A stretch of DNA of 64,000 nucleotides, from positions 8,181,705 through 8,245,704 of the forward strand of contig CM065334.1 of NCBI GenBank assembly GCA_033032175.1, in the 5' to 3' direction. The notes beneath the pieces are model-generated. The model had not been told where the DNA came from, searched no databases, and saw only the letters and a program-made list of their open reading frames with translations. The stretch is from Saturnia japonica. Lineage: Eukaryota > Arthropoda > Insecta > Lepidoptera > Saturniidae. The translations under genes and the position numbers were made by a program. Of this stretch, positions 1 through 64,000 are shown in pieces (position 1 is the first letter of the stretch; the number at the start of each line of letters is the position of its first letter).

Positions 1-329
1 TTCTGTTATTTCTGTAGTTTTTGTCTACATTCATGAGTCATATTAAGAAACTTATTTTATATACTTTTAATAACTATTGTTTTATGGTAATATTTTAATT
101 CTTATGATCATTTAATTGTAATAATGTTCCATTTTGTATTTCCTTTTTTCTGGTTTCACTTTTAGTTACATGCGCTCCGTCTTTCTTTTATTGAATGGCA
201 ACTGTTCGTACTGTTATTACACATTTCAGCCAAAGTCAATGTTAAACAATAAGTATTTACCCAAATGTAATTATCTATCTTGCAATATTCAAACATAGCT
301 TCAACAAGATCGAGGCTCCATTTTTAAAA
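1..329. other. Intergenic, no feature seen
   Basis: AT-rich sequence without a coding segment, repeat end or RNA gene that I can recognise. Confidence 0.5.
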
Positions 330-520
330 TTTTACAGGGAGTTTTATGTGAACTTAAAATGCATGTTCCCAGTTAGGTATTTATAATCCACTTGTGCAAA
401 ATAACCAAACTACATCACGTAAAATGTCGCCAAAATTACACAATATAGAGCCAACATAAGGTATGAATTAAAATAAAAACCACCACAACACTTCAAGATC
501 CTGCCGAAATTCCTAGGTCT
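330..520 (-). repeat. Dispersed repeat family C, copy 1
   Basis: Shares a long stretch (TATAATCCAC..., ACCACAACA..., CTTCAAGATCC) with copies at 11556-11880, 21367-21690, 24765-24985 and 46985-47325. This copy is in reverse orientation. No coding capacity is visible, so it is probably a non-autonomous element. The family was recognised only by comparison within this window. Confidence 0.6.
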
Positions 521-1603
521 GAGGTTTTAAAACAATGCATAAAGCCGGTCCTAAGCCCGTGAAGTATGAAGGGAAAGTTTTATGGCATGTTAATATTTGT
601 AAATCTCAATAAGAATAAATATTATGTAATCCTTACGTTTCTTTTATTTTAAGACTCAGTTTGATAAATCTGGTAAAATGATCGCCGTCGCAAAAATATC
701 GATAAAAACCGGTAATTTGTTTAGTAAAATACCGATTGACACCAAAAATACATCACTAGTTTACTTATTTACCGTAAAGTACCGATTTAAATGTATGATT
801 CCATCACTAACGTAATTTGACAAGTCCCATATATACAAATATAATGAGGGAAAGAGAGAGGTAGCGGACGGCTCATTAGGCCACTTCAAGAGTAAATGCG
901 ATGGAGATATCAATCATGAATGAAATGTATAAATTGGTATCTATAGAAAGTTGTGTATGTGTATCGTCTGTGAATATGTGTAAATCACCTCGCTAACGAA
1001 ACAAAACGATTGTTCTAAGATGGTCGTCTATCCTCTGGTTATTGGTCTATGCCTCTGGTTATTGGTCTATGCTCGTGTGGTGTATTGTGCTGGTGGTGTT
1101 TAGTCCGAAATAAATAATTAAAACAATATTTTTATCGCAATTAACATATATTTTCTGTTCTATGTATGCTGTTTAGATGATCGGTAAGCGAATTTTTAAT
1201 TATTTTTGATATTATTTTGAACTTTTATTTATTCTTGTTTATTTATTCAGGCCGTGTAAGTAAGGGAACAAAATAATTTTCCTGTTTAAGTCGACCCGTA
1301 TGTGAACTTTAGTGATAATAAATCATAATAAATAATAATGTTGATATAAAAGTGGACATTTCCTTTTTATCTATCATCATACCGTGTCGGTATTGGCGTA
1401 TGTAGAAAGAATTGAGTGCCACTTTTGCTTTTTTCAGAGTCGTAAATTACTATAAATTAAGTTCGGTCGAAATGTTCTAAGTACACTTTTGTCGTAAGTT
1501 CTTATATTTTACTAGCTTCCACTTATAGCTTCGCTTGTGAAGATTATAAGAGTTAATATGGTTTTTAATTATTATTTATTGAATGTATGCGCTGTTATCT
1601 CTA
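521..1603. other. Intergenic, no gene seen
   Basis: No supported coding region. The only structure noticed is a short tandem duplication at 1032-1071. Confidence 0.5.
1032..1071. repeat. 20-bp tandem duplication
   Basis: The 20-base unit cctctggttattggtctatg occurs twice head to tail (1032-1051 and 1052-1071). Confidence 0.85.
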
Positions 1604-2176
1604 CTAATATTATAAAGCTGAAGAGTTTGTTTGTTTGTTTGGTTGAACGCGCTAATCTGAGGAACTATGTACTGGGTTGAATGGAAAAATATTTTGGTGT
1701 TGGATAGCCCATTTATCGAGGAAGGATATATTACATCACGCTACGACCAATAGGAGCAAAAACGGGGGAAAATTATTCCTTTTGATAGCTTCCACTGTGT
1801 GCGCTGCGTAAATGGTGAAAGTTACGCAACAAAAGCGTGTGACAGAATTGTTATTTTTTTAAAGTTCTAAAAAAAATTCAGCGATTGCAGATGTATTATA
1901 TCTTTTGAGGTTTACTCAATATAACCTTTTTTATGGTAATAAAATTTGTTCTAAATTACTGAATTATTTGCGAAGGCTTTTATGGAAACATGGTAATAAT
2001 CCTTATTGAAATAAATACGTTATTCATCACAAGTATTTAATTTGGAACAAAGTTGCCCTTTACAGTAATTAATTTAAATGAATATCTTAGGAGATATCAC
2101 AGTTTAAAAATAACTCGGCAGCAAAATAATGATCAAGTACCGCGCGTGCATTTTTATTAAGCAGAATGATTTGGGA

Positions 2177-2297
2177 TTTTTTTTTTGAACTGACTACACT
2201 GTTAGCGTTAGGGGCCTTATCCTAAAACAGAGCCGCTGCGGCTTTTACAGCTTCACCGGACTTGGGGTCGAGCGCTTAGGCCACTCAGCCGCGAAAG
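2177..2297 (-). mobile_element. 5'-truncated jockey-like LINE, 3' tail (copy 1)
   Basis: A poly(T) run on the + strand (poly(A) of the element) is followed by GAACTGACTACACTGTTAGC, the same 3' end found at 2322 and at 63648. Only the last ~110 bp of the element are present. It is flanked by the target duplication TGATTTGGG(A/G) at 2167-2176 and 2298-2307. Confidence 0.75.
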
Positions 2298-2307
2298 TGA
2301 TTTGGGG

Positions 2308-3330
2308 TTTTTTTTTTTTTTAGAACTGACTACACTGTTAGCCTTAGGGGCCCTATCCTAAAACAGAGCCGCTGCGGCTTTTACAGCTTCACCGGACTTG
2401 GGGGCGAGCGCTTAGGGCACTCAGCCGCGAAAGTTTGTGACGACCTGCACGAGGGTGCCAGAGTGGCCGAACCTCGGCTCGGGCGGTCGTCGCGATTGCG
2501 AAAAGGTCGCGATTTAACTAATTCCCTAATCCTACGAGAATTCTAACTAACTAACATATACTCATATGCACGTTCCCTTCCTCCTGGGAGGAAGGAGTGG
2601 ACCATGCGTATGTGTATTTAATAATCGGAATGGTTTTTCTACACTAACTAGCGCATTAGTTTAACTAGCGCAAAAAAAGAAAAAAAAAAGGTCCCTTACA
2701 GAACCTATGTGCCTGTGTGGTGTGCACGTGTGTGTGTTCATACGTGTGTAATGATGTATGTGGGTAGCTAAGTGTTGCACGTATAGTGTCACTTTGTATT
2801 GTGCGGGCGCCTGCCTGACCCAAGGGTTTCACACCGAGGAACGGACCTAGGCTTGGGTTGCCGCTAGAGAGGGTGGACGTGACGGGTGTGCGGGAGCGAA
2901 GTTAACCGCCCGTCCTCTGCGGAGAGAACGGTGGTTACGCGGGCGTGGGCGGTGGCCCGCTCTGTTTGGAGAGACAGTGGCGTAGAACGCGTTAGCTGTT
3001 TCGGTTTGGTCGAGCGGGTCAGTGAATATATTACGCGGCCGGCGTTTTCTCCGGCAGGCGTTGGGGTCGGGAACATAAGAAACTGCCGCTTTTATTAGGG
3101 GATTCGCGTGGTTCGACGCGGTGTCTAAATAAGAGCGAGAAAGGTGTTTGGCATAGGCATGTATCGAAGGAAGGTCCATATCTCTATGGAGATCCTCCAT
3201 ACGAACATACCAAGGGGCGCCGGTAAGGCGGTGAAGAAACTTATTCTGGATAGCTTGTATTCGTTCCCAATTATATTTTGACATATGTGCGAACACAACG
3301 CAGCTATATGTCATAATCGGTCGGAGGAAG
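2308..3330 (-). mobile_element. 5'-truncated jockey-like LINE, about 1 kb (copy 2)
   Basis: The insertion starts with poly(T) at 2308-2321 and the same 3' untranslated end as copy 1. It ends at 3330, followed by the target duplication TGATTTGGGA at 3331-3340. The internal end carries the C-terminal part of a reverse-transcriptase ORF (see 2847-3330). The element is truncated at its 5' end, as is normal for target-primed reverse transcription. Confidence 0.8.
2847..3330 (-). pseudogene. C-terminal fragment of a LINE (jockey-clade-like) ORF2
   Basis: The minus-strand frame contains LRPIMTYSCVVFAH, LHRLTGAPWYVRMEDLHRD, HANPLIKAAVSY and RPRNIFTDPLD. This is the region after the reverse-transcriptase domain in jockey-type non-LTR retrotransposons (compare the family pattern GAPWFVRNxDLHxDL). 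The open frame runs on upstream into the host repeat (to 3377), so its apparent N-terminus is not part of the element. The endonuclease and catalytic RT motifs are absent, so it is a dead 5'-truncated copy. Confidence 0.8.
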
Positions 3331-3420
3331 TGATTTGGGAGTCTGGCTGCACCTTTAATACAGTGCCCACGAGCCACTCTCTCTTATATGACGCAGACGA
3401 TGTTGCGCGGGTCAGCTAGT

Positions 3421-4195
3421 GTGAGATAAGTCTATTGTTTCTACACAAACTGTGCATACAGTGTAGTGTCCGACCGAAACAGGATTGTCCGCCGAAACCG
3501 AAACCTAAGACATGCTAAAATTTTTAATTATGTATAATGAAATAAAATATATTTTTACCCGATTGCGAAAAAGGAGAGAGCTTTTCGAGCATATGTATGT
3601 ATGTATGTCTTTTTCTTAGTCACGCTACCTACGGCTTGATGGACTTTACCAATCGAGGTGTCGTTAGATTCGAGAATGGTGGGAGTGACATAGATAATAT
3701 AATATTTAAGCACGGCGTCTGGGAATCAAGTAATAAGTAAAAATAGTTGTTTTTTTTTTTTGTCAAGTGTTTTTGTCGCAGTCGGTTTGCTTGTTTCCTT
3801 TTTAATAATTTAGCTTGTTACCTAATGTTGTGAGTATTTATACATACAAGTATACAGACAGTTAACCCACGTCATATGAAATAAAAAAAAGATTCTTTAT
3901 TATATGTTTTATTAACAACTGTTATGTTTAGCTATTAGTATATTATATTATAGCTGTTAGTCTGCGTTGTTTGTTATATTGACACGATGGCAAGAAAATA
4001 CATTACTGATCACGTAGTGCCTATTAAAAGTTGTATTTTCTTAAATGTCAATAAGTTTTGTGAATGAAGATATCATAATATTTTTTTAAGTTATGGACCA
4101 AGTATCTAAGGAGTAAAAAAAATATTAATCTAAACCTATCCAGTGGCTTATGCCACTTTTGCGTGATGTGCTCACAACGCGGTAACAACGCGAAC
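3421..4195. other. Intergenic, no gene seen
   Basis: AT-rich. A short ATGT/TATG run near 3592-3608 and sequence around 3610-3710 resemble an inverted block near 38400-38530 (GTGACATAG/CTATGTCAC context), so part of this is probably an old repeat. No coding evidence. Confidence 0.4.
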
Positions 4196-4520
4196 GTAGC
4201 GATCGCCCTAAGCTCGAAATTCGACCAGCGACTTTATGGTCATAGACTATTTTCTGTTTGACATTTGCAGTATTCATATGAACCTAAACAATGAGTATTA
4301 TCTACATCACTCGCTGTCACTTTTCGTTGAGTGACAAAGTCAATATTTTGGGGGGTCTAAGTTCAATGGCACTGGTCAGGTTAGGATTCGCAGTATTAAT
4401 TTATTTTATTTAATATATTAGTAACAGATATTATAGATAAGTTTTAGCTTTCTGCACTCCTTCTCCATATAAACTTTAACCATGCCAAATCTCACAGACT
4501 TCCGTGCACGCAATACGATT
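4196..4520 (+). repeat. Dispersed repeat family B, copy 1
   Basis: The unit is about 330 bp and starts near GCGATCGCCCTAAG with GAAATTCGACCAGCGAC. It continues through TTGAGTGACAAAGTCAATA and ends near CACGCAATACG. Other copies: 5718-6020, 9255-9600, 15240-15572 (reverse), 26130-26385 (reverse) and 61688-61803 (partial). No coding capacity. Confidence 0.75.
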
Positions 4521-4529
4521 TTTCATGGA

Positions 4530-4690
4530 TGCTCCGCTCCTATTGGTCGTAGTGTGATGTTATATAGCCTAAGCCTTGCTCGACAAATGGGCTATCCAAA
4601 ACTAAAATAACTTTTCCATTCGAACTAGTAGTTCCTTGAATTAGCGCTTTCAAACAAACAAACTCTTCAGTTTTATAATAGCATGGTAAC
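4530..4690 (-). repeat. Partial copy of repeat family R
   Basis: Contains GCTCCTATTGGTCGTAGTGT and the reverse of the TGAAGAGTTTGTTTG end, matching 1604-1775 and 56770-56935. Only the end segment is present. Confidence 0.65.
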
Positions 4691-4800
4691 TTTAACACCC
4701 CGCCGCGGAATATGCACAAGACGACGCTGTACCAACATAACTTACCCATAAAGCTATCGAGGGAAAAATTAGACTTCAATACATTATACAACATTCAACT

Positions 4801-5022
4801 TCAAAGGTTGCAGAAATAGTGGGCAAAGTAAAAGAGTCCAGACTGAGATGGTACGGTCATGTACTCCGACGAAAAGATGACCATGTCGTGAAAAAGTACC
4901 TTTTCATGACTAAAAAGAATAAGGAAAGTGGAATACCTCAAACAACTTGGATGACGAAGATCCAGAAGGACATGAGAGAGGGACTTGCGGAAGATGACGC
5001 ACGAGACCGAAGCAAATGGTAA
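4801..5022 (+). pseudogene. C-terminal fragment of an RTE-like LINE ORF
   Basis: The + frame reads AEIVGKVKESRLRWYGHVLR, then IPQTTWMTKIQKDMR and DDARDRSKW before a stop. The pattern 'RLRWxGHVxRR ... W...I..D.. ... A.DR.KW' is the typical tail of RTE-type and related insect LINE ORFs. Only the last ~70 residues are present, with no RT domain upstream. Confidence 0.75.
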
Positions 5023-5029
5023 AAATAAA

Positions 5030-5717
5030 AGTCGATCCCGCGTAACTGGAAAAGGCGAGGCCAAAGTAGATACAACATTAAAATTAACAGGTACCATCGT
5101 TAGTCGAGCTACTGTAATAATAGAATAAAATTGACAACCCTACGTTCAAGACACGTCCGCGTCGTTGCCCTTTCGAACTAAATCTGTGTCAGGTTTTTTC
5201 CTCGAAGTAGGAAGGTAAGGTCCGTTAGCGTCCTGGTAGATGTAGACCATTGCACTTACAGAAATGCACTAAGTAAAAACGGAGACCTTATTCAAATGTA
5301 GACCGAGTCAGGGTCGCAATTAGGTAATCGTGGGTCACTTGTTTTAGACTATAAATATCTATGTTAATAAATGTGTTGTTATGACTGTACAGGTTATATT
5401 TTTTTCAAAGTTTTATATAAATGACACTGGTAAAAAAATGCCCTTAAAAAGTTTTTTGGCTGTCTGTTGGTCTATTTGTTTGTCTGGATAACTGTTTTAA
5501 CATTCAGTTGCAAGATTTGACCCATAATAACGAAGCAATTTACGATTGTGTATTTGATGTTAATCATTACTTTGGTTATTAAATTGTTTTTAAAATTCCA
5601 TCAGATTTTATGGCACACTTGTTTTTCACCCATTGCTTTGTTCGCTTATACGTTACGATTTTACTTAGTTTAGTGTTTAGTTCAATTTATGTCGTTAAGT
5701 TTTTAAGTATTTATACT
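5030..5717. other. Intergenic, nothing recognised
   Basis: No open frame with family resemblance and no repeat shared with the rest of the window was noticed here. Confidence 0.4.
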
Positions 5718-6020
5718 AGCGGTCGTCCAATGATCGAAATTCGACCAGCGACTTTTTAATCATAGACTATATTCTTTTTGACATTTGCAGTATGAACCTA
5801 AACAATGAATATTATATCACTTGCTGTCACTTTTCATTGAGTGACAATGTCAATATTTTGGGGGTCTAAGTTCAATGGCACTGGTCAGGTTAGGATTCGC
5901 AGTATTAAATTTTAGCTTTCTGCGCTCCTTCACCATATAAACTTTAATCATGTCAAATCTCCGTTTTCCGTGCACGCTATTGACGCTTAAAAAGGGGTAT
6001 AAAGTTTTTGGGTCACGTAT
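5718..6020 (+). repeat. Dispersed repeat family B, copy 2
   Basis: Shares GATCGAAATTCGACCAGCG, the TTGAGTGACAATGTCAATA core and the CTTAAAAAGGGGTA end with the other family B copies. It is slightly shorter than copies 1 and 3 (an internal AT-rich stretch is missing). Confidence 0.7.
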
Positions 6021-7136
6021 TAATGTAATGATTAATATAATAAAGCGGAAGATTTTTTGTTTCTTTTTGTATATGATAGATAGCCAGTCTCACGAGGAAT
6101 AGTATTGGCTATCTAACATTAGGCTGCATCTCTCAGTTAGCCTTCAATATTGATTTTTCTTAAGTGAGTCGCAGGTGGAAGCCCTTCCGAGCTGCTCTAT
6201 TTGCGTGTAATACAAATACAATGTTCTACAAATATATTGGTCCTTAGTATATCTAAAAAAAGTCCCCGATAGCATATGCCTGTATCTTATACATAAGCCA
6301 CAATAAGGTATTTTGTGGCAATTGTTAAAAATTAAAAAGTGATTTATGAACATTATTTTTAAACATGGGATATTTAATCCTTACGAACAAAAGTTACTTC
6401 ATCATAAAGACAATTTTATGAAGTAAAATTTTGTTCTATACAGTATTTTATTTGGACACAGCTTAGGAGATAATGAAAATACAAATACAAAAAAAGTCTC
6501 TCTGTGTGTTTGTCCGTTTATGTTCTATTCATGCGAGAACCAATTCTCCGATGTACATGGTTTTTATTTCAATTCATACTTATGTTATCTTGCTTTGTTA
6601 TAAGATGTATTTTGTTACGTAAAGTAACGTACGAAATAAGTAGTGACGATAGTGGTCTATCATTCCGGAAAGAAGATGCTTTTGGGGCGTTTAAAAAATG
6701 GCGTATACTAAGTAAACCATAAGATATACATCAAAAACCTGCTCCACCAGCCTTGTGGACTTTGGAGTCGACAATATTTTATCAGGAGAGATAGTTTATA
6801 AAAATGAAATGTTTCGAAATATCCTATTTTGTTGTAAAGAGTTTACAAGGGTAAATAATTTTCAAGTATATATGCGATAAATAAAGATAGACAAACATAT
6901 TTCAAGTGTTTGACCTAATATTTTAAATGCATTTCGTAATGACATAGATAGCGCTGAGCTGTTGACCGTGCCTTCAGCCCTTTAAGTGACTAAACCGTTT
7001 TAATTATGATCATGCACTCAAAGAGAAGAGAGTGACAGGTATATTTCAGAAATGGGAGTCGCTTTGAAGCTCAATTTTTTTACATACTTTATAGGTTTAC
7101 CTGAGTTACCTGATGTTATCTGATTATCTGGCCCGA
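6021..7136. other. Intergenic upstream of gene 1, minor repeat
   Basis: No gene is supported. A short stretch at about 6495-6560 (GTCTCTCTGTGTG... TTCATGCGAGAACC) resembles 9625-9690 and is probably a decayed repeat. A non-coding first exon and promoter of gene 1 may lie here, because its first coding exon begins behind a splice acceptor, but I could not place them. Confidence 0.35.
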
Positions 7137-7260
7137 GATGTTGACACGCTAAGCCTAGTGGAAGACAGGCTCTCAAGTGCAGCTACCGGAACATACCTGT
7201 TAGTGTTTGGCGACAGACAGACAGACAGCACTATGTTTTCCTTCACCGAAAGCTCAATGT
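7137..7260 (+). repeat. Dispersed SINE-like repeat family F, copy 1
   Basis: Shares the order CTAAGCCTAGTGGAAGAC, AGTGCAGCTACC, TGTTTGGCGACA and TTTTCCTTCACCGAAAG with partial copies at 13441-13600, 24440-24600, 30325-30430, 34640-34770 and 37850-37990 (reverse). Some copies end with GGGATTCGAAC, the complement of a pol III B box, so it may be a tRNA-derived SINE. Confidence 0.55.
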
Positions 7261-7311
7261 TCATTTTAGAGTTTAAAACTTAATAACACTATTGTTTTTT
7301 TCCAGGCAGCT

Positions 7312-7413
7312 ATGTTGAAGACAAGTCTTCTACTGGTCATGGCGGCCGTCGCATCGTCTATTCCCATCAATGATAAAATTACACCAAGAGATGGAGAAGC
7401 TTGTGGCTATGAG
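7312..7413 (+). CDS. Gene 1 exon 1: signal peptide
   Basis: ATG is 7 nt behind a TTTTTCCAG acceptor (7305), so an upstream untranslated exon is implied. The start [16 protein letters not shown] is a hydrophobic secretion signal, followed by [18 protein letters not shown]. The donor is GAG|gtaagt and the exon ends in phase 0. Secretion or lysosomal routing fits a LAM-type enzyme. Confidence 0.88.
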
Positions 7414-10400
7414 GTAAGTTTGTTTCTCTTTCTACGTCTAAGGGGAGTCTTTATTATGTACAAGAAAAATTATTTTGAATTAATTTTGGGGTTAATTGAC
7501 ATGTTTAAGATATGATACAGCTTGCTAAGCACACCTGGTGCACCCTGAAGAGAAACGGACGAGAAAATACCTTTAGAGGTGCGTCAGGGCTTTACAATAG
7601 GGTTGACAAAAAAAAACTATTTTTTTTACATCTCACATAAAAATAATGTTAATTTATCACGTTTAAAGAATTCTCACCGAAAAATCAACTCGAAAAAATA
7701 TTTTTTCAAAGGCAAATGTTTATTCGTGACGTTTTATCCATATCATAGACACTACCGTTTAGTGCAATAACATAGTGGATATCAGTTTTTTTGCATTTTT
7801 TAGTTGGTTCGATTCTCGGTATAAGTAAGGTTTTTAGAAAATCTGTGAATAGAGTTATTATTACTTCAGAAAATAAAGTAATGTTTCCTATGAGTAAAAT
7901 TTCTATTTTCAATATTTAATACACTTTTCCTCCATGTCCCGTTCGTTTTTTTCCATCCTGTGTATATATTTTATGGATGTTCAGTTCAGCCATGACTTCT
8001 CTGTTTATGAAGCGTTGGATGATTCTTTTTTTGTTGGAAAGGGTGGGGGTTGGTTTCGAATATATACCAGAAAAATATCAAAATCAGTAAAGTCGGTTTT
8101 CATTTTTCGTTACAATTGTCAAGTTAGTGTGATATAAATTCTCGAACCGGGCTGTTTTGGTCGATTACGGTTCGACACGTTATTAGATTAAGTCATTATC
8201 AGAGACCAACTGTTGTTGTACTAATATAGAATAACTTTTGACCTTTATCTAGAAGAAATGTTGTGTGTACATTATGAAGTCATTACGATTCGATTATAAT
8301 TAAATACGTTCTTCTACGATTACCTACTCTTAAATACTTTGTAGGAAAGATATATTAACAAACACTGACATGAAGATGATTTAATGACTTATACTTAACA
8401 CTAAAGCTTTACCCGTGGCTTCGATCACCTCATAGTTATGTACCATTTTAACTGAATTGATAAATACCAATTTTTATAGATCTAACTTCAAAAATAACGG
8501 CTAGCTAGGAGTTAGGCTTTGTGTCCGATTAATGGCAATAGGCTCGCTCCCTATTACATGTTACATACCCGGCGAACTGTGGGTGTACACCTCTGCCTAA
8601 CACTTCGGGGATACAGGCGTTACGTATAGTGCGCTTATCTCGCGTCGCGCAATTTATCATAGGTTTTTTAGGTAGGATTTCTTTGTTCGCGTATAATTTT
8701 GAATTCATGATATCTTCTAGGGCATTAATTTAAATGTAAAACTGTAAAGGACAATTTTAATCTGCATTAAATGCCCAAGTTAACTAATAAATCAAATAAC
8801 CGTAATCTATACAATGAATAAATATGAAGTGTCTATTTGTAATGTCAAAATAACAGTTTTTTACTAAATGCATATCAAAGTATATATACGATATCTATAA
8901 CAAAAAGCCCATTTTTTTTAAATTTTGTCTCTCTGTCTGTCTGTGTTTGGTCCGGGTAATCTCCGAAACGGTTGGATCGATTTTGACGGGACTTTCACTG
9001 ATAGATAGCTCATGATATAGGGAGTAACTTAGGCTAATTTTATTTTAGAAAACATAATAAGGGTTCCGCACAAATAAAAAAACTGGTCATGGTGAATCAA
9101 TTTGGGCGCTAAAATATAGTATTTAATATATATATATATAGTATATTATATAGTAAACTAACTCTTGACAGGCACACATAGGCACTGTGTCTATACACGC
9201 TTTACGCAGCAAACAAGTTATTTAATAGAACATCTGTGCTATACCTATCTATATGAGCTAGCGATCGCCCTAAGGTCGAAATTCGACTAGCGACTTTTTA
9301 ATCATAGACTATTTTCTGTTTGACATTTGTCGTATTCATGAACAATGAGTATTATCTACATCACTTGCTGTCACTTTTCGTTGAGTGACAATGTCAATAT
9401 TTTGAGGAGTCTAAGTTCAATGGCACTTGTCATGTTAGGATTCGCAGTATTTGTTTATTTAATTTAATATATTAGTAACAGATGTTATAGATACATTTTA
9501 GGTTTCTGCACTCCTTCTCCATATAAACTTTAACCAAGCCAAATCTCACAGTCTTCCATGCACGTAATACGCTTAAAAAGGGGTACAAAGTTTTTTCTTC
9601 ACGTATTAATATATAAATTATAAAACTCAGCGTCTCTCTGTCTGTTCGTCCGTTTATGTTCTTTTCACGTGAGATCCGCTTATCCGATTTACATGTTTTT
9701 ATTTTTATCTCGTGGCTATCTTAATTTTACTTTCTACTAAACGCGCTAAAATAACAATGACTTCAAAAATAAAAACCTATCCACGACAGACCAAGATCTC
9801 GTCTTTAAAAAAAAATATTTACCAATGTTAAGTAGGTATGACAAATACACGTTATAGAATTTAGTTAACAAATGTTCAGTGTAGGTACTGTAATAATTTG
9901 TGAGAACAACCCATAAAAAGGATACATTGACACAACTTAAAACAATCACAAAACATAATAATCTCGTGTAAAACTCGGTGTTGTCTGACTATGGATGGAG
10001 TTGCTAGTTTGCAAAATGTTATCTCCCGATTATTTAATTTTAGAGTTGCCCGGAAACCTCAAGCGACGTGTTGAACGTTCACATCGTACCGCACACGCAC
10101 GACGACGTCGGCTGGCTGAAGACAGTCGATCAGTATTACTATGGCAGTAAGGATTAAATTTATTAAATTTAGGATCTTGAGGCTGGAAGCTGCAAAACAT
10201 TTTCATCAACGAGAAATATTTTTAGGCAAAGAACACGTAAAGCAATTGACAGAATATAAAAGCAACTTCAATGATTTTGTGAAATTCCCTGGTGTATCTT
10301 CGAATTGTGTCCTTCAACTTCGAAGATACAAAAGGGACGTTTTCAAAATTTTTGAAATTTGTTATGTCTTTTATAGTCTTTTCATAAGTTCATTTGGATA

Positions 10401-11223
10401 ATTATCAACCTTCCAAGTTGAAATCTGCCATCAAGAACCAACCAATGTATCCTGGGAGTTGTACTTCTTTAGCAGTTTAGCAGTTTAGTCCACTTCGGCA
10501 CTAAACATCAAAGGCCCTAACTAAAGTTGCCTTTTTTAAATCGTTAATGCTAACAGAAATGGAAACAATTATAAATTGAAATTTAATAACTGTATCATTA
10601 GACTAGTGGTCGTAAGCGCGACTGTTAGGCTCGAGGTACTGGATTCGATTCCCAGGTCAAGCAAAGTGTTGTTGGGGTTTTCTATGAAATTGTCAGTAGT
10701 AGCTAAGAGTTTGACTTTGTGCCCGATTAATGGCAATAGGCTCGGCCCCTATTACATGGAACCTAAAAACATACTCGGCGAACTGTGGGTGTACATTAGT
10801 ACACCTCTGCCTAACCCTTCGGGGATAGAGACGTAATGGTAAAGGCACCCTGGTCATGTTAAACTTTAGCAAATAAAATAATTAAAAAATATCCTTGTGC
10901 AGGTAATAACACGATACAGAAAGCTGGTGTCCAATACATTCTTGATTCCGTTATCCGAGAATTGTGGGAGGACCCGAAAAGAAGGTAAGTGCGTCTGTTT
11001 TGACTTTCGCCAGATGTTGACTTGGAGGTTTTTATTGTGCGCAAATCCGTAAAATACGTTGGTTTTCGTTAATACTCGAATTGTATTAGGCGCGCGAGTT
11101 GAATGCAGAGCTAAGGAATTATTAAAAAAAAAAAAAAAAAACACCTATCTAGGTAAACTTGGAATGTAAAACATTATCTAAATGCAAAGTTTCATTGAAA
11201 TCGTTGGAGCCGTTTCCGAGAAA

Positions 11224-11265
<42 letters not shown>

Positions 11266-14200
11266 AGAATTACTCACTTAATATAATAAGATTTACATCT
11301 TGGTTCTTAACATAATGAAAAAACATGGCAAAAAGAAATAATTTATTAAACATTTTTTATCCATTATTTCACACAGTGAAATTAAAGTGTAAAAGCAAAT
11401 CTGTGAAATTTAATCATCAGCAGATTAATTTTCCGTCATTTCCAGTACTTGACGATGAATTGTATTTTTTTGTAATAGAACTTAATGGACTCGGATCAGC
11501 TATTATTAAAAACAAAAAATAACACCACGGGACCACAACTTGAGTATTAAAGTGATCATTAGAGTGGTTTTTAGCAGGATCTTGAAGTGAAATGTTGTGG
11601 TTTTTATTTTTAATTAATTTACATAAGTTTTTAGACCCTAAATTTGTAATATTGGTGGCGTTTTGCGTGATATAGTTTGGCAACCATTCATTTTGAAATT
11701 TGTATGATTTGAACACTCTCTAGAAAGTTCTAACAAAGGTGAAGGGTACCACCATCTTGTTAGGCTACTGAAGTCGTCATAAGACAGGTTACTATATTCA
11801 GTTGATAATGGCAATAATGGTCTTCATTAAAATAGGACTAGTTGCCAAGTTAGGAAGAAATTTTCTTCACTAAGCGTACGATAATTGTCAAAGACAGCAC
11901 TCAAATCAGTACAGTGTAGGCGCGTGAGGTGAAGCGTGCAGCGCGGCGGGGTTAGATGACCCCGTTCTTCACTTCAGGCCCCGACTGCATTCAACTCACG
12001 CTGACTATAGGAGACATTGGATGAATCATCCTTCATATTTGTCCGTCCGAATACATTTTGTCATTGCTTTTTTTCTTTACGTTAATCATAGCATGGTGAT
12101 AGGCTGGTGGAATATAACCTTACAGAAGACCGCAGCCAAATAACCTTGCGTTGTGTTCTTGCGGTGAGGAGAGTTTCCAGACCACTTTGGGGGTCTTATT
12201 GGATACCTGTGGTATTGCAAGCCTCCATAGCCTACGGTAGCAGCATACTATCAGACTGGCTATATACCTGTTTGCTTCCTTAGTTGTATTTAAAAAAAAA
12301 CATTTCAGACGTTGTATTATGTGTCTATTCTCCTATCTTAAGGCTACATACGTACTTCACGCCTCTCTCCCAACGGGGTAGGCAGAAATCATCCACTTGC
12401 TACGATCCTGGCATAGATCTTTCGTTTCTTCAACATTCATCAGTCTTTTCACGCATGCTCGTCGGTTTAGAGTACTCTTGACCTGAACTTTCTTCAGAAC
12501 GTCTCCGATTTGATCGAGGAACATTCGTCTAGGCCTTCCTCTTCCAACGTTTCCTTTCACACTCGCATCATAAATTTGTTTGTAAGCAGTTGTGTCCTCT
12601 AAACATGCCCAAACTATCTAAGCATCCCTTTCTCAATCCGTATGACTTTATATCTTTACGTGGTCTCCTATACTCGAGCAACTTTCCAGAAATTAAGACT
12701 AACTTTATTTAAAGGAAACTTTTGTATCCTTAGGTTTATTTACGTCGAGACAGCGTTCTTCTGGAAGTGGTGGGTCAGACAAACGGACTCCATCAAGGAC
12801 AAAGTTCATACTTTAGTGAGACAAGGACGGCTGCAATTTGTGGGTAAGTTTGAATATTTCCCATATTTTAGAAGACCGTATCAATCTTACGTTTGCTATG
12901 ACATTGTTTATTTTACTATTATATAATAATAAACCAGCTGTGCCCGCGACTTCGTTCGCGTGGGTTACAAGAATGCCGTGAATCGTGCTACTCCCACTCC
13001 CGGTTATATGCTTATTGTTGGTGATCATTAGACGATAGTCACATGCTTTCGAAGACTTTTTCGGAGGACTTCTTTAATGTCTACAATTATGTAGTACATT
13101 AATTTAATATATCTCTTATGGTTTACTCAGCATAAGCTATTTAAGCGCCACAATTGATTGGCCTTGACTCCTTTTTTTTATTTATGCGGATTCCTAATTC
13201 TTTTTCTAAAATAATAGTAGCCTAAGTTACTCTTTATTACATGAGCTATCTGCCAGTGAAAGTCCCGTCAAAATCGATCCATCGGTTTCAGCGATTAGCC
13301 GGAAAAGCCAATAAGTATCGATAGTTTGATAATTATGCATTTAGTAAAAAGCTGTTATTTTACATTACAAACGGACACTTCAATTTTATAAATTATATAG
13401 ATAAATTGGTTCTCATATTTAATATCCATGGCATTAAGCACCTAACTGGCTCTCAACTGCAGCTGCTAGAACTCACCTATAGGTGCTTGGCGACATATTT
13501 CCAACTTGAGGGTGGTAGCTAATCAGTAAACTGCCTACCACCACGATACTGTCCCATCATGACGCTTCCTTTCACCGAAATTCCAAACTCTTTGTAGAGT
13601 AGGAAGTGTAAGGGGTATCGAATTACATATTAAAAAAGTTGAGACGCCCGCACCAACCTCACCTGCACGTGGTGCATCATGCTGAGTAACGAACGAGGAA
13701 ATTGCGATAGCGGGATGGACTGGGTCGCGACCACCATGTATGTGGTGAAAAGTCCGTCATAGTGACTCGATTTTGCGTGTCGCGTGTCGGGATCAGCCTG
13801 TGCATGTCCAGTTAATTGTATGCAGGCTGGCCTGACAGCGGTGACCGTCGACGGGTTATGATCTCACGGTGGTCACCGTTGTGTTTCGATTGTACTGTGC
13901 TTACCATCAGGGACAGTATAGTTAAAGCTGTATCTACTATAAAAAAAAAATTATAATGACTCTATCACAACACACTACCACTGTCATCTTTGCTTTATTT
14001 ATTTTCCAAGTTTAAATAAAGAAAGCTTGGAAAATCCGGGAGTTGACAACTTTTTAAAAATGATTTTTACCTATGGACAAATAAATTTCATTATTACGAC
14101 CTAAAAAGTGATGACATTTTTTTTTTAAATTAACGTCACAAAAACGCGGCTATATGGTCCCGTGACGTCAGCAATTATTTTAGGTGTCAAAGGTGACAAT

Positions 14201-17200
14201 CAGGTAACAAGTGAAAGAGTCTAAACGTTCATATTTATTCGTCTTTGGTTCATATTTCCCGAGTGGTGACGTCACGATTGACGTTTCAAATCACGTGACC
14301 CACATACAAAAAATATTAATTTTTCAAATGGAAAATTAAATAAATAAACAATTACTTATTTCAGATTTGTATTGTTTTAGGCTTTATTACCTAATAAATA
14401 CCAATATTATTTAATAACTTACTTTAATTTTTAAACATAAAGTCAACTCGCGGGTTACTAAGAAATAAAATACGAATCTGTGATAATATTGTACTATAGT
14501 TCAAGGACCATGTCAAGCGGGTTTTACTGTCATAAGGTTATTATAGTGTGGATCGTTATGTGAATGATAGTGATGTCTGGAAGTGACTCCCTCTCTGTGC
14601 ATCCACGAAATTATTATTATTGTACCTAATATATTATTAACACTTGTACAGATGAAAAATAGGTAAACCCGATCAATCGAGTTTCTTACTCTTTCTTCAC
14701 GATGACTGGGATGTTTTTCGAACCGGCAGATGTGTTTTATCGTTCATAAGTGCCTTATGGCCTAAATTGAATTAAGAATTATAAAGAATTTTTTTAATTT
14801 TGATTTTGAATAATTTTCAGGTGGTGCGTGGTCGATGAACGATGAGGCAGCGACCCATTACCAAAGCACCATCGACCAGTTCACCCTGGGCCTGAGGTAA
14901 GCGAACTTCCAACTTCATTGCTATCAATTCAATCCGAATTTCAACTCTAAACGATCGTCGACAAAACTGTTAAATAATATGTTTCTGTTTAATTTGGTGA
15001 GTGGTATCTTAGATGTGCCTCTTCTTCTTCCGGAAGTTAAGACCTTACCTTCAAGAATACCACGAATGGGAATCTGTAATCTATTATGTGAGAAACGATC
15101 TCGTACAAATCTGGGGTATTTTTCACCATTAAATAGACTCAAGAGATATTGTAGCGTTGCTTCCAAGAGTAATAAAAATGTGGTTGATTGATATCTTCTT
15201 TGATACTGCTATTAAAATATATTAATACGTGAAGCAAAAGCTTTCTACCCCTTTTTAAGCGTATTGCGTGCACGGAAGACTGCTAGATTTGGCATGGCTG
15301 TAATTTATACGGAGGAGTGCAGAAAACTAAAATTTATCTATAATATCTTTTACTAATACATTAAATAAAATAAATTAATATTGCGAATCCTAACCAGACG
15401 ACTGCCATTGAACTTAGACCCCCCAAAATATTGACATTGTCACTCAACGAAAAATGACCGTAAGCGATGTAGATAACAGTCATTGTTTATGAATACTGCA
15501 AATGTCAAACAGAAAATAGTCTATGATTAAAATGTCGCTGGTCGAATTTAGACCTTAGGGCCATCGCTAGTATAAATAATTCGAGAATGGTGAAATTTGA
15601 ATACAGCTCGTATGTAACATTATTTATTTGTTTTCCGATCATCAGTAAACTGAATGAAACCTTCGGTGAGTGTGGAAGACCACGCGTCGGATGGCAGATC
15701 GATCCGTTCGGTCACTCGCGTGAGTTCGCCTCACTCCTAGCCGCTATGGGTTACGATGGTCTCTTCCTGGGCAGGATAGATTACCAGGACAAGTCCTCAC
15801 GTCTTCACGACAAGAACATGGAGATGCTTTGGCGTGGAGACGATGATATTGGTAAGTTGAGAATGGTAACGAGCCATGTGGTTATTAGAAAAGGATCTAC
15901 CAATATGCTATGGTTTCATCTTCCTTCACTTAAAGCTCAGATTTGTTTAAGAATTCGAACCTATGTTAATCGATGCATTGTCTAAATATGCTAGAACGGA
16001 GCCATCAAGGCTCTAGAATTTTCTGTAGCTTTTATATTATCAATCAAAAATCAAACAAAAACCCTTTATCCAATTTAGGCCTTAAGAAGGCTTTTATGTA
16101 CGTCAAAACACTACTGCCAGTTCGGAAAACATCCCAGTCTTTGAGAATAATTGGGAAGAAATTTGATCGGATCTATTTTGTTTTGCTTCTTTGTGTTAAT
16201 GTAATACAATAATAATTTAGTGGATGCACAGAGAGGAAGTCACCTCCAGACATCACTATCATTTACATAATGATCCACCCTATAATAATCTTTTGACAGT
16301 AAAACCCGCTTGAAATGGTCCTTGAACTTGTTGTCCGGTAAATCAGTAATGTGTTTCGGGATCTTACTAAATCTAAAACACGGTACGACTAATTTATCTT
16401 TATTTCTAGTATTAACATTGTGCTGATCTTTGACTAAATCTAGCTAGACTAAGTTTTTATTAATATACATTACGTTATCAAGGATGTATTGGGAAGGCAA
16501 AGTTATGATAATAAATTCTTGTTCTTTAGTGATTCGCGAGGTCTCATGTTGTATATTGCTCGAATTGTCCGCTTTTGTAATAAAAATATGGTATCTACCT
16601 CAACTGCTGAACCCCACAGTAAAATACCGTAAGACATTACACTATGAAAGTAAGCGAAGTAGACTAACCTAGCGGTGGCAATATCTGTTAACTTGCGAAT
16701 TTTGCGTACTGCGAATGTCGCCTATCCACTGAAGTGGAGCCGTGCGAATTTCGGTCAATAGAGTTATATAAAAAATTTAGTGATGCAAAAAAATTTGCTT
16801 CAGTCCACAAACAGTTTTAATTTACTGTTTTAACCAGCGACTAATTTCATTGTTTAAAGGAGAGGCATCAGATATATTTACGGGAGTACTTTACAATACT
16901 TACTCGCCGCCGCCCGGCTTCTGTTTCGATATACTCTGTGATGACGACCCCATTGTCGACGACCCTGATTCGCCTCTCTTCAATGTCGACGAAAAGGTAA
17001 AAAATGTTGCTAGATATATAAATATAGATTCGTTATATTTTGCTATTATTTTCATAGATGGCGCGCTTATATAAACTTTATTTAATAAAATAATTTATTA
17101 CTATGCTTCGAGTTAAAGTATCAAATTTATATACGTTGTTGGGAAGTGATTATTTTAAAAGATAGTTTATTTTATGCGTTTAATTTCTCTTTGTAATTTT

Positions 17201-20200
17201 GGTACCGAATATTAGATGGCGTTGAGCTGCAATTTTGTTTTAATTAAAAAAAAAATTATATGGAAATGATATTTTACGATTTATTTGCCAGGGGAGTTTA
17301 TTCCTAATCTATTGCAACCCGAGAGTCACTTACAATTTGAATAATATTTTTTGATTACTATCAACAAATATTAGTTTTGATTGTAATAATTTTATATTAA
17401 GATTTAGACTAATTTTATAATCTATTTAGGGGTTAGAATTGTATTGTATGTAGATTGAAAACTGGTAAATTTATTTAGTAACGATTTAATTTATATATGT
17501 GGCTAGATTACACTATAGTTTTAACCTTGTTCTCTAGGCAAGTCAGCCTCATTATAAAATCTTGTCAAGTTTAATTAAACCTATAAAAATTTGTTAAAAT
17601 AAGTAGAACAAATTTCTAGGTGTCACTTTTTATAGAAGTGTGTAAGAATATGTCGCGCGCTTACAAAACTAACAACATACTGATAACAATGGGGGAAGAT
17701 TTCCAATATCAAGAGGCTGCGATGTGGTACACGAACTTAGACAAGCTGATCGAGTAAGTAAGTCAGCATATGCCGCAGCACCGTGCACGGATTAAATGGC
17801 ATGATGCGAATATGCATGATGATAATATGCAACATATTTCTAGTAAATAGAAATAACCGGAGTAGATATTTTAAGACGTCTGTTTGCTTTTTTTACGAAT
17901 TAACTTGTTTATCTATAATCAAATTATATTAAAATAAGTTGTGCGGTCAGGAGACTTGCAAAATAAAATAAGTAAAATATGATTTAAAAAATCAGTTAGT
18001 CCAATTCATAAAAAACAAATCGCTGTAAGTTATATGTACTATAGATAATGAATGATAAACCGTTGAATCACTGAATGCGTGTGTATTTTGCAAGTCCACT
18101 CTGATGGGCCCCGCCCGTAGTGCAATGTTTTGTTTGTTGTTTGTTTCTTTTGTTTTGTACTTGAGAAAGGGATATATAACCGGTCGCGCACGATGTTTGT
18201 CTAATGGAATTAGACAGAGAGAAAGTCGCATACCGCAATCTGTGTTAAAGGACTTCGTTCCAAAAATGGAATGTTATTTCCTTCACCCATTTAAGAAATG
18301 TAGAGTAAAACAATGCAATTCCAAAAAAGGACGGATAGATGGCGTTTAAAAGAAATATAACAGTTACGTGACGGCATTTACGATTTTACCCATAACCATT
18401 CAGTGTTGGAAAATAGTATGTATTATTGAAAGTGTTTCTACTGGTACGGAATTCGCGAGAACACATATTTAAAGGTTCTTTTCAATGCTTAGTGATCTAT
18501 ATTTACATGTCTGTCAAGGTGGATCGATTTATGGAAGTGTGCAGAAAAATGTCAAAGGCGTATAGGACGAATAATATATTGATCACGATGGGCGACGACT
18601 TCCAATACCAGGATGCTGGGATGTGGTTCAAAAACTTAGATATTTTGATGGAGTGAGTCAGATTAACGAATTTTAAATTATTTCTCTGCTTTACTTATAT
18701 ATTCATTCTCTTCTGACGTCGCTGTCTAAAGTCCTGTCATTTATATGTTGGCTCTAGTGAGAACTGAGTTGGAACGGCTCGTGTCAATGCGTGCTTTTTA
18801 AGCACACCCTTCAGAATAGAACACAACAGCGCAAAACGTAATAGAACCTATCCTTAAACATTTTCATATGTACAAGGTGTCCAGAAAGGGTATCGGGTAT
18901 TTGTAAGTTCAATGAAACAAATTATTTGTATGCAATAAAAAAGTTTATTGTTTATTATTAGCATATGAATTGGAGAATTATTTGGAAAAGATGTTATCCA
19001 AATGATGACCGTTACGTTGCTGGCACTCTTCTAAACGGAAACGAAGATTGGCGATAACACGTTGACACATAGCTATCGATATTGCTGCCATTTCTGACCT
19101 GATGTTTTGCTTTAACTGGGTTAGATTCGTCGGATTGTTTTGATAAACCTTACTTTTTAGGTATCCCCATGCAAAATAGTCAAGCGGGCTAAGGTCGGGG
19201 CTTCTGGGAGGCCAGTTGATGTTACCCCTTCGCGAAATGACTTTATTAGGGAATAATTCGTTAACAACTTCCATTGAGTCATTTGAGGTATGGCAAGTGA
19301 CCCCATCTTGCTGGAACCACGTTCTTGAGTTGAAACCTGCAAACTCCTGCAACTCTGGGACCAAAAAATTTCGCAAGATATCGCAATAACGGTCACTATT
19401 CACATTAATTGCTCGGCCTCGTTGATCTTCATGAAAATAAGGACCAATTATGCCTTTAGCAGACATAGCGGCCCAAACAACGACCTTTGGGCTATGCAGG
19501 GGTCGTTCATGCTTTCGTCTCGGATTCTCCACTGCCCAGTACCGACAATTCTGCGTATTAACATGACCATTCAGGTGAAAATTTGCTTCGTCACTGAACA
19601 GTATGTTGTTAAAGTTGTTAAATCGCTGCAGCATTTCGTTCGCAAAATTCAGTCGATTAGCATAGTCCGTATCCTTCAATTCTTGAACCAATTGAATTTT
19701 ATAGGCTTTTAGATGTAAGTCTTTCTTTAAAATCGAATGTAAAGACGATTTTTTGATGTTCAATGCTTGGCTTCGCTTTCGGTTGGATAAAGACGGATTT
19801 TGACGAACCGACGCCTCAACTTCTTCAATTGTTTCTTCATCGCGAACTGAACGAGGACGACCAGAGTTTTGAATTTTAACTGTCGCACCTGTATTCTCGA
19901 ACATCCTGATCCATTTCCTAATGCTATCGTCACTTGGCGCGTGGCGTGTACGATATTCCGCACGATAGACGTTGAGCAGTCACTATTGAATCACCATTAC
20001 GATAATACGCTCGTACGCAAAATGCGCGATGCGTCCCCGAGTACTGTTCCATCGTGACTAAAACTCCACAAAATGGCGGACGCCACGAACCCCTCCCCGC
20101 ACCCTTTAGACGCCCCGTTTCGAATATGGCGCGAAAACAAATACCCGATACCCTTTCTGGACACCTTGTACAAAGTACGTTACCAAAAGGGCTGTGTATC

Positions 20201-23200
20201 TGAGATCTGAGATGTACTATAAATCTTCATATCTTTTGTCAGAGATTCCCACCTTTACATGGCGAATACTGGTGACGAAAGATGCATGACGAGGAATTTG
20301 ACAAAACCGGTGTTTCATAATCGTTTAATACTTGATAGATTGGCAAAGTATTGGAACTCAGATAGCGAGGCTAGCATTGATTTCAATATGCAGAAATCAT
20401 CTCTTAAAATCTTTCGTTGGTACCCTGATAGTCAACGAGACTTATGATGGTTTATAGTCAACTTGCTTATCATAAATATATATGTGGGAGCGTAAAATAT
20501 AGTGTGTAGACAGTTTAAAGCGCTGTCGTGGTGTATCTGCGATTGGATAACTTCTGATCTGTCGACAGGCCCTACTGACGTATTCATGCCACGGTTTCCT
20601 TGTCGGAACGACTTGTGATTGGTGGGAGAGCGCATTAGTCAGTTACACAACAGTACAGGAAGTCAGTGTACAAATCTAAAAAACTGTACCGAAAGTTAAT
20701 GTATAAATCTAAATAATATAAAATTGTCTTATACTCCCACATATATTTGTGGTTACATGTATGTATGTTATTTGATGTCAACGTGACCTTAAATTATTGC
20801 TTGGGTTACATTAATTTGTAAAATAAGTCATAAGTTTAAAAAGCAATTTCATGCATGTAATGATTTAGTTTGTTTTAGGTACATCGATGTGGTCACTAAT
20901 TGCTTGGCTTACAATTTTCTGTCATCAACATTTGGTTATTTTTTTATTTAATACATTTTTAGAAAGAATGCATGAAAGTGAACCCAAAAAGTCTGTATAT
21001 TGATTTTTTAATTGTGTCGCGTTTAGTAGTGTTTAAAGTCGAGAACTGCGAACGCATCGTGTGACGGATGTGCGATGTAACGAAGATAATTATCTATAAT
21101 AATAGTTTAAGTTTATTTTACTCATTTTTTTTTTGTTGAGTGTGCGTAGATAAGTAATCACAATATTTTTGTAAATATTTAATATAAATACGTTATCTCG
21201 ATACATCATAACTGCCATCGGTAGGCGGAATTCACACTGCTTGAGAAATATAAAACTTAGGAAGTTATCGAGTCTCCAAAGTAGCATTATATCTTGCTCT
21301 ATGTCAACGCCATCTATTATTCGTTGCGCCTAACTAATTTCTGCCGATAAGCTAATTTAAGCCCAGTAAAATTTTCAAGTTCAATGTAAAGCTGTAATTA
21401 TTTTATTTTTTTATTCACTTAGTCTTTTGACCCTATATTATGTAATATTGGTGGCGTTTTGCGTGATTTAGTTTGGGTTTAGTTCATAAGTGAAGAAGTG
21501 GATTGTAAATATAAACTAAGATTCTCATCATTCTGTGATCCCACAAAACTCTCTAGAAAGTTCTAACAAGGGAGCCACCATCTTGTTAAGATACTGAAAT
21601 CGTCATACGACACAACACTATATTCACTTAATAATGATAGTAATGGTCTTCAATAAAGAGGACTAGTTGCCAAGTTAGGAAGAAGACAAGGAAGAATGAA
21701 AAAAAAAAAATGTTTTTACAAGTAATCGAAAGCTTTCATGGTATCTTAAAAAAGTTTCCAATTTATACAATAAAAAAAAAATTGTGCGTCTCGGGACGCT
21801 CGATAGAAGTGATAACTTAAACTAATAAAAAAGAAAAAAAAAGACCAAACGTAAGAGAGGAAGGGAAGCCGGCGAGGATTCGAAGCCAGGACTTCGGCCA
21901 TAGTAGTCACACTAACGACCGCTAGGCTACGAGCGTGATGTTAGAATTAACTGAAACTGTGATATTATTAATTGCGCCGTAACGCGTTACGTTACGAAGC
22001 GGTTTACCCTCCCATTAGAAGTTATCACTTCAATTAAGAGAAATTTTATAATTTAATGAAAGAAAAAAAGTAAGTTCTTACTGAATTTGTTATATATATA
22101 TTAAAATAGATTTTATTACTGTTGTCAACAGATTGCGTTGTTTATGAAGTATGTGAGTAATCAAGCGAAAAGCTACAGTACGAATAACGTAATCATAACA
22201 ATGGGCGGGGATTTTACATATCAAGACGCCGTCATGTGGTACAAAAATTTAGATAAATTAATCGAGTGAGTGTTTTATCTTCCAGAGCATTATTCAATTC
22301 TACAAACTAATAATTATTTATATATTTAATTCGGCGAGTCAAGTTTCACAAAATCAGACAGTCCGTACCTACTGTGATTACCAAAGGTTATTTAATAGTT
22401 CAATTAGAGTTTTTCATAGTTTTCCTGGTCCATTTGAGATGCTATATGTGTTTCATAACAATGCGTCCAAAAGCACCACAATCACGATATACAATATGTG
22501 CGTTGGATCCGTGGAGATGTTATTAGGTATCGAGATTTTAGATTTTAATTTCTATCTCAGATTATAAGTAAAAAAATTACCCCTAATAAAATTTTAAAAA
22601 ATTAGTTAAATAAGGAAACTTACATGGTAATACTGGTGGCGCGGCGCAGGGTATTGCCATATGATTAAATTTACCGCTGCGCTGCGCGTGGGCTGGCGAC
22701 AATGTTATCACGTTTTAAAAATTTGCTAAATATTAGGGAAACTTAAACTAAATATGTTAATTTTAAATCGCTTTAACATTTTTATTTTCATCATAAATAA
22801 AGTTATGATATATCTTTTGGTAATTTCATTGGGGTACCTATATACATACCTTTTTCGGATGCGACGGGGTTTTTTATACATATTGTATATTGTGAAAAAT
22901 CGATAAGTGACTCGTTTTAATGCGTCGAGTTTACGAGGTCAGAATTCGTATTGCCTAATGATTTCCGCCACGGTTGATTTTAAAGAAATATCCTTTTTTC
23001 CTTAGTTGCATTTTGATTATTATCAGGCGAAGAGAAGTTAATCTAACTGGCCTGGATGAAATAAAGTTAGCTTATGAAACAACTGACCAAACTAGCTCTG
23101 GATAGCTGATTGCCATCTTCCAAGAGCTGGAGAGAATTTAGAATAACGTTATTTGAAAAAAAAAAATTGATTATCGGACATTTTGGGTTCTACTATTTGT

Positions 23201-26200
23201 TGTCAAATTCATGTTCTGTTCGCCACTATTACAAGACAATTTTTAACAAATAAGAAAACCAAGTTCTCACCAAGAAGTTCTCTACTGTATCTTCGAAGTT
23301 ACGCCATCCAGGAGACCGAAAAAAAGAATCATCCAAATCGGTTCATAAACAAAGAAGTTATGGCGGAACATCCATTAAAAAATATAGATTTGAATTTAGA
23401 ACCTCCGTTTTTTGAAATCGGTTAATAAACTGATATAAACTCCATTCAAACATTTTCATCGCATGCATGCTTCGAGCTTTCTCGATTTAAGTTATAGACC
23501 CAGTTAGTTATAAACTAGTTTATCCACGATCACGTCTGATTTACTAAGTGACAATGTTTTCGACTATGACCAAATGATGATCTCAAAAGTAATTATTAAG
23601 TGTAGCTGCCAGAAAACACTAGTTCATTACAGATTTTCACTTTAACAAATATAAGATAGAATTGTGAAATGCATTAACACCGTGATACGGTTTCAATACG
23701 ATCTTGTTCTTTCCTTTCTTTCCGATCTTCGAAGGAATGTTTTATTTTTCTATCTTTAAAATACCCATCACTTTAAGTGTATCAAACAAATATAGCACAA
23801 GAAAAACATATTAATTTTAGGATAAGTAATATGTTGATTAATATTTCTCCAGATATTCCAATCTAAAAGCGGCTAAGGACGGCCTGCAAATGAAATTTAT
23901 GTACTCAACGCCGACTTGTTATTTGAAGGCTGTGAAAGATTCTAAGTAAGTAGATTCCTTCATTTTCCTTGCAGCATTTCAATGTACAAATTCGAACGTA
24001 ACTATCAAGGTTTATTATCCTCTAGCAGAGACTTCGGACGTGAGAAGCATGGTTTTCATCGCTTTTGTTTTTATAAGCGCCTGATTACAATGGAATTAGT
24101 GATAAAATACAGTATATTTTGATCGATTATAATTTTTTAGCTATTTCATGAAAATTTAATAAGACATTATGTTTTCAAATTTAATAAAAACTTAATCGAT
24201 TTTTCTGTTAAACGCGAAATAAATATATATCAAAGCACACATTTAATTCACGGCATCCTATGTGAGGCTTGCGACAACGTTTACAACGAAATAAATGTGA
24301 ACAATGGACGGCAAACGAACTATGGTAAAAATTGCACTTAGTTTCTCTTAAAATGGGTTGCCTGAAATAAATAAATAATAATTTTTGGTTTTAACGTTTG
24401 GCGATCTTATTTTATGTGACGTCTCACGACGGTTCAAGATGGTAAAATGTTAAGTCTGGTCGAAAACTGTATTTTAAGTACATTATAAAAACCCTACCAC
24501 CATGCTATAGTTTCATCGCAATGTTTTCCTTCACCGAAAGCACAGACTCATTGCAGGGATTCGAACCCACGACGAGTGGCGTGATATTCATTTATGCTAC
24601 AACAAACAATATTTGATATTGCAGAAGTCCTTTGAGTTACCAGTTTTAGATATTAGAACACTAGATGGTGGTAAATTTATATAAATACTATCTCTGTAAT
24701 AGTTGTTAGATGGCGCTGAATTACATACTTTATACGACTACAACTACAAAGAAGTGAGTTTTTGACGGGCTCTTGAAGTGACATGTTGTGGTTTCTATTT
24801 TTAATTCATTAACTTAGGTTTTTGACCCTACATTATGTAATATTGATCATGTTGCATGTTATAATGTGGTTGTTATGTATAAGTGAAGTGGATTATAAAT
24901 ATAAAACGGAAAACATGTATTTCGGGATGTCACAAAAACTCCTAGATAGTTCTGACAAGTGAGCCCACCTTGTTAGAATACACCACTTTGTATGTAGGGA
25001 AAATTATATAAAGGCTTAAAAACATTGACACTGGCACGTGCTTTTTGCGGCGCCAAAACAAGAAGATGAACTATAAAGAAAACACAGCAAGAGACCAAGA
25101 CTAAGGATATTACAGTACCCACCAGAAAACTTAAATGGAAATGGGCGGGGCACACAATCAGGAGCAACGAGGAGAAATGGTGGAAATCAATAATGTCATA
25201 ACAAAAGGAAGCGAGGCTGGTCATCTATAAGACGGGTGGATGAAACTACAGCTGTGGCTGTGCTGGCGACAGATTAAAATGACCATTATCGGACAATGGC
25301 ATTGACGCTCTTTACATGCAATCGTGAATGGTGGGCAATTGCCCTCAGTTCACTTTCGACTTGATGCCGACGTGAGCGGGAAGAAACTTTTGTCCTTTTT
25401 TGACAACATTGTTTCCGGCTTACGCTGTGATTTCCTATCTCTTTTGTTTCAACATGCTGATAACCATATTTGTACTTTGTTCAAATTGCTTTTGGTGAGA
25501 GTACAACGAGTTTATTAATAAAACATCATTGTTGTTTGCTAAAAGAGGTCACACGGACAAGGTTGTCGAAGCGAAATAATTAGAACAAATGTAAAAAAAA
25601 ATGTTTATGTAGGAGTTTGCTTGTCTGTTAAAGTGGAAGCGAGATGAAAATATACTTTCGTTTCAGTCCCGTCCTACCGATAAAACAGGACGATTTCTTC
25701 CCGTACGCGAGCGACCCGACAGCGTACTGGACCGGCTATTTCACGTCGCGGACCGACCACCAAATATTTTGAGAGAGAAGCTAATAACTATTTACAGGTA
25801 AGACGAAGGATTGTACGGGTTTTGGAGGAACAGAGATAGAATTACCGATCGCACTATAAAATATAGCATTGTAATGTATTTCTCGGGTCTGCGTATTAAA
25901 TTGTGGGTGGAGTTTTTTAATTTACTGGCTGTGCCCGCGGCTGCGTTCGCGTGGACTACTAAATGGCGTCAATCGGGCACACGCGCGAGTCTTGCTACTT
26001 CGCTCCCGGCTATTTAAAAAATAAAAATGCTTATTGAAAGTGATCCTTACAAGATAGATATATGCTCGCGCTGACTTTTTGTAGGTCCTTTTAGATCTTA
26101 GAGATTAGAACTAAATACATACCTACACAAGGGATTGAAAGCTAAAATTTATCTATAATATCTGTTACTAATATATTTAATAAAATAAATTAATACTGCG

Positions 26201-29200
26201 AATCTTAACACGACCAGTACCATTGAACTTGACCCCCAAAATATTGACATTGTCACTCAACGAAAAGTGACAGCAAGTGATATAATATTCATTGTTTAGG
26301 TTCATACTGCAAACGTCAAATAGAAAATAGTCTATGATTAAAAGGTCGCTGGTGGAATTTCTATCATTGGGCGACCGCTAGTGCTATTAAAACATGAAAA
26401 GATGTTTTTTTTTTCATCGGGATCGATTTTTATTTCTGACCCATCATCAAAGGTATTATCAGTACCTACTTTTATCTGTTTTCCTTTTCGGGAGTGTTTC
26501 CCTAGTACCCGGTAGATAATAGATTTTCCTTTCAGGTAGTTAAGCAATTGCAAGTGCTCGCCGGTCTGGACAAACACAACGTGTACGTTTTGAACGAGCT
26601 ACGAAACGCAATGGGTGAGTTTTTATAACTACCCGCATGTCTTTGCTAAGTGACTCATTGAAGTGACAATGCGCTTTATTGTAAAGTCGAGTACAATCTA
26701 GAATCGATTATTATTCCTTCAAAACTTTTCGCTTATTGAATAGTCTGTCTTTTGGGTGGCTTCTGAATTAATATACTACAATCCATATCGTTTGAAAAAA
26801 AAAAAAAACAAGCAGTCATGAGAACTGCCGACAGAAGTGAAAACTTAAAACTATAAACAAACAGTTGTAATTTTTGGATATCCAAATTAATTGTTTGATT
26901 TTAAATTAAAAGTTTTTCACACAATAAATTTGTTTTATCACGTTAGTGAAATCACTCCTAATTTACTATAAAATACGCATTGCATAGTGATTGTAGGTAA
27001 TAAAAAAATATGATATTCTTCATTTTTAGGTTATATTGCTACAAAGACTACGTTTTCTTCGTTATTCAAACTATATATCTATATGAGTATATTTTATATT
27101 CACTTTTTACTACACAGTAATCGTATACTTAAGATTTAAAATAAAAATTGAACAATAAATTATACTATATACCATACCAAATAAGTAATACCATGTCGAT
27201 GACCATATAGACCTTATAGAGACCATTCCAATGAACCCAAATGCGATAACTCTGCTGTAAGTTGGTGAGGAGTTGGGTTTCCTAAAGCATTACTTTAATG
27301 TTGACATCTTCTTCTAATATAATTGAATTAACAGTATACCAGATTTCCACCCGTTCAGACCTGTGGAAGATGCTCGCATCCATTCATCAACTACAATACG
27401 ATTAATAATCTTCAAGCGGGTGAATAAATTTCCTTGAGAACACTCTCGATTAAGTCACCTTTCGAACAAACATACAAAAAAACTAGTTCAAAATCGATTT
27501 AGCCATTTGGGAGCTATGGTACCAGGGGCAGACTTACAACAACCCTCTTTTGCGTGGGGGTGGTTAAACATGTATGAAAAATAGGACTTCTCCTACTGTT
27601 CGCTTTTTAAATTACCTCTTCTGAATTAAAAATCTATCGACAGCTAAACGCAAATCCCACTACTGAGATTTACAGAACTAAGATGGAAAACAAGCGTACG
27701 GCTCGCGCCCGATTGATTCTAAGCGGGTACAGTAATCTATGGATGCTTGTAACACCAGAGGTATCACTGGCGCATTTCAGACCTTAAACCCCCATTCCCC
27801 AAATGGCCCTGAACACAATACAAGGTTATTTCGCCGCGATCTTTTGTAGGGTGCCCCAGGTGGAGAGAAATCTAAGAAGAAATAGTTGAATGAAAGTTGC
27901 TTTTCTCCTGTCGGAAGGTGTGATGCAGCATCATGACGCTATAACGGGTACAGAGAAACAGCACGTGGCCCATGACTACGAGAGGATCCTCAACCAGGCT
28001 GTCGACGACGCTCTAATCATTTCCCAGCAGGCTTTCAAGTGAGTTTGTATGGAAGTTTAAATATAAATGTAAGCCTCTAAGTGTCGAGCAGGTTTTTCTG
28101 TCAAAAGGTTATTATAGGATGGATCATTATGTTATTGGGGTTTTCTATTAAATTCTCAGTAGCAGCTCGGTGTTTGGCTTTGTGCTTCATTGATGGGAAT
28201 AGGTTCGCCCCCTATTACATGGGACCTAAAAGATACCCAGGTGAACTGTGAGTGTATTTTAGTACACCCCTGCTTAACCCTACGGGGATACAAGCGTGAT
28301 GGTGATATTATGTATTAATACTATTGTATAGTTGGAAAAGAAAGATAAATCCGATTGCATTTCTTACCGGTTCTTCTCGATGGCTGGGATATTTGTACGA
28401 ACCGTTAATAATGTTTATAAGTGTCTTCTTAGGGACTAAATTGAATGAATTATTTTTGATGTTGATTTTTGAACTCACTTTAATATTATTGAACTCATTT
28501 TAATATTATTGTATAATCTTCGAATTCATCGTCATACATCAGGTACAGATGGCGAAAAGCTAGTGTCTTTAGATTTTAGCATGCGAGATGTGGTTAGATT
28601 CGTCTTAACTGTAAAACGTGATACAGGCTATATAATATTATTCTGGGAATTAAATAAAACCAAAAAAAAGTGTAGTGTAGAATCGTTTTTAGTTGCAATC
28701 GGTTTTTTTTTGTTTTCCTTTTTATTAATAATTTTTTTCTTCATAATTTTAGTAAAATAAAGCAAGGGAAATCGAGCAAACAGCCAATGTTTAGTTATGA
28801 CAGATGTCACTTTAATGAATCCAGTTGCCGAACAACGGAAACAAGCGACAATTTTATTGTAAGTGTGTTACATATAATTATGTTTAATAATATTTTTATG
28901 TAAAAGGCATTACAAAGAGTAGGTCACTTTTGACGTTTCTCGTTGATCATAACGAACTGGCTTTGTTCGAACGTTCTAACATAAAAACGCAAATTCGTGA
29001 ATGCTAAAGTTATTTGCAAAATCTTACGATGATAACAAACTATAATGTTCTGTTTACTAAAATAATTGTTTAACACTATTGAAAAGGTCTCTGACATCTG
29101 TTTATTCTTAATCAAACAACACAAAGAAGCGTTGAAACGAAGTTATGTCATTCGGCGTAATCCGCCGCGGAAACGTAGTGGTGTTAATACTTTTGTAACC

Positions 29201-32200
29201 ATTTGTTAATCGAGCATAATCAATTACTTTAAGAAAAATCAACACTTTATTATTTACTTTTTAATTTATAATAAAAGCATAGATTAACGATTGGTTGAAG
29301 CCGGCGCTACAACTAGATGCCGTCGGCGTATTATAACAAATCGGTTATCAAAACGACATCGAAATCGTGTCATTACAAATCTACCATACAATACAATAAT
29401 TAATATTCTCATAGGTACCAGATTAATGGCAATAGGCTCGCACCCTATTACATAGGACCTAAAAACATATCCGGCGAACTGTGGGTGTTTATTATTAGTA
29501 CACCTCTGCCTACCCTTCGAGGATACAGCCGTGATAGTATTTTATGTTTTATAATTATATGTACAGTAAAACACACTTGTATGTCCGTATAATTTGAATC
29601 AACCCTCAATATTTAATATTACTATAATTCTTAAGACTGAATACACGATACTTTCAAATCACTATATAACTTTTTAATCAATATACTTAAAAAGTTGAAG
29701 TGAAAGTTTTTTAGCGCTTGCGTGAATGTTTCTGTCATAGTACTACCAGCGAATTATAGATGGCGCGCGAGTCGTTTCATGAAATAGCTATATTTTTATA
29801 TAATTACAACTCTGAATCCGAGTTAAAATGTACAGGCTATATATCGTTACGCTTTTAAGTAGGGGCTAAGCTGCAAATGTTACTCTTACTGGTTTATACA
29901 GATGATTTAATACTGTTTACAGGTGACAATATATAACAGTTTAGCTTGGAATGTGTTCAAATTCATAGAGATACCAGTCATCAAAGCGGATTACGAAGTC
30001 TACGATCATAAAGGTAAGAAATTATTAGTTTTATCCTGATAAAGTTATATTCACGTGGTTAACCCGACGGAACAAGCAATGTACGGCAATTCGATGTATT
30101 TTGTATTTTGTAGTTAGGTTTCGAGATCAACTTCAGTATGCAGCAAGGATTTTGGTTTTGGTGGCAGGCAGACATTATGAACACTTTGATGAAGCATTTT
30201 CCTCTATAAATATCCGAAACTCCATTAACAATGTCAATGCTGGAGTATTTGCGTTGCCAGCCAACTTACAGGTTTCCCAAACCTCGGTTCAGCTACCATT
30301 TGTGATTAATTTCAGCTGATGTTAAATATTTGACTCAAATGCAGCTGCTGGAATTCTTCTATAGGTTCATATTGCAAAAATATCTACCACATTGCGAAGA
30401 TTACACTGAGCCATTACTTCTCGCATTAATCTATTTTGCTATAACTATGTATTAGGGTGGGCCAAAAAAAACTTTTAATTATTCTTTTATTAATTACCAT
30501 GAAAATATCGTCTGAGATGACAAAAATCTCTCACATCTCATGACATGACATGACATTTCAGTCGATATTTTGATGATAACTAAAAAAAAAAAATCCAATT
30601 TTTTTTTGGCCCACCCGAACGTACATGTATATAAAAAATAATTTAAATAATAGATAAAAGTATTTTTGTGCTGATAAAAACTTAAATTTGCATTAATTTT
30701 TTCGAAACTAATGAATTATATTAAAATTTTCCGAAGAAAATGTTGAAAAATTAGTAAGAGCGATAAGTATTGAACTTTGATCATAAATATCTTTCAAACG
30801 CTTATTCTAATCGACTAAGCATAAGAGACCTTTTTTGTAGAGCATTTAATTTCCTCAAGAAATATGTATTGCGCATTTTATAACGTTCATTTGTCAACGA
30901 CTTACAAAATTCAGAAGCAAAAAAGAAATGTACCTTAAAATCTTTAAATTTCAATCTTGAATATCTTTAAAATGGCGAGGCGTGCGAAAAAAATGTAGGA
31001 AAACTTTTTTGTAGAACGTTCAATTTCCTACAAAAATCTCTTGAAAAATTTTGCTTTACGAACAACGAATGGTGAGATATGAATTTTATTATATGGGACT
31101 AAAGAAAAAAAGAAAAACTCTAATGCGCCACCTCTTAATATTAATATTAAGAGCTGAAACTTTAACACAATTTTTTTTTCGTCATCTCAGACGGTCTTTT
31201 CATGGTAATTAATAAAAAAATAATATAAGCTGTAGTGTTCACTTAACTTCATCTGGACTAAATTTTAGTATATTTATTTATTTAGGTCACCGACACAGTC
31301 GATATTAAAACACTATCATCTAAACAATTTTTGTTAGATGTGACCGTATTTACAAGCATGGTTGGGCGGTAGTATGTTAATTTCTTAGAATTCCATTTAA
31401 TATTGATTTATGTACATTTTCCCAGGTAACCAAATACTTACACATATAACAGAGATACCGGATTTTATTAAAAACATACCCACAAGGAAATCTCACGCTA
31501 CCCATCTTTTATTTTTTCTAACTCAACTTGATCCGTTAAGTATGACGTCGTTCTACGTTAAGAAACATGTAAAGACAAATAAAATTAAAAGACATGCTAG
31601 GAACAATGAGTATTATGACAATATCAATGAATATTGGGTAGTTAATAAAGACTCTGATCTGGTATTTATACAAAAGTTAGAAGAACTGAATACTGATAAT
31701 CGAAAACTTGGTAACTTTGAACATACGATTGAGGATATATACAAAGATCAAGTTAATACAATAAATAAAGATTCAGAATTATTTAAAGATCGAGATATTA
31801 TCGATGAATTAGAGAAAATGGTTATTAATGAAGAAAGTAGAAGAAGTAGGGAGCGATCAAAATATGATGATATATTTTCAAAAATGGATGAAGGCGAAAT
31901 GAGAATGCTCTCAGATGAACCAAATTTGAGAGACGGTTTTACTATGACTTATGGTTATTACCCTGGATGCGTTGGTGATAATAGAGAACCCGCCAATCGT
32001 AGCTCTGGAGCTTATATATTCAGACCGAACTCGACAAATCCTAAACCTTATAAATATGAAATTAATGTGCAACATGCCATTGAAAACGGAGATATTCGAC
32101 GTACAGTCACCAGTTTTGGCGATGATCTATCAATAGTCAAAACTGATTATGTAAGTTTGAATATCAGCGACATAACCTGGTTTGTTAGGATTTTTGTCGA

Positions 32201-33101
32201 CGATGGGATCGGTAAAGATGTTGTGCTAACCTATAAAACAGATATTTTGAATAATGGACAATTTTACACTGATTCAAATGGAAGGCAGATGTTAAAGAGG
32301 ATCCTGAATAAAAGACCTCAGTGGAACGTCACGTTGGAAGAACCTGTTGCTGGGAATTATTATCCAGTCGTCAATGAAATATATATCGAAAATGAGAATG
32401 AAAGGTTTACGGTATTAACCGACCGTGCAGAAGGCGGAGCGTCTCTAGTTGAAGGAGAGATCCAACTGATGCTGCACAGGAGATTGCTTCATGACGACGC
32501 TTTTGGTGTAGGAGAGGCTTTGAACGAAACTGCGCTTGGTCAGCCTCTAGTTGCTATTGGAAGGCATATCATTATTCATTCAAAGGGTGATGACCCAAAA
32601 AACGATGATGTTAACATTGAAAAAAACAAATTGCTACTCCATAACAATCCTACAGTCTTCATTTCAGATGCAAAAGAGTTTATTTTAGAGGATTGGTTAA
32701 AAATGGACAATTACCACACATTTGGAAGTAAAGCCTTGCCTGATGGTTTGCATCTGCTGACTCTAGAGCCCCGAGGCGATGATCTATTGCTACGAATCGA
32801 GAATTATTTAAGTAAGGGTCCACATTCGACTATCTCGATCGATTTAAAGTCTATTTTCAACAATATAAAACTGTTGCGTGTGAAAGAAACGATGCTTGCA
32901 GCGAATCAGTGGGTGGACAGTAGCAAGAGATGGAAATGGAAGACTGAAAGAGAATTTGTTAAGAGTTTCAACGATGCGTATGGAAATGGTGACGCTGCTA
33001 AAGCTGAAGACGAAAAAGAAGAAGTAAATGATGATGGATTTCTGATTAGTTTGAAAGCGAAGCAGATACGTACTTTTGTTATAAGTTACGAGTTAGTGTA
33101 A
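7312..33101 (+). CDS. Lysosomal-type alpha-mannosidase (GH38), gene 1, 15 coding exons
   Basis: The protein would remove terminal alpha-linked mannose from N-glycans, in the lysosome or secreted. The exons join as 7312-7413, 10044-10146, 10903-10984, 12734-12843, 14821-14896, 15646-15851, 16860-16996, one of 17620-17753 / 18519-18652 / 22132-22265, 23853-23945, 25667-25797, 26536-26614, 27918-28038, 28753-28858, 29923-30013 and 31426-33101. All boundaries are GT-AG and phase-consistent, apart from one extra base in exon 10. The product is about 1081 residues, close to the usual ~1000 for this family. Predicted landmarks are a signal peptide (residues 1 to about 17), zinc ligands in HTHDD (51-55), nucleophile D177 in QIDPFGHS, acid/base D299 in GEDFQY and the third zinc-site motif QHHDAITGT (421-429). 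The D177-D299 spacing fits the bovine enzyme (D196, D319). It converges on a second GH38 gene at 33626. The exact paralogue within the LMan family is not assignable. Confidence 0.93.
8500..8640 (+). repeat. SINE family E fragment
   Basis: In intron 1 of gene 1. Shares CCGATTAATGGCAATAGGC and GGCGAACTGTGGGTG with 10602-10860 but lacks the promoter-box head. Confidence 0.65.
8811..9125 (+). repeat. Dispersed repeat family A, partial copy
   Basis: Family A starts with GTGTCTGTTTGTAATGTC and has the core GATTTTGACGGGACTTTCAC. Full copies end in GTGAGCGAAGCCGCGGGCAC. This copy lacks the 3' half. Other copies: 12931-13400 (reverse), 25925-26095 (reverse, partial), 42919-43440, 59460-59665 (partial) and 62952-63452. 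Confidence 0.75.
9255..9600 (+). repeat. Dispersed repeat family B, copy 3
   Basis: In intron 1 of gene 1. Near full-length, from GCGATCGCCCTAAG to TTAAAAAGGGGTAC, colinear with 4196-4520. Confidence 0.75.
10044..10146 (+). CDS. Gene 1 exon 2: HTHDD zinc motif
   Basis: Encodes [20 protein letters not shown] followed by [26 protein letters not shown] is the GH38 signature, in which the second His and second Asp bind the catalytic zinc in bovine LAM (H72, D74). Acceptor tttag, donor A|gtaagg, length 103 nt. Confidence 0.93.
10602..10860 (+). repeat. tRNA-derived SINE, family E
   Basis: It has a B-box-like GGATTCGATTCCC at 10641-10653 and a plausible A-box region (GTGGTCGTAAGCG) upstream. The body reads CCGATTAATGGCAATAGGC, GGCGAACTGTGGGTGTAC and CACCTCTGCC. 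Body fragments recur at about 8500-8640, 28130-28310 and 29410-29545. Confidence 0.65.
10903..10984 (+). CDS. Gene 1 exon 3
   Basis: Encodes [20 protein letters not shown] then WEDPKR, the conserved helix after the zinc loop of GH38 LAMs (family pattern [10 protein letters not shown]). It enters in phase 1 behind ...gtgcag, leaves in phase 2 at AG|gtaagt and is 82 nt. Confidence 0.9.
11228..11263. repeat. (AT)n microsatellite
   Basis: About 18 uninterrupted AT dinucleotides in intron 3 of gene 1. Confidence 0.9.
11480..12020 (+). repeat. Repeat family K interrupted by repeat family C
   Basis: Family K (GGACTCGGATCAG ... GCGTACGATAACTGTC ... CTGACTGCATTCA) is continuous at 57161-57400. Here its two halves (11480-11555 and 11881-12020) are separated by a family C copy (11556-11880), giving a nested insertion. 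Neither family shows coding capacity. Confidence 0.65.
12357..12560 (-). pseudogene. LINE ORF C-terminal fragment
   Basis: The minus frame has [38 protein letters not shown] and DLCQDRSKW before a stop. The order 'GRGRPRR.. DQI..VL ... NRRACMKR.M.V.EA ... C.DRS.W' is a recurrent tail of insect RTE-like LINE proteins. It sits in intron 3 of gene 1, antisense, with no upstream RT. Confidence 0.7.
12734..12843 (+). CDS. Gene 1 exon 4
   Basis: Encodes [20 protein letters not shown] and ends in [21 protein letters not shown] is a family hallmark. Acceptor ccttag, donor G|gtaagt, 110 nt. In gene 2 the same stretch is split over two exons (61463-61521 and the start of 59955-60081). Confidence 0.92.
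12931..13400 (-). repeat. Dispersed repeat family A, reverse copy
   Basis: Starts with GCTGTGCCCGCGACTTCG, the complement of the family A 3' end, and runs to GGACACTTCAATTTTAT. Close to full length, in intron 4 of gene 1. Confidence 0.75.
13441..13600 (+). repeat. SINE-like repeat family F, copy
   Basis: Shares CTCAACTGCAGCTGCTAGAA, GGTGCTTGGCGAC, ACTTGAGGGTGGTAGCTA and TTCCTTTCACCGAAA with the other family F copies. Confidence 0.6.
13605..13895 (+). repeat. Dispersed repeat family G, copy 1
   Basis: Shares CTCACCTGCACGTG, GCTGAGTAACGAACGAGGAA, GGGATCAGCCTGTGCAT and GCGGTGACCGTCG with 46490-46740. No coding capacity. Confidence 0.65.
14490..14790 (+). pseudogene. LINE ORF tail fragment (family L), + strand
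   Basis: The reading resembles [11 protein letters not shown], a stop, then [15 protein letters not shown], and matches the tail at 16060-16445. The 3' part with GATGACTGGGATGTTTTTCG also recurs near 28340-28440. It is a decayed LINE 3' end in intron 4. Confidence 0.65.
14821..14896 (+). CDS. Gene 1 exon 5
   Basis: Encodes [20 protein letters not shown] then FTLGL. GGWSMNDEA is the conserved GH38 active-site loop. Acceptor ttttcag, donor AG|gtaagc, 76 nt. Gene 2 has GGAWGMVDEATTSYHAIIDQ at the same place. Confidence 0.92.
15240..15572 (-). repeat. Dispersed repeat family B, reverse copy
   Basis: In intron 5. Runs from CCCCTTTTTAAGCGTATTG to GACCTTAGGGCCATCGCTAG, the reverse of copies at 4196 and 9255. 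Confidence 0.75.
15646..15851 (+). CDS. Gene 1 exon 6: catalytic nucleophile
   Basis: Encodes [20 protein letters not shown], then [20 protein letters not shown], and ends in [12 protein letters not shown]177 in QIDPFGHS is the expected nucleophile and zinc ligand (bovine D196). The length of 206 nt is exactly that of the gene 2 counterpart (59171-59376). Acceptor catcag, donor G|gtaagt. Confidence 0.94.
16060..16445 (-). pseudogene. LINE ORF C-terminal fragment (family L)
   Basis: The minus frame gives [19 protein letters not shown], then [20 protein letters not shown] and [18 protein letters not shown] before a stop. The same protein tail is found, with about 14 more residues inside, at 45270-45545. 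This is the end of an insect LINE ORF. I cannot assign the clade with certainty. Confidence 0.75.
16860..16996 (+). CDS. Gene 1 exon 7
   Basis: Encodes [20 protein letters not shown], then [20 protein letters not shown] and [18 protein letters not shown] is typical of LAMs. Phase 1 in, phase 0 out (gaaaag|gtaaaa), 137 nt. Its phase-0 end is what makes the three alternative exons that follow interchangeable. Confidence 0.92.
16997..17619. other. Intron 7 of gene 1, nothing recognised
   Basis: AT-rich, with no repeat shared within the window. If exon 8 choice uses RNA pairing, a docking site could lie here, but I see no convincing complementary pair by eye. Confidence 0.4.
17620..17753 (+). 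CDS. Gene 1 exon 8a (alternative): acid/base Asp segment
   Basis: Encodes [20 protein letters not shown], then [20 protein letters not shown] and DKLI plus two bases. The segment corresponds to the LAM stretch around bovine D319. GEDFQY keeps the acid/base Asp. Acceptor tttctag, donor GA|gtaagt, 134 nt. It aligns without gaps to 8b (30 of 44 residues identical) and 8c (25 of 44). Confidence 0.88.
18519..18652 (+). CDS. Gene 1 exon 8b (alternative)
   Basis: Encodes [20 protein letters not shown], then [20 protein letters not shown] and DILM. It is 134 nt, with the same phases as 8a and 8c. The acceptor (gtctgtcaag) has a poorer pyrimidine tract than 8a. Donor GA|gtgagt. GDDFQY keeps the catalytic Asp. 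The residues near the end (DILM in place of DKLI) differ from the family norm. Confidence 0.87.
18873..20168 (-). mobile_element. mariner-type (IS630-Tc1-mariner) transposon, 1296 bp
   Basis: Perfect 32-bp terminal inverted repeats (18873-18904 and 20137-20168, outer end CAAGGTGTCCAGAAAGGG) are flanked by TA on both sides, the expected target duplication. A single transposase gene on the minus strand fills the interior. The element lies between alternative exons 8b and 8c of gene 1, antisense to it. The perfect repeats suggest recent insertion. Confidence 0.93.
18978..20052 (-). pseudogene. mariner-type transposase (DD41D), nearly intact
   Basis: The long open part (18978-19904) encodes a helix-turn-helix region ending in GRPRS and a DDE/D domain with [22 protein letters not shown] and [16 protein letters not shown] count 41 residues between the second and third Asp, as described for the rosa/VISITOR group. 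Upstream, ATG at 20052 starts [20 protein letters not shown], and [12 protein letters not shown] joins the long frame. The two are out of frame near 19985, consistent with a 2-base loss. Probably inactive in this copy, unless translation starts internally. Confidence 0.82.
20180..21366. other. Intron between exons 8b and 8c, nothing recognised
   Basis: AT-rich. Short open frames lack family resemblance. A phrase near 20480-20500 (CATATATATTTGTGG type) recurs near 20735-20750, which is weak evidence of a decayed repeat. Confidence 0.35.
21367..21690 (+). repeat. Dispersed repeat family C, copy
   Basis: Shares TTGGTGGCGTTTTGCGTGAT, CTCTCTAGAAAGTTCTAACA and GACTAGTTGCCAAGTTAGGA with 11556-11880. 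Confidence 0.75.
21770..21945 (-). repeat. tRNA-derived SINE head
   Basis: On the minus strand a good A box (TAGCCTAGCGG, complement of 21919-21929) is followed by a B box (GGCTTCGAATCC, complement of 21877-21888) at tRNA-like spacing. The downstream body ends in an A/T-rich run near 21770. The acceptor stem does not pair as a tRNA should, so it is a SINE promoter and not a tRNA gene. Confidence 0.7.
22132..22265 (+). CDS. Gene 1 exon 8c (alternative)
   Basis: Encodes [20 protein letters not shown], then [20 protein letters not shown] and DKLI. It is 134 nt with the same phases as 8a and 8b. The acceptor gtcaacag has a purine-poor tract. Donor GA|gtgagt. SNQAKSY makes this version the closest to the usual LAM sequence, while GGDFTY replaces the more common GxDFQY. 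The catalytic Asp is kept. Confidence 0.87.
22492..22885 (+). mobile_element. MITE family D, copy 1
   Basis: About 400 bp, bounded by CAATATGTG... and ...GACGGGGTTTTTTATACATA. Internal landmarks are GGTATCGAGATTTTAG, GGCGCGGCGCAGG, TTATCACGTTTTAAAAATT and GGGGTACCTATATAC. Related to 41304-41702 (reverse), 43638-44034 and 63465-63944. No coding capacity, in intron 8 of gene 1. Confidence 0.7.
23853..23945 (+). CDS. Gene 1 exon 9
   Basis: Encodes [20 protein letters not shown], then [16 protein letters not shown] is a LAM hallmark. It needs one base in phase with any of the three exon 8 versions. Acceptor tctccag, donor AA|gtaagt. The length of 93 nt equals the gene 2 counterpart (46307-46399). 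Confidence 0.92.
24440..24600 (+). repeat. SINE-like repeat family F, copy
   Basis: Contains TTTTCCTTCACCGAAAGCAC and GGGATTCGAACCCACGACG (complement of a B box, about 24557). 3' half of the family only. Confidence 0.55.
24765..24985 (+). repeat. Dispersed repeat family C, copy
   Basis: Shares CTTGAAGTGACATGTTGTGG, TTTTTGACCCTACATTATG and CTAGATAGTTCTGACAAG with the other copies. It is diverged and truncated at the 3' end. Confidence 0.65.
25050..25270 (+). pseudogene. LINE ORF tail remnant
   Basis: The + frame has [25 protein letters not shown] and later GWMKL, broken by stops. 'KLKWxWAGHxxRxxxxxW' is a common C-terminal pattern of insect LINE ORFs. Decayed, in intron 9 of gene 1. Confidence 0.6.
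25667..25797 (+). CDS. Gene 1 exon 10, with a one-base frameshift
   Basis: Encodes [20 protein letters not shown], then [16 protein letters not shown] and [10 protein letters not shown] are LAM hallmarks. After CGG (25749-25751) there is an extra base, and without it the frame continues as [15 protein letters not shown] to the donor at 25798. As it stands the frame runs into TGA after DHQIF. The exon is 131 nt, whereas the gene 2 equivalent (44910-45039) is 130 nt. Either a sequence error or a real null mutation. Confidence 0.85.
25925..26095 (-). repeat. Dispersed repeat family A, partial reverse copy
   Basis: Begins GGCTGTGCCCGCGGCTGCG, the reverse of the 3' end of family A (compare 12935). 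Only the end segment is present. Confidence 0.65.
26130..26385 (-). repeat. Dispersed repeat family B, reverse copy
   Basis: In intron 10. Carries CTGCGAATCTTAACACGACC, CAATATTTTGG (as complement), and ends in GCGACCGCTAG. Lacks the part beyond the AT-rich stretch. Confidence 0.7.
26536..26614 (+). CDS. Gene 1 exon 11
   Basis: Encodes [20 protein letters not shown], then ELRNAM. Phase 0 in, phase 1 out (ATGG|gtgagt), 79 nt. The gene 2 counterpart (43461-43536) starts MAKQLQVLARLWNN and is one codon shorter. Confidence 0.9.
26615..27917. other. Intron 11 of gene 1, nothing recognised
   Basis: 1.3 kb, AT-rich. A stretch near 26805-26900 (AGCAGTCATGAGAACTGCCG, GAAGTGAAAACTTAAAACTA) is the complement of 52240-52320, so it belongs to a repeat present at least twice. 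Confidence 0.45.
27918..28038 (+). CDS. Gene 1 exon 12: QHHDAITGT motif
   Basis: Encodes [20 protein letters not shown], then [19 protein letters not shown]. The QHHDA motif supplies the last zinc-binding His of GH38 enzymes (bovine H446). Acceptor cggaag, donor AA|gtgagt, 121 nt, the same as in gene 2, where the motif is QDHNVITGG. Confidence 0.94.
28095..28460 (+). repeat. Composite of LINE family L tail and SINE family E fragments
   Basis: 28095-28130 resembles GTCAAAAGGTTATTATAGG...GATCATTATG of family L. 28130-28310 is SINE E body (CGAACTGTG.GTGTATTTTAG, GGGATACA). 28310-28460 returns to the L 3' region (GGCTGGGATATTTGTACGAA). It looks like a SINE inserted into a LINE remnant. Confidence 0.55.
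28753..28858 (+). CDS. Gene 1 exon 13
   Basis: Encodes [20 protein letters not shown], then [21 protein letters not shown] is the conserved cysteine pair region of LAMs, and N-E-S is an N-glycosylation sequon. Acceptor ttttag, donor ATT|gtaagt, 106 nt. I could not find its counterpart in gene 2. Confidence 0.88.
29410..29545 (+). repeat. SINE family E fragment
   Basis: Shares GATTAATGGCAATAGGCTCG, GGCGAACTGTGGGTG and ACACCTCTGCC with 10602-10860. In intron 13 of gene 1. Confidence 0.65.
29923..30013 (+). CDS. Gene 1 exon 14
   Basis: Encodes [20 protein letters not shown], then [10 protein letters not shown]. (V/I)YN.L.W is the start of the C-terminal beta region in LAMs. Acceptor gtttacag, donor AAAG|gtaaga. 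The length of 91 nt and the phase equal gene 2 (38180-38270, VVIYNPLAWPVSK). Confidence 0.92.
30325..30430 (+). repeat. SINE-like repeat family F fragment
   Basis: Contains CAAATGCAGCTGCTGGAA and CTATAGGTTCATATTGC, a decayed 5' part of family F. Confidence 0.45.
30452..31230. mobile_element. Nested inverted-repeat element (MITE-like)
   Basis: The inner pair is GGGTGGGCCAAAAAAA (about 30456) with TTTTTTTGGCCCACCC (about 30601-30616). An outer pair joins TTTATTAATTACCATGAAAA plus GTCTGAGATGAC (about 30485-30521) to its complement at 31180-31222. The result is a potential hairpin of ~780 bp in the last intron of gene 1. No coding capacity. Confidence 0.65.
31426..33101 (+). CDS. Gene 1 exon 15: C-terminal domain with charged linker
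   Basis: Begins in phase 1 behind ttttcccag and continues without a stop to TAA at 33099-33101. It encodes residues 524-1081. [20 protein letters not shown] matches the family pattern 'a..el.F...lpplg...y'. A charged, low-complexity linker follows (about 569-683, with [10 protein letters not shown]). The conserved C-terminal region then contains [40 protein letters not shown] and [20 protein letters not shown]. In gene 2 the same region is divided into three exons. The linker is not part of typical LAMs that I know. Confidence 0.93.
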
Positions 33102-33559
33102 TTTTTTTTTGGAGGGTATGGAAATAATATATTTTTTTTGTCATTAGTATTATCATTCCACTCTTGATTCATGATTGGACCTTCGCATTCTAAGGTTGTT
33201 CTAATATTGAACTTTATATAAATGAAATCAGTTCTTTTTTTATAAAGTGGCTACATTTTTCGTGAACCGTCGCTTCATCTACTTTGAAACCCTCCCAAAG
33301 TATACAATTTGCCTATACGTAGTTGGTTGAGAATTTGTTGGGATGTGTAAGCTCTCAGCCACATTGTATTTGGCCATTTGTTTTTGAATGCCTCTTTTAG
33401 TTTTGCAGAAAATATCCGGAATTTCGCAAAAATACCATGGTTGCTGTATAGTAGCTGTTTGTAACAAAGTTATCAAATTGTAAAATGATTTTAATTTTCC
33501 ACTACCCTTGTTTGATCACAGTTTGTAACAATGAATATTTATATATAAATTTATTTAGA

Positions 33560-33565
33560 AATAAA
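33560..33565 (+). terminator. Candidate polyadenylation signal of gene 1
   Basis: AATAAA about 460 nt after the stop codon. It is the first canonical hexamer I noticed downstream. Its position would make the 3' end overlap that of gene 2. Confidence 0.4.
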
Positions 33566-33587
33566 AACATATTTTAACAATTTTTTT

Positions 33588-33593
33588 TTTATT
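33588..33593 (-). terminator. Candidate polyadenylation signal of gene 2
   Basis: TTTATT on the + strand (AATAAA on the minus strand), about 33 nt beyond the stop codon of gene 2. A second candidate is at 33550-33555. Confidence 0.5.
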
Positions 33594-33625
33594 GTTTCTG
33601 TTACGAGTAATAAAAAAAGATACTT

Positions 33626-34434
33626 TTACAAAGTATTACCAATTTTTATATCAACGTAATCGAACCAAACGACAAAGGTTCTTATCTCCTGCGGTGATAA
33701 TATAATACCTTTACTTATATTTACTTCTTCGTAACCTTTAACATCATCTTCATCACTGTAATCTAAATGCGCCGTTGAATTCCCATAGAATAAGTTGAAA
33801 TTCTTCAAAAACTTCCCCTTTTTATTCCAAACCAACGGCGTCCAGTCTTTCAGCCACAAATGCGCTCCCAATGTTGTCTCTTTCACCGAATTTATCTTCA
33901 AATTCTTAAACAAATCTATCAAGAACACGGTCTTAATTCCATTTTTGACAACGTCCGAATTCTCTAAATAATTCTCCAATCTTATCAATACAGTTCCATC
34001 GTTCCATTGCTCCAAAGTCAATAAATGAATACCCATTGGTAGTTTACTTTTCAAAGCGCTGAACTCATTGATTTCATCCACCCATTTCTCTTTAGAATCC
34101 GCACCGTAAGCATTATAAGGAGACACGAGTATTTGCGGCGACAATTCTATTTCCTTCGCAAGTATTTTCTCATATATTCTATTTGGCTTATAATCTGCTT
34201 TTGTTAGGTATATATAATGTTTGCCTCTGACTATAATGCCGTGACCGTTTTCTGTATCGTTTAGATGCGTTTGGACACCACTATCGTCAGTGAAAATTAT
34301 ACGATGTATATTTAAATCGATTTCGCCATCATTAAGACTTGTTCCACCTTGAGCTCTGTCGTTGAAGATAGAAAGTCTGATATTCTTAATAAGGTCTTCG
34401 ATGTATATTTTCGTAGTGACTGGATAGTAATTGC
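33626..34434 (-). CDS. Gene 2 last exon
   Basis: Begins with NYYPVTTKIYIED after acceptor tttccag (phase 1). It continues with NDRAQGGTSLNDGEIDLNIH, LPMGIHLLTLEQ, IRLENYLEN and SVKETTLGAHLWLKDW, and ends IRTFVVWFDYVDIKIGNTL and stop. Colinear with the end of gene 1 ([13 protein letters not shown] ... [20 protein letters not shown]). 809 nt. Confidence 0.92.
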
Positions 34435-37400
34435 CTGGAAAGTGGAATGGGATAATTTAAAGTCACAAATATAGCTTCGTAAAAGGGTACTATATTTTAC
34501 ATATGAACAACTATCAACTCTTTTTCCTTTTGTGTTCTCTATTGTTATGTTTTGAAATCCCACTTCTGATATTAGATTATTATCGTCTTCAACAGTACAG
34601 TACTAAACGTAAGCAATAGTTTGTAATATTATTGGAGTTATAATATTCAACTTGAGGGTGATAGCTAGTCAGTTGGTTAATAGAAAATGTCCAACCACCA
34701 TGCTAAGATTTCATCACGATGTTTTTCCTTCACCGGGCGCTCAGGCTTTTTGCAGGGATTCGAACGATCATCGCTTTAGTACTTGCATTGTATTTAGTAA
34801 GATTTTTAGATTACCGTCTTATAAATATTATTTACTCTGATCCATAAGGGACAATCAATAGATCTATAATAAAGGGAACATCTAACTCTCACAATACGGT
34901 TGGCAAATTTAGTCGTGGCCTACTTAAGAGTAGTGCTAACCCTACAGCGTTAAGCACAGAAGTAGGAGTAGCTACCAAATCCTAATGCTTTAAATAATCA
35001 GAGACAAATCGAACCCAGGGTATTTGAATTTAGTCAAGTGGCAGCTAATAATGTTACACAGTAAAGAATTTTCAAAGTAAATTACTTACTTGTTACAGCA
35101 TCCAAATTAACCTGCTCGTACGTAGCACGGAGGTTCTTAACTCTCTTAACCGTCTGCCTTCCATTCGCATCTGTATAAAAAACGCCTCCATTCGCTAAAT
35201 CTGTCATATACCTTATAAATATGTCTTTGCCCATATCATCTTCAGTTGGTACTGGACCTATCAACCAGTCAACTTCAACGTACGGTTTCTCTTTATACAG
35301 TCGTAGAACAAACGATGCATAACTTGAATATCTTGTATGTATTTCTTCGACTAAATCTGTTTTGTAAATAACTGTATCAATGAAATCTATGATGGGCGTT
35401 GGTTTGGGGTCCAGAGGCCTGAAGATGTAGGCGCCAGGTTGTTTTTTATCTCCCCTGCCGAGGCGATGGGGGTCATCAGATTCGTAGAAGTAGAACTGAA
35501 TGTCTAATGCGATAGATACACCGTTTATTAGTGTCATTTTAGCCACTTTTCTTGATGAGTCCAGGTATATATGAATGTACTGAAACAATTGAAAAATCAA
35601 TTTATTGTAAGATTTTTGGTTAAAAGTTTTATGGAGTTTTTATTTCAACCCGACTGATGAAATACCATTCAGCCTACTGAAGATCGCAACCTTGTATTGT
35701 GTTCCTACGAGAGTTTTCTAGAGCTTTTAGGGGATGGGGGCTTCAAGGTCACTAAAGCGTTAGTGATAGCTTTATTGTTATAAGCGTATATAGGTCACGG
35801 TGACAGCTTACGCTTATTTGCCAACACAAGGAAAATGGTCTTTGTTTGAATTGGAATAAAAGGATTTTCTGGGGGTTCATATTAAGGGAATATAACAAAC
35901 GGTTCATGGGGTCGTATACCCTACATAATTGACGTACGATAACTAACTACAGATAGCACTGCAACGCAGTGTAATGCTTTAAAGATTTATTTAACGATTG
36001 CTTGTAACGCAGTAGGGCCTGGGATATGTTTTTAATATCTTATATGGGCGTGGCCAGGTACTTTAGTGTTGGTAAGCGTGCTAAGCATAGGATCTTCCAA
36101 TCAACTTTCTCGCTCCTTCCTATGATATTGGGACCTTCAGACGAGGCGTAAAGAGGCATTTATGCAGGCCGGGATGACAATGGACGACTTTTGGTTTTAG
36201 ACTGTACCTTTATTACCATCAAATGCTGTACAGTCGTATTGAGTCATATTTAGTTTAAGAGTTTAGTGGAAATTTTATTATATTTTTTATTGCACAAAAA
36301 AAGGACAAATGGAGGACTTTATACTAAAAAGCTTTTTCTAGCAGTCTTCCAGGAAAGCAAGAGAAAGGTGTGCATAATATTTAGTAAAAAAAAGAAAATC
36401 TAGCCAATATTCAATTGCTCCAAGTAAAACCTACGTAGCGAATAATTGAAGCAATCCCGAAAGTTAGCTTGTTGGATGTTTATAGGAAGCGAATTCCACA
36501 GTCGTGCGCTGTTACGGCGAAGGATTGGTCGAGGAAATTAGTATGATGACTTGGTATACTGAGAATTAAAGAATCGGAAGATCGTAGCTTCTTAATATAC
36601 ATATACGCAAGATATTGAAATAGTGTTTTTAAATATTTAGGGGATTTGGGATTATTAAGTACGGAGAAAAGAAATTGATCTGATCTGTAGCGTACTGGGT
36701 GGCGATCACCATTCCGGTGATGAATTCCCAATCTTTCAATCTCTCTGTCACTTTGCCTTGCTACTATAAAATAAATAAGTATATCACAGAAGTATCTGTA
36801 ATAACGAAATTATTACCTTATTCATAATAAACTTATCCTTGGAAATTTGATATCTATATACAGGATCCATTGTAACTACTTCTTCCAAAACTTTTCGGCT
36901 TTGACGTCGTTACTTGATCAACAAAGTCCCTACGGGTTTCTGTTGTTGATTCAACTTTCATACCTTTATGTGGAGGTTTAGTAAAATCATTGTCGTATTG
37001 ATAGAACACATCATCCTTTGATGTAGTACTGTATACATTTTTTATTTCATCTTTATCTACGTTTTCATCATCGAAATCCTTCGGTTTCGGCTTTAATACA
37101 ACATCGAACTCATTAGAAACCTTTTCGGCTTTCGTAACGTTACCGAATTCGATCTTCGTCTCAGCTCTATTCGTCGTGGTATCATCGTAATAGTAATAGT
37201 CTTCTGGCTGGTCACCCAAAAGCGACTCCTCATTAACTTTAAGGTTAGTTTGCCTGATTAAGTACTTTTTCCTCTTCTTTATTCTTTTTATTAACGATCG
37301 TTTATTTCTGTTTTCCTTTTTTTCTATGAAATATGATCGGTACCCTAAAGGTGGTAGATTATCAGCTAATGAAGACCAGTTCGTGGTCTGCTGCCGTGAC

Positions 37401-40400
37401 CCTCTCTGGTATGTTCAGAACGGCTTGTGGAATTTTTATTATGGATGCATTTAATTTTTCCACTGAAATATTTTAGATATTTAGGTAATAAATGATTAAA
37501 TAATTGAATCTGCTTATTAGGTATTAGATGGCTGTACGACTTGACTGAGTTGTAAATATCATACTATCGCGCCGTAATGAAAAGGGTGCAACTAACTAAA
37601 ACTCAAACCAGAGGAAAAAAACTGTGATGTCATAATCTGTTAAAATATGGCACTTGTGTCTTTTTAAACTAACTGTAAATCGAGAACGGAAGCTCGTGGG
37701 GGGAAAAAATACTATTAAGTAAGCCTCTTTTCCCTATTTTAAATATATAACGCAATTTTGGAAAAAACTGGCAAATTCGCCCTTCTTTCTTATGATGAAA
37801 AGCCCGCCATAATACTATTGATTAGGGGCGTCATATTTCGGGACCATAGACACCACCCTCAAGTTGAAAATCTGTCGACAAGCACCAATAGGTGTGTTCC
37901 AGCAGCTGCACTTAACAGCCAGTCTTCCACTAGGCTTGCGTACTACCGTCTTGGGCCACATCGTCAAAAAATATCAGATGGACTGTTCTCAAGGTATAAA
38001 AAAGGAAAAAAGACTTGGTCCCACTTCTGACTTTAAAATGGTACCAACTTTGGCCACATCGTTAATACGACTATATGATTGGAGTCAAATGTGCACTTTT
38101 TATACAAAAAGTTTGACTAACTATACACATGCCAAAATACAAGAACTTATTGCAAAATAATAATAAAAATTGGACTTACATTTCGGATTATATACGGTAT
38201 ATTCGTCATTCTGTATGGGCAGCCGGATCGCTTTAGAAACAGGCCAAGCCAGAGGATTGTATATGACAACCTAGATTTATAGTATTTTACTTATTATTAA
38301 TTGATTAAAAATAACATCAAAGAACTTAAAAATTCAATACAATAAAAAAAATGAAAAAGGATATATTTTTCTATTTTTGGTCTTTATTAGATTCCCAAAC
38401 GTCGTACTTAAATATTATATAGCCTATGTCACTCCCACAATTAAGATGAATCTAACGACACCTCGTATGCTAAAATACATCAAACCGTTTAGGCTGCAGA
38501 GCGTGACATAGAAACAGACATACATACATACATACGCTCAAAAAACATAACCCTCCTTTTTCGCATTCGGGAAATAAGTCATTCTTTTAAATCTACCTGA
38601 TGGTAACCAGAGTAAAATCCAATAACAACGGCAACCATCAAGAGATCTGTAATCCATTTCGGCAGCTGTACGTACATCGGCCGATCCCAAAACGTGACAA
38701 ACCAAAACAGAGTAACTGTGGTGGTCGCGACCTATCCGGGTACAGAGGGACCTGTACCACTCCGATTGATTTGGATATACAGCGTCTGTTCCCGAAACGC
38801 GACATGTCAAAGGCTGATTTTATAGTGACGATATTTTATAGAGGCGAAATATCGAATCGGGATTTCGAACGCAGTAAATCCATACATATATCTATGGACC
38901 TATCACAAACATACAGTAGTTTTCCGTTCGTAGTTCTCTCCGGTTCGAAATTCTGCATGGTAGTCTGTGCCTCCGGAACCTCACACGGAAAAAAACTTTC
39001 GAATGCATCTCTTTCATAGATTTTGTATAAGTCGCATCACACATTCGATAATTCCGTACGGAACGCCAGTCAGTCAATTTGGCCCTTTTGACTGTCTTGC
39101 AATCTTTGAGTGATAAGAGGATGTTCCCAGTAACGGCGATGTATTTTCTTCTTCTTAGCAAGATACAGCAACAATCCAATCGCAAGTAGAAAATCGTCGT
39201 CTATAGCTGTTAAAATGTCTGAACTTAATGGTCGTTGTCTCTTAACTGAGCCTTGTTATTCTGAACGGAAATAAACGTATGTGTGTGTGAAATATGTACG
39301 GAATCGCGAATCGATATTTCGAATAGATATCCCGAAACGGAACTCCACCTGTGTGTGGCCGCTATAAGGCCAGCGTGTTTGGTAAACGTTGCTTAAAAGC
39401 CAGCGCAAACTGTGTAACGAGTTAAGTCACTCACGCGCTGTCCATCGTCTTCTACAAACTGGAAGACAACAACTAGCGACACGTCCAGTCAGCGTGGTAA
39501 CGTGACGCTTTTTGACCGCAGTAGGCGTATCGACACGAGCGCCAGTGTGACCACATTGCAATTCGTCAATCTACTTCGGCAACTTCAAAAATCTACCAAA
39601 AACAACCAGAGCCTAGGCGTGGAAATCTGTCAGAGCGTTGAAATGAATACAGCGAAAAAAATTGGTCATTTGCGCAAAATTTTCTTTGTGATCACATAAA
39701 TACCCTGACTAACAATAGTTTGTTCGATAGTGCTGCTAATAATTGTTGTCTTTTGTATTTCCTTTCATGTCGATAAATTCAATTTCAAAACAAGGAAGAA
39801 AACTTGCAGTACAATACGTCTCCAAATACCGTGCACGACCAAACTTCACCTTACACCTCAGTCCCCAATTCACTTACTTATTTCTTTCTCGCTTATACGT
39901 AAAACGTTATTTGTCAAAGAAAGAGAGAGCTATGTAGATTTAAGTTACAAAACGAGTTTACTTATAGACGGAGAAATCCCGAAGACCGTGGTTAATAGGA
40001 AATTGCCATTAATTTGATCCAAAAACTACCAAGTATACCTGGAAAAATACCAAATTAGTGTAAATATGCCAAAATCTACCGAATACCTTTTCACTACCAA
40101 AACCAAGCCCAAAGAGCCTTATTAAATCTACCAAAAAGGTAGAACACAACCACATGTGGTCTCACTGACGAGCGTGGTTTACCGATAGCGCGGGTCAGAC
40201 GCCTAACAAAATACGAGAGTAGACACTATAAAAATTTGTCGCATTTGCGCCAGCGAAGCTTACGGCACGCGAGGTTATAAGCCACTATAAAACAGCCTAA
40301 GCGTGACAGTATGGCGGGTGTTAAGACTTGGTATATGGTGGTCGTGATACAGTCAGACACAATTGTCATGTCCCAGTAATGATAAACAATATCGGTTAAA

Positions 40401-43400
40401 TATTTACTATAAATAAATGTTAATGATTGGCGAAATAAGCGAATTATAAACTGAATCAGCGATTTATACTTTATGTCTAACCTCGTAGGAATATGACTTG
40501 ATAATGACGACGCCCTCTCTGTTCATTCATTAAATTAATCATATAATAAATTATTTGCCAAAAGTATTGATACTCAAAAGTGTTTTTTCCTAGGAATGCC
40601 ATCTGCTAAGAAAAATATAATTCAAAGCTCAATCTACTAATAATCTGTATACACCCAAACAATGCATGGAAGTTACTGCTATTTAAAAATAATTGTCACC
40701 GCTGTGAAATTATATTTTTTATCACTGTTATTTCACTTGCGATAAATGAATTTTATAAGTGTAATAAAAATAGAGACCTTTTTTGTTATTATTTGTTGGT
40801 TACAATTTATTCTTAAGTGAAATAAATTCATATAATTACGCAATACATAGTCAGAGACCAATAAAAAAAAACATGTGAAAACATTTTTTCTCATGTGTAG
40901 CAGTTATTTTGTATTCAATATAGCAGGTGACAAATTATTTTTGTTTTCGTATGAAAAATAGCAGTGATGCATTATAATTTCCATGCCTGCATTTTGTATA
41001 TTGTGCGAAATATTCACTGACTAACTCACTACGTTAACATTATACTCGATCGAGTTTCTTGTCGGCTCTTCTCGACTGGAAGTTTGTCCAAACATTAACA
41101 TTCAAAAGTGTCTTCTTTGGACCTAAATTGCATAAAGTATTATAAATTTTGATTTTTCTAATAAAGATACTAACAAATGATTGTTCTGAATCCGTGTTAA
41201 GACATCGAGAGATATTGAACGAACATCTGTAGTAGATCGTGGACAGCCGGCTTCTGCGCAGTTTGCTGAATGAAGAAGAGATTAAAATCTTAAAATATAT
41301 ATACAATATGTATCAAAAAGCCGTCGAATCCGGTAAGGGTATATAGGTACCCCAATGACATTACCAAAAAAATAAAAAAAATTATTTATTATAAAAACAA
41401 AAACGTTATTGCGATTTAAAATTAACATATTTAATTTTAGTTTCCCTAAAATTTAGCAAATTTTTAAAACGTGTTAACACTGTACCAAGCCCCGTCGCGG
41501 CGCAGCGGTACGTTTGATCGTATGGCGGTACCCTGCGCCGCGCCGCCTGTATTGCCATGTAAGTTTCCTCATTTAACTAATTTTTTTTACATTTTATTAG
41601 GGGTAATTTTTTTTACTTATAATCTGAGATAATATAAACAGAATATAATTTCGATACCGGATAACACCTTCACGGATCCGACGGGGTTTTTAATACATAT
41701 TGTACAAAAAGAAACCATGGCTGACAAAATAAGCTTTATGACTCCTTGATAAGATAATCTTCGACCAGACTAAGTGCAGGATTATGAATTTATGACCACG
41801 ATGGGTCTTTTTGACCACTTGCAAAGCTTTAGAGCTATGAGTGTGCACTTTGTCATTTTGCTTTTCAGTTGTAGAAGATTTTTCATCAGTAAAGAGGATA
41901 TCTCTATGCCTTTCACCCACGTATCGACAGCAAACGTTATGAACGATCCACCCTGTTTAAGTGTAGGGATCGATTAAGGCAAGTCATATTTGATGATACG
42001 CGAAATAACGTTTTTTTTTTAAAAAGCATACGGCCTGCCTTATGGTGAGCTGGCTACCACAGAACTCATTAAGCCTTATTCACCGCCATAAGGTTATTTT
42101 ACTGCGATGGCTGCCGGCCTTAACAGAATTAGTAGCTGTAATAGAATGTGGTCTCCCTGATCTTTTATGATTTTTACAGAGGAAATGTTGATGTTCACTT
42201 TGTGAGAGGAAATCACTGAAATCCTGTTTTTTTCAACACCCCATTACAAACTTTTCAAGAACTATACCAAACTATTAGAGACATAGAAATACCGCCTTAG
42301 TAAAAATTATTTATTTATTTGTTGAGCGTTTTCTGATGGCATATTAAAATCGATGGTCTGGAGTACCTGATGTAGAACCTTACGAGCTCCGTTAATCAGT
42401 AAGAGCAATCGACATGTCGCCTTGGTAAAAATCTAATGAGCGTTTTCTAATGGTCCATAAAAATCTAAGATCTATAACTAGAGTAACTGATGTGGAACCC
42501 AAAGAGCCCAGCCAAACTTAAAAAAAAAAGAAAACATTTAGCTTCGGTGAAAATGAGTTCTGTGGAACGCTAAGACCAATAAATTCAAACAACGTGATTA
42601 TCGATATTATGAAATTCCAGTACCTAGACTAGCTCCAGTAGTATTGATTAAGATCCTTCATAATAAACTACAAAAAGAAGTGAAGTTCCAACAAAGAAAT
42701 GCTGTTTTTGTTTTTAAAGATCTTACTTGAACGCTTGCTTCAGAAGTAGTGTCGACCTTTGGACCGCTACATACAATTTCTCCATGTAATATTTCATGAC
42801 GTGGACTCTAAGGCCGCCTGTTATCACGTTGTGGTCTTGGAACACACCTAAAAGTCATATATATATATATATATATTTAAAAAGGAAAAAAATGTTCATA
42901 TACTGATCAGTGATCTTATCTATACAATTAATAAAATTGAAGTGTCTGTTTGTAATGTCAAAATAACAGTTTTTTACTAAATGCATATGAAAGTATATAC
43001 GATACATATAACTAAAAAATCAAGTTTTAAAAGTTCTGTCTGTCTGTTTGTTCCAAACCCATTACCAATCTTCGAAACGGTTGGACCGATTTTGACGGGA
43101 CTTTCACTGATGATATAGGAAGTAACTAAGGGCAACTTTTATTTTAGAAAAAGAATTAGGGTTCTGCACAAATCAAAAAAAAAACTGGTCATGGTGAATC
43201 GATTCGGGCGCTTAAATGGATTACGCTGAATAAAATATATAAGATATAGCAAATTAATGTAGAACATAATTGTAGACATTAAAAAGACCTACATAAAAGT
43301 CAGCGAGAGTATATGTATTTCTTCTAAGGAACAGCCACAGTAAGCATTTTATTTAGTCTTTATAATAGCCGGGAGCGGGAGAGCAATATTTGCGCGGGCA

Positions 43401-46400
43401 TTCTGTAGTCCACGTGAGCGAAGCCGCGGGCACAGGTAGTTGTTAATAAAATAGAATTACCCATTATCCACATAAATTCTTCAAATAGTTTATCATTGTT
43501 CCACAATCTCGCGAGGACCTGCAACTGTTTCGCCATCTGGTATAAAGCGGAAACGTGTTTTTGTATATTAATCTCTTTTTACCCGACAGAGAAAAAGGAG
43601 AGTTATATTTTTCTGTATATATATACTGTATATATACAGTGTGTATTAAAAACCCCGTCGGATCCGTGAAGTTGTGTTACCAGGTATCGAGATTATATTC
43701 TGTTTATGTTATCTATCTCAGATTATAAGTAAAAAAAATACTCCTAATAAAACATAAAAAAAATTAGCTAAATGAGGAAACTTATATGGCAACACGGGCG
43801 GCGCGGCGCAGGATACCGACATACGATCAAACTTACAGCTGAGCCGCGCTGGGGCTGCCGACGGTGTTATCACGTTTTAAAAATTTGCTAAATTTTAGGG
43901 AACCTAAAACTAAATATAATCGCAATAAAAATTTTATTTTCATAATAAATAAAATTTTGATATATTTTTTTGTTAATTTCATTGGGGTACCTATATACCC
44001 TTTTCGGATTCGACGGGGTTTTTAATACATATTGAATATGTATGTCAATTTTTTGGCACGCTCTGTAGCCTAAATGTCTATACGAGATGTCCTTAGATTA
44101 ATTATAGAAGTGACATAAGCTATATAATATTTAAGTATGACGTCTTGAGAATCAAACAAGACAATTTTTAACGAAAAAGAAAATCAACTGCATTGGTTTT
44201 GGGAAGTTCCCTGGTGTATCTTCGAAGTTGAAGGGTCATTGCCAATGAAATTAAAATTGAACCACCCTTAAAGTATTCCCTATCCAACAAAAAAAGAATC
44301 ATCGAAATCGGTTAATAAACATAAAACATGGCTGAATAAAAAATATATAACGTTCTCCGCGCTCCGTCTTTTCTAGAAGTGGGTTAATAAAAATCCAAAA
44401 ATAGTTTTTTTTGTCCAGTGTATTTGTTTCGATCGAGTTTTTTGTTTCCTTTTTCATAACTTAGCTTCGTTTATTGCTTTAATATAAGTCGAAAATGAGA
44501 CAACGATAATTTCAAAAGTAGGAGTAACACAAAACTGAAACAAAATCATATGTTCAGTTTACATGCGTTATGAGTGCAAGTAACCTTTCGAGAACTTAAA
44601 AATATCTTCTTTAAAATTCTTAAATCAGTGAGACTCCTACTATCGACCACTCGTACTGTACTTTAAACGGTTCGTACAAATCAGGACGTCTCATACAGTT
44701 AAGTCAATTCGAAGACTATAACAATTATGAAAATGAGGACTTGCATTAATCGTATATAAATTAATGTATTCTATTTCATTCTCTAGCAGTCTAAATCCTA
44801 TAGATGCATGTGTTTGTCTCCTTTACGTTTCTTCGCGACTCAAATTAAAACAGTACTAAAAAAGTTATTACTTTAAAAACATAACATAAAATACCTAGAA
44901 AACTATTACCTGTAAAAATACGTGCCCTTCCCTGGCCATTAGCTTGAGAGCCGGTCGAGAAGTGTACATTCCAGTGGTGTAGGTAAACTTGTCATATGCC
45001 ATAGGGAAGAAGTCGTCCTGTTTTATTTCTAGTTCTGGGCTGGAAATAATAATCGGAAAACATTTTACGGTTATTTGAATGTAATATAAGCTATATCTAG
45101 CATAAATAATATCAAAAACAAAATAATCTTTATTCAATTTAGGCTGCACTTATGAACGTCAAAACACTACTGCCAGTTCGGAAAACGTCCCAGACATCGA
45201 GAAGAACCGGTAAGAAACTCCATCGACTTTTTTTTGTCAACTGTACAAAATATGTTAATACAACAGGTACAATAATAATACCTTAGTGGATATATCACTA
45301 TCATTCACATAATGATCCACCCTATAATAATCTTTTGACAGTAAAGTCCGCTTGACATGGCCCTTGAACTTGTTGTCAGGTAAATCAGTAATGTGCTTCG
45401 GAATCTTGTTATAGAACCTAACACTATTACCTAAAAAACTTTTATTAGTCTTACTAAGTCTAAAACACGGTATGGCTAATGTATCTCTATTTCTAGTATT
45501 AACATTGCGCTGATCTTTGATAAAACCTAGCTTGAATGGACAATAATAGTATTTTTTTACAAAAAACTGGCATAACTACTAATTTATATCAGAACTGAGA
45601 TGAATCCTCAATCACAATCTATCACATATCGTTAGAAAGTTGATAGAATTTGATTTGATCACTATCGTGCTACCACCCTTGGTGTAGGTATTATATACTA
45701 CGTACTAATGCAACTATTTCGATAAAAAATTGTGCTCCAATTGATACCGCGGGGCGCGGGGCACGCACGTATTAATACATTCTACTTAATAATGAAATAT
45801 CACTCCTTGACTTTTACATGTGTTTCTAGAGTTGTATAAATAACTGTATCCTCAGTCCACATGAATGCATATTTATGAAGTAACATTTAACACTGAAACG
45901 TGTAATCGTAACAAGCGCCCAGCACAGTCTGAGTGAGTACGAGTGTATGCACTCGAACGCATGTTTCAAACAATCTGGTTGAGGTGTCGTTTCTAATACG
46001 TAATAATATAATACCGCAATGCGGTAACCTATATTATAAAATAAATAAGGGGGCTTACAAGTATTGCGTAACGCAATTTGGGGGTGAGGGAGGGGTCTTA
46101 TTAACGTTACGATGCGTTAAAAGGGCGGGAGGAGGTTCGAACAACGCGTTACGTAAATATATTTTTTAAAATTTAAATAAAAAACTAGGCAATTAAAAAT
46201 TAAAATTACAGAAAAATATTACAACGCGTTACATGGGAGAAAGGAGGCTCAAAAATTGCGTTATGTAATACCTGAACGCCCCCTAAGTAAAAAAAATCGT
46301 AAATACTTCTCTTCATGAACGGCTTTGAGATAACAGGCTGGTGTTGAATAGAAAAGGTGAAGGTTCGCTCCCGAGCTGTAACTTTTCTTATTTACCTCAC

Positions 46401-49400
46401 TGTAAAAGAGAACGTATGGTTACAACAACGTCATAGTGACTGACTTCAGACAAAATCACCTAGTCACTTTCAACGCGGAGTGATATATCGTTTTCAAGCC
46501 AGCGGTGTAAGGGGTGTAGAATTGCATTTTGAAGACTGAGACACCCGAGCCAAACTCACCTGCACGTGCTGCACCCGGCTGAGTAACGAACGAGGAAATG
46601 CCGAAACAAAATTCAGTCACAGTGACACGTTTATGCGTTTTCGGGATCAGCCTGTGCATATTCATTTTTTATGCAGGCATGAAAGCGGTGACCGTCGTTG
46701 GATTACAATCACTCGGTGGTCGCCGTTGTGTGTTACAAAAAAAAAACTTTAATTTTATAGGACTAGCTGTGTTCCACGGTTTCACCCGTGTTGAACTTTG
46801 CAGCAACCCATCAGCGGGCCTCTAGCGCACCCGTGTAGGTCTATCGTTGTTATCACTGTTCATCAAACTCAGGGTCGAGTATGGAACATATATTGGCTTA
46901 AATGAATATTAATGCGTGTCTGTTTTAATGACTGTTTTAATTCTTTTTTATTTTCAACGGTTTTTGTAACGATCATTAAATTTGCTTGTCTTCTTCTTCT
47001 TCTTCCTAACTTGGCAACGGGTCCTCTTTAATGGAAACCATTACTGGCATTATCGAGTGAATTAATAGTGTCAAGTGTTATGACGATTCAGTATCCTAAC
47101 AAGATGGTGGCTCCCTTGTTAGAACTTTCTAGGAAGATTTTGTGGGATTTCAGAATGAATGTTTTCAGCTTATATTTATAATCCACCTCACTTATGCACA
47201 AAAACCAAACTATATCACGCAAAACGCCAACAATATTACATAATATAGGGTCAAAAACCTAACATAATGAATTAAAAATAAAAACCACAACATGTCACTT
47301 CAAGATCCCGCCAAAAAAATCCATTTGCTTGTCGCTAATTCGTTCGCCGGCGTCGGCGTCACGCTCCAAGGACTTCAGAAGAACGACGTTAGGCGTGAAC
47401 ATCACTTTCCGTATTTGCATACAGCTTGTCATCATTAGAGTCATGGCTTCAAGTTATATAGCCCATAACCTTTCTCAATAAAAAGGGCTATTGTTGTTGA
47501 ATATGGAACGCAACCATTTTTAGTTCCTTTTTTCTGAACGTACAGCGCTTCCTTCCTGCTGTCACTTCACTTGTTCTGTAACTGTAAAGTTGTACTGTAA
47601 TAAAACCAAGTTTATGAAAGAATATATTTTATTTACCACATCTACGCAATTTTCCTTCATGGTAGCAGAGCGTGGTTGTATGTGGTATAGTTTAAAATAT
47701 CAAAAAAGTGAAAATACAACTTCAGACAGTGAAATACAAGTTAGTTTAGATTTGAACCAAAGTCATAATTGCAACGTGGCCGACTGAACATTCACGTGTA
47801 AAAATAATTTTTCATCCAGAGTGTAACACGTCGAAATGGGCTCAAATATGTTTAATCTGGAAAAACTAATTGGAAGAGAAAACTTTTCGACTTGGAAATT
47901 TAGTATGAAAACATATTTAGAGCACGAAGATTTGTGGTGCTGCGTTGAACCCGGCAAAGATCCTGTAGATAATAACAAGGACATCAAGGCGAAGGCTAAG
48001 CTGATTTTATTATTGGATCCGCAAAATTATGTTCATGTTCAAGAATGTAAAACTACAAAACAGGTATGGGATAGTTTACACAGAGCTTTTGATGATAACG
48101 GGCTTACAAGAAAAGTAGGTCTGCTTAGGGACTTAATAAATACTACATTAGAGTCAAGCGATAGTGTCGAAGAGTATGTAAGCAAGATCATGACAACAGC
48201 TCACAAACTCCGGAATATAGGATTTGATGTCAATGATGAATGGCTTGGAACTTTGATGTTGGCAGGCTTGCCTATTGAATACAAGCCCATGATCATGGGG
48301 CTAGAGAGTTCAGGTATTACAATCAGTGCTGACTCAGTCAAATCTAAACTAATTCAAGAGGTCAATGTATCAAAGTCAGCTGCTTTTTATACAAACTCTA
48401 AAAAATATAATAATCTAAAAACACAGCCACTAAAAGCAAAGGGACCGAGATGTTTCAACTGCAATAGACATGGACATTTTGCCAAGTTTTGTAAGCTACC
48501 TAAGAAAACAGCACATAAAGTAGAAAGCTCCAGTTTTGTTGCAGCTTTTTCAGCCACCACTCAAGAAAAAAGTGATAAATGGTTCATAGACTCCGGTGCA
48601 TCCATGCATATGACAAGCAGAAGCGAGTGGATGTACAATGTTACAGAGACATCAGTGAAGAATATTACAGTAGCTAACAGGGAGCCATTAGCTGTAAAGA
48701 GAGTTGGATGTGTGGACATTTATTTAAATCATGAAGATAAAATTCAGGTAAAAAATGTTTTATTTGTTCCTGGGTTAGCTGCTAATCTCCTTTCTGTCAG
48801 TACTATTGTAAAGAGTGGATATAAAGTTTCATTTAATAACAAGGGATGTCAAATTGAAAATGGAAATGGGGAAATTATATGCTCTGCAACATTGAACAAC
48901 AATTTGTATATAATGAACACTAGTATAGAGATCGCTCATTTAACTTCAAATTCAAACTGTAATGACACTTATTTATGGCACTTGCGCATGGCACATTTGA
49001 ATTTTGCAGATGTAAAGAACCTACCTGGTTGTGCTGAGGGTGTGTCTCTGTCTCAGAATGAAAGTAATGTCATCAGCTGTATCCATTGTTTGGAAGGTAA
49101 GCAAGCCAGATTGCCATTTAATAATGTTGGTTCCAGAGCAACGAGACCGCTAGAACTAATACATTCTGATTTATGTGGTCCTATGGAAAATGTGTCATAT
49201 GGAGGCATGAAATATTTTATCACTTATATAGATGACTTTACACGAATGGTTCATATATATCTCCTTAAAGATAAAATGAGTGTTCAAAATACCTTTATGG
49301 ATTTCAAATTAAAAGTAGGTAATGAATTGGAACTTAAAATTAAAATTATACGCACCGATAATGGCAAAGAGTATTGTAATCATAATTTCCAGAAGTTCTT

Positions 49401-52400
49401 ATCTAATCATGGTATTGTTCATCAGACCTCTACTCCGTACACTCCGCAGCACAACGGTTTGGCTGAAAGAATGAATAGGACTCTGGTCGAACGAGCAAGG
49501 TGCATGTTATTCTATGCTGACCTAGAGAAGCGCTTGTGGGCTGAAGCTTTGGCAACTGCTGCATATGTTGTAAACCGTTCCCCAACTAGGGTATTGAAAG
49601 GTAAAACTCCATATGAGATATGGAGAGGAAAAAAACCCAATTTATCACACCTGAGAATATTTGGCTCTGACGCTATGGTCCATGTACCAAAAGAAAAACG
49701 CCAAAAGTGGGATAAAAAATCAATAAAGATGGTATTGGTGGGCTATTGTGAAAACTCCAAGGAATATCGTTTGATGGACCCTAAAACACATAAAATAATA
49801 AAAAGTAGGGATGTTGTTTTCATGGAGAATTACAAAGATAATATCAATATACAGTGTGAAATTAATGTTCCTGTTGAGGAGAGCCAGCCAACCAGTTCCA
49901 GCTCTGTTTCACCATTTAGTCAGAAGCCAGAGAGTACTGGTGTTACTCAGTTACAAGAAATATGCACTCGGGAGTCCTCACATGTAAAGTCAGGTAAAGG
50001 CTCAGATACACAAAATTATAGTGAAGACTCAAGTGACACTGATGCCGGAGAACTGGATGAAACTTACTATCCTTCCTCTTCAATGAGACAGGACTATAAG
50101 AGTAATATTTCCTTAAGACCATTGCAGTCCCGATTACGGAATACACAAAATAATGCACAGAATGACAAAAATAGTTTTTTGTGTTTGCTTACAGACACAA
50201 CTGATCCACAGACTGTTGAGGAGGTTCTATTATCACCAAAATCAACAGAATGGAAAAAAGCCATGAATGAGGAATATAGTTCTTTGATGAAAAATAAAAC
50301 GTGGAGTTTGACAGACCTCCCTCCAGGGAAGAAGGCTCTACCATGTAAATGGGTATTTAAAACAAAAACTGACCAGAGTGGAAATACAATCTGTTACAAG
50401 GCTAGACTTGTGATAAAAGGGTATGCACAGAAGAAGGGCATGGACTATGAGGAAACATACTCGCCAGTTGTAAGATACACAACAATTCGATATTTATTTG
50501 CTCTGGCAGCCAAATATGAACTAGAAATTGATCAAATGGATGCTGTATCGGCGTTTCTACAGGGAGAGATTGATAGAGATATTTACATGCAGCAGCCAGA
50601 TCAATACAAACAAGGATCTCAAGTATGTATACTACATAAATCCATATATGGACTAAAACAGGCCAGCCGCTTGTGGAATATTAAATTAAATAATGTTCTA
50701 CATGAACTGGGGATGCAACAATCTAAAACAGATCCTTGTGTCTATTGGAATGCAGAAAAGAACACATTTATAGCTGTCTGGGTAGATGATTTAATATTGT
50801 TTACTGCTCAACAGTCTATGAAAATTTTATTGAAAGAAAAATTGAAGCAACGCTTTGAAATGAAAGATCTTGGCCCCGCAAGTCAGTGTGTAGGTTTACA
50901 TATTACCAGAGACAGAGACAAAGTAATGATAGACCAAGAAAAATATATAAATGAGATACTGGCAAGATTCAGAATGTCAGATTGTAAGCCTGTAAAAACA
51001 CCAATTGAAGTTGGTATGAAATTTAATGAAAACATAGAAGAAGAAAAATTAGCTGATAGTCCTTATCAACAAGCTATTGGCTCCTTACTCTATGTAGCTC
51101 AAGGTACACGACCTGATATATCCTTTGCAGTGAACACACTCAGCAGATATAACAAAAATCCAAAAGCTACGCATTGGTGTGCAGTGAAGAGAATCTTTAG
51201 ATATCTACAGGGCACAAAAAATTTGAAATTAGTTTACACCAAAGATGGTAATGAGAACATCACAGGATATTGTGATGCTGATTGGGCGAGTGACGTGCAT
51301 GATCGTAAGTCGTGCACGGGTTATATTTTTATGTTACAGGGAGGTGGTATTTCCTGTCGGCCACAGAAACAACAGACCGTCGCATTATCGACAGCTGAAG
51401 CTGAATATATGGCGATGTCTTCCGCAGCGCAAGAGGCGCTGTGGCTGCAACAACTGCACGATGAACTTGGCCAACAGCAGAGCAACCCACTTGTCATCTT
51501 TAGTGACAATCAAAGTGCGATAAAACTCTCCATCAGTGATTGTTATTTACCTAGATCTAAGCACATAGATATTCGGTATCATTTTTTAAAGGACCATGTC
51601 AATAACTTACAAATAAAGTTTTGCTATATAAAGGGTGAACAAATGGTTGCGGACATATTAACAAAGGGTACTGCTGCTGACAAACATTTATATTGTTTAA
51701 GAAAAATGGGATTGCGTTCCAAGGGAGAGTGTTGTTGAATATGGAACGAAACCATTTTTAGTTCCTTTTTTCTGAACGTACAGCGCTTCCTTCCTGCTGT
51801 CACTTCACTTGTTCTGTAACTGTAAAGTTGTACTGTAATAAAACCAAGTTTATGAAAGAATATGTTTTATTTACCACATCTACGCAATTTTCCTTCAGCT
51901 ATAAATTGTAAATATAAGTTCAACCAAAAAAAGAACATTCTCTTAAGATGTTATAATATTAAGTAGGGATACATTATTATTATAATTCTTGTTAAACAAA
52001 AATTGTTATATCAAAAACAAAAATGTGTGCCAGTCACAAAAATAAAACGTTAAGGCCACATTCTCCAAAATTGTAGCGTAATTTGTAGGGTAAGAGAACA
52101 AAATTTTTTGAAGTGAAAACTTTTTCATGAAGGTTTGGTTGTGAGTAAATTCACGTAAGTCGTCATTGACATGGTCACGTGACGTGTTAACGATAAACGG
52201 AGTCTTTCCAGCAATATAACCTAAAAATTAAGAAAAAAAATCTATTTATTTGGATATCCAACAACTGTTTGTTTGTAGTTTTAAGTTTTCACTTCTGTCG
52301 GCAACCGTCATGACTGCTTTGTCTTTTTTTTTAGCAATTTTATATTTAATCATATTTACGGAATGGTGGACTACCCTACTTTTCGGAATGTGGCCTATTT

Positions 52401-55400
52401 GGTAATGTTAACAGTCATAGTTATGTGAAATGGTGATATGGTAATGTGATTTTAAGGTCGGGTCTAAGTTCTTTCAAATCCAACGTACAGACAGGACCAA
52501 AATCTATACATATATAAAATCAATGATAGTTATATTTTCATATGCTTAGTTTTAAATTAATGGTAAACTATCTAAGATTTTACTATATAAAACTGAATAC
52601 TAAAAGCACTCTTAATTTTTTTTTCCATTTATTTCAGTGCGAAAAGTAGAAGACTTATGTCTGTATCTCTGAATAACCTGAAAATGGCTTTAAAACACAG
52701 GGACGAGAACATCTTGAAGTCCATTATTTCCCAAACCTCACCCTATGTGTAAACACCCAGACACAATAACAACCCCAATATTTCTGTAAATTTAGTACAA
52801 CAATAATCTTTTGTTATAGTAATAATCAACAGTGTATAACAATTTATATGTAATTTAGTGATAAGTTTCGTTATTAATTATACTAAAATAAGGCTCACTT
52901 AGTTACAATTACATAGCTGCATTTGCAAGTGCATCTTTTTCCATGGCAATTTTTAATGTTTAATACACACATCAAAAAAGTCTAAGCAACATACGTGATA
53001 TTACAAATTATTCCATTTATATTAATTAATTTCTAAATATTTACTCAAACAAAGTGCGTAGGTAAGCAAACTTTTTTGTTATTGATGACATACTGGCTGG
53101 TTGTAAAATAAAAATTTGATTATGTTTTGTTTTTTCATAAAATTCAAATGACTGCGAATTTGTTTGAATTTAAGTGCGTTTTAATTGCTACGTTTAGTCT
53201 TGATTTTATAATTTTACCAACCATTTAAATAAAGTTAGCGACAAAATTGAATTGTTAGATATTCTTTATGTCATGAAGCGACGTCATTTGATGGCAGATG
53301 AAATGCAAAGAGCTGTAGGGATGTTGCAAGCGGGAAGTAATCTCAGGTATCTCGACATTTTGGCATTCATAGAAGTGTTATTTGTCGTCTTTGACAGCGC
53401 TACAATAATACAGGAGAACCCGCTGAACAGCATCCAGGCCGTAAAAGGAGTACAACCACTCGGCAAGACCGGTACATACAACTGACTGCAAGACGCCAGC
53501 CGATGTTAACCGCTCGAGAGATACGTTTGAGGCTACAAATTTCAAGTGGTGTTGATGTAAGTCCTCAAACTGTGCGAAATCGACTGCATAAGTACGGCCT
53601 ACGAGCTCGACGCCCAACCAGGTGCCCACCGATACGTCACGGGAATCGCGCTCGTCGATATGAATGGTGTAGAGAACGCATAACATGGACCCAGGAACAA
53701 TGGGATAAAATTATGTTTTCCGATGAGTCGCGATTCGGGTTTAAGCCTGATACAAGAAGGGTGCGAGTGTATCGTCGGCCCGGAAATACTGAAAGTCTCA
53801 GGTGCGTTCAGGAAGTTCATCCATACAGCGGCTCAACAGTTATGTTGTGGGCGGGTATTATGAAGAACAGGCGAACTGAACTCGTTTTTGTAAATGGAAA
53901 CATGAATGCTGAAAATTACATTGAGGATATTCTCAGACCTTATGTCTACCCATTTGCACAAACCTTTGGCTCCGATTTTAGGTTAATGCATGACAATGCG
54001 CGTTCACATACAGCTCGGCGAACCAGTGAATACTTTGCAACGGAGAACAACAATCGCCAGATCTCAACCCCATCGAGCACGCATGGGACATGCTCCAGAG
54101 ACGTGTTTTGAAGGACTTGGACGGAGCGACAACAACCCAACAGCTGAAGGATTTGCTACAATTCCATTGGGAGCGAATACCGCAAGATGACATAAACAGT
54201 CTCATTAATTCAATGAATAATCGTTGCCGACAAGTTCTGAATAGCAGAGGAGCCCATACCTTGTATTAAATTGTTCTATTCTATCATAATAAATACATTT
54301 ATTTTCTTTAGAAATTTCATTTTGTAAAAAAAAACTTTAGTTTCTTATGTATCTTAGTTTCTACAGTATATTCTAATATTTTATTCATTCATTTCTGTTA
54401 TTAAAAGAACTTATAAAGACAACAGCTGTTATTTTTACATCATAGAACCCTAAAGATATTATTTTAAAAATAAAATACAACGTTATAATGTGAAGAACCA
54501 TCCTAAAATTTAAATTAGTACATGTTGCTTAGACTTTTTTGATGAGTGTATTATAAAAGCACCCACTTAAAAAAAAGGATCGTAGGTTACATTTTACATA
54601 CATTCTCCTCACCACAATTTTGCCTCAATTTTGGGGAATGTGCCTTAAGCGCCACCTCCACGAGCGAGTGTATCGCGGCGACATTGTCATCCTGCCACTT
54701 CAATCTATAGTATGAACTATTGCGGTAATGCGACGAGTGACATTAACGAGGAAAATGCTAACAAGATATGACCTTCACAGCGCACTCGCCGTAAAACGTG
54801 ACGCGCTTAACTCCACTAACCCTCACCCAGCACGTATCACTCGAACCAGCTATTCCTGCATTAGGGGGCTTACAAGTATTACGTAACGCAATTTGGGGGA
54901 TGCGAGGGGTCTTATAAAACGCTACGATGCGTCATAACGGCAGGAGGGGGTTCGAACAACGCGTTACGTAAATTGTTTTTTTTATTTAATTAAAAAAGTA
55001 GAAAATTAAAATTTCCCAAGTTGGCAACCCTGTTCGTTTATGTTGTACGGGGAATGTCTCGACTGTAACGTCCACAAAACAGGTAGATTTGCATCATCAG
55101 CTGTTATTGCCCTATAAAAGCTCTCATGCTGATATGCTGGCTTGGGTGTTACGTAACGTTTAAAGAGGTACAGGGTACAGAAAAATGTTTCGGCGCGTTA
55201 CATGGGGAGGGTCAAAAACCTTTAAAAATTGCGTTACGTAATACTTGAACGCCCCCTATACCTGTCTGACAAATCAAGCGTGTTGATTTTTTTTCTTTTA
55301 TTTATAACAACAACTGTATATACACTAGCGTTCTGGCACAATGCACGTCATAATAATCATTAACACTATTGACACTTCTGATTTCATTATTGCCTGTCAC

Positions 55401-58400
55401 CGCACTGAGCTCTTTTCAACAAAACTTTGGCTGCACCACGAGTTGTTGCGGTAATACCGTCGACACACACATGTGTAAAAGGAGATCAGTCGACGATAGT
55501 GTTATTGTTTTTGTTTAATTCTAATGATAAACTATGATTGCAATAGATTTCGTTTTATTCAGAATCAGAGCACAAATACAGAAAAGCTAATACCACAGAA
55601 CGACATCGGGGAAAAAGGTGTCAAACGTGAATGTCAAAACTAACACTTCTTAAACCGTTTACAAAGCTACCAAGAGAAGGTCTTTCATTATTCTGTATTG
55701 CGTTTAAAAAGAAACACCAACAGATAGTAGGGCGGATTGGTGGCGATACTCTCGCTAGTGGAGGTGGCACGTAACGATAAACAGCGCTCATAACAGTGAG
55801 AATATTAAAAAAAAAATCCGTATAAAAAAATAATAAAGAAAATGCTCACGTGATGAGTTTGTCGATGTTTCCGAACCACATCGCCGCATCGTAGTATCCA
55901 AACAACTGGCCCATCATCACCATAACATTCTTCGTGGTATAATAAGGTGACTGGCGGTGAAGCATGGACTGGATAAATAAGTCTACCTGCGTTAACAGAT
56001 TCTTGTCAAAATAATTGTTTTTTTTTTTTTACGATTTCCAAAAGTATTAATGACAATTCTTATGGCTTATTAATTTCGAAATATACTTCCCGTCTGTGAC
56101 ATTTAATTAAAATCGGTTGAGAATTATTATATATAATTATAATTCTTATATCTTTTAGATAGGACTAGCTGGCCCGCGCTACTTCGTCTGCGACACATAA
56201 GAGAGAGAAAGAGAGAGAGAGGGTTAGAGAGAGTGGGTCGTAGGCACCTATAATACAATTCTAAATGAGTTGAAACTTTCTTTGTTTTATCTACAAACTT
56301 ATTTGAGCACCATTGGCCCTCCCCTCCTCACATGACTCCCCACATCATTCCGCATAATAAAAATGCGGGCGCGGTACATGATCATTATTTTTCTGCGGAG
56401 TTATTTTAAAACTGTGATATCTCCTATGATATTCATTTAAAATCAATTGTTGTAAAGGGTAATTTTGTTGAAATTGAAACACTTATGATGAATGACGTGT
56501 TTATTTCGATACGGATTAATACCTTGTTTATGAAAACACACTCGCTAATAATGCATTATTTTAGAAAAAAAAATTATTATCATAAAAAGGGTTATGTTCA
56601 GTCAACTTTAAAAGATAGATATTTGCTATCGCGGACTTTTTTTTAGAACTTTTTAAGAGAAACAATTCCGTCACACATAATTGTTACGTAACTGTAACCA
56701 TTGACGCAGCGCACGCAATGGAAACTTTCAATAGAAATAAATTTTCCCCGTTTTTGCAATATTTTTCATTGATGCTCCGCTCCTATTGGCCGTAGCGTGA
56801 TGTTATATAGCCTATAGCCTTCCTCGATAAATGTGCTATCCGACACTAAAATATTTTTTCCATTCGCACCAGTACTTTCTGAGTTTAGCGCGTTCAACTA
56901 ACCAAACAAACAAACTCTACAGCTTTATAATGTTAGTACCCATAGATGTCTATCGGATAATTGTCTGCCAGTTGATCTCAGGATTCATCCAATTTTTATT
57001 AAATATCTACTTAACCACCTTATGGAATCCACTATTTTTTGTAATTTATTTTACTATAAGAAATCAAACTGAAAAAATAAATATCTGAAATTAAATCATC
57101 ATGAGAATTATTTTTCGCAATTCCCCGTGCTAAGCTATGAATAAAAACGTGTTTTTTTTATAACAGAACTTGACGGACTCGGATCAGACATTATTAAAAA
57201 CAAAAAATAACATGGAGTCGCAACTTGAGTATTAACGCGATCAGTAAGCGTACGATAACTGTCAAAGACAGCATTCACATCACTACAGTGCGGGCGCGTG
57301 AGGCGAGGCGTACGGACGGCGGGGGGAGTTGCTCCCTCTCTTCACCTCAGATCCTGACTGCATTCACCACTCGCGCTTACTATAGGTGGAGTATATGAAA
57401 CAATCAAGCGGGGTCGTAGGGATCTGTACTCGATTGGATCGTGACCTACCAGCGATCTCTTGTGACGCCTTCAACTATAGCACCCACCTAGAACGTATTT
57501 AAAATTCCAAAGGATGTTTAAAGTTTTTCCTTCAAATGACGCAACTGAAACATTCGTGAGTGTCAATGCTCAAACATAAGCGCTGAGTGTCTCACCCGTT
57601 CTTCGATGTTAGGAGAACGTGTCATCGGAGCTGATGAGGAGCGGGCTGTCGCAATGGCTTCCGAAGCAGAACCCTGGCGGTGACCAGTAACCGTCGAACA
57701 GTTTATGAGTGTAGATATCAGTTCCAGAACCTAATATTAAGAAACGCTTTAAGTATTGTACCACTAAAGAACAAATTCCAGTAATATAAATATCTCAATT
57801 TTGCCCTCCCAACTAGGGTTGTTGCGGATGCAGATGCGGATGCGGATTATTAGAGGCTCACATGCGGACTTCAGGATTTTTTAAACATAATTCAATTTTA
57901 AATACATAAATAAATGAAAATCGATTTAAATTTAATGTTTAATTAATCATATTTTGAGAACAAAAATAATACAGTTTTTAGTCTGACGTATCCGTTGTTT
58001 CAGTTACTAAAGTTAGACAAATATAACCTTTAGTCAGTACTTTTTTTCCAGGATTGATAGGTCATCAATGAATAGATTATCCTATCTACAAAATTTATAT
58101 TATCCATATCCTATGGTTTGGATAGATAAGAGAGAAGCCGATATCTGTCTTGGGTTAAATATAGTACTTATTACAAATATGTACTAATCGAGGATAGTAA
58201 ACTCAGATATGTTATTGAAAACGGCCATTAGTCAAGCTAGATTTTGTCAAAGATCAGCACAATGTTAATACTAGAAATAGAGATACATTAAAACAAAAGA
58301 GTGGTCAAAATCTATCCCCTGGTTTGTGCGTGATGCGCGCACAACGGCAAAGCTATAATTTTATTTATATAGAAGAAAGTACATATTATATATACCAGTT

Positions 58401-61400
58401 CGGAGCCATGGTCTCGCAACACAAGTTGTCTTTAGTTTTCTACAATTTGACAACCTCACATTTACCGCGTGGTCAGCTGTCAACTGTCACTTTTTGTTCT
58501 TGATTCACGCGTAGCGCCGTGCCACTATTATTTGTTTTGAGAAGTTATGTTTTTTGATCGGTTGATTGAATACGTTTTTGTTGGGCTATGGGACGAGATA
58601 TATTCTCCCTACATTACGGCCAATCGTTATTGTCTTAAAGGTCAATGTGTCGGTTTGAGTTACGCGCACCTCCGTTTGATAACTTGAAAAAGACATTGTA
58701 ATTGAATGTTTGAACAGGGTTGGGTTGCGGGGGGAGGTCCCCTTGATACGGCCGTTGTTATATCGTGTAAACTTATAATCTCACCACGAGACGAATTGAT
58801 GTGAGAAGCCGATGGACGACGACCTGACTCGACTTTTCCCATCTATCCCTTAACTGTTTTCGGTGAAATAGTGGAGCTTCTTCCGTCAGTGAAAGCACAG
58901 ACAGTGGTGAGTTTATTTATATTATTGTAAAGTGTTGTAAATTTGTCAACCCTGCGAAACGCAGGCCATTGTTGTTTCTATCACTCCGTCGAGGGTTCAG
59001 ATGAGAAGTCTTTCATTGCGCTTAAATGCTAATCCCTGAACACTTGACGGAGGGCATAACACTAACTGTGTGCCACGTTTTCACCCGTGTTAAAATCCGT
59101 TCAAGCAAACAAACAATTTCTTAAGCTTTATATTATTAATAAGTACTGGTGAAGATAATGTAATAGGTACCTAAATCATCACTACCCCTCCAAAGAAATT
59201 CCATAGATTTCCGCTGCATTCTGGCGAGCTCGTCATCAAAGCTGATGGGGTTAATGAACAAGCCGTCGAACCCCATACGCGCGATCAGTGAGGCGACTTC
59301 ACGGGAATGCCCAAACACGTCCGCCTGCCAACCGACTAACGGCAGGCCACACTCCAAGAAAGTGGCGTTCAGTTTCCTGTAAAGACAATAGAAACGTAAG
59401 GGGGACTGATTTTCGCGGGATCATCATGACAGGTGATGAATTGTTATTATCTACTTATACAAATAAATAAAACTTGAAGTGTGTGTTTGTAATGCCAAAG
59501 TAACAGCTTTTTACTAAATACATATTAAATTATATACGGTACTTAAACACAAATTTTTTAGCATTTTGTCTTTAAAAAATAACTGAGAGGGAGGGTAGCA
59601 CGATTCACGCGTATGCCCGATCGACGACATTCTGTATTCCACGCGAGCGCAGCCACTGAGCATGAAACCAGCTGTCGCCTGAAATCTTTCCAAGCCGTTA
59701 TGACCTGGTGACCTTCAAGAAGAGAACTTATTCTTCCCTAAAAGACTGGCAACGCATCTGCAAGCCCTCTGGTGTTGCGGATGTTTGTGGGCGGCGGTGA
59801 TCACTTTCCATCAGGTGCGCCACTTGCCCGTTTGCCCCCTTTTTACCATAAAAAAAAGTTATTCATAAACTTATATTATTTAGCCCTATGTTATGTAGTT
59901 TTGACGGCATTACATATAAACCTATAAACGATTAAAAGAAATAGATTTATTTACCTTAGAGAATATGTATATTGGTCGATGATAGCATGGTAGCTGGTGG
60001 TGGCTTCGTCCACCATGCCCCACGCACCACCGACGATGAACAGCCGACCTTGACGCAGCAGCTGGTACACCATGCGTCGGACTAATAAAACAAAAGTATT
60101 GTTAAACCTTTGGGTAGTGAAATGCCGTTTGTTTTCACCTAAGTGACGATCCGACATTAATCACAAAAAAATATTAAATGTACTTGAAAATAAACTTCCC
60201 AATATTATAAGCATCGTTTTAATTATTTAAATTATTAAATATGGTCGAATATTTTATTCTGTTCTTCATGTTTAACGAAACACAAATAACAGCGCATGAC
60301 GTCATACGTGTGTAAACGAACGTTACCCTATTGATGCGTTGAGCTGACATCTGTTTCCTTTATAGTTTTCTGCGTTTATTTAGTACTGACCTTACGTATG
60401 ACGCGGCAATTTATACACGTATACATTTGACTTTATTTTAATTACTTATAATGTATTATTTATGTGAAATTATATCTTTCCTAACTTTATACGAGCTCGT
60501 AAAGCCATTAATAAATTATTAATTAACGCTTTTTGAAAAGTTGTTTCAACAAAAATATGAACGTGAAAAGGGGACAATACTACTTTTCAGACCCTAATAA
60601 CTCAAGAACTATAAATAGATTTATTCGTGAAATTTGGGATTATAGGTGTTTATGGGAGGCTTATTAAACATACAAAATTTCAAGTTTCTTGGTCTTGAGT
60701 TACAGAAGGGGTCGAAAAAAGCTTGAAATGGTTCGTGTAAATATACACACTCGTAGGTGTGTCGCCCTTTTTTTTCGAACTTGCATGACCTGACACATTC
60801 CCGAAATTTGTAGTTGATAAGACAAAAGTGGAACAAACGGCATTATTCAGTTGTTCACTACACTGTGGTTTTACACAGTCTGTTGTATAAAATACTCCGT
60901 GGTCCTCTTGCATATTTCCTCCTTTTATCGCTTGTTATACTGGCTTGGTTGTCCAAAATGGAACTGTCCTGGCTCGGAATAAGGCTCGGTTATATACCCA
61001 AATAACTAGAATGACCTTGATCTATGTTTACCATACGACATCACTAAAAGAAGAGGAAGTGTTTTTTTTTTAATTCTTTAAAGGTTTTATCATTTGGCTA
61101 CAATATCACGTTATGTTAAGTTGATGCACAAATGACGAAATGTTTCGTTTTTTAAATTAAAACAAGTGACAGCAGAACTGTCAAAACTGTCAAAACAGAA
61201 CAATGAGTTTTTCATACAAAAATACCACTCCAATTTCCGGTAGACTTTTCAAAAATTTCATTTTATACAAACCTTGTCCTGACAATTACGATCACGGCAA
61301 AGAAAAGTTAACCAAATTGGTCAAGCTGTTCTCAAGTGATGAGCCTTCCCAAATTCGGCAATTGATTTTTTATATAAACAGATTATATGAATCCTTTGTA

Positions 61401-63578
61401 AGAGATACCAGCGACTTTGGGACTTTATCAGTTTAGCAATGGTAAATAGTAACTGTATTTACCTGTGGCGTCTCTGTTTGCCCACCAGTGGAACAAATAC
61501 GGAGTGTCTGACAAAGTGAATCTGAAAATTAAATTATTTAATCGCTTTGTAGTATGGAAATATTCCAATACTGGATAAAATCATCCTTTCTGCTTTCGAT
61601 TTATTTTGTTTCATAAGCCACAAATACAGGTAAGAGATCGAAAATTAAATAATAACTTAACTCTAAATACCTCTTTAAATCTAACTGGCGGTGTCCCAAT
61701 GATCGAAATTCGACCAGTGACTTTTTAAACCTATACTATTTTCTGTTTCACATTTACTGTATGAACCTAAACAATGAGTATTATATCACTTGCTGTCACT
61801 TTTCATTGAATGGAGTTAAGGTTTGCTCAATATGACCTTTTTTATGATAATAAAATTTGTTCGAAAATAATAAATTATTTGCGAAGGTGTTTTTATATAC
61901 ATGGTGTTAATCCTTATCGAAATAAATACGTTATTCATCGCAACTATTTAATTTTGTACAAAATTTCCCTTTACAGTAATTGATTTAAACAAATATCTCA
62001 GGATGTAGGCGCTAGCTCAGAGGAACTTTATATTTAAAATGCACGTGGCACAAGGCGAGGGAAGGAGTGAATAAATTGGTACTCACGTCTGGTGCAGGTC
62101 GCGTGCTGAATATCAGAGGTCGTCCGGTCAGCTTCACTCTCAACGCAAATTCGTTGTACAATATCACAAAACTTATATTGAGCACAAAATCCCTTAATAT
62201 ATTTTCAGGGCAATAAATTGAAGCAATCGAAGAATATTTGGCACAAATTAATTTCACTTGTTTATTTACGTTCGTTCGTTTGTTTCTTCGAGCGGCACAT
62301 GCGCAGTGCAACACTCCTACTTCGTACCGTCGACGCAGACAGACTTGCACCAGTCCGTGCAAGGGGTGGGGATCGGTGGTAAGGAAAACGGCCGGAGGGA
62401 GAGGGGAAAGAGGATTGTGCCTCATACCACGGCCTATTATATACAATTAGCGTAAACACAGGAGATATCACAGTTTTAATATAACTCGGCAGCAAAATAA
62501 TGATCAAGTATCGCGAGCGCATTTTTATTATGTAGAATGATGTGGGAGGCGGGCGGCACCTTTATTACGTAGCTTACGAGCCTGAAACTTTCTCTCTCCC
62601 TCTTTCTCCTATATGACACAGACGAAGTTGCGCGGGTCGGTTAGTAGTTTATCTTTTATTAAGGGCCCAGATAGTGATCGGTATATAAATATAGATTTGT
62701 TGGTATTTAAAATCGTATTTACATGAATGAAAATTGATTAAAAATATCTTACTTTCTGGTATCATCAGCCCATAGTTCACTGATGGTGTAGTCCAAAATC
62801 CTTTTCATGTTCATATGAGTCGTCTCGAAGAAATCATCGGCTGAAATTACAACCTTCTTTGTATGCTTTAAGTTTTTAAGATTTTTCTTGTATACGTAAA
62901 AAAAATTTCAAAATGAAAATAATACAAGCGGTTACTATTAAGAAATTGTATAATTTATGCAGTTAATAAAATTGAACTGTCTGTTTGTAATGTCAAAATA
63001 ACAGATTTTTACTAAACACATATCAAAGTATATATGATACCTATAACAAATAGCCCATTTTTTTAAGTTTTGTCTGTCTGTCAGTCTATCTGTTTGTTGC
63101 GGGTAATCTCCAAAACGGTTGGACCTATTTTGACGGGACTTTCACTGATAGATAGCTGATGATATAAGGAGTAACTTAAGCTACTTTTAATTTAGATAAA
63201 TAATTAGGGTTTCGCACAAATAAAAAAAACTGTTCAAGGTAAATCAATTCGGGCACTTAAATGGCTTATGCTGAGTAAACCATGTACTACATAATTGTAG
63301 GAACTACAAAAAAGTGCGGGAGAGTATATATCTATCTTCTAAGGAACACCCACAATAACCATTTTTGTCTTTAAAATAGCCGAGACCGGGGTTGCAAGAT
63401 TTGCACGGGCATTCTGTAGTCCACGTGAGCGAAGCCACGGACACAGCTAGTTAAAAAAATAAAAAACAAAAATAAAAATGTTATTGCGATTTAAAATTAA
63501 CATATTTAGTTTTAGTTTCCCTAAAATTCATCAAATTTTTAAAACGTGATAACACCGTCGCCAGCTCCCGCGCGTCGC

Positions 63579-63648
<70 letters not shown>

Positions 63649-64000
63649 AACTGACTACACTGTTAGCCTTAGGGGCCCTAAAGCCGCTGCGGCTTTTACA
63701 GCTTCACCGGACTTGGTCGCGCGTCGCAGCGGTACGTTTGAACGTATGGCCTTTGCGTATGGCGGGGTACTGCGCCGCGTCGCCTGTATTACCATGTAAG
63801 TTTTCTCATATAACTTAAAAAAAATTACATTTTATTCAGGGTAATTTTTTTAACTTATAATCAGATATAGATGACATAAACAGAATATAATCTCGATACC
63901 AAATAACACCTTCACGGATCCGACGGGGTTTTTAATACATATTGTATAAATCCAATAATTTTTGTAAGAGAAAACTTCTTTGATTTTTGTATGGGGTAAA
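33626..64000 (-). CDS. Diverged lysosomal-type alpha-mannosidase (GH38), gene 2, partial; possible pseudoenzyme
   Basis: Minus-strand exons, in coding order: 62840-62753, 61521-61463, 60081-59955, 59376-59171, 57730-57596, 55986-55850, 46399-46307, 45039-44910, 43536-43461, 42847-42727, one exon not found, 38270-38180, 37462-36817, 35579-35090 and 34434-33626. All listed exons are GT-AG and phase-consistent once three extra bases are discounted (57611, about 37368 and about 36890). The signal peptide and HTHDD exons lie beyond 64000. The nucleophile motif is present as QADVFGHS, but the acid/base Asp is replaced (GQLFGY), QHHDAITGT reads QDHNVITGG and WSMNDE reads WGMVDE. The fold is probably kept, while mannosidase activity is doubtful. 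It is a tail-to-tail paralogue of gene 1, with introns enlarged by a copia and a Tc1 element. Confidence 0.88.
34640..34770 (+). repeat. SINE-like repeat family F fragment
   Basis: Contains CAACTTGAGGGTGATAGCTA, TTTTTCCTTCACCGGGCGCT and GGGATTCGAAC, in an intron of gene 2. Confidence 0.55.
35090..35579 (-). CDS. Gene 2 penultimate exon
   Basis: Starts YIHIYLDSSRKVAKMTLING behind attgtttcag (phase 0) and reads on through QPGAYIFRPLDPKP, EVDWLIGPVPTEDDMGKDIF and YTDANGRQTVKR. Donor ACAA|gtaagt (phase 1), 490 nt. YIHIYLDSS.. is the standard LAM beta-strand that gene 1 lacks in recognisable form. Confidence 0.92.
35580..36816. other. Intron of gene 2, nothing recognised
   Basis: 1.2 kb between the last but one and the preceding exon. 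No repeat family shared with the window was noted. Confidence 0.4.
36817..37462 (-). CDS. Gene 2 exon with charged linker and two one-base frameshifts
   Basis: Starts (L)EKLNASIIKIPQAVLNIPER behind atatttcag. It reads to HELVFI, where one extra base (about 37367-37369) breaks the frame before DNLPPLGYRSYFIEKKENRN. A strongly basic patch follows (KRSLIKRIKKRKK), then an acidic stretch (DYYYYDD, DFDDENVDKDE). A second extra base lies in an A/T homopolymer at about 36887-36895, before EEVVTMDPVYRYQISKDKFI and MNK|gtaata. Without the two bases, length and phase fit the flanking exons exactly (644 nt). Confidence 0.85.
37850..37990 (-). repeat. SINE-like repeat family F, reverse copy
   Basis: Reverse complement contains AGCCTAGTGGAAGACTGGC, AGTGCAGCTGCTGGAAC and TTCAACTTGAGGGTGGTG. 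It explains the open frames on the + strand here. Confidence 0.6.
38180..38270 (-). CDS. Gene 2 exon matching gene 1 exon 14
   Basis: Encodes VVIYNPLAWPVSKAIRLPIQ, then NDEYTVYNPK, with donor T|gtaagt. 91 nt and phase identical to gene 1 exon 14. The preceding acceptor is aatctag. Confidence 0.93.
38580..39240 (-). pseudogene. PIF/Harbinger-type transposase remnant
   Basis: The minus frame at about 39075-39210 reads LLYLAKKKKIHRRYWEHPLI, then TQRLQDSQKGQID and a stop. (R)RYW.HPL is the start of Harbinger nuclease proteins. The rest of the catalytic domain is not recognisable. Downstream, down to 38580, only short broken frames occur. It lies in the largest gap between gene 2 exons. Confidence 0.55.
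39241..41303. other. Intron of gene 2, mostly unassigned
   Basis: The counterpart of gene 1 exon 13 (cysteine pair C..NESSC, 106 nt) should lie between 38271 and 42726. I searched it by eye and did not find it. 41030-41165 resembles the 3' region of LINE family L (CGAGTTTCTTGTCGGCTCTT). Confidence 0.4.
41304..41702 (-). mobile_element. MITE family D, reverse copy
   Basis: Bounded by CAATATGTATCAAAAAGCCG and its near-complement GACGGGGTTTTTAATACATA at the other end. The interior has GGGGTACC, GTACCCTGCGCCGCGCCGCC and ATTTAACTAATTTTTT, colinear with 43638-44034 in reverse. Confidence 0.75.
41774..41920 (-). pseudogene. Tc1/mariner transposase fragment
   Basis: The minus frame contains HRDILFTDEKSSTTEKQNDK, then VHTHSSKAL. 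'(I/V)(L/V)F(T/S)DEK.FT.E...NRQNDRVYA' is the first catalytic Asp region of mariner-like transposases. A short fragment next to the MITE. Confidence 0.6.
42290..42515. repeat. Imperfect local duplication
   Basis: Two similar units: (CCGCCTTAGTAAAAATT..GAGCGTTTTCTGATGG..GTACCTGATGTAGAACC) and (CGCCTTGGTAAAAATCTAATG..GAGCGTTTTCTAATGG..GTAACTGATGTGGAACC). Confidence 0.6.
42727..42847 (-). CDS. Gene 2 exon matching gene 1 exon 12, altered motif
   Basis: Encodes VFQDHNVITGGLRVHVMKYY, then [28 protein letters not shown] reads QDHNVITGG: the His that aligns with the zinc ligand remains, but the flanking His and the Asp are changed. 121 nt, acceptor cttttag, donor AA|gtaaga, phases as in gene 1. Confidence 0.9.
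42919..43440 (+). repeat. Dispersed repeat family A, full copy
   Basis: From GAAGTGTCTGTTTGTAATG through GATTTTGACGGGACTTTCAC to GAGCGAAGCCGCGGGCACAG, about 520 bp. Just upstream of the next gene 2 exon. Confidence 0.8.
43461..43536 (-). CDS. Gene 2 exon matching gene 1 exon 11
   Basis: Encodes MAKQLQVLARLWNNDKLFEE, then FMWIM, with G|gtaatt. It is 76 nt, one codon less than in gene 1. KQLQVLA is conserved. Confidence 0.88.
43638..44034 (+). mobile_element. MITE family D, copy with clear terminal inverted repeats
   Basis: About 400 bp. The left end TGTATTAAAAACCCCGTCGG is the near-complement of the right end CGACGGGGTTTTTAATACAT. Interior GGTATCGAGATTATATTCTG, GGCGGCGCGGCGCAGG. A palindromic TATATATAC/GTATATATA stretch at 43612-43638 marks the insertion side. 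No ORF. Confidence 0.8.
44910..45039 (-). CDS. Gene 2 exon matching gene 1 exon 10
   Basis: Encodes [20 protein letters not shown], then TTGMYTSRPALKLMAREGHV and FLQ|gtaata. 130 nt, acceptor tttccag. KQDDFFP and TSRPALK follow the family. This exon shows what the uninterrupted frame of gene 1 exon 10 should be. Confidence 0.92.
45125..45545 (-). pseudogene. LINE ORF C-terminal fragment (family L)
   Basis: The minus frame contains [60 protein letters not shown] and [10 protein letters not shown]. Same family as 16060-16445 but without its internal deletion. The 3' portion continues to 45125. Confidence 0.78.
46049..46283 (+). mobile_element. MITE family H, copy 1
   Basis: Ends GGGGGCTTACAAGTATTGCG and ..ATACCTGAACGCCCCC form imperfect inverted repeats of about 30 bp with GTAACGCAATTT as inner part. 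They are flanked by TAA on both sides. The interior has GGTTCGAACAACGCGTTACG. Second copy at 54864-55256. It ends only 23 bp from a gene 2 exon. Confidence 0.78.
46307..46399 (-). CDS. Gene 2 exon matching gene 1 exon 9
   Basis: Encodes EVNKKSYSSGANLHLFYSTP, then ACYLKAVHEE. YSTPACYLKAV matches [11 protein letters not shown] of gene 1. 93 nt, acceptor cttttacag, donor AA|gtattt, phases identical to gene 1. Confidence 0.9.
46490..46740 (+). repeat. Dispersed repeat family G, copy 2
   Basis: Colinear with 13605-13895: CTCACCTGCACGTGCTGC, GCTGAGTAACGAACGAGGAA, GGGATCAGCCTGTGCAT, GCGGTGACCGTCG. Confidence 0.65.
46985..47325 (-). repeat. Dispersed repeat family C, reverse copy
   Basis: TCCTAACTTGGCAACGGGTC to CACTTCAAGATCCCGCC, the reverse of 21367-21690. 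Confidence 0.75.
47492..47659 (+). repeat. 5' LTR of the copia element
   Basis: Begins TGTTGTTGAATATGG and ends TTTTCCTTCA. Contains AATAAAACC near the middle, a plausible polyadenylation signal. Confidence 0.92.
47836..51738 (+). CDS. copia gag-pol polyprotein, 1300 residues, intact
   Basis: A single frame holds the domains in copia order. They are the gag region, zinc knuckle CFNCNRHGHFAKFC (near residue 206), aspartic protease WFIDSGASMHMTS (near 250), and integrase with an HHCC finger (HLRMAHLNF ... CIHC, 380-420). The integrase catalytic parts are SDLCGPM, IRTDNGKEY and GLAERMNRTL (443-545). Reverse transcriptase has AFLQGEIDRDIYMQQP and VWVDDLILF (900-985). RNase H has GYCDADWASD and STAEAEYMAM (1145-1190). 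Gag and pol are in one frame with no shift, as in copia. The last two codons and the stop lie inside the 3' LTR. No inactivating change was seen. Confidence 0.96.
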   Translation: MGSNMFNLEKLIGRENFSTWKFSMKTYLEHEDLWCCVEPGKDPVDNNKDIKAKAKLILLLDPQNYVHVQECKTTKQVWDSLHRAFDDNGLTRKVGLLRDLINTTLESSDSVEEYVSKIMTTAHKLRNIGFDVNDEWLGTLMLAGLPIEYKPMIMGLESSGITISADSVKSKLIQEVNVSKSAAFYTNSKKYNNLKTQPLKAKGPRCFNCNRHGHFAKFCKLPKKTAHKVESSSFVAAFSATTQEKSDKWFIDSGASMHMTSRSEWMYNVTETSVKNITVANREPLAVKRVGCVDIYLNHEDKIQVKNVLFVPGLAANLLSVSTIVKSGYKVSFNNKGCQIENGNGEIICSATLNNNLYIMNTSIEIAHLTSNSNCNDTYLWHLRMAHLNFADVKNLPGCAEGVSLSQNESNVISCIHCLEGKQARLPFNNVGSRATRPLELIHSDLCGPMENVSYGGMKYFITYIDDFTRMVHIYLLKDKMSVQNTFMDFKLKVGNELELKIKIIRTDNGKEYCNHNFQKFLSNHGIVHQTSTPYTPQHNGLAERMNRTLVERARCMLFYADLEKRLWAEALATAAYVVNRSPTRVLKGKTPYEIWRGKKPNLSHLRIFGSDAMVHVPKEKRQKWDKKSIKMVLVGYCENSKEYRLMDPKTHKIIKSRDVVFMENYKDNINIQCEINVPVEESQPTSSSSVSPFSQKPESTGVTQLQEICTRESSHVKSGKGSDTQNYSEDSSDTDAGELDETYYPSSSMRQDYKSNISLRPLQSRLRNTQNNAQNDKNSFLCLLTDTTDPQTVEEVLLSPKSTEWKKAMNEEYSSLMKNKTWSLTDLPPGKKALPCKWVFKTKTDQSGNTICYKARLVIKGYAQKKGMDYEETYSPVVRYTTIRYLFALAAKYELEIDQMDAVSAFLQGEIDRDIYMQQPDQYKQGSQVCILHKSIYGLKQASRLWNIKLNNVLHELGMQQSKTDPCVYWNAEKNTFIAVWVDDLILFTAQQSMKILLKEKLKQRFEMKDLGPASQCVGLHITRDRDKVMIDQEKYINEILARFRMSDCKPVKTPIEVGMKFNENIEEEKLADSPYQQAIGSLLYVAQGTRPDISFAVNTLSRYNKNPKATHWCAVKRIFRYLQGTKNLKLVYTKDGNENITGYCDADWASDVHDRKSCTGYIFMLQGGGISCRPQKQQTVALSTAEAEYMAMSSAAQEALWLQQLHDELGQQQSNPLVIFSDNQSAIKLSISDCYLPRSKHIDIRYHFLKDHVNNLQIKFCYIKGEQMVADILTKGTAADKHLYCLRKMGLRSKGECC
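51730..51897 (+). repeat. 3' LTR of the copia element
   Basis: 168 bp, the same ends as the 5' LTR. The differences seen are GAACGAAACC against GAACGCAACC and AATATGTTTT against AATATATTTT. It contains the polyprotein stop codon (51736-51738). Confidence 0.92.
52638..52752 (+). other. Exon-like open segment, unknown
   Basis: Behind a good acceptor (TTTCCATTTATTTCAG), one + frame reads AKSRRLMSVSLNNLKMALKH, then RDENILKSIISQTSPYV and TAA. It resembles a terminal exon but has no recognised family and no partner exon. It lies antisense within an intron of gene 2, between the copia and Tc1 insertions. It may be a remnant or chance. Confidence 0.2.
52966..54548 (+). mobile_element. Tc1-type transposon, 1583 bp, decayed
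   Basis: Terminal inverted repeats of about 27 bp (CACACATCAAAAAAGTCT at the left, its near-complement ending GATGAGTG at the right, one mismatch seen) are flanked by TA. It encodes a broken transposase on the + strand (53276-54269). Confidence 0.9.
53276..54269 (+). pseudogene. Tc1-like transposase, frameshifted
   Basis: The N-terminus reads KRRHLMADEMQRAVGMLQAG, then breaks. The frame resumes with QPMLTAREIRLRLQISSGVD at about 53497 and SPQTVRNRLHKYGLRARRPT (helix-turn-helix region). FSDESRFGF and MHDNARSHTAR give the first two catalytic Asp. A shift near 54045 separates these from SPDLNPIEHAWDMLQRR, which holds the Glu. At least two frameshifts, so no functional protein from this copy. 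Confidence 0.85.
54864..55256 (+). mobile_element. MITE family H, copy 2
   Basis: Ends GGGGGCTTACAAGTATTACG and CGTAATACTTGAACGCCCCC are nearly perfect inverted repeats extending inward to GTAACGCAATTT. It shares GGTTCGAACAACGCGTTACG with 46049-46283 but has a longer interior. Confidence 0.8.
55850..55986 (-). CDS. Gene 2 exon matching gene 1 exon 8, acid/base Asp lost
   Basis: Encodes VDLFIQSMLHRQSPYYTTKN, then VMVMMGQLFGYYDAAMWFGN and IDKLI. The family motif TMG.DF.Y reads MMGQLFGY, so the acid/base Asp is Leu here. 137 nt (one codon longer than in gene 1), acceptor acgcag, donor AC|gtgagc. Only one version of this exon was seen in gene 2. Confidence 0.92.
56163..56935 (-). repeat. Dispersed repeat family R, full copy
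   Basis: Runs from ACTAGCTGGCCCGCGCTACT to AAACTCTACAGCTTTATAAT, about 770 bp. Includes a GA-rich run at 56193-56240. It serves as the undisturbed reference for the split copies at 1604-3420 and 61803-62645. Confidence 0.75.
57161..57400 (+). repeat. Repeat family K, uninterrupted copy
   Basis: GGACTCGGATCAGACATTAT through GCGTACGATAACTGTCAAAG to CTGACTGCATTCACC, colinear with the split copy at 11480-12020. Confidence 0.65.
57596..57730 (-). CDS. Gene 2 exon matching gene 1 exon 7, one-base frameshift
   Basis: Encodes SGTDIYTHKLFDGYWSPPGF, then CFGSHCDSPLLISSDDTFS. It meets a stop (TAA) because of an extra base at 57611, and without it NIEER follows and the exon ends in phase 0 (CGG|gtgaga), as in gene 1. 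135 nt as read. WSPPGFCF is conserved. Confidence 0.88.
57731..59170. other. Intron of gene 2, nothing certain
   Basis: A GATGCG hexamer run at about 57830-57850 and a LINE family L fragment near 58235-58310 (AGATTTTGTCAAAGATCAGC). Sequence at 58400-59000 is locally GC-richer but shows no gene. Confidence 0.4.
59171..59376 (-). CDS. Gene 2 exon matching gene 1 exon 6: nucleophile motif kept
   Basis: Encodes KLNATFLECGLPLVGWQADV, then FGHSREVASLIARMGFDGLF and SMEFLWRGSDDL. D in QADVFGHS aligns with the nucleophile. 206 nt, acceptor tttacag, donor G|gtacct, exactly as in gene 1. Confidence 0.93.
59460..59665 (+). repeat. Dispersed repeat family A, partial copy
   Basis: AAGTGTGTGTTTGTAATGCC at the start and ACATTCTGTATTCCACGCGA at the end, with the central GACGGGACTTTC part deleted. 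Confidence 0.6.
59680..59858 (+). repeat. LINE/SINE 3' end common in Lepidoptera
   Basis: CTGGCAACGCATCTGCAAGC, CCTCTGGTGTTGCGG, ATCAGGTGCGCCACTTGCC and CGTTTGCCCCCTTTTTACC, then an A run. It matches, from memory, a widespread lepidopteran retroelement 3' end. A related reverse piece lies near 42020-42095. Confidence 0.65.
59955..60081 (-). CDS. Gene 2 exon spanning gene 1 exons 4 (end) and 5
   Basis: Encodes RRMVYQLLRQGRLFIVGGAW, then GMVDEATTSYHAIIDQYTYS and L. The family motif WSMNDE reads WGMVDE. The intron found in gene 1 between LQFVG and GAWS is absent here, and an extra intron lies before VRRMVYQ. 127 nt, acceptor tattag, donor AG|gtaaat. Confidence 0.92.
61203..61436 (+). CDS. Small ORF of unknown function, antisense in gene 2 intron
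   Basis: 77 codons: starts MSFSYKNTTPISGRLFKNFI, continues KPCPDNYDHGKEKLTKLVKL, ends DTSDFGTLSV. It is preceded by CAGAACTGTCAAAACTGTC repeats and followed after 26 bp by a gene 2 exon on the other strand. No family recognised. No signal peptide or membrane segment. The composition looks protein-like, but it could be the 5' fragment of a retrocopy or chance. Confidence 0.25.
   Translation: MSFSYKNTTPISGRLFKNFILYKPCPDNYDHGKEKLTKLVKLFSSDEPSQIRQLIFYINRLYESFVRDTSDFGTLSV
61463..61521 (-). CDS. Gene 2 exon matching start of gene 1 exon 4
   Basis: Encodes FTLSDTPYLFHWWANRDAT, then G|gtaaat. It corresponds to [19 protein letters not shown] of gene 1, with the HWW core kept. 59 nt, the shortest exon in the window, acceptor attttcag. 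Confidence 0.88.
61688..61803 (+). repeat. Dispersed repeat family B, partial copy
   Basis: ATGATCGAAATTCGACCAGTGA through TGCTGTCACTTTTCATTGAA, then cut off by a family R copy. Confidence 0.65.
61803..62645 (+). repeat. Repeat family R, truncated and interrupted
   Basis: 61803-62007 and 62456-62645 are adjacent parts of family R (compare 1915-2176 and 3341-3420). 62008-62455 is an inserted block without recognised identity. Its 144-codon minus frame has no family resemblance. Confidence 0.65.
62753..62840 (-). CDS. Gene 2 exon matching gene 1 exon 3
   Basis: Encodes DDFFETTHMNMKRILDYTIS, then ELWADDTR plus two bases. 'ILD..I.ELW.D..R' matches gene 1 ([15 protein letters not shown]). 88 nt, acceptor atttcag, donor AA|gtaaga. 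It is the most 5' gene 2 exon in the window. Confidence 0.88.
62952..63452 (+). repeat. Dispersed repeat family A, full copy
   Basis: GAACTGTCTGTTTGTAATGTC to GTGAGCGAAGCCACGGACAC, about 500 bp, colinear with 42919-43440. Confidence 0.8.
63465..63944 (-). mobile_element. MITE family D, 5'-truncated, split by a LINE
   Basis: TTATTGCGATTTAAAATTAA ... AACGTGATAACACCGTCGCC (to 63581) resumes at 63718 with GGTACGTTTGAACGTATGG and ends GACGGGGTTTTTAATACATA. The block between is a LINE insertion. Confidence 0.75.
63582..63717 (-). mobile_element. LINE 3' end with 66-base poly(T) and 13-bp target duplication
   Basis: T run 63582-63647, then GAACTGACTACACTGTTAGC, CGCTGCGGCTTTTACAGC and TTCACCGGACTTGG, the same 3' end as at 2187 and 2322. 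CGCGCGTCGCAGC is present at 63569-63581 and again at 63718-63730. Only about 70 bp of the element were copied. It lacks a short internal piece (ATCCTAAAACAG) found in the other copies. Confidence 0.9.

Follow-up and report, generated by a model that had tools for sequence, protein, structure and literature searches.

A lysosomal-type alpha-mannosidase gene of the lepidopteran Saturnia japonica carries three versions of its exon 8, which probably constitute an old, tandem-duplicated cluster of mutually exclusive exons in a GH38 subgroup-B enzyme, tuning subsite binding. The window analysed here is a stretch of 64,000 nucleotides from contig CM065334.1 (GCA_033032175.1), and all positions given below refer to it. 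The three versions reside on the + strand between exons 7 and 9 of the gene, at 17620..17753 (version 1), 18519..18652 (version 2) and 22132..22265 (version 3). Each encodes 44 residues plus a split Glu codon (E), with acceptor sides reading AG/GTG, AG/GTG and AG/ATT and donor sides reading GA/gtaagt, GA/gtgagt and GA/gtgagt, respectively. The versions share a common phase, have one open frame each and align with one another without gaps, with 30/44, 25/44 and 24/44 identical residues for pairs 1-2, 1-3 and 2-3 and 20 of the 44 positions invariant among all three. The original prediction had described the coordinates, the length of 134 nt, the AG and GT borders, the shared phase and these residue identities, all of which were confirmed on the sequence.

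The host gene comprises 14 constitutive coding exons placed between 7312 and 33101 on the + strand, plus the three exon 8 copies. Coding exons 1-6 (7312-7413, 10044-10146, 10903-10984, 12734-12843, 14821-14896 and 15646-15851) include a signal-peptide-like start in exon 1 and the nucleophile motif QIDPFGHS in exon 6, and they are followed by the two constitutive partners of exon 8, namely exon 7 (16860..16996) upstream, which ends in phase 0, and exon 9 (23853..23945) downstream, which supplies the rest of the Glu codon. The remainder consists of exon 10 (25667..25797) and coding exons 11-15 (26536-26614, 27918-28038, 28753-28858, 29923-30013 and 31426-33101), the last of which encodes the GH38 C-terminal domain. 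In the conceptual protein, searched with an X where the exon 10 frame is broken, the N-terminal, middle and C-terminal GH38 domains were found at E-values of 1.9e-80, 3.3e-21 and 6.5e-23. Its N-terminal part, built with version 2, scored 386 bits against bovine LAM, 347 against the jack bean enzyme and 138 against fly Golgi mannosidase II, and with the same flanks versions 1, 2 and 3 matched bovine LAM at 56.2, 58.6 and 61.2 bits. The nucleophile Asp of QIDPFGHS and the acid/base Asp are both present, as GH38 subgroup-B requires, the latter in all three versions, as had been proposed earlier. The predicted gene product is thus a lysosomal-type alpha-mannosidase of GH38 subgroup-B, for which a lysosomal location and an acid pH optimum are predicted only by class.

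Pillmann et al. (PMC3228551) have set out how mutually exclusive exons are recognised from sequence, along with the known false positives, and the three versions agree with these criteria in similar length (134, 134 and 134 nt), compatible splice sites, a conserved frame lacking in-frame stops, and homology. With regard to the latter, each version retrieved the other two by tblastn in the window (E 2.6e-14 to 8.7e-20), and nucleotide identities were 95/134, 83/134 and 82/134. Additionally, a profile search of six-frame open reading frames of at least 15 aa recovered the three versions and the corresponding exon of a paralogous gene at E < 1e-25, with the next reading frame at E 0.17; as the profile had been built from these four together with the bovine and jack bean segments, the top matches were among its own members. 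As for the false positives, namely tandem gene copies and terminal exons, the versions are internal and the rest of the gene is unrepeated on the + strand. A repeat search with 13 query pieces covering exons 2-7 and 9-14 (E up to 0.1), with exons 1 and 15 searched separately, placed exons 2-7 and 9-14 once each on the + strand, the remaining matches being on the - strand and nearly all in the paralogue, and the earlier statement that no other exon of the gene is repeated held for every other exon at this threshold.

DNA likeness between the versions is absent in the upstream intron and ends 6 to 9 nt into the downstream intron, inside the donor signal, which implies that the introns between the versions are no longer alike. 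A DNA match of versions 1 and 2 coinciding exactly with the exon was considered and proved wrong, as the match spans 17629-17762 and 18528-18661 and ends 9 nt inside the intron. The introns between the versions measure 765 and 3479 nt, and a mobile element is located between versions 2 and 3.

Divergence among the copies points to selection on the encoded protein. In a Nei-Gojobori count by our own script, pS reached 0.89, 0.83 and 0.97 for pairs 1-2, 1-3 and 2-3 and was thus saturated (saturation also kept the library estimators from returning a usable dS), whereas pN was held at 0.16, 0.29 and 0.27. If one copy had drifted freely, high replacement divergence would be expected in both of its pairs. 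A crude drift simulation, run to the observed total distances with equal rates and a single branch, preserved an open frame in 20, 15 and 15% of cases, and in these the 99th percentile of identity was 28, 21 and 20 of 44, compared with the observed 30, 25 and 24. These results support purifying selection in every pair, and with it three putatively working exons. On these grounds we consider it improbable that an ancient duplication left one or two of the exons as disused remnants. Such a history would suit the acceptor pyrimidine tract of version 1, the poorest among the acceptors listed (8/20, the others 9-15), as well as the mobile element separating versions 2 and 3; however, saturated synonymous and low replacement divergence is seen in all three pairs, and frame, borders and catalytic Asp are intact in all three copies.

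The frame past the exon 8 region is kept only with exactly one copy per mRNA. Any single version carries the frame from exon 7 through exon 9, whereas translation stops after residue 279 if exon 8 is skipped, after residue 337 with versions 1 and 2 in series, after residue 321 with either versions 1 and 3 or versions 2 and 3, and after residue 337 with all three. The original prediction had derived this from length, 134 not being a multiple of 3, an argument that is valid for none or two copies but fails for three, whose 402 nt are a multiple of 3. A three-copy transcript is in frame by total length, yet the copies after the first are translated in the wrong frame and run into a stop. Together with the anatomy and the contrast between saturated synonymous and constrained replacement divergence, the frame test lends good support to the part of the prediction that concerns mutually exclusive exons.

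As assembled, exon 10 contains one base too many at 25752-25755, a feature that had previously gone unreported, and every single-copy isoform consequently stops after residue 382. This break is either an assembly indel, a null allele of the sequenced individual or the mark of a recently dead gene. A frame break is also apparent at the end of exon 7 of the neighbouring paralogue, which itself reads SRPALK across the place equivalent to the break in exon 10; breaks in both GH38 genes fit a draft assembly with indels or, alternatively, two dying genes. A rival reading takes the entire gene for a pseudogene of recent origin or a null allele, with the exon cluster as its fossil, and both breaks may be cited in its favour. 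However, indels in a draft assembly account for the two breaks equally well, and coding exons other than exon 10 are read through without stops, and we regard a dead gene as quite improbable. It is still less probable that the extra copies serve as poison exons, whose serial inclusion or skipping would lower enzyme levels via decay, while the functional protein would come from just one version. Early stops from every combination except a single copy are what such exons would produce, but the constraint at the protein level in all three copies would be left unexplained.

The paralogous GH38 gene lies on the - strand and has a single exon 8 (55850..55986), which is one codon longer than the + strand versions and in which MGQLFGYY replaces MGxDFxYQ, with loss of the acid/base Asp. 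Its presence in the window might suggest that the copies are remnants of different tandem genes that lost their other exons, but this is barely credible given that the + strand is free of repeats of other GH38 exons and that the second gene is on the opposite strand and has an exon 8 of its own. In a tree built from seven exon 8 segments (the three versions, the paralogue, bovine, jack bean and fly Golgi), none of the four internal branches was resolved. Identities of versions 1, 2 and 3 were 19, 21 and 21 of 44 to the bovine segment and 20, 22 and 20 of 44 to the jack bean segment, and with values this close to equal no version is clearly ancestral. Searches for related loci confirmed no relative among 59 and 25 pattern matches in viral contigs or among 125 and 213 in prokaryote contigs, and searches for RNA genes in the window with Rfam (gathering level) and ARAGORN gave no match.

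In the block TMG-x-DF-x-YQ, which surrounds the catalytic acid, the versions share seven of the nine residues and differ solely at the two x positions, the residue before the acid/base Asp being E, D and G and the residue two after it Q, Q and T in versions 1, 2 and 3. Based on alignment (HMMER) and published numbering, these positions correspond to dGMII Asp340 / bovine Ser318 and dGMII Arg343 / bovine Gln321, and are occupied by S/Q in bovine LAM, D/Q in jack bean and D/R in fly Golgi mannosidase II. Exon exchange would accordingly alter both positions and leave the catalytic Asp alone. According to a 2026 review (PMC13204073), dGMII has an Asp270-Asp340 dyad where the lysosomal homologue has a neutral Asn262-Ser318 pair, the ionisation of Asp340 responds to protonation of the acid Asp341, and Arg343 grips the M4 mannose, a residue replaced by Leu272 and Gln321 in the corresponding part of bovine LMan; both positions are named there as Golgi-versus-lysosomal differences. 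The new point is that variation around the acid is confined to these two positions. The pattern comes from three sequences, and both positions also differ among the bovine, jack bean and fly enzymes, such that we consider it suggestive. The partner position of Asp270, when aligned by eye, falls in constitutive exon 7 as the Ser of NTYSPP, which all isoforms have in common.

The suggestion that the cluster gives rise to three enzymes with distinct surroundings of the active site draws support from the published GMII and LMan residues, and we infer such a difference from this mapping. Its extension to substrate choice or pH range appears weaker on the pH side than on the substrate side, because jack bean alpha-mannosidase carries GDDFQY, identical to version 2. 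As this enzyme has been counted among the lysosomal types in a published paper, Asp at this position would be insufficient on its own to render an enzyme Golgi-like.

Transcripts with early stops are generally destroyed by nonsense-mediated decay. In the explanation we favour, the spliceosome would include one exon 8 copy per transcript, and transcripts with no copy or several would be removed by this decay after meeting their early stops. Each resulting isoform would keep the nucleophile and the acid/base Asp and would have the residues flanking the latter swapped (E/D/G and Q/Q/T), and the isoforms would be expected to differ chiefly in how they bind the sugar next to the bond being cleaved, with a further difference conceivable in the ionisation of the acid/base. 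With regard to how exclusivity might be enforced, docking-selector pairing was examined in two arrangements (upstream and downstream dock) with fixed selector regions, a weak test with one species only, in which shuffles performed as well or better in 9/25 and 11/25 cases; no docking-selector pairing above chance was seen in the regions tried. Exclusion by crowded splice sites was rejected, since introns of 765 and 3479 nt leave neighbouring splice sites too far apart for steric hindrance, and U2/U12 incompatibility was judged unlikely, the borders being ordinary AG and GT.

Exon exchange near enzyme active sites is already known. In coq-2, exons 6a and 6e are mutually exclusive in C. elegans and further organisms that make rhodoquinone (PMC7434440), and as is proposed for the mannosidase, homologous mutually exclusive exons of an enzyme gene alter residues close to the substrate; the coq-2 case, however, concerns two exons of an unrelated enzyme whose product changes, with splicing and function shown experimentally, compared with three exons here. 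Further, CG42249 and nine events at catalytic sites have been described (PMC7954323). These likewise involve exchange at or near catalytic residues, also in the fly, but in CG42249 the catalytic residues themselves switch, whereas the mannosidase keeps its acid/base Asp and switches the neighbours. The Dscam exon 6 and srp docking-selector clusters (PMC6071210) resemble the proposed one in that one exon is chosen from among homologous exons in tandem, and differ from it in that no common docking-selector pairing above chance was seen in the mannosidase. For GH38 itself, no description of exon exchange was found in the open-licence literature among the titles and abstract openings of the matches listed, and the word 'mannosidase' is absent from the main texts of three surveys of mutually exclusive exons.

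If the proposed explanation is true, the finding would bear on both the enzyme class and its chemistry. Drosophila has six GH38 subgroup-B gene copies, LManI-LManVI, some at adjacent loci (PMC4006722), and thus also has GH38 subgroup-B enzymes diversified in number, but in the fly this occurs by gene copies, exon duplication being unmentioned in the available text of that paper, whereas here it would occur by exon copies. A lysosomal alpha-mannosidase has been found in silkworm digestive juice at pH 9.2-9.8 (PMC6940845), which does not imply a link to the present gene. It is conceivable, although we hold this idea only tentatively, that one gene provides three alpha-mannosidases via exchange at the Asp340 and Arg343 positions, exactly those that set Golgi and lysosomal GH38 enzymes apart, and that subsite specificity or working pH is adjusted through splicing instead of gene copies, as might be the case for a lysosomal versus a secreted gut form. 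The cluster would then represent an enzyme class diversified by exon exchange, as opposed to gene duplication in the fly (PMC4006722), and would also offer nature's own comparison of three variants at two residues that already figure in work on Golgi-selective mannosidase inhibitor design (PMC13204073).

As assembled, all isoforms predicted from gene 1, the plus-strand lysosomal-type alpha-mannosidase gene of the GH38 family, are truncated by a one-base frame break in exon 10 (25752-25755). The last exon of this gene (31426-33101) also encodes a charged segment, roughly 140 residues long, which lies outside the jack bean alignment and falls between the matches to the middle and C-terminal parts.

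Between versions 2 and 3 of the alternative exon 8 of gene 1 lies a mobile element (18869-20172), mariner/Tc1-like by appearance, which is bounded by perfect 36-bp terminal inverted repeats and carries a 333-aa ORF on the minus strand (18978-19979) with a weak match to DDE_3, under the cut-off for that family. Because the terminal repeats are perfect, we suggest that the element is young and was inserted recently. Near the start of the window, a 178-aa ORF on the minus strand (2847-3383) looks by eye like a putative remnant of a non-LTR retrotransposon.

The second GH38 gene (33653-62811, minus strand), a paralogue arranged tail to tail with gene 1, apparently extends beyond the end of the window. 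Its exon 8 is present as a single copy, and the intron 3' of this exon houses an open Copia-type retrotransposon polyprotein of 1303 aa (47827-51735; RVT_2, 1.2e-66) as well as a Tc1-type transposase ORF (53395-54108; HTH_Tnp_Tc3_2, 1.1e-19). There also seems to be a frame break in exon 7 of the paralogue. By alignment, the position of the catalytic acid/base Asp is occupied by Leu and the motif QHHDAITGT is replaced by QDHNVITGG; given these two replacements, the paralogue may, judging from its sequence, be a pseudoenzyme or a dying gene.
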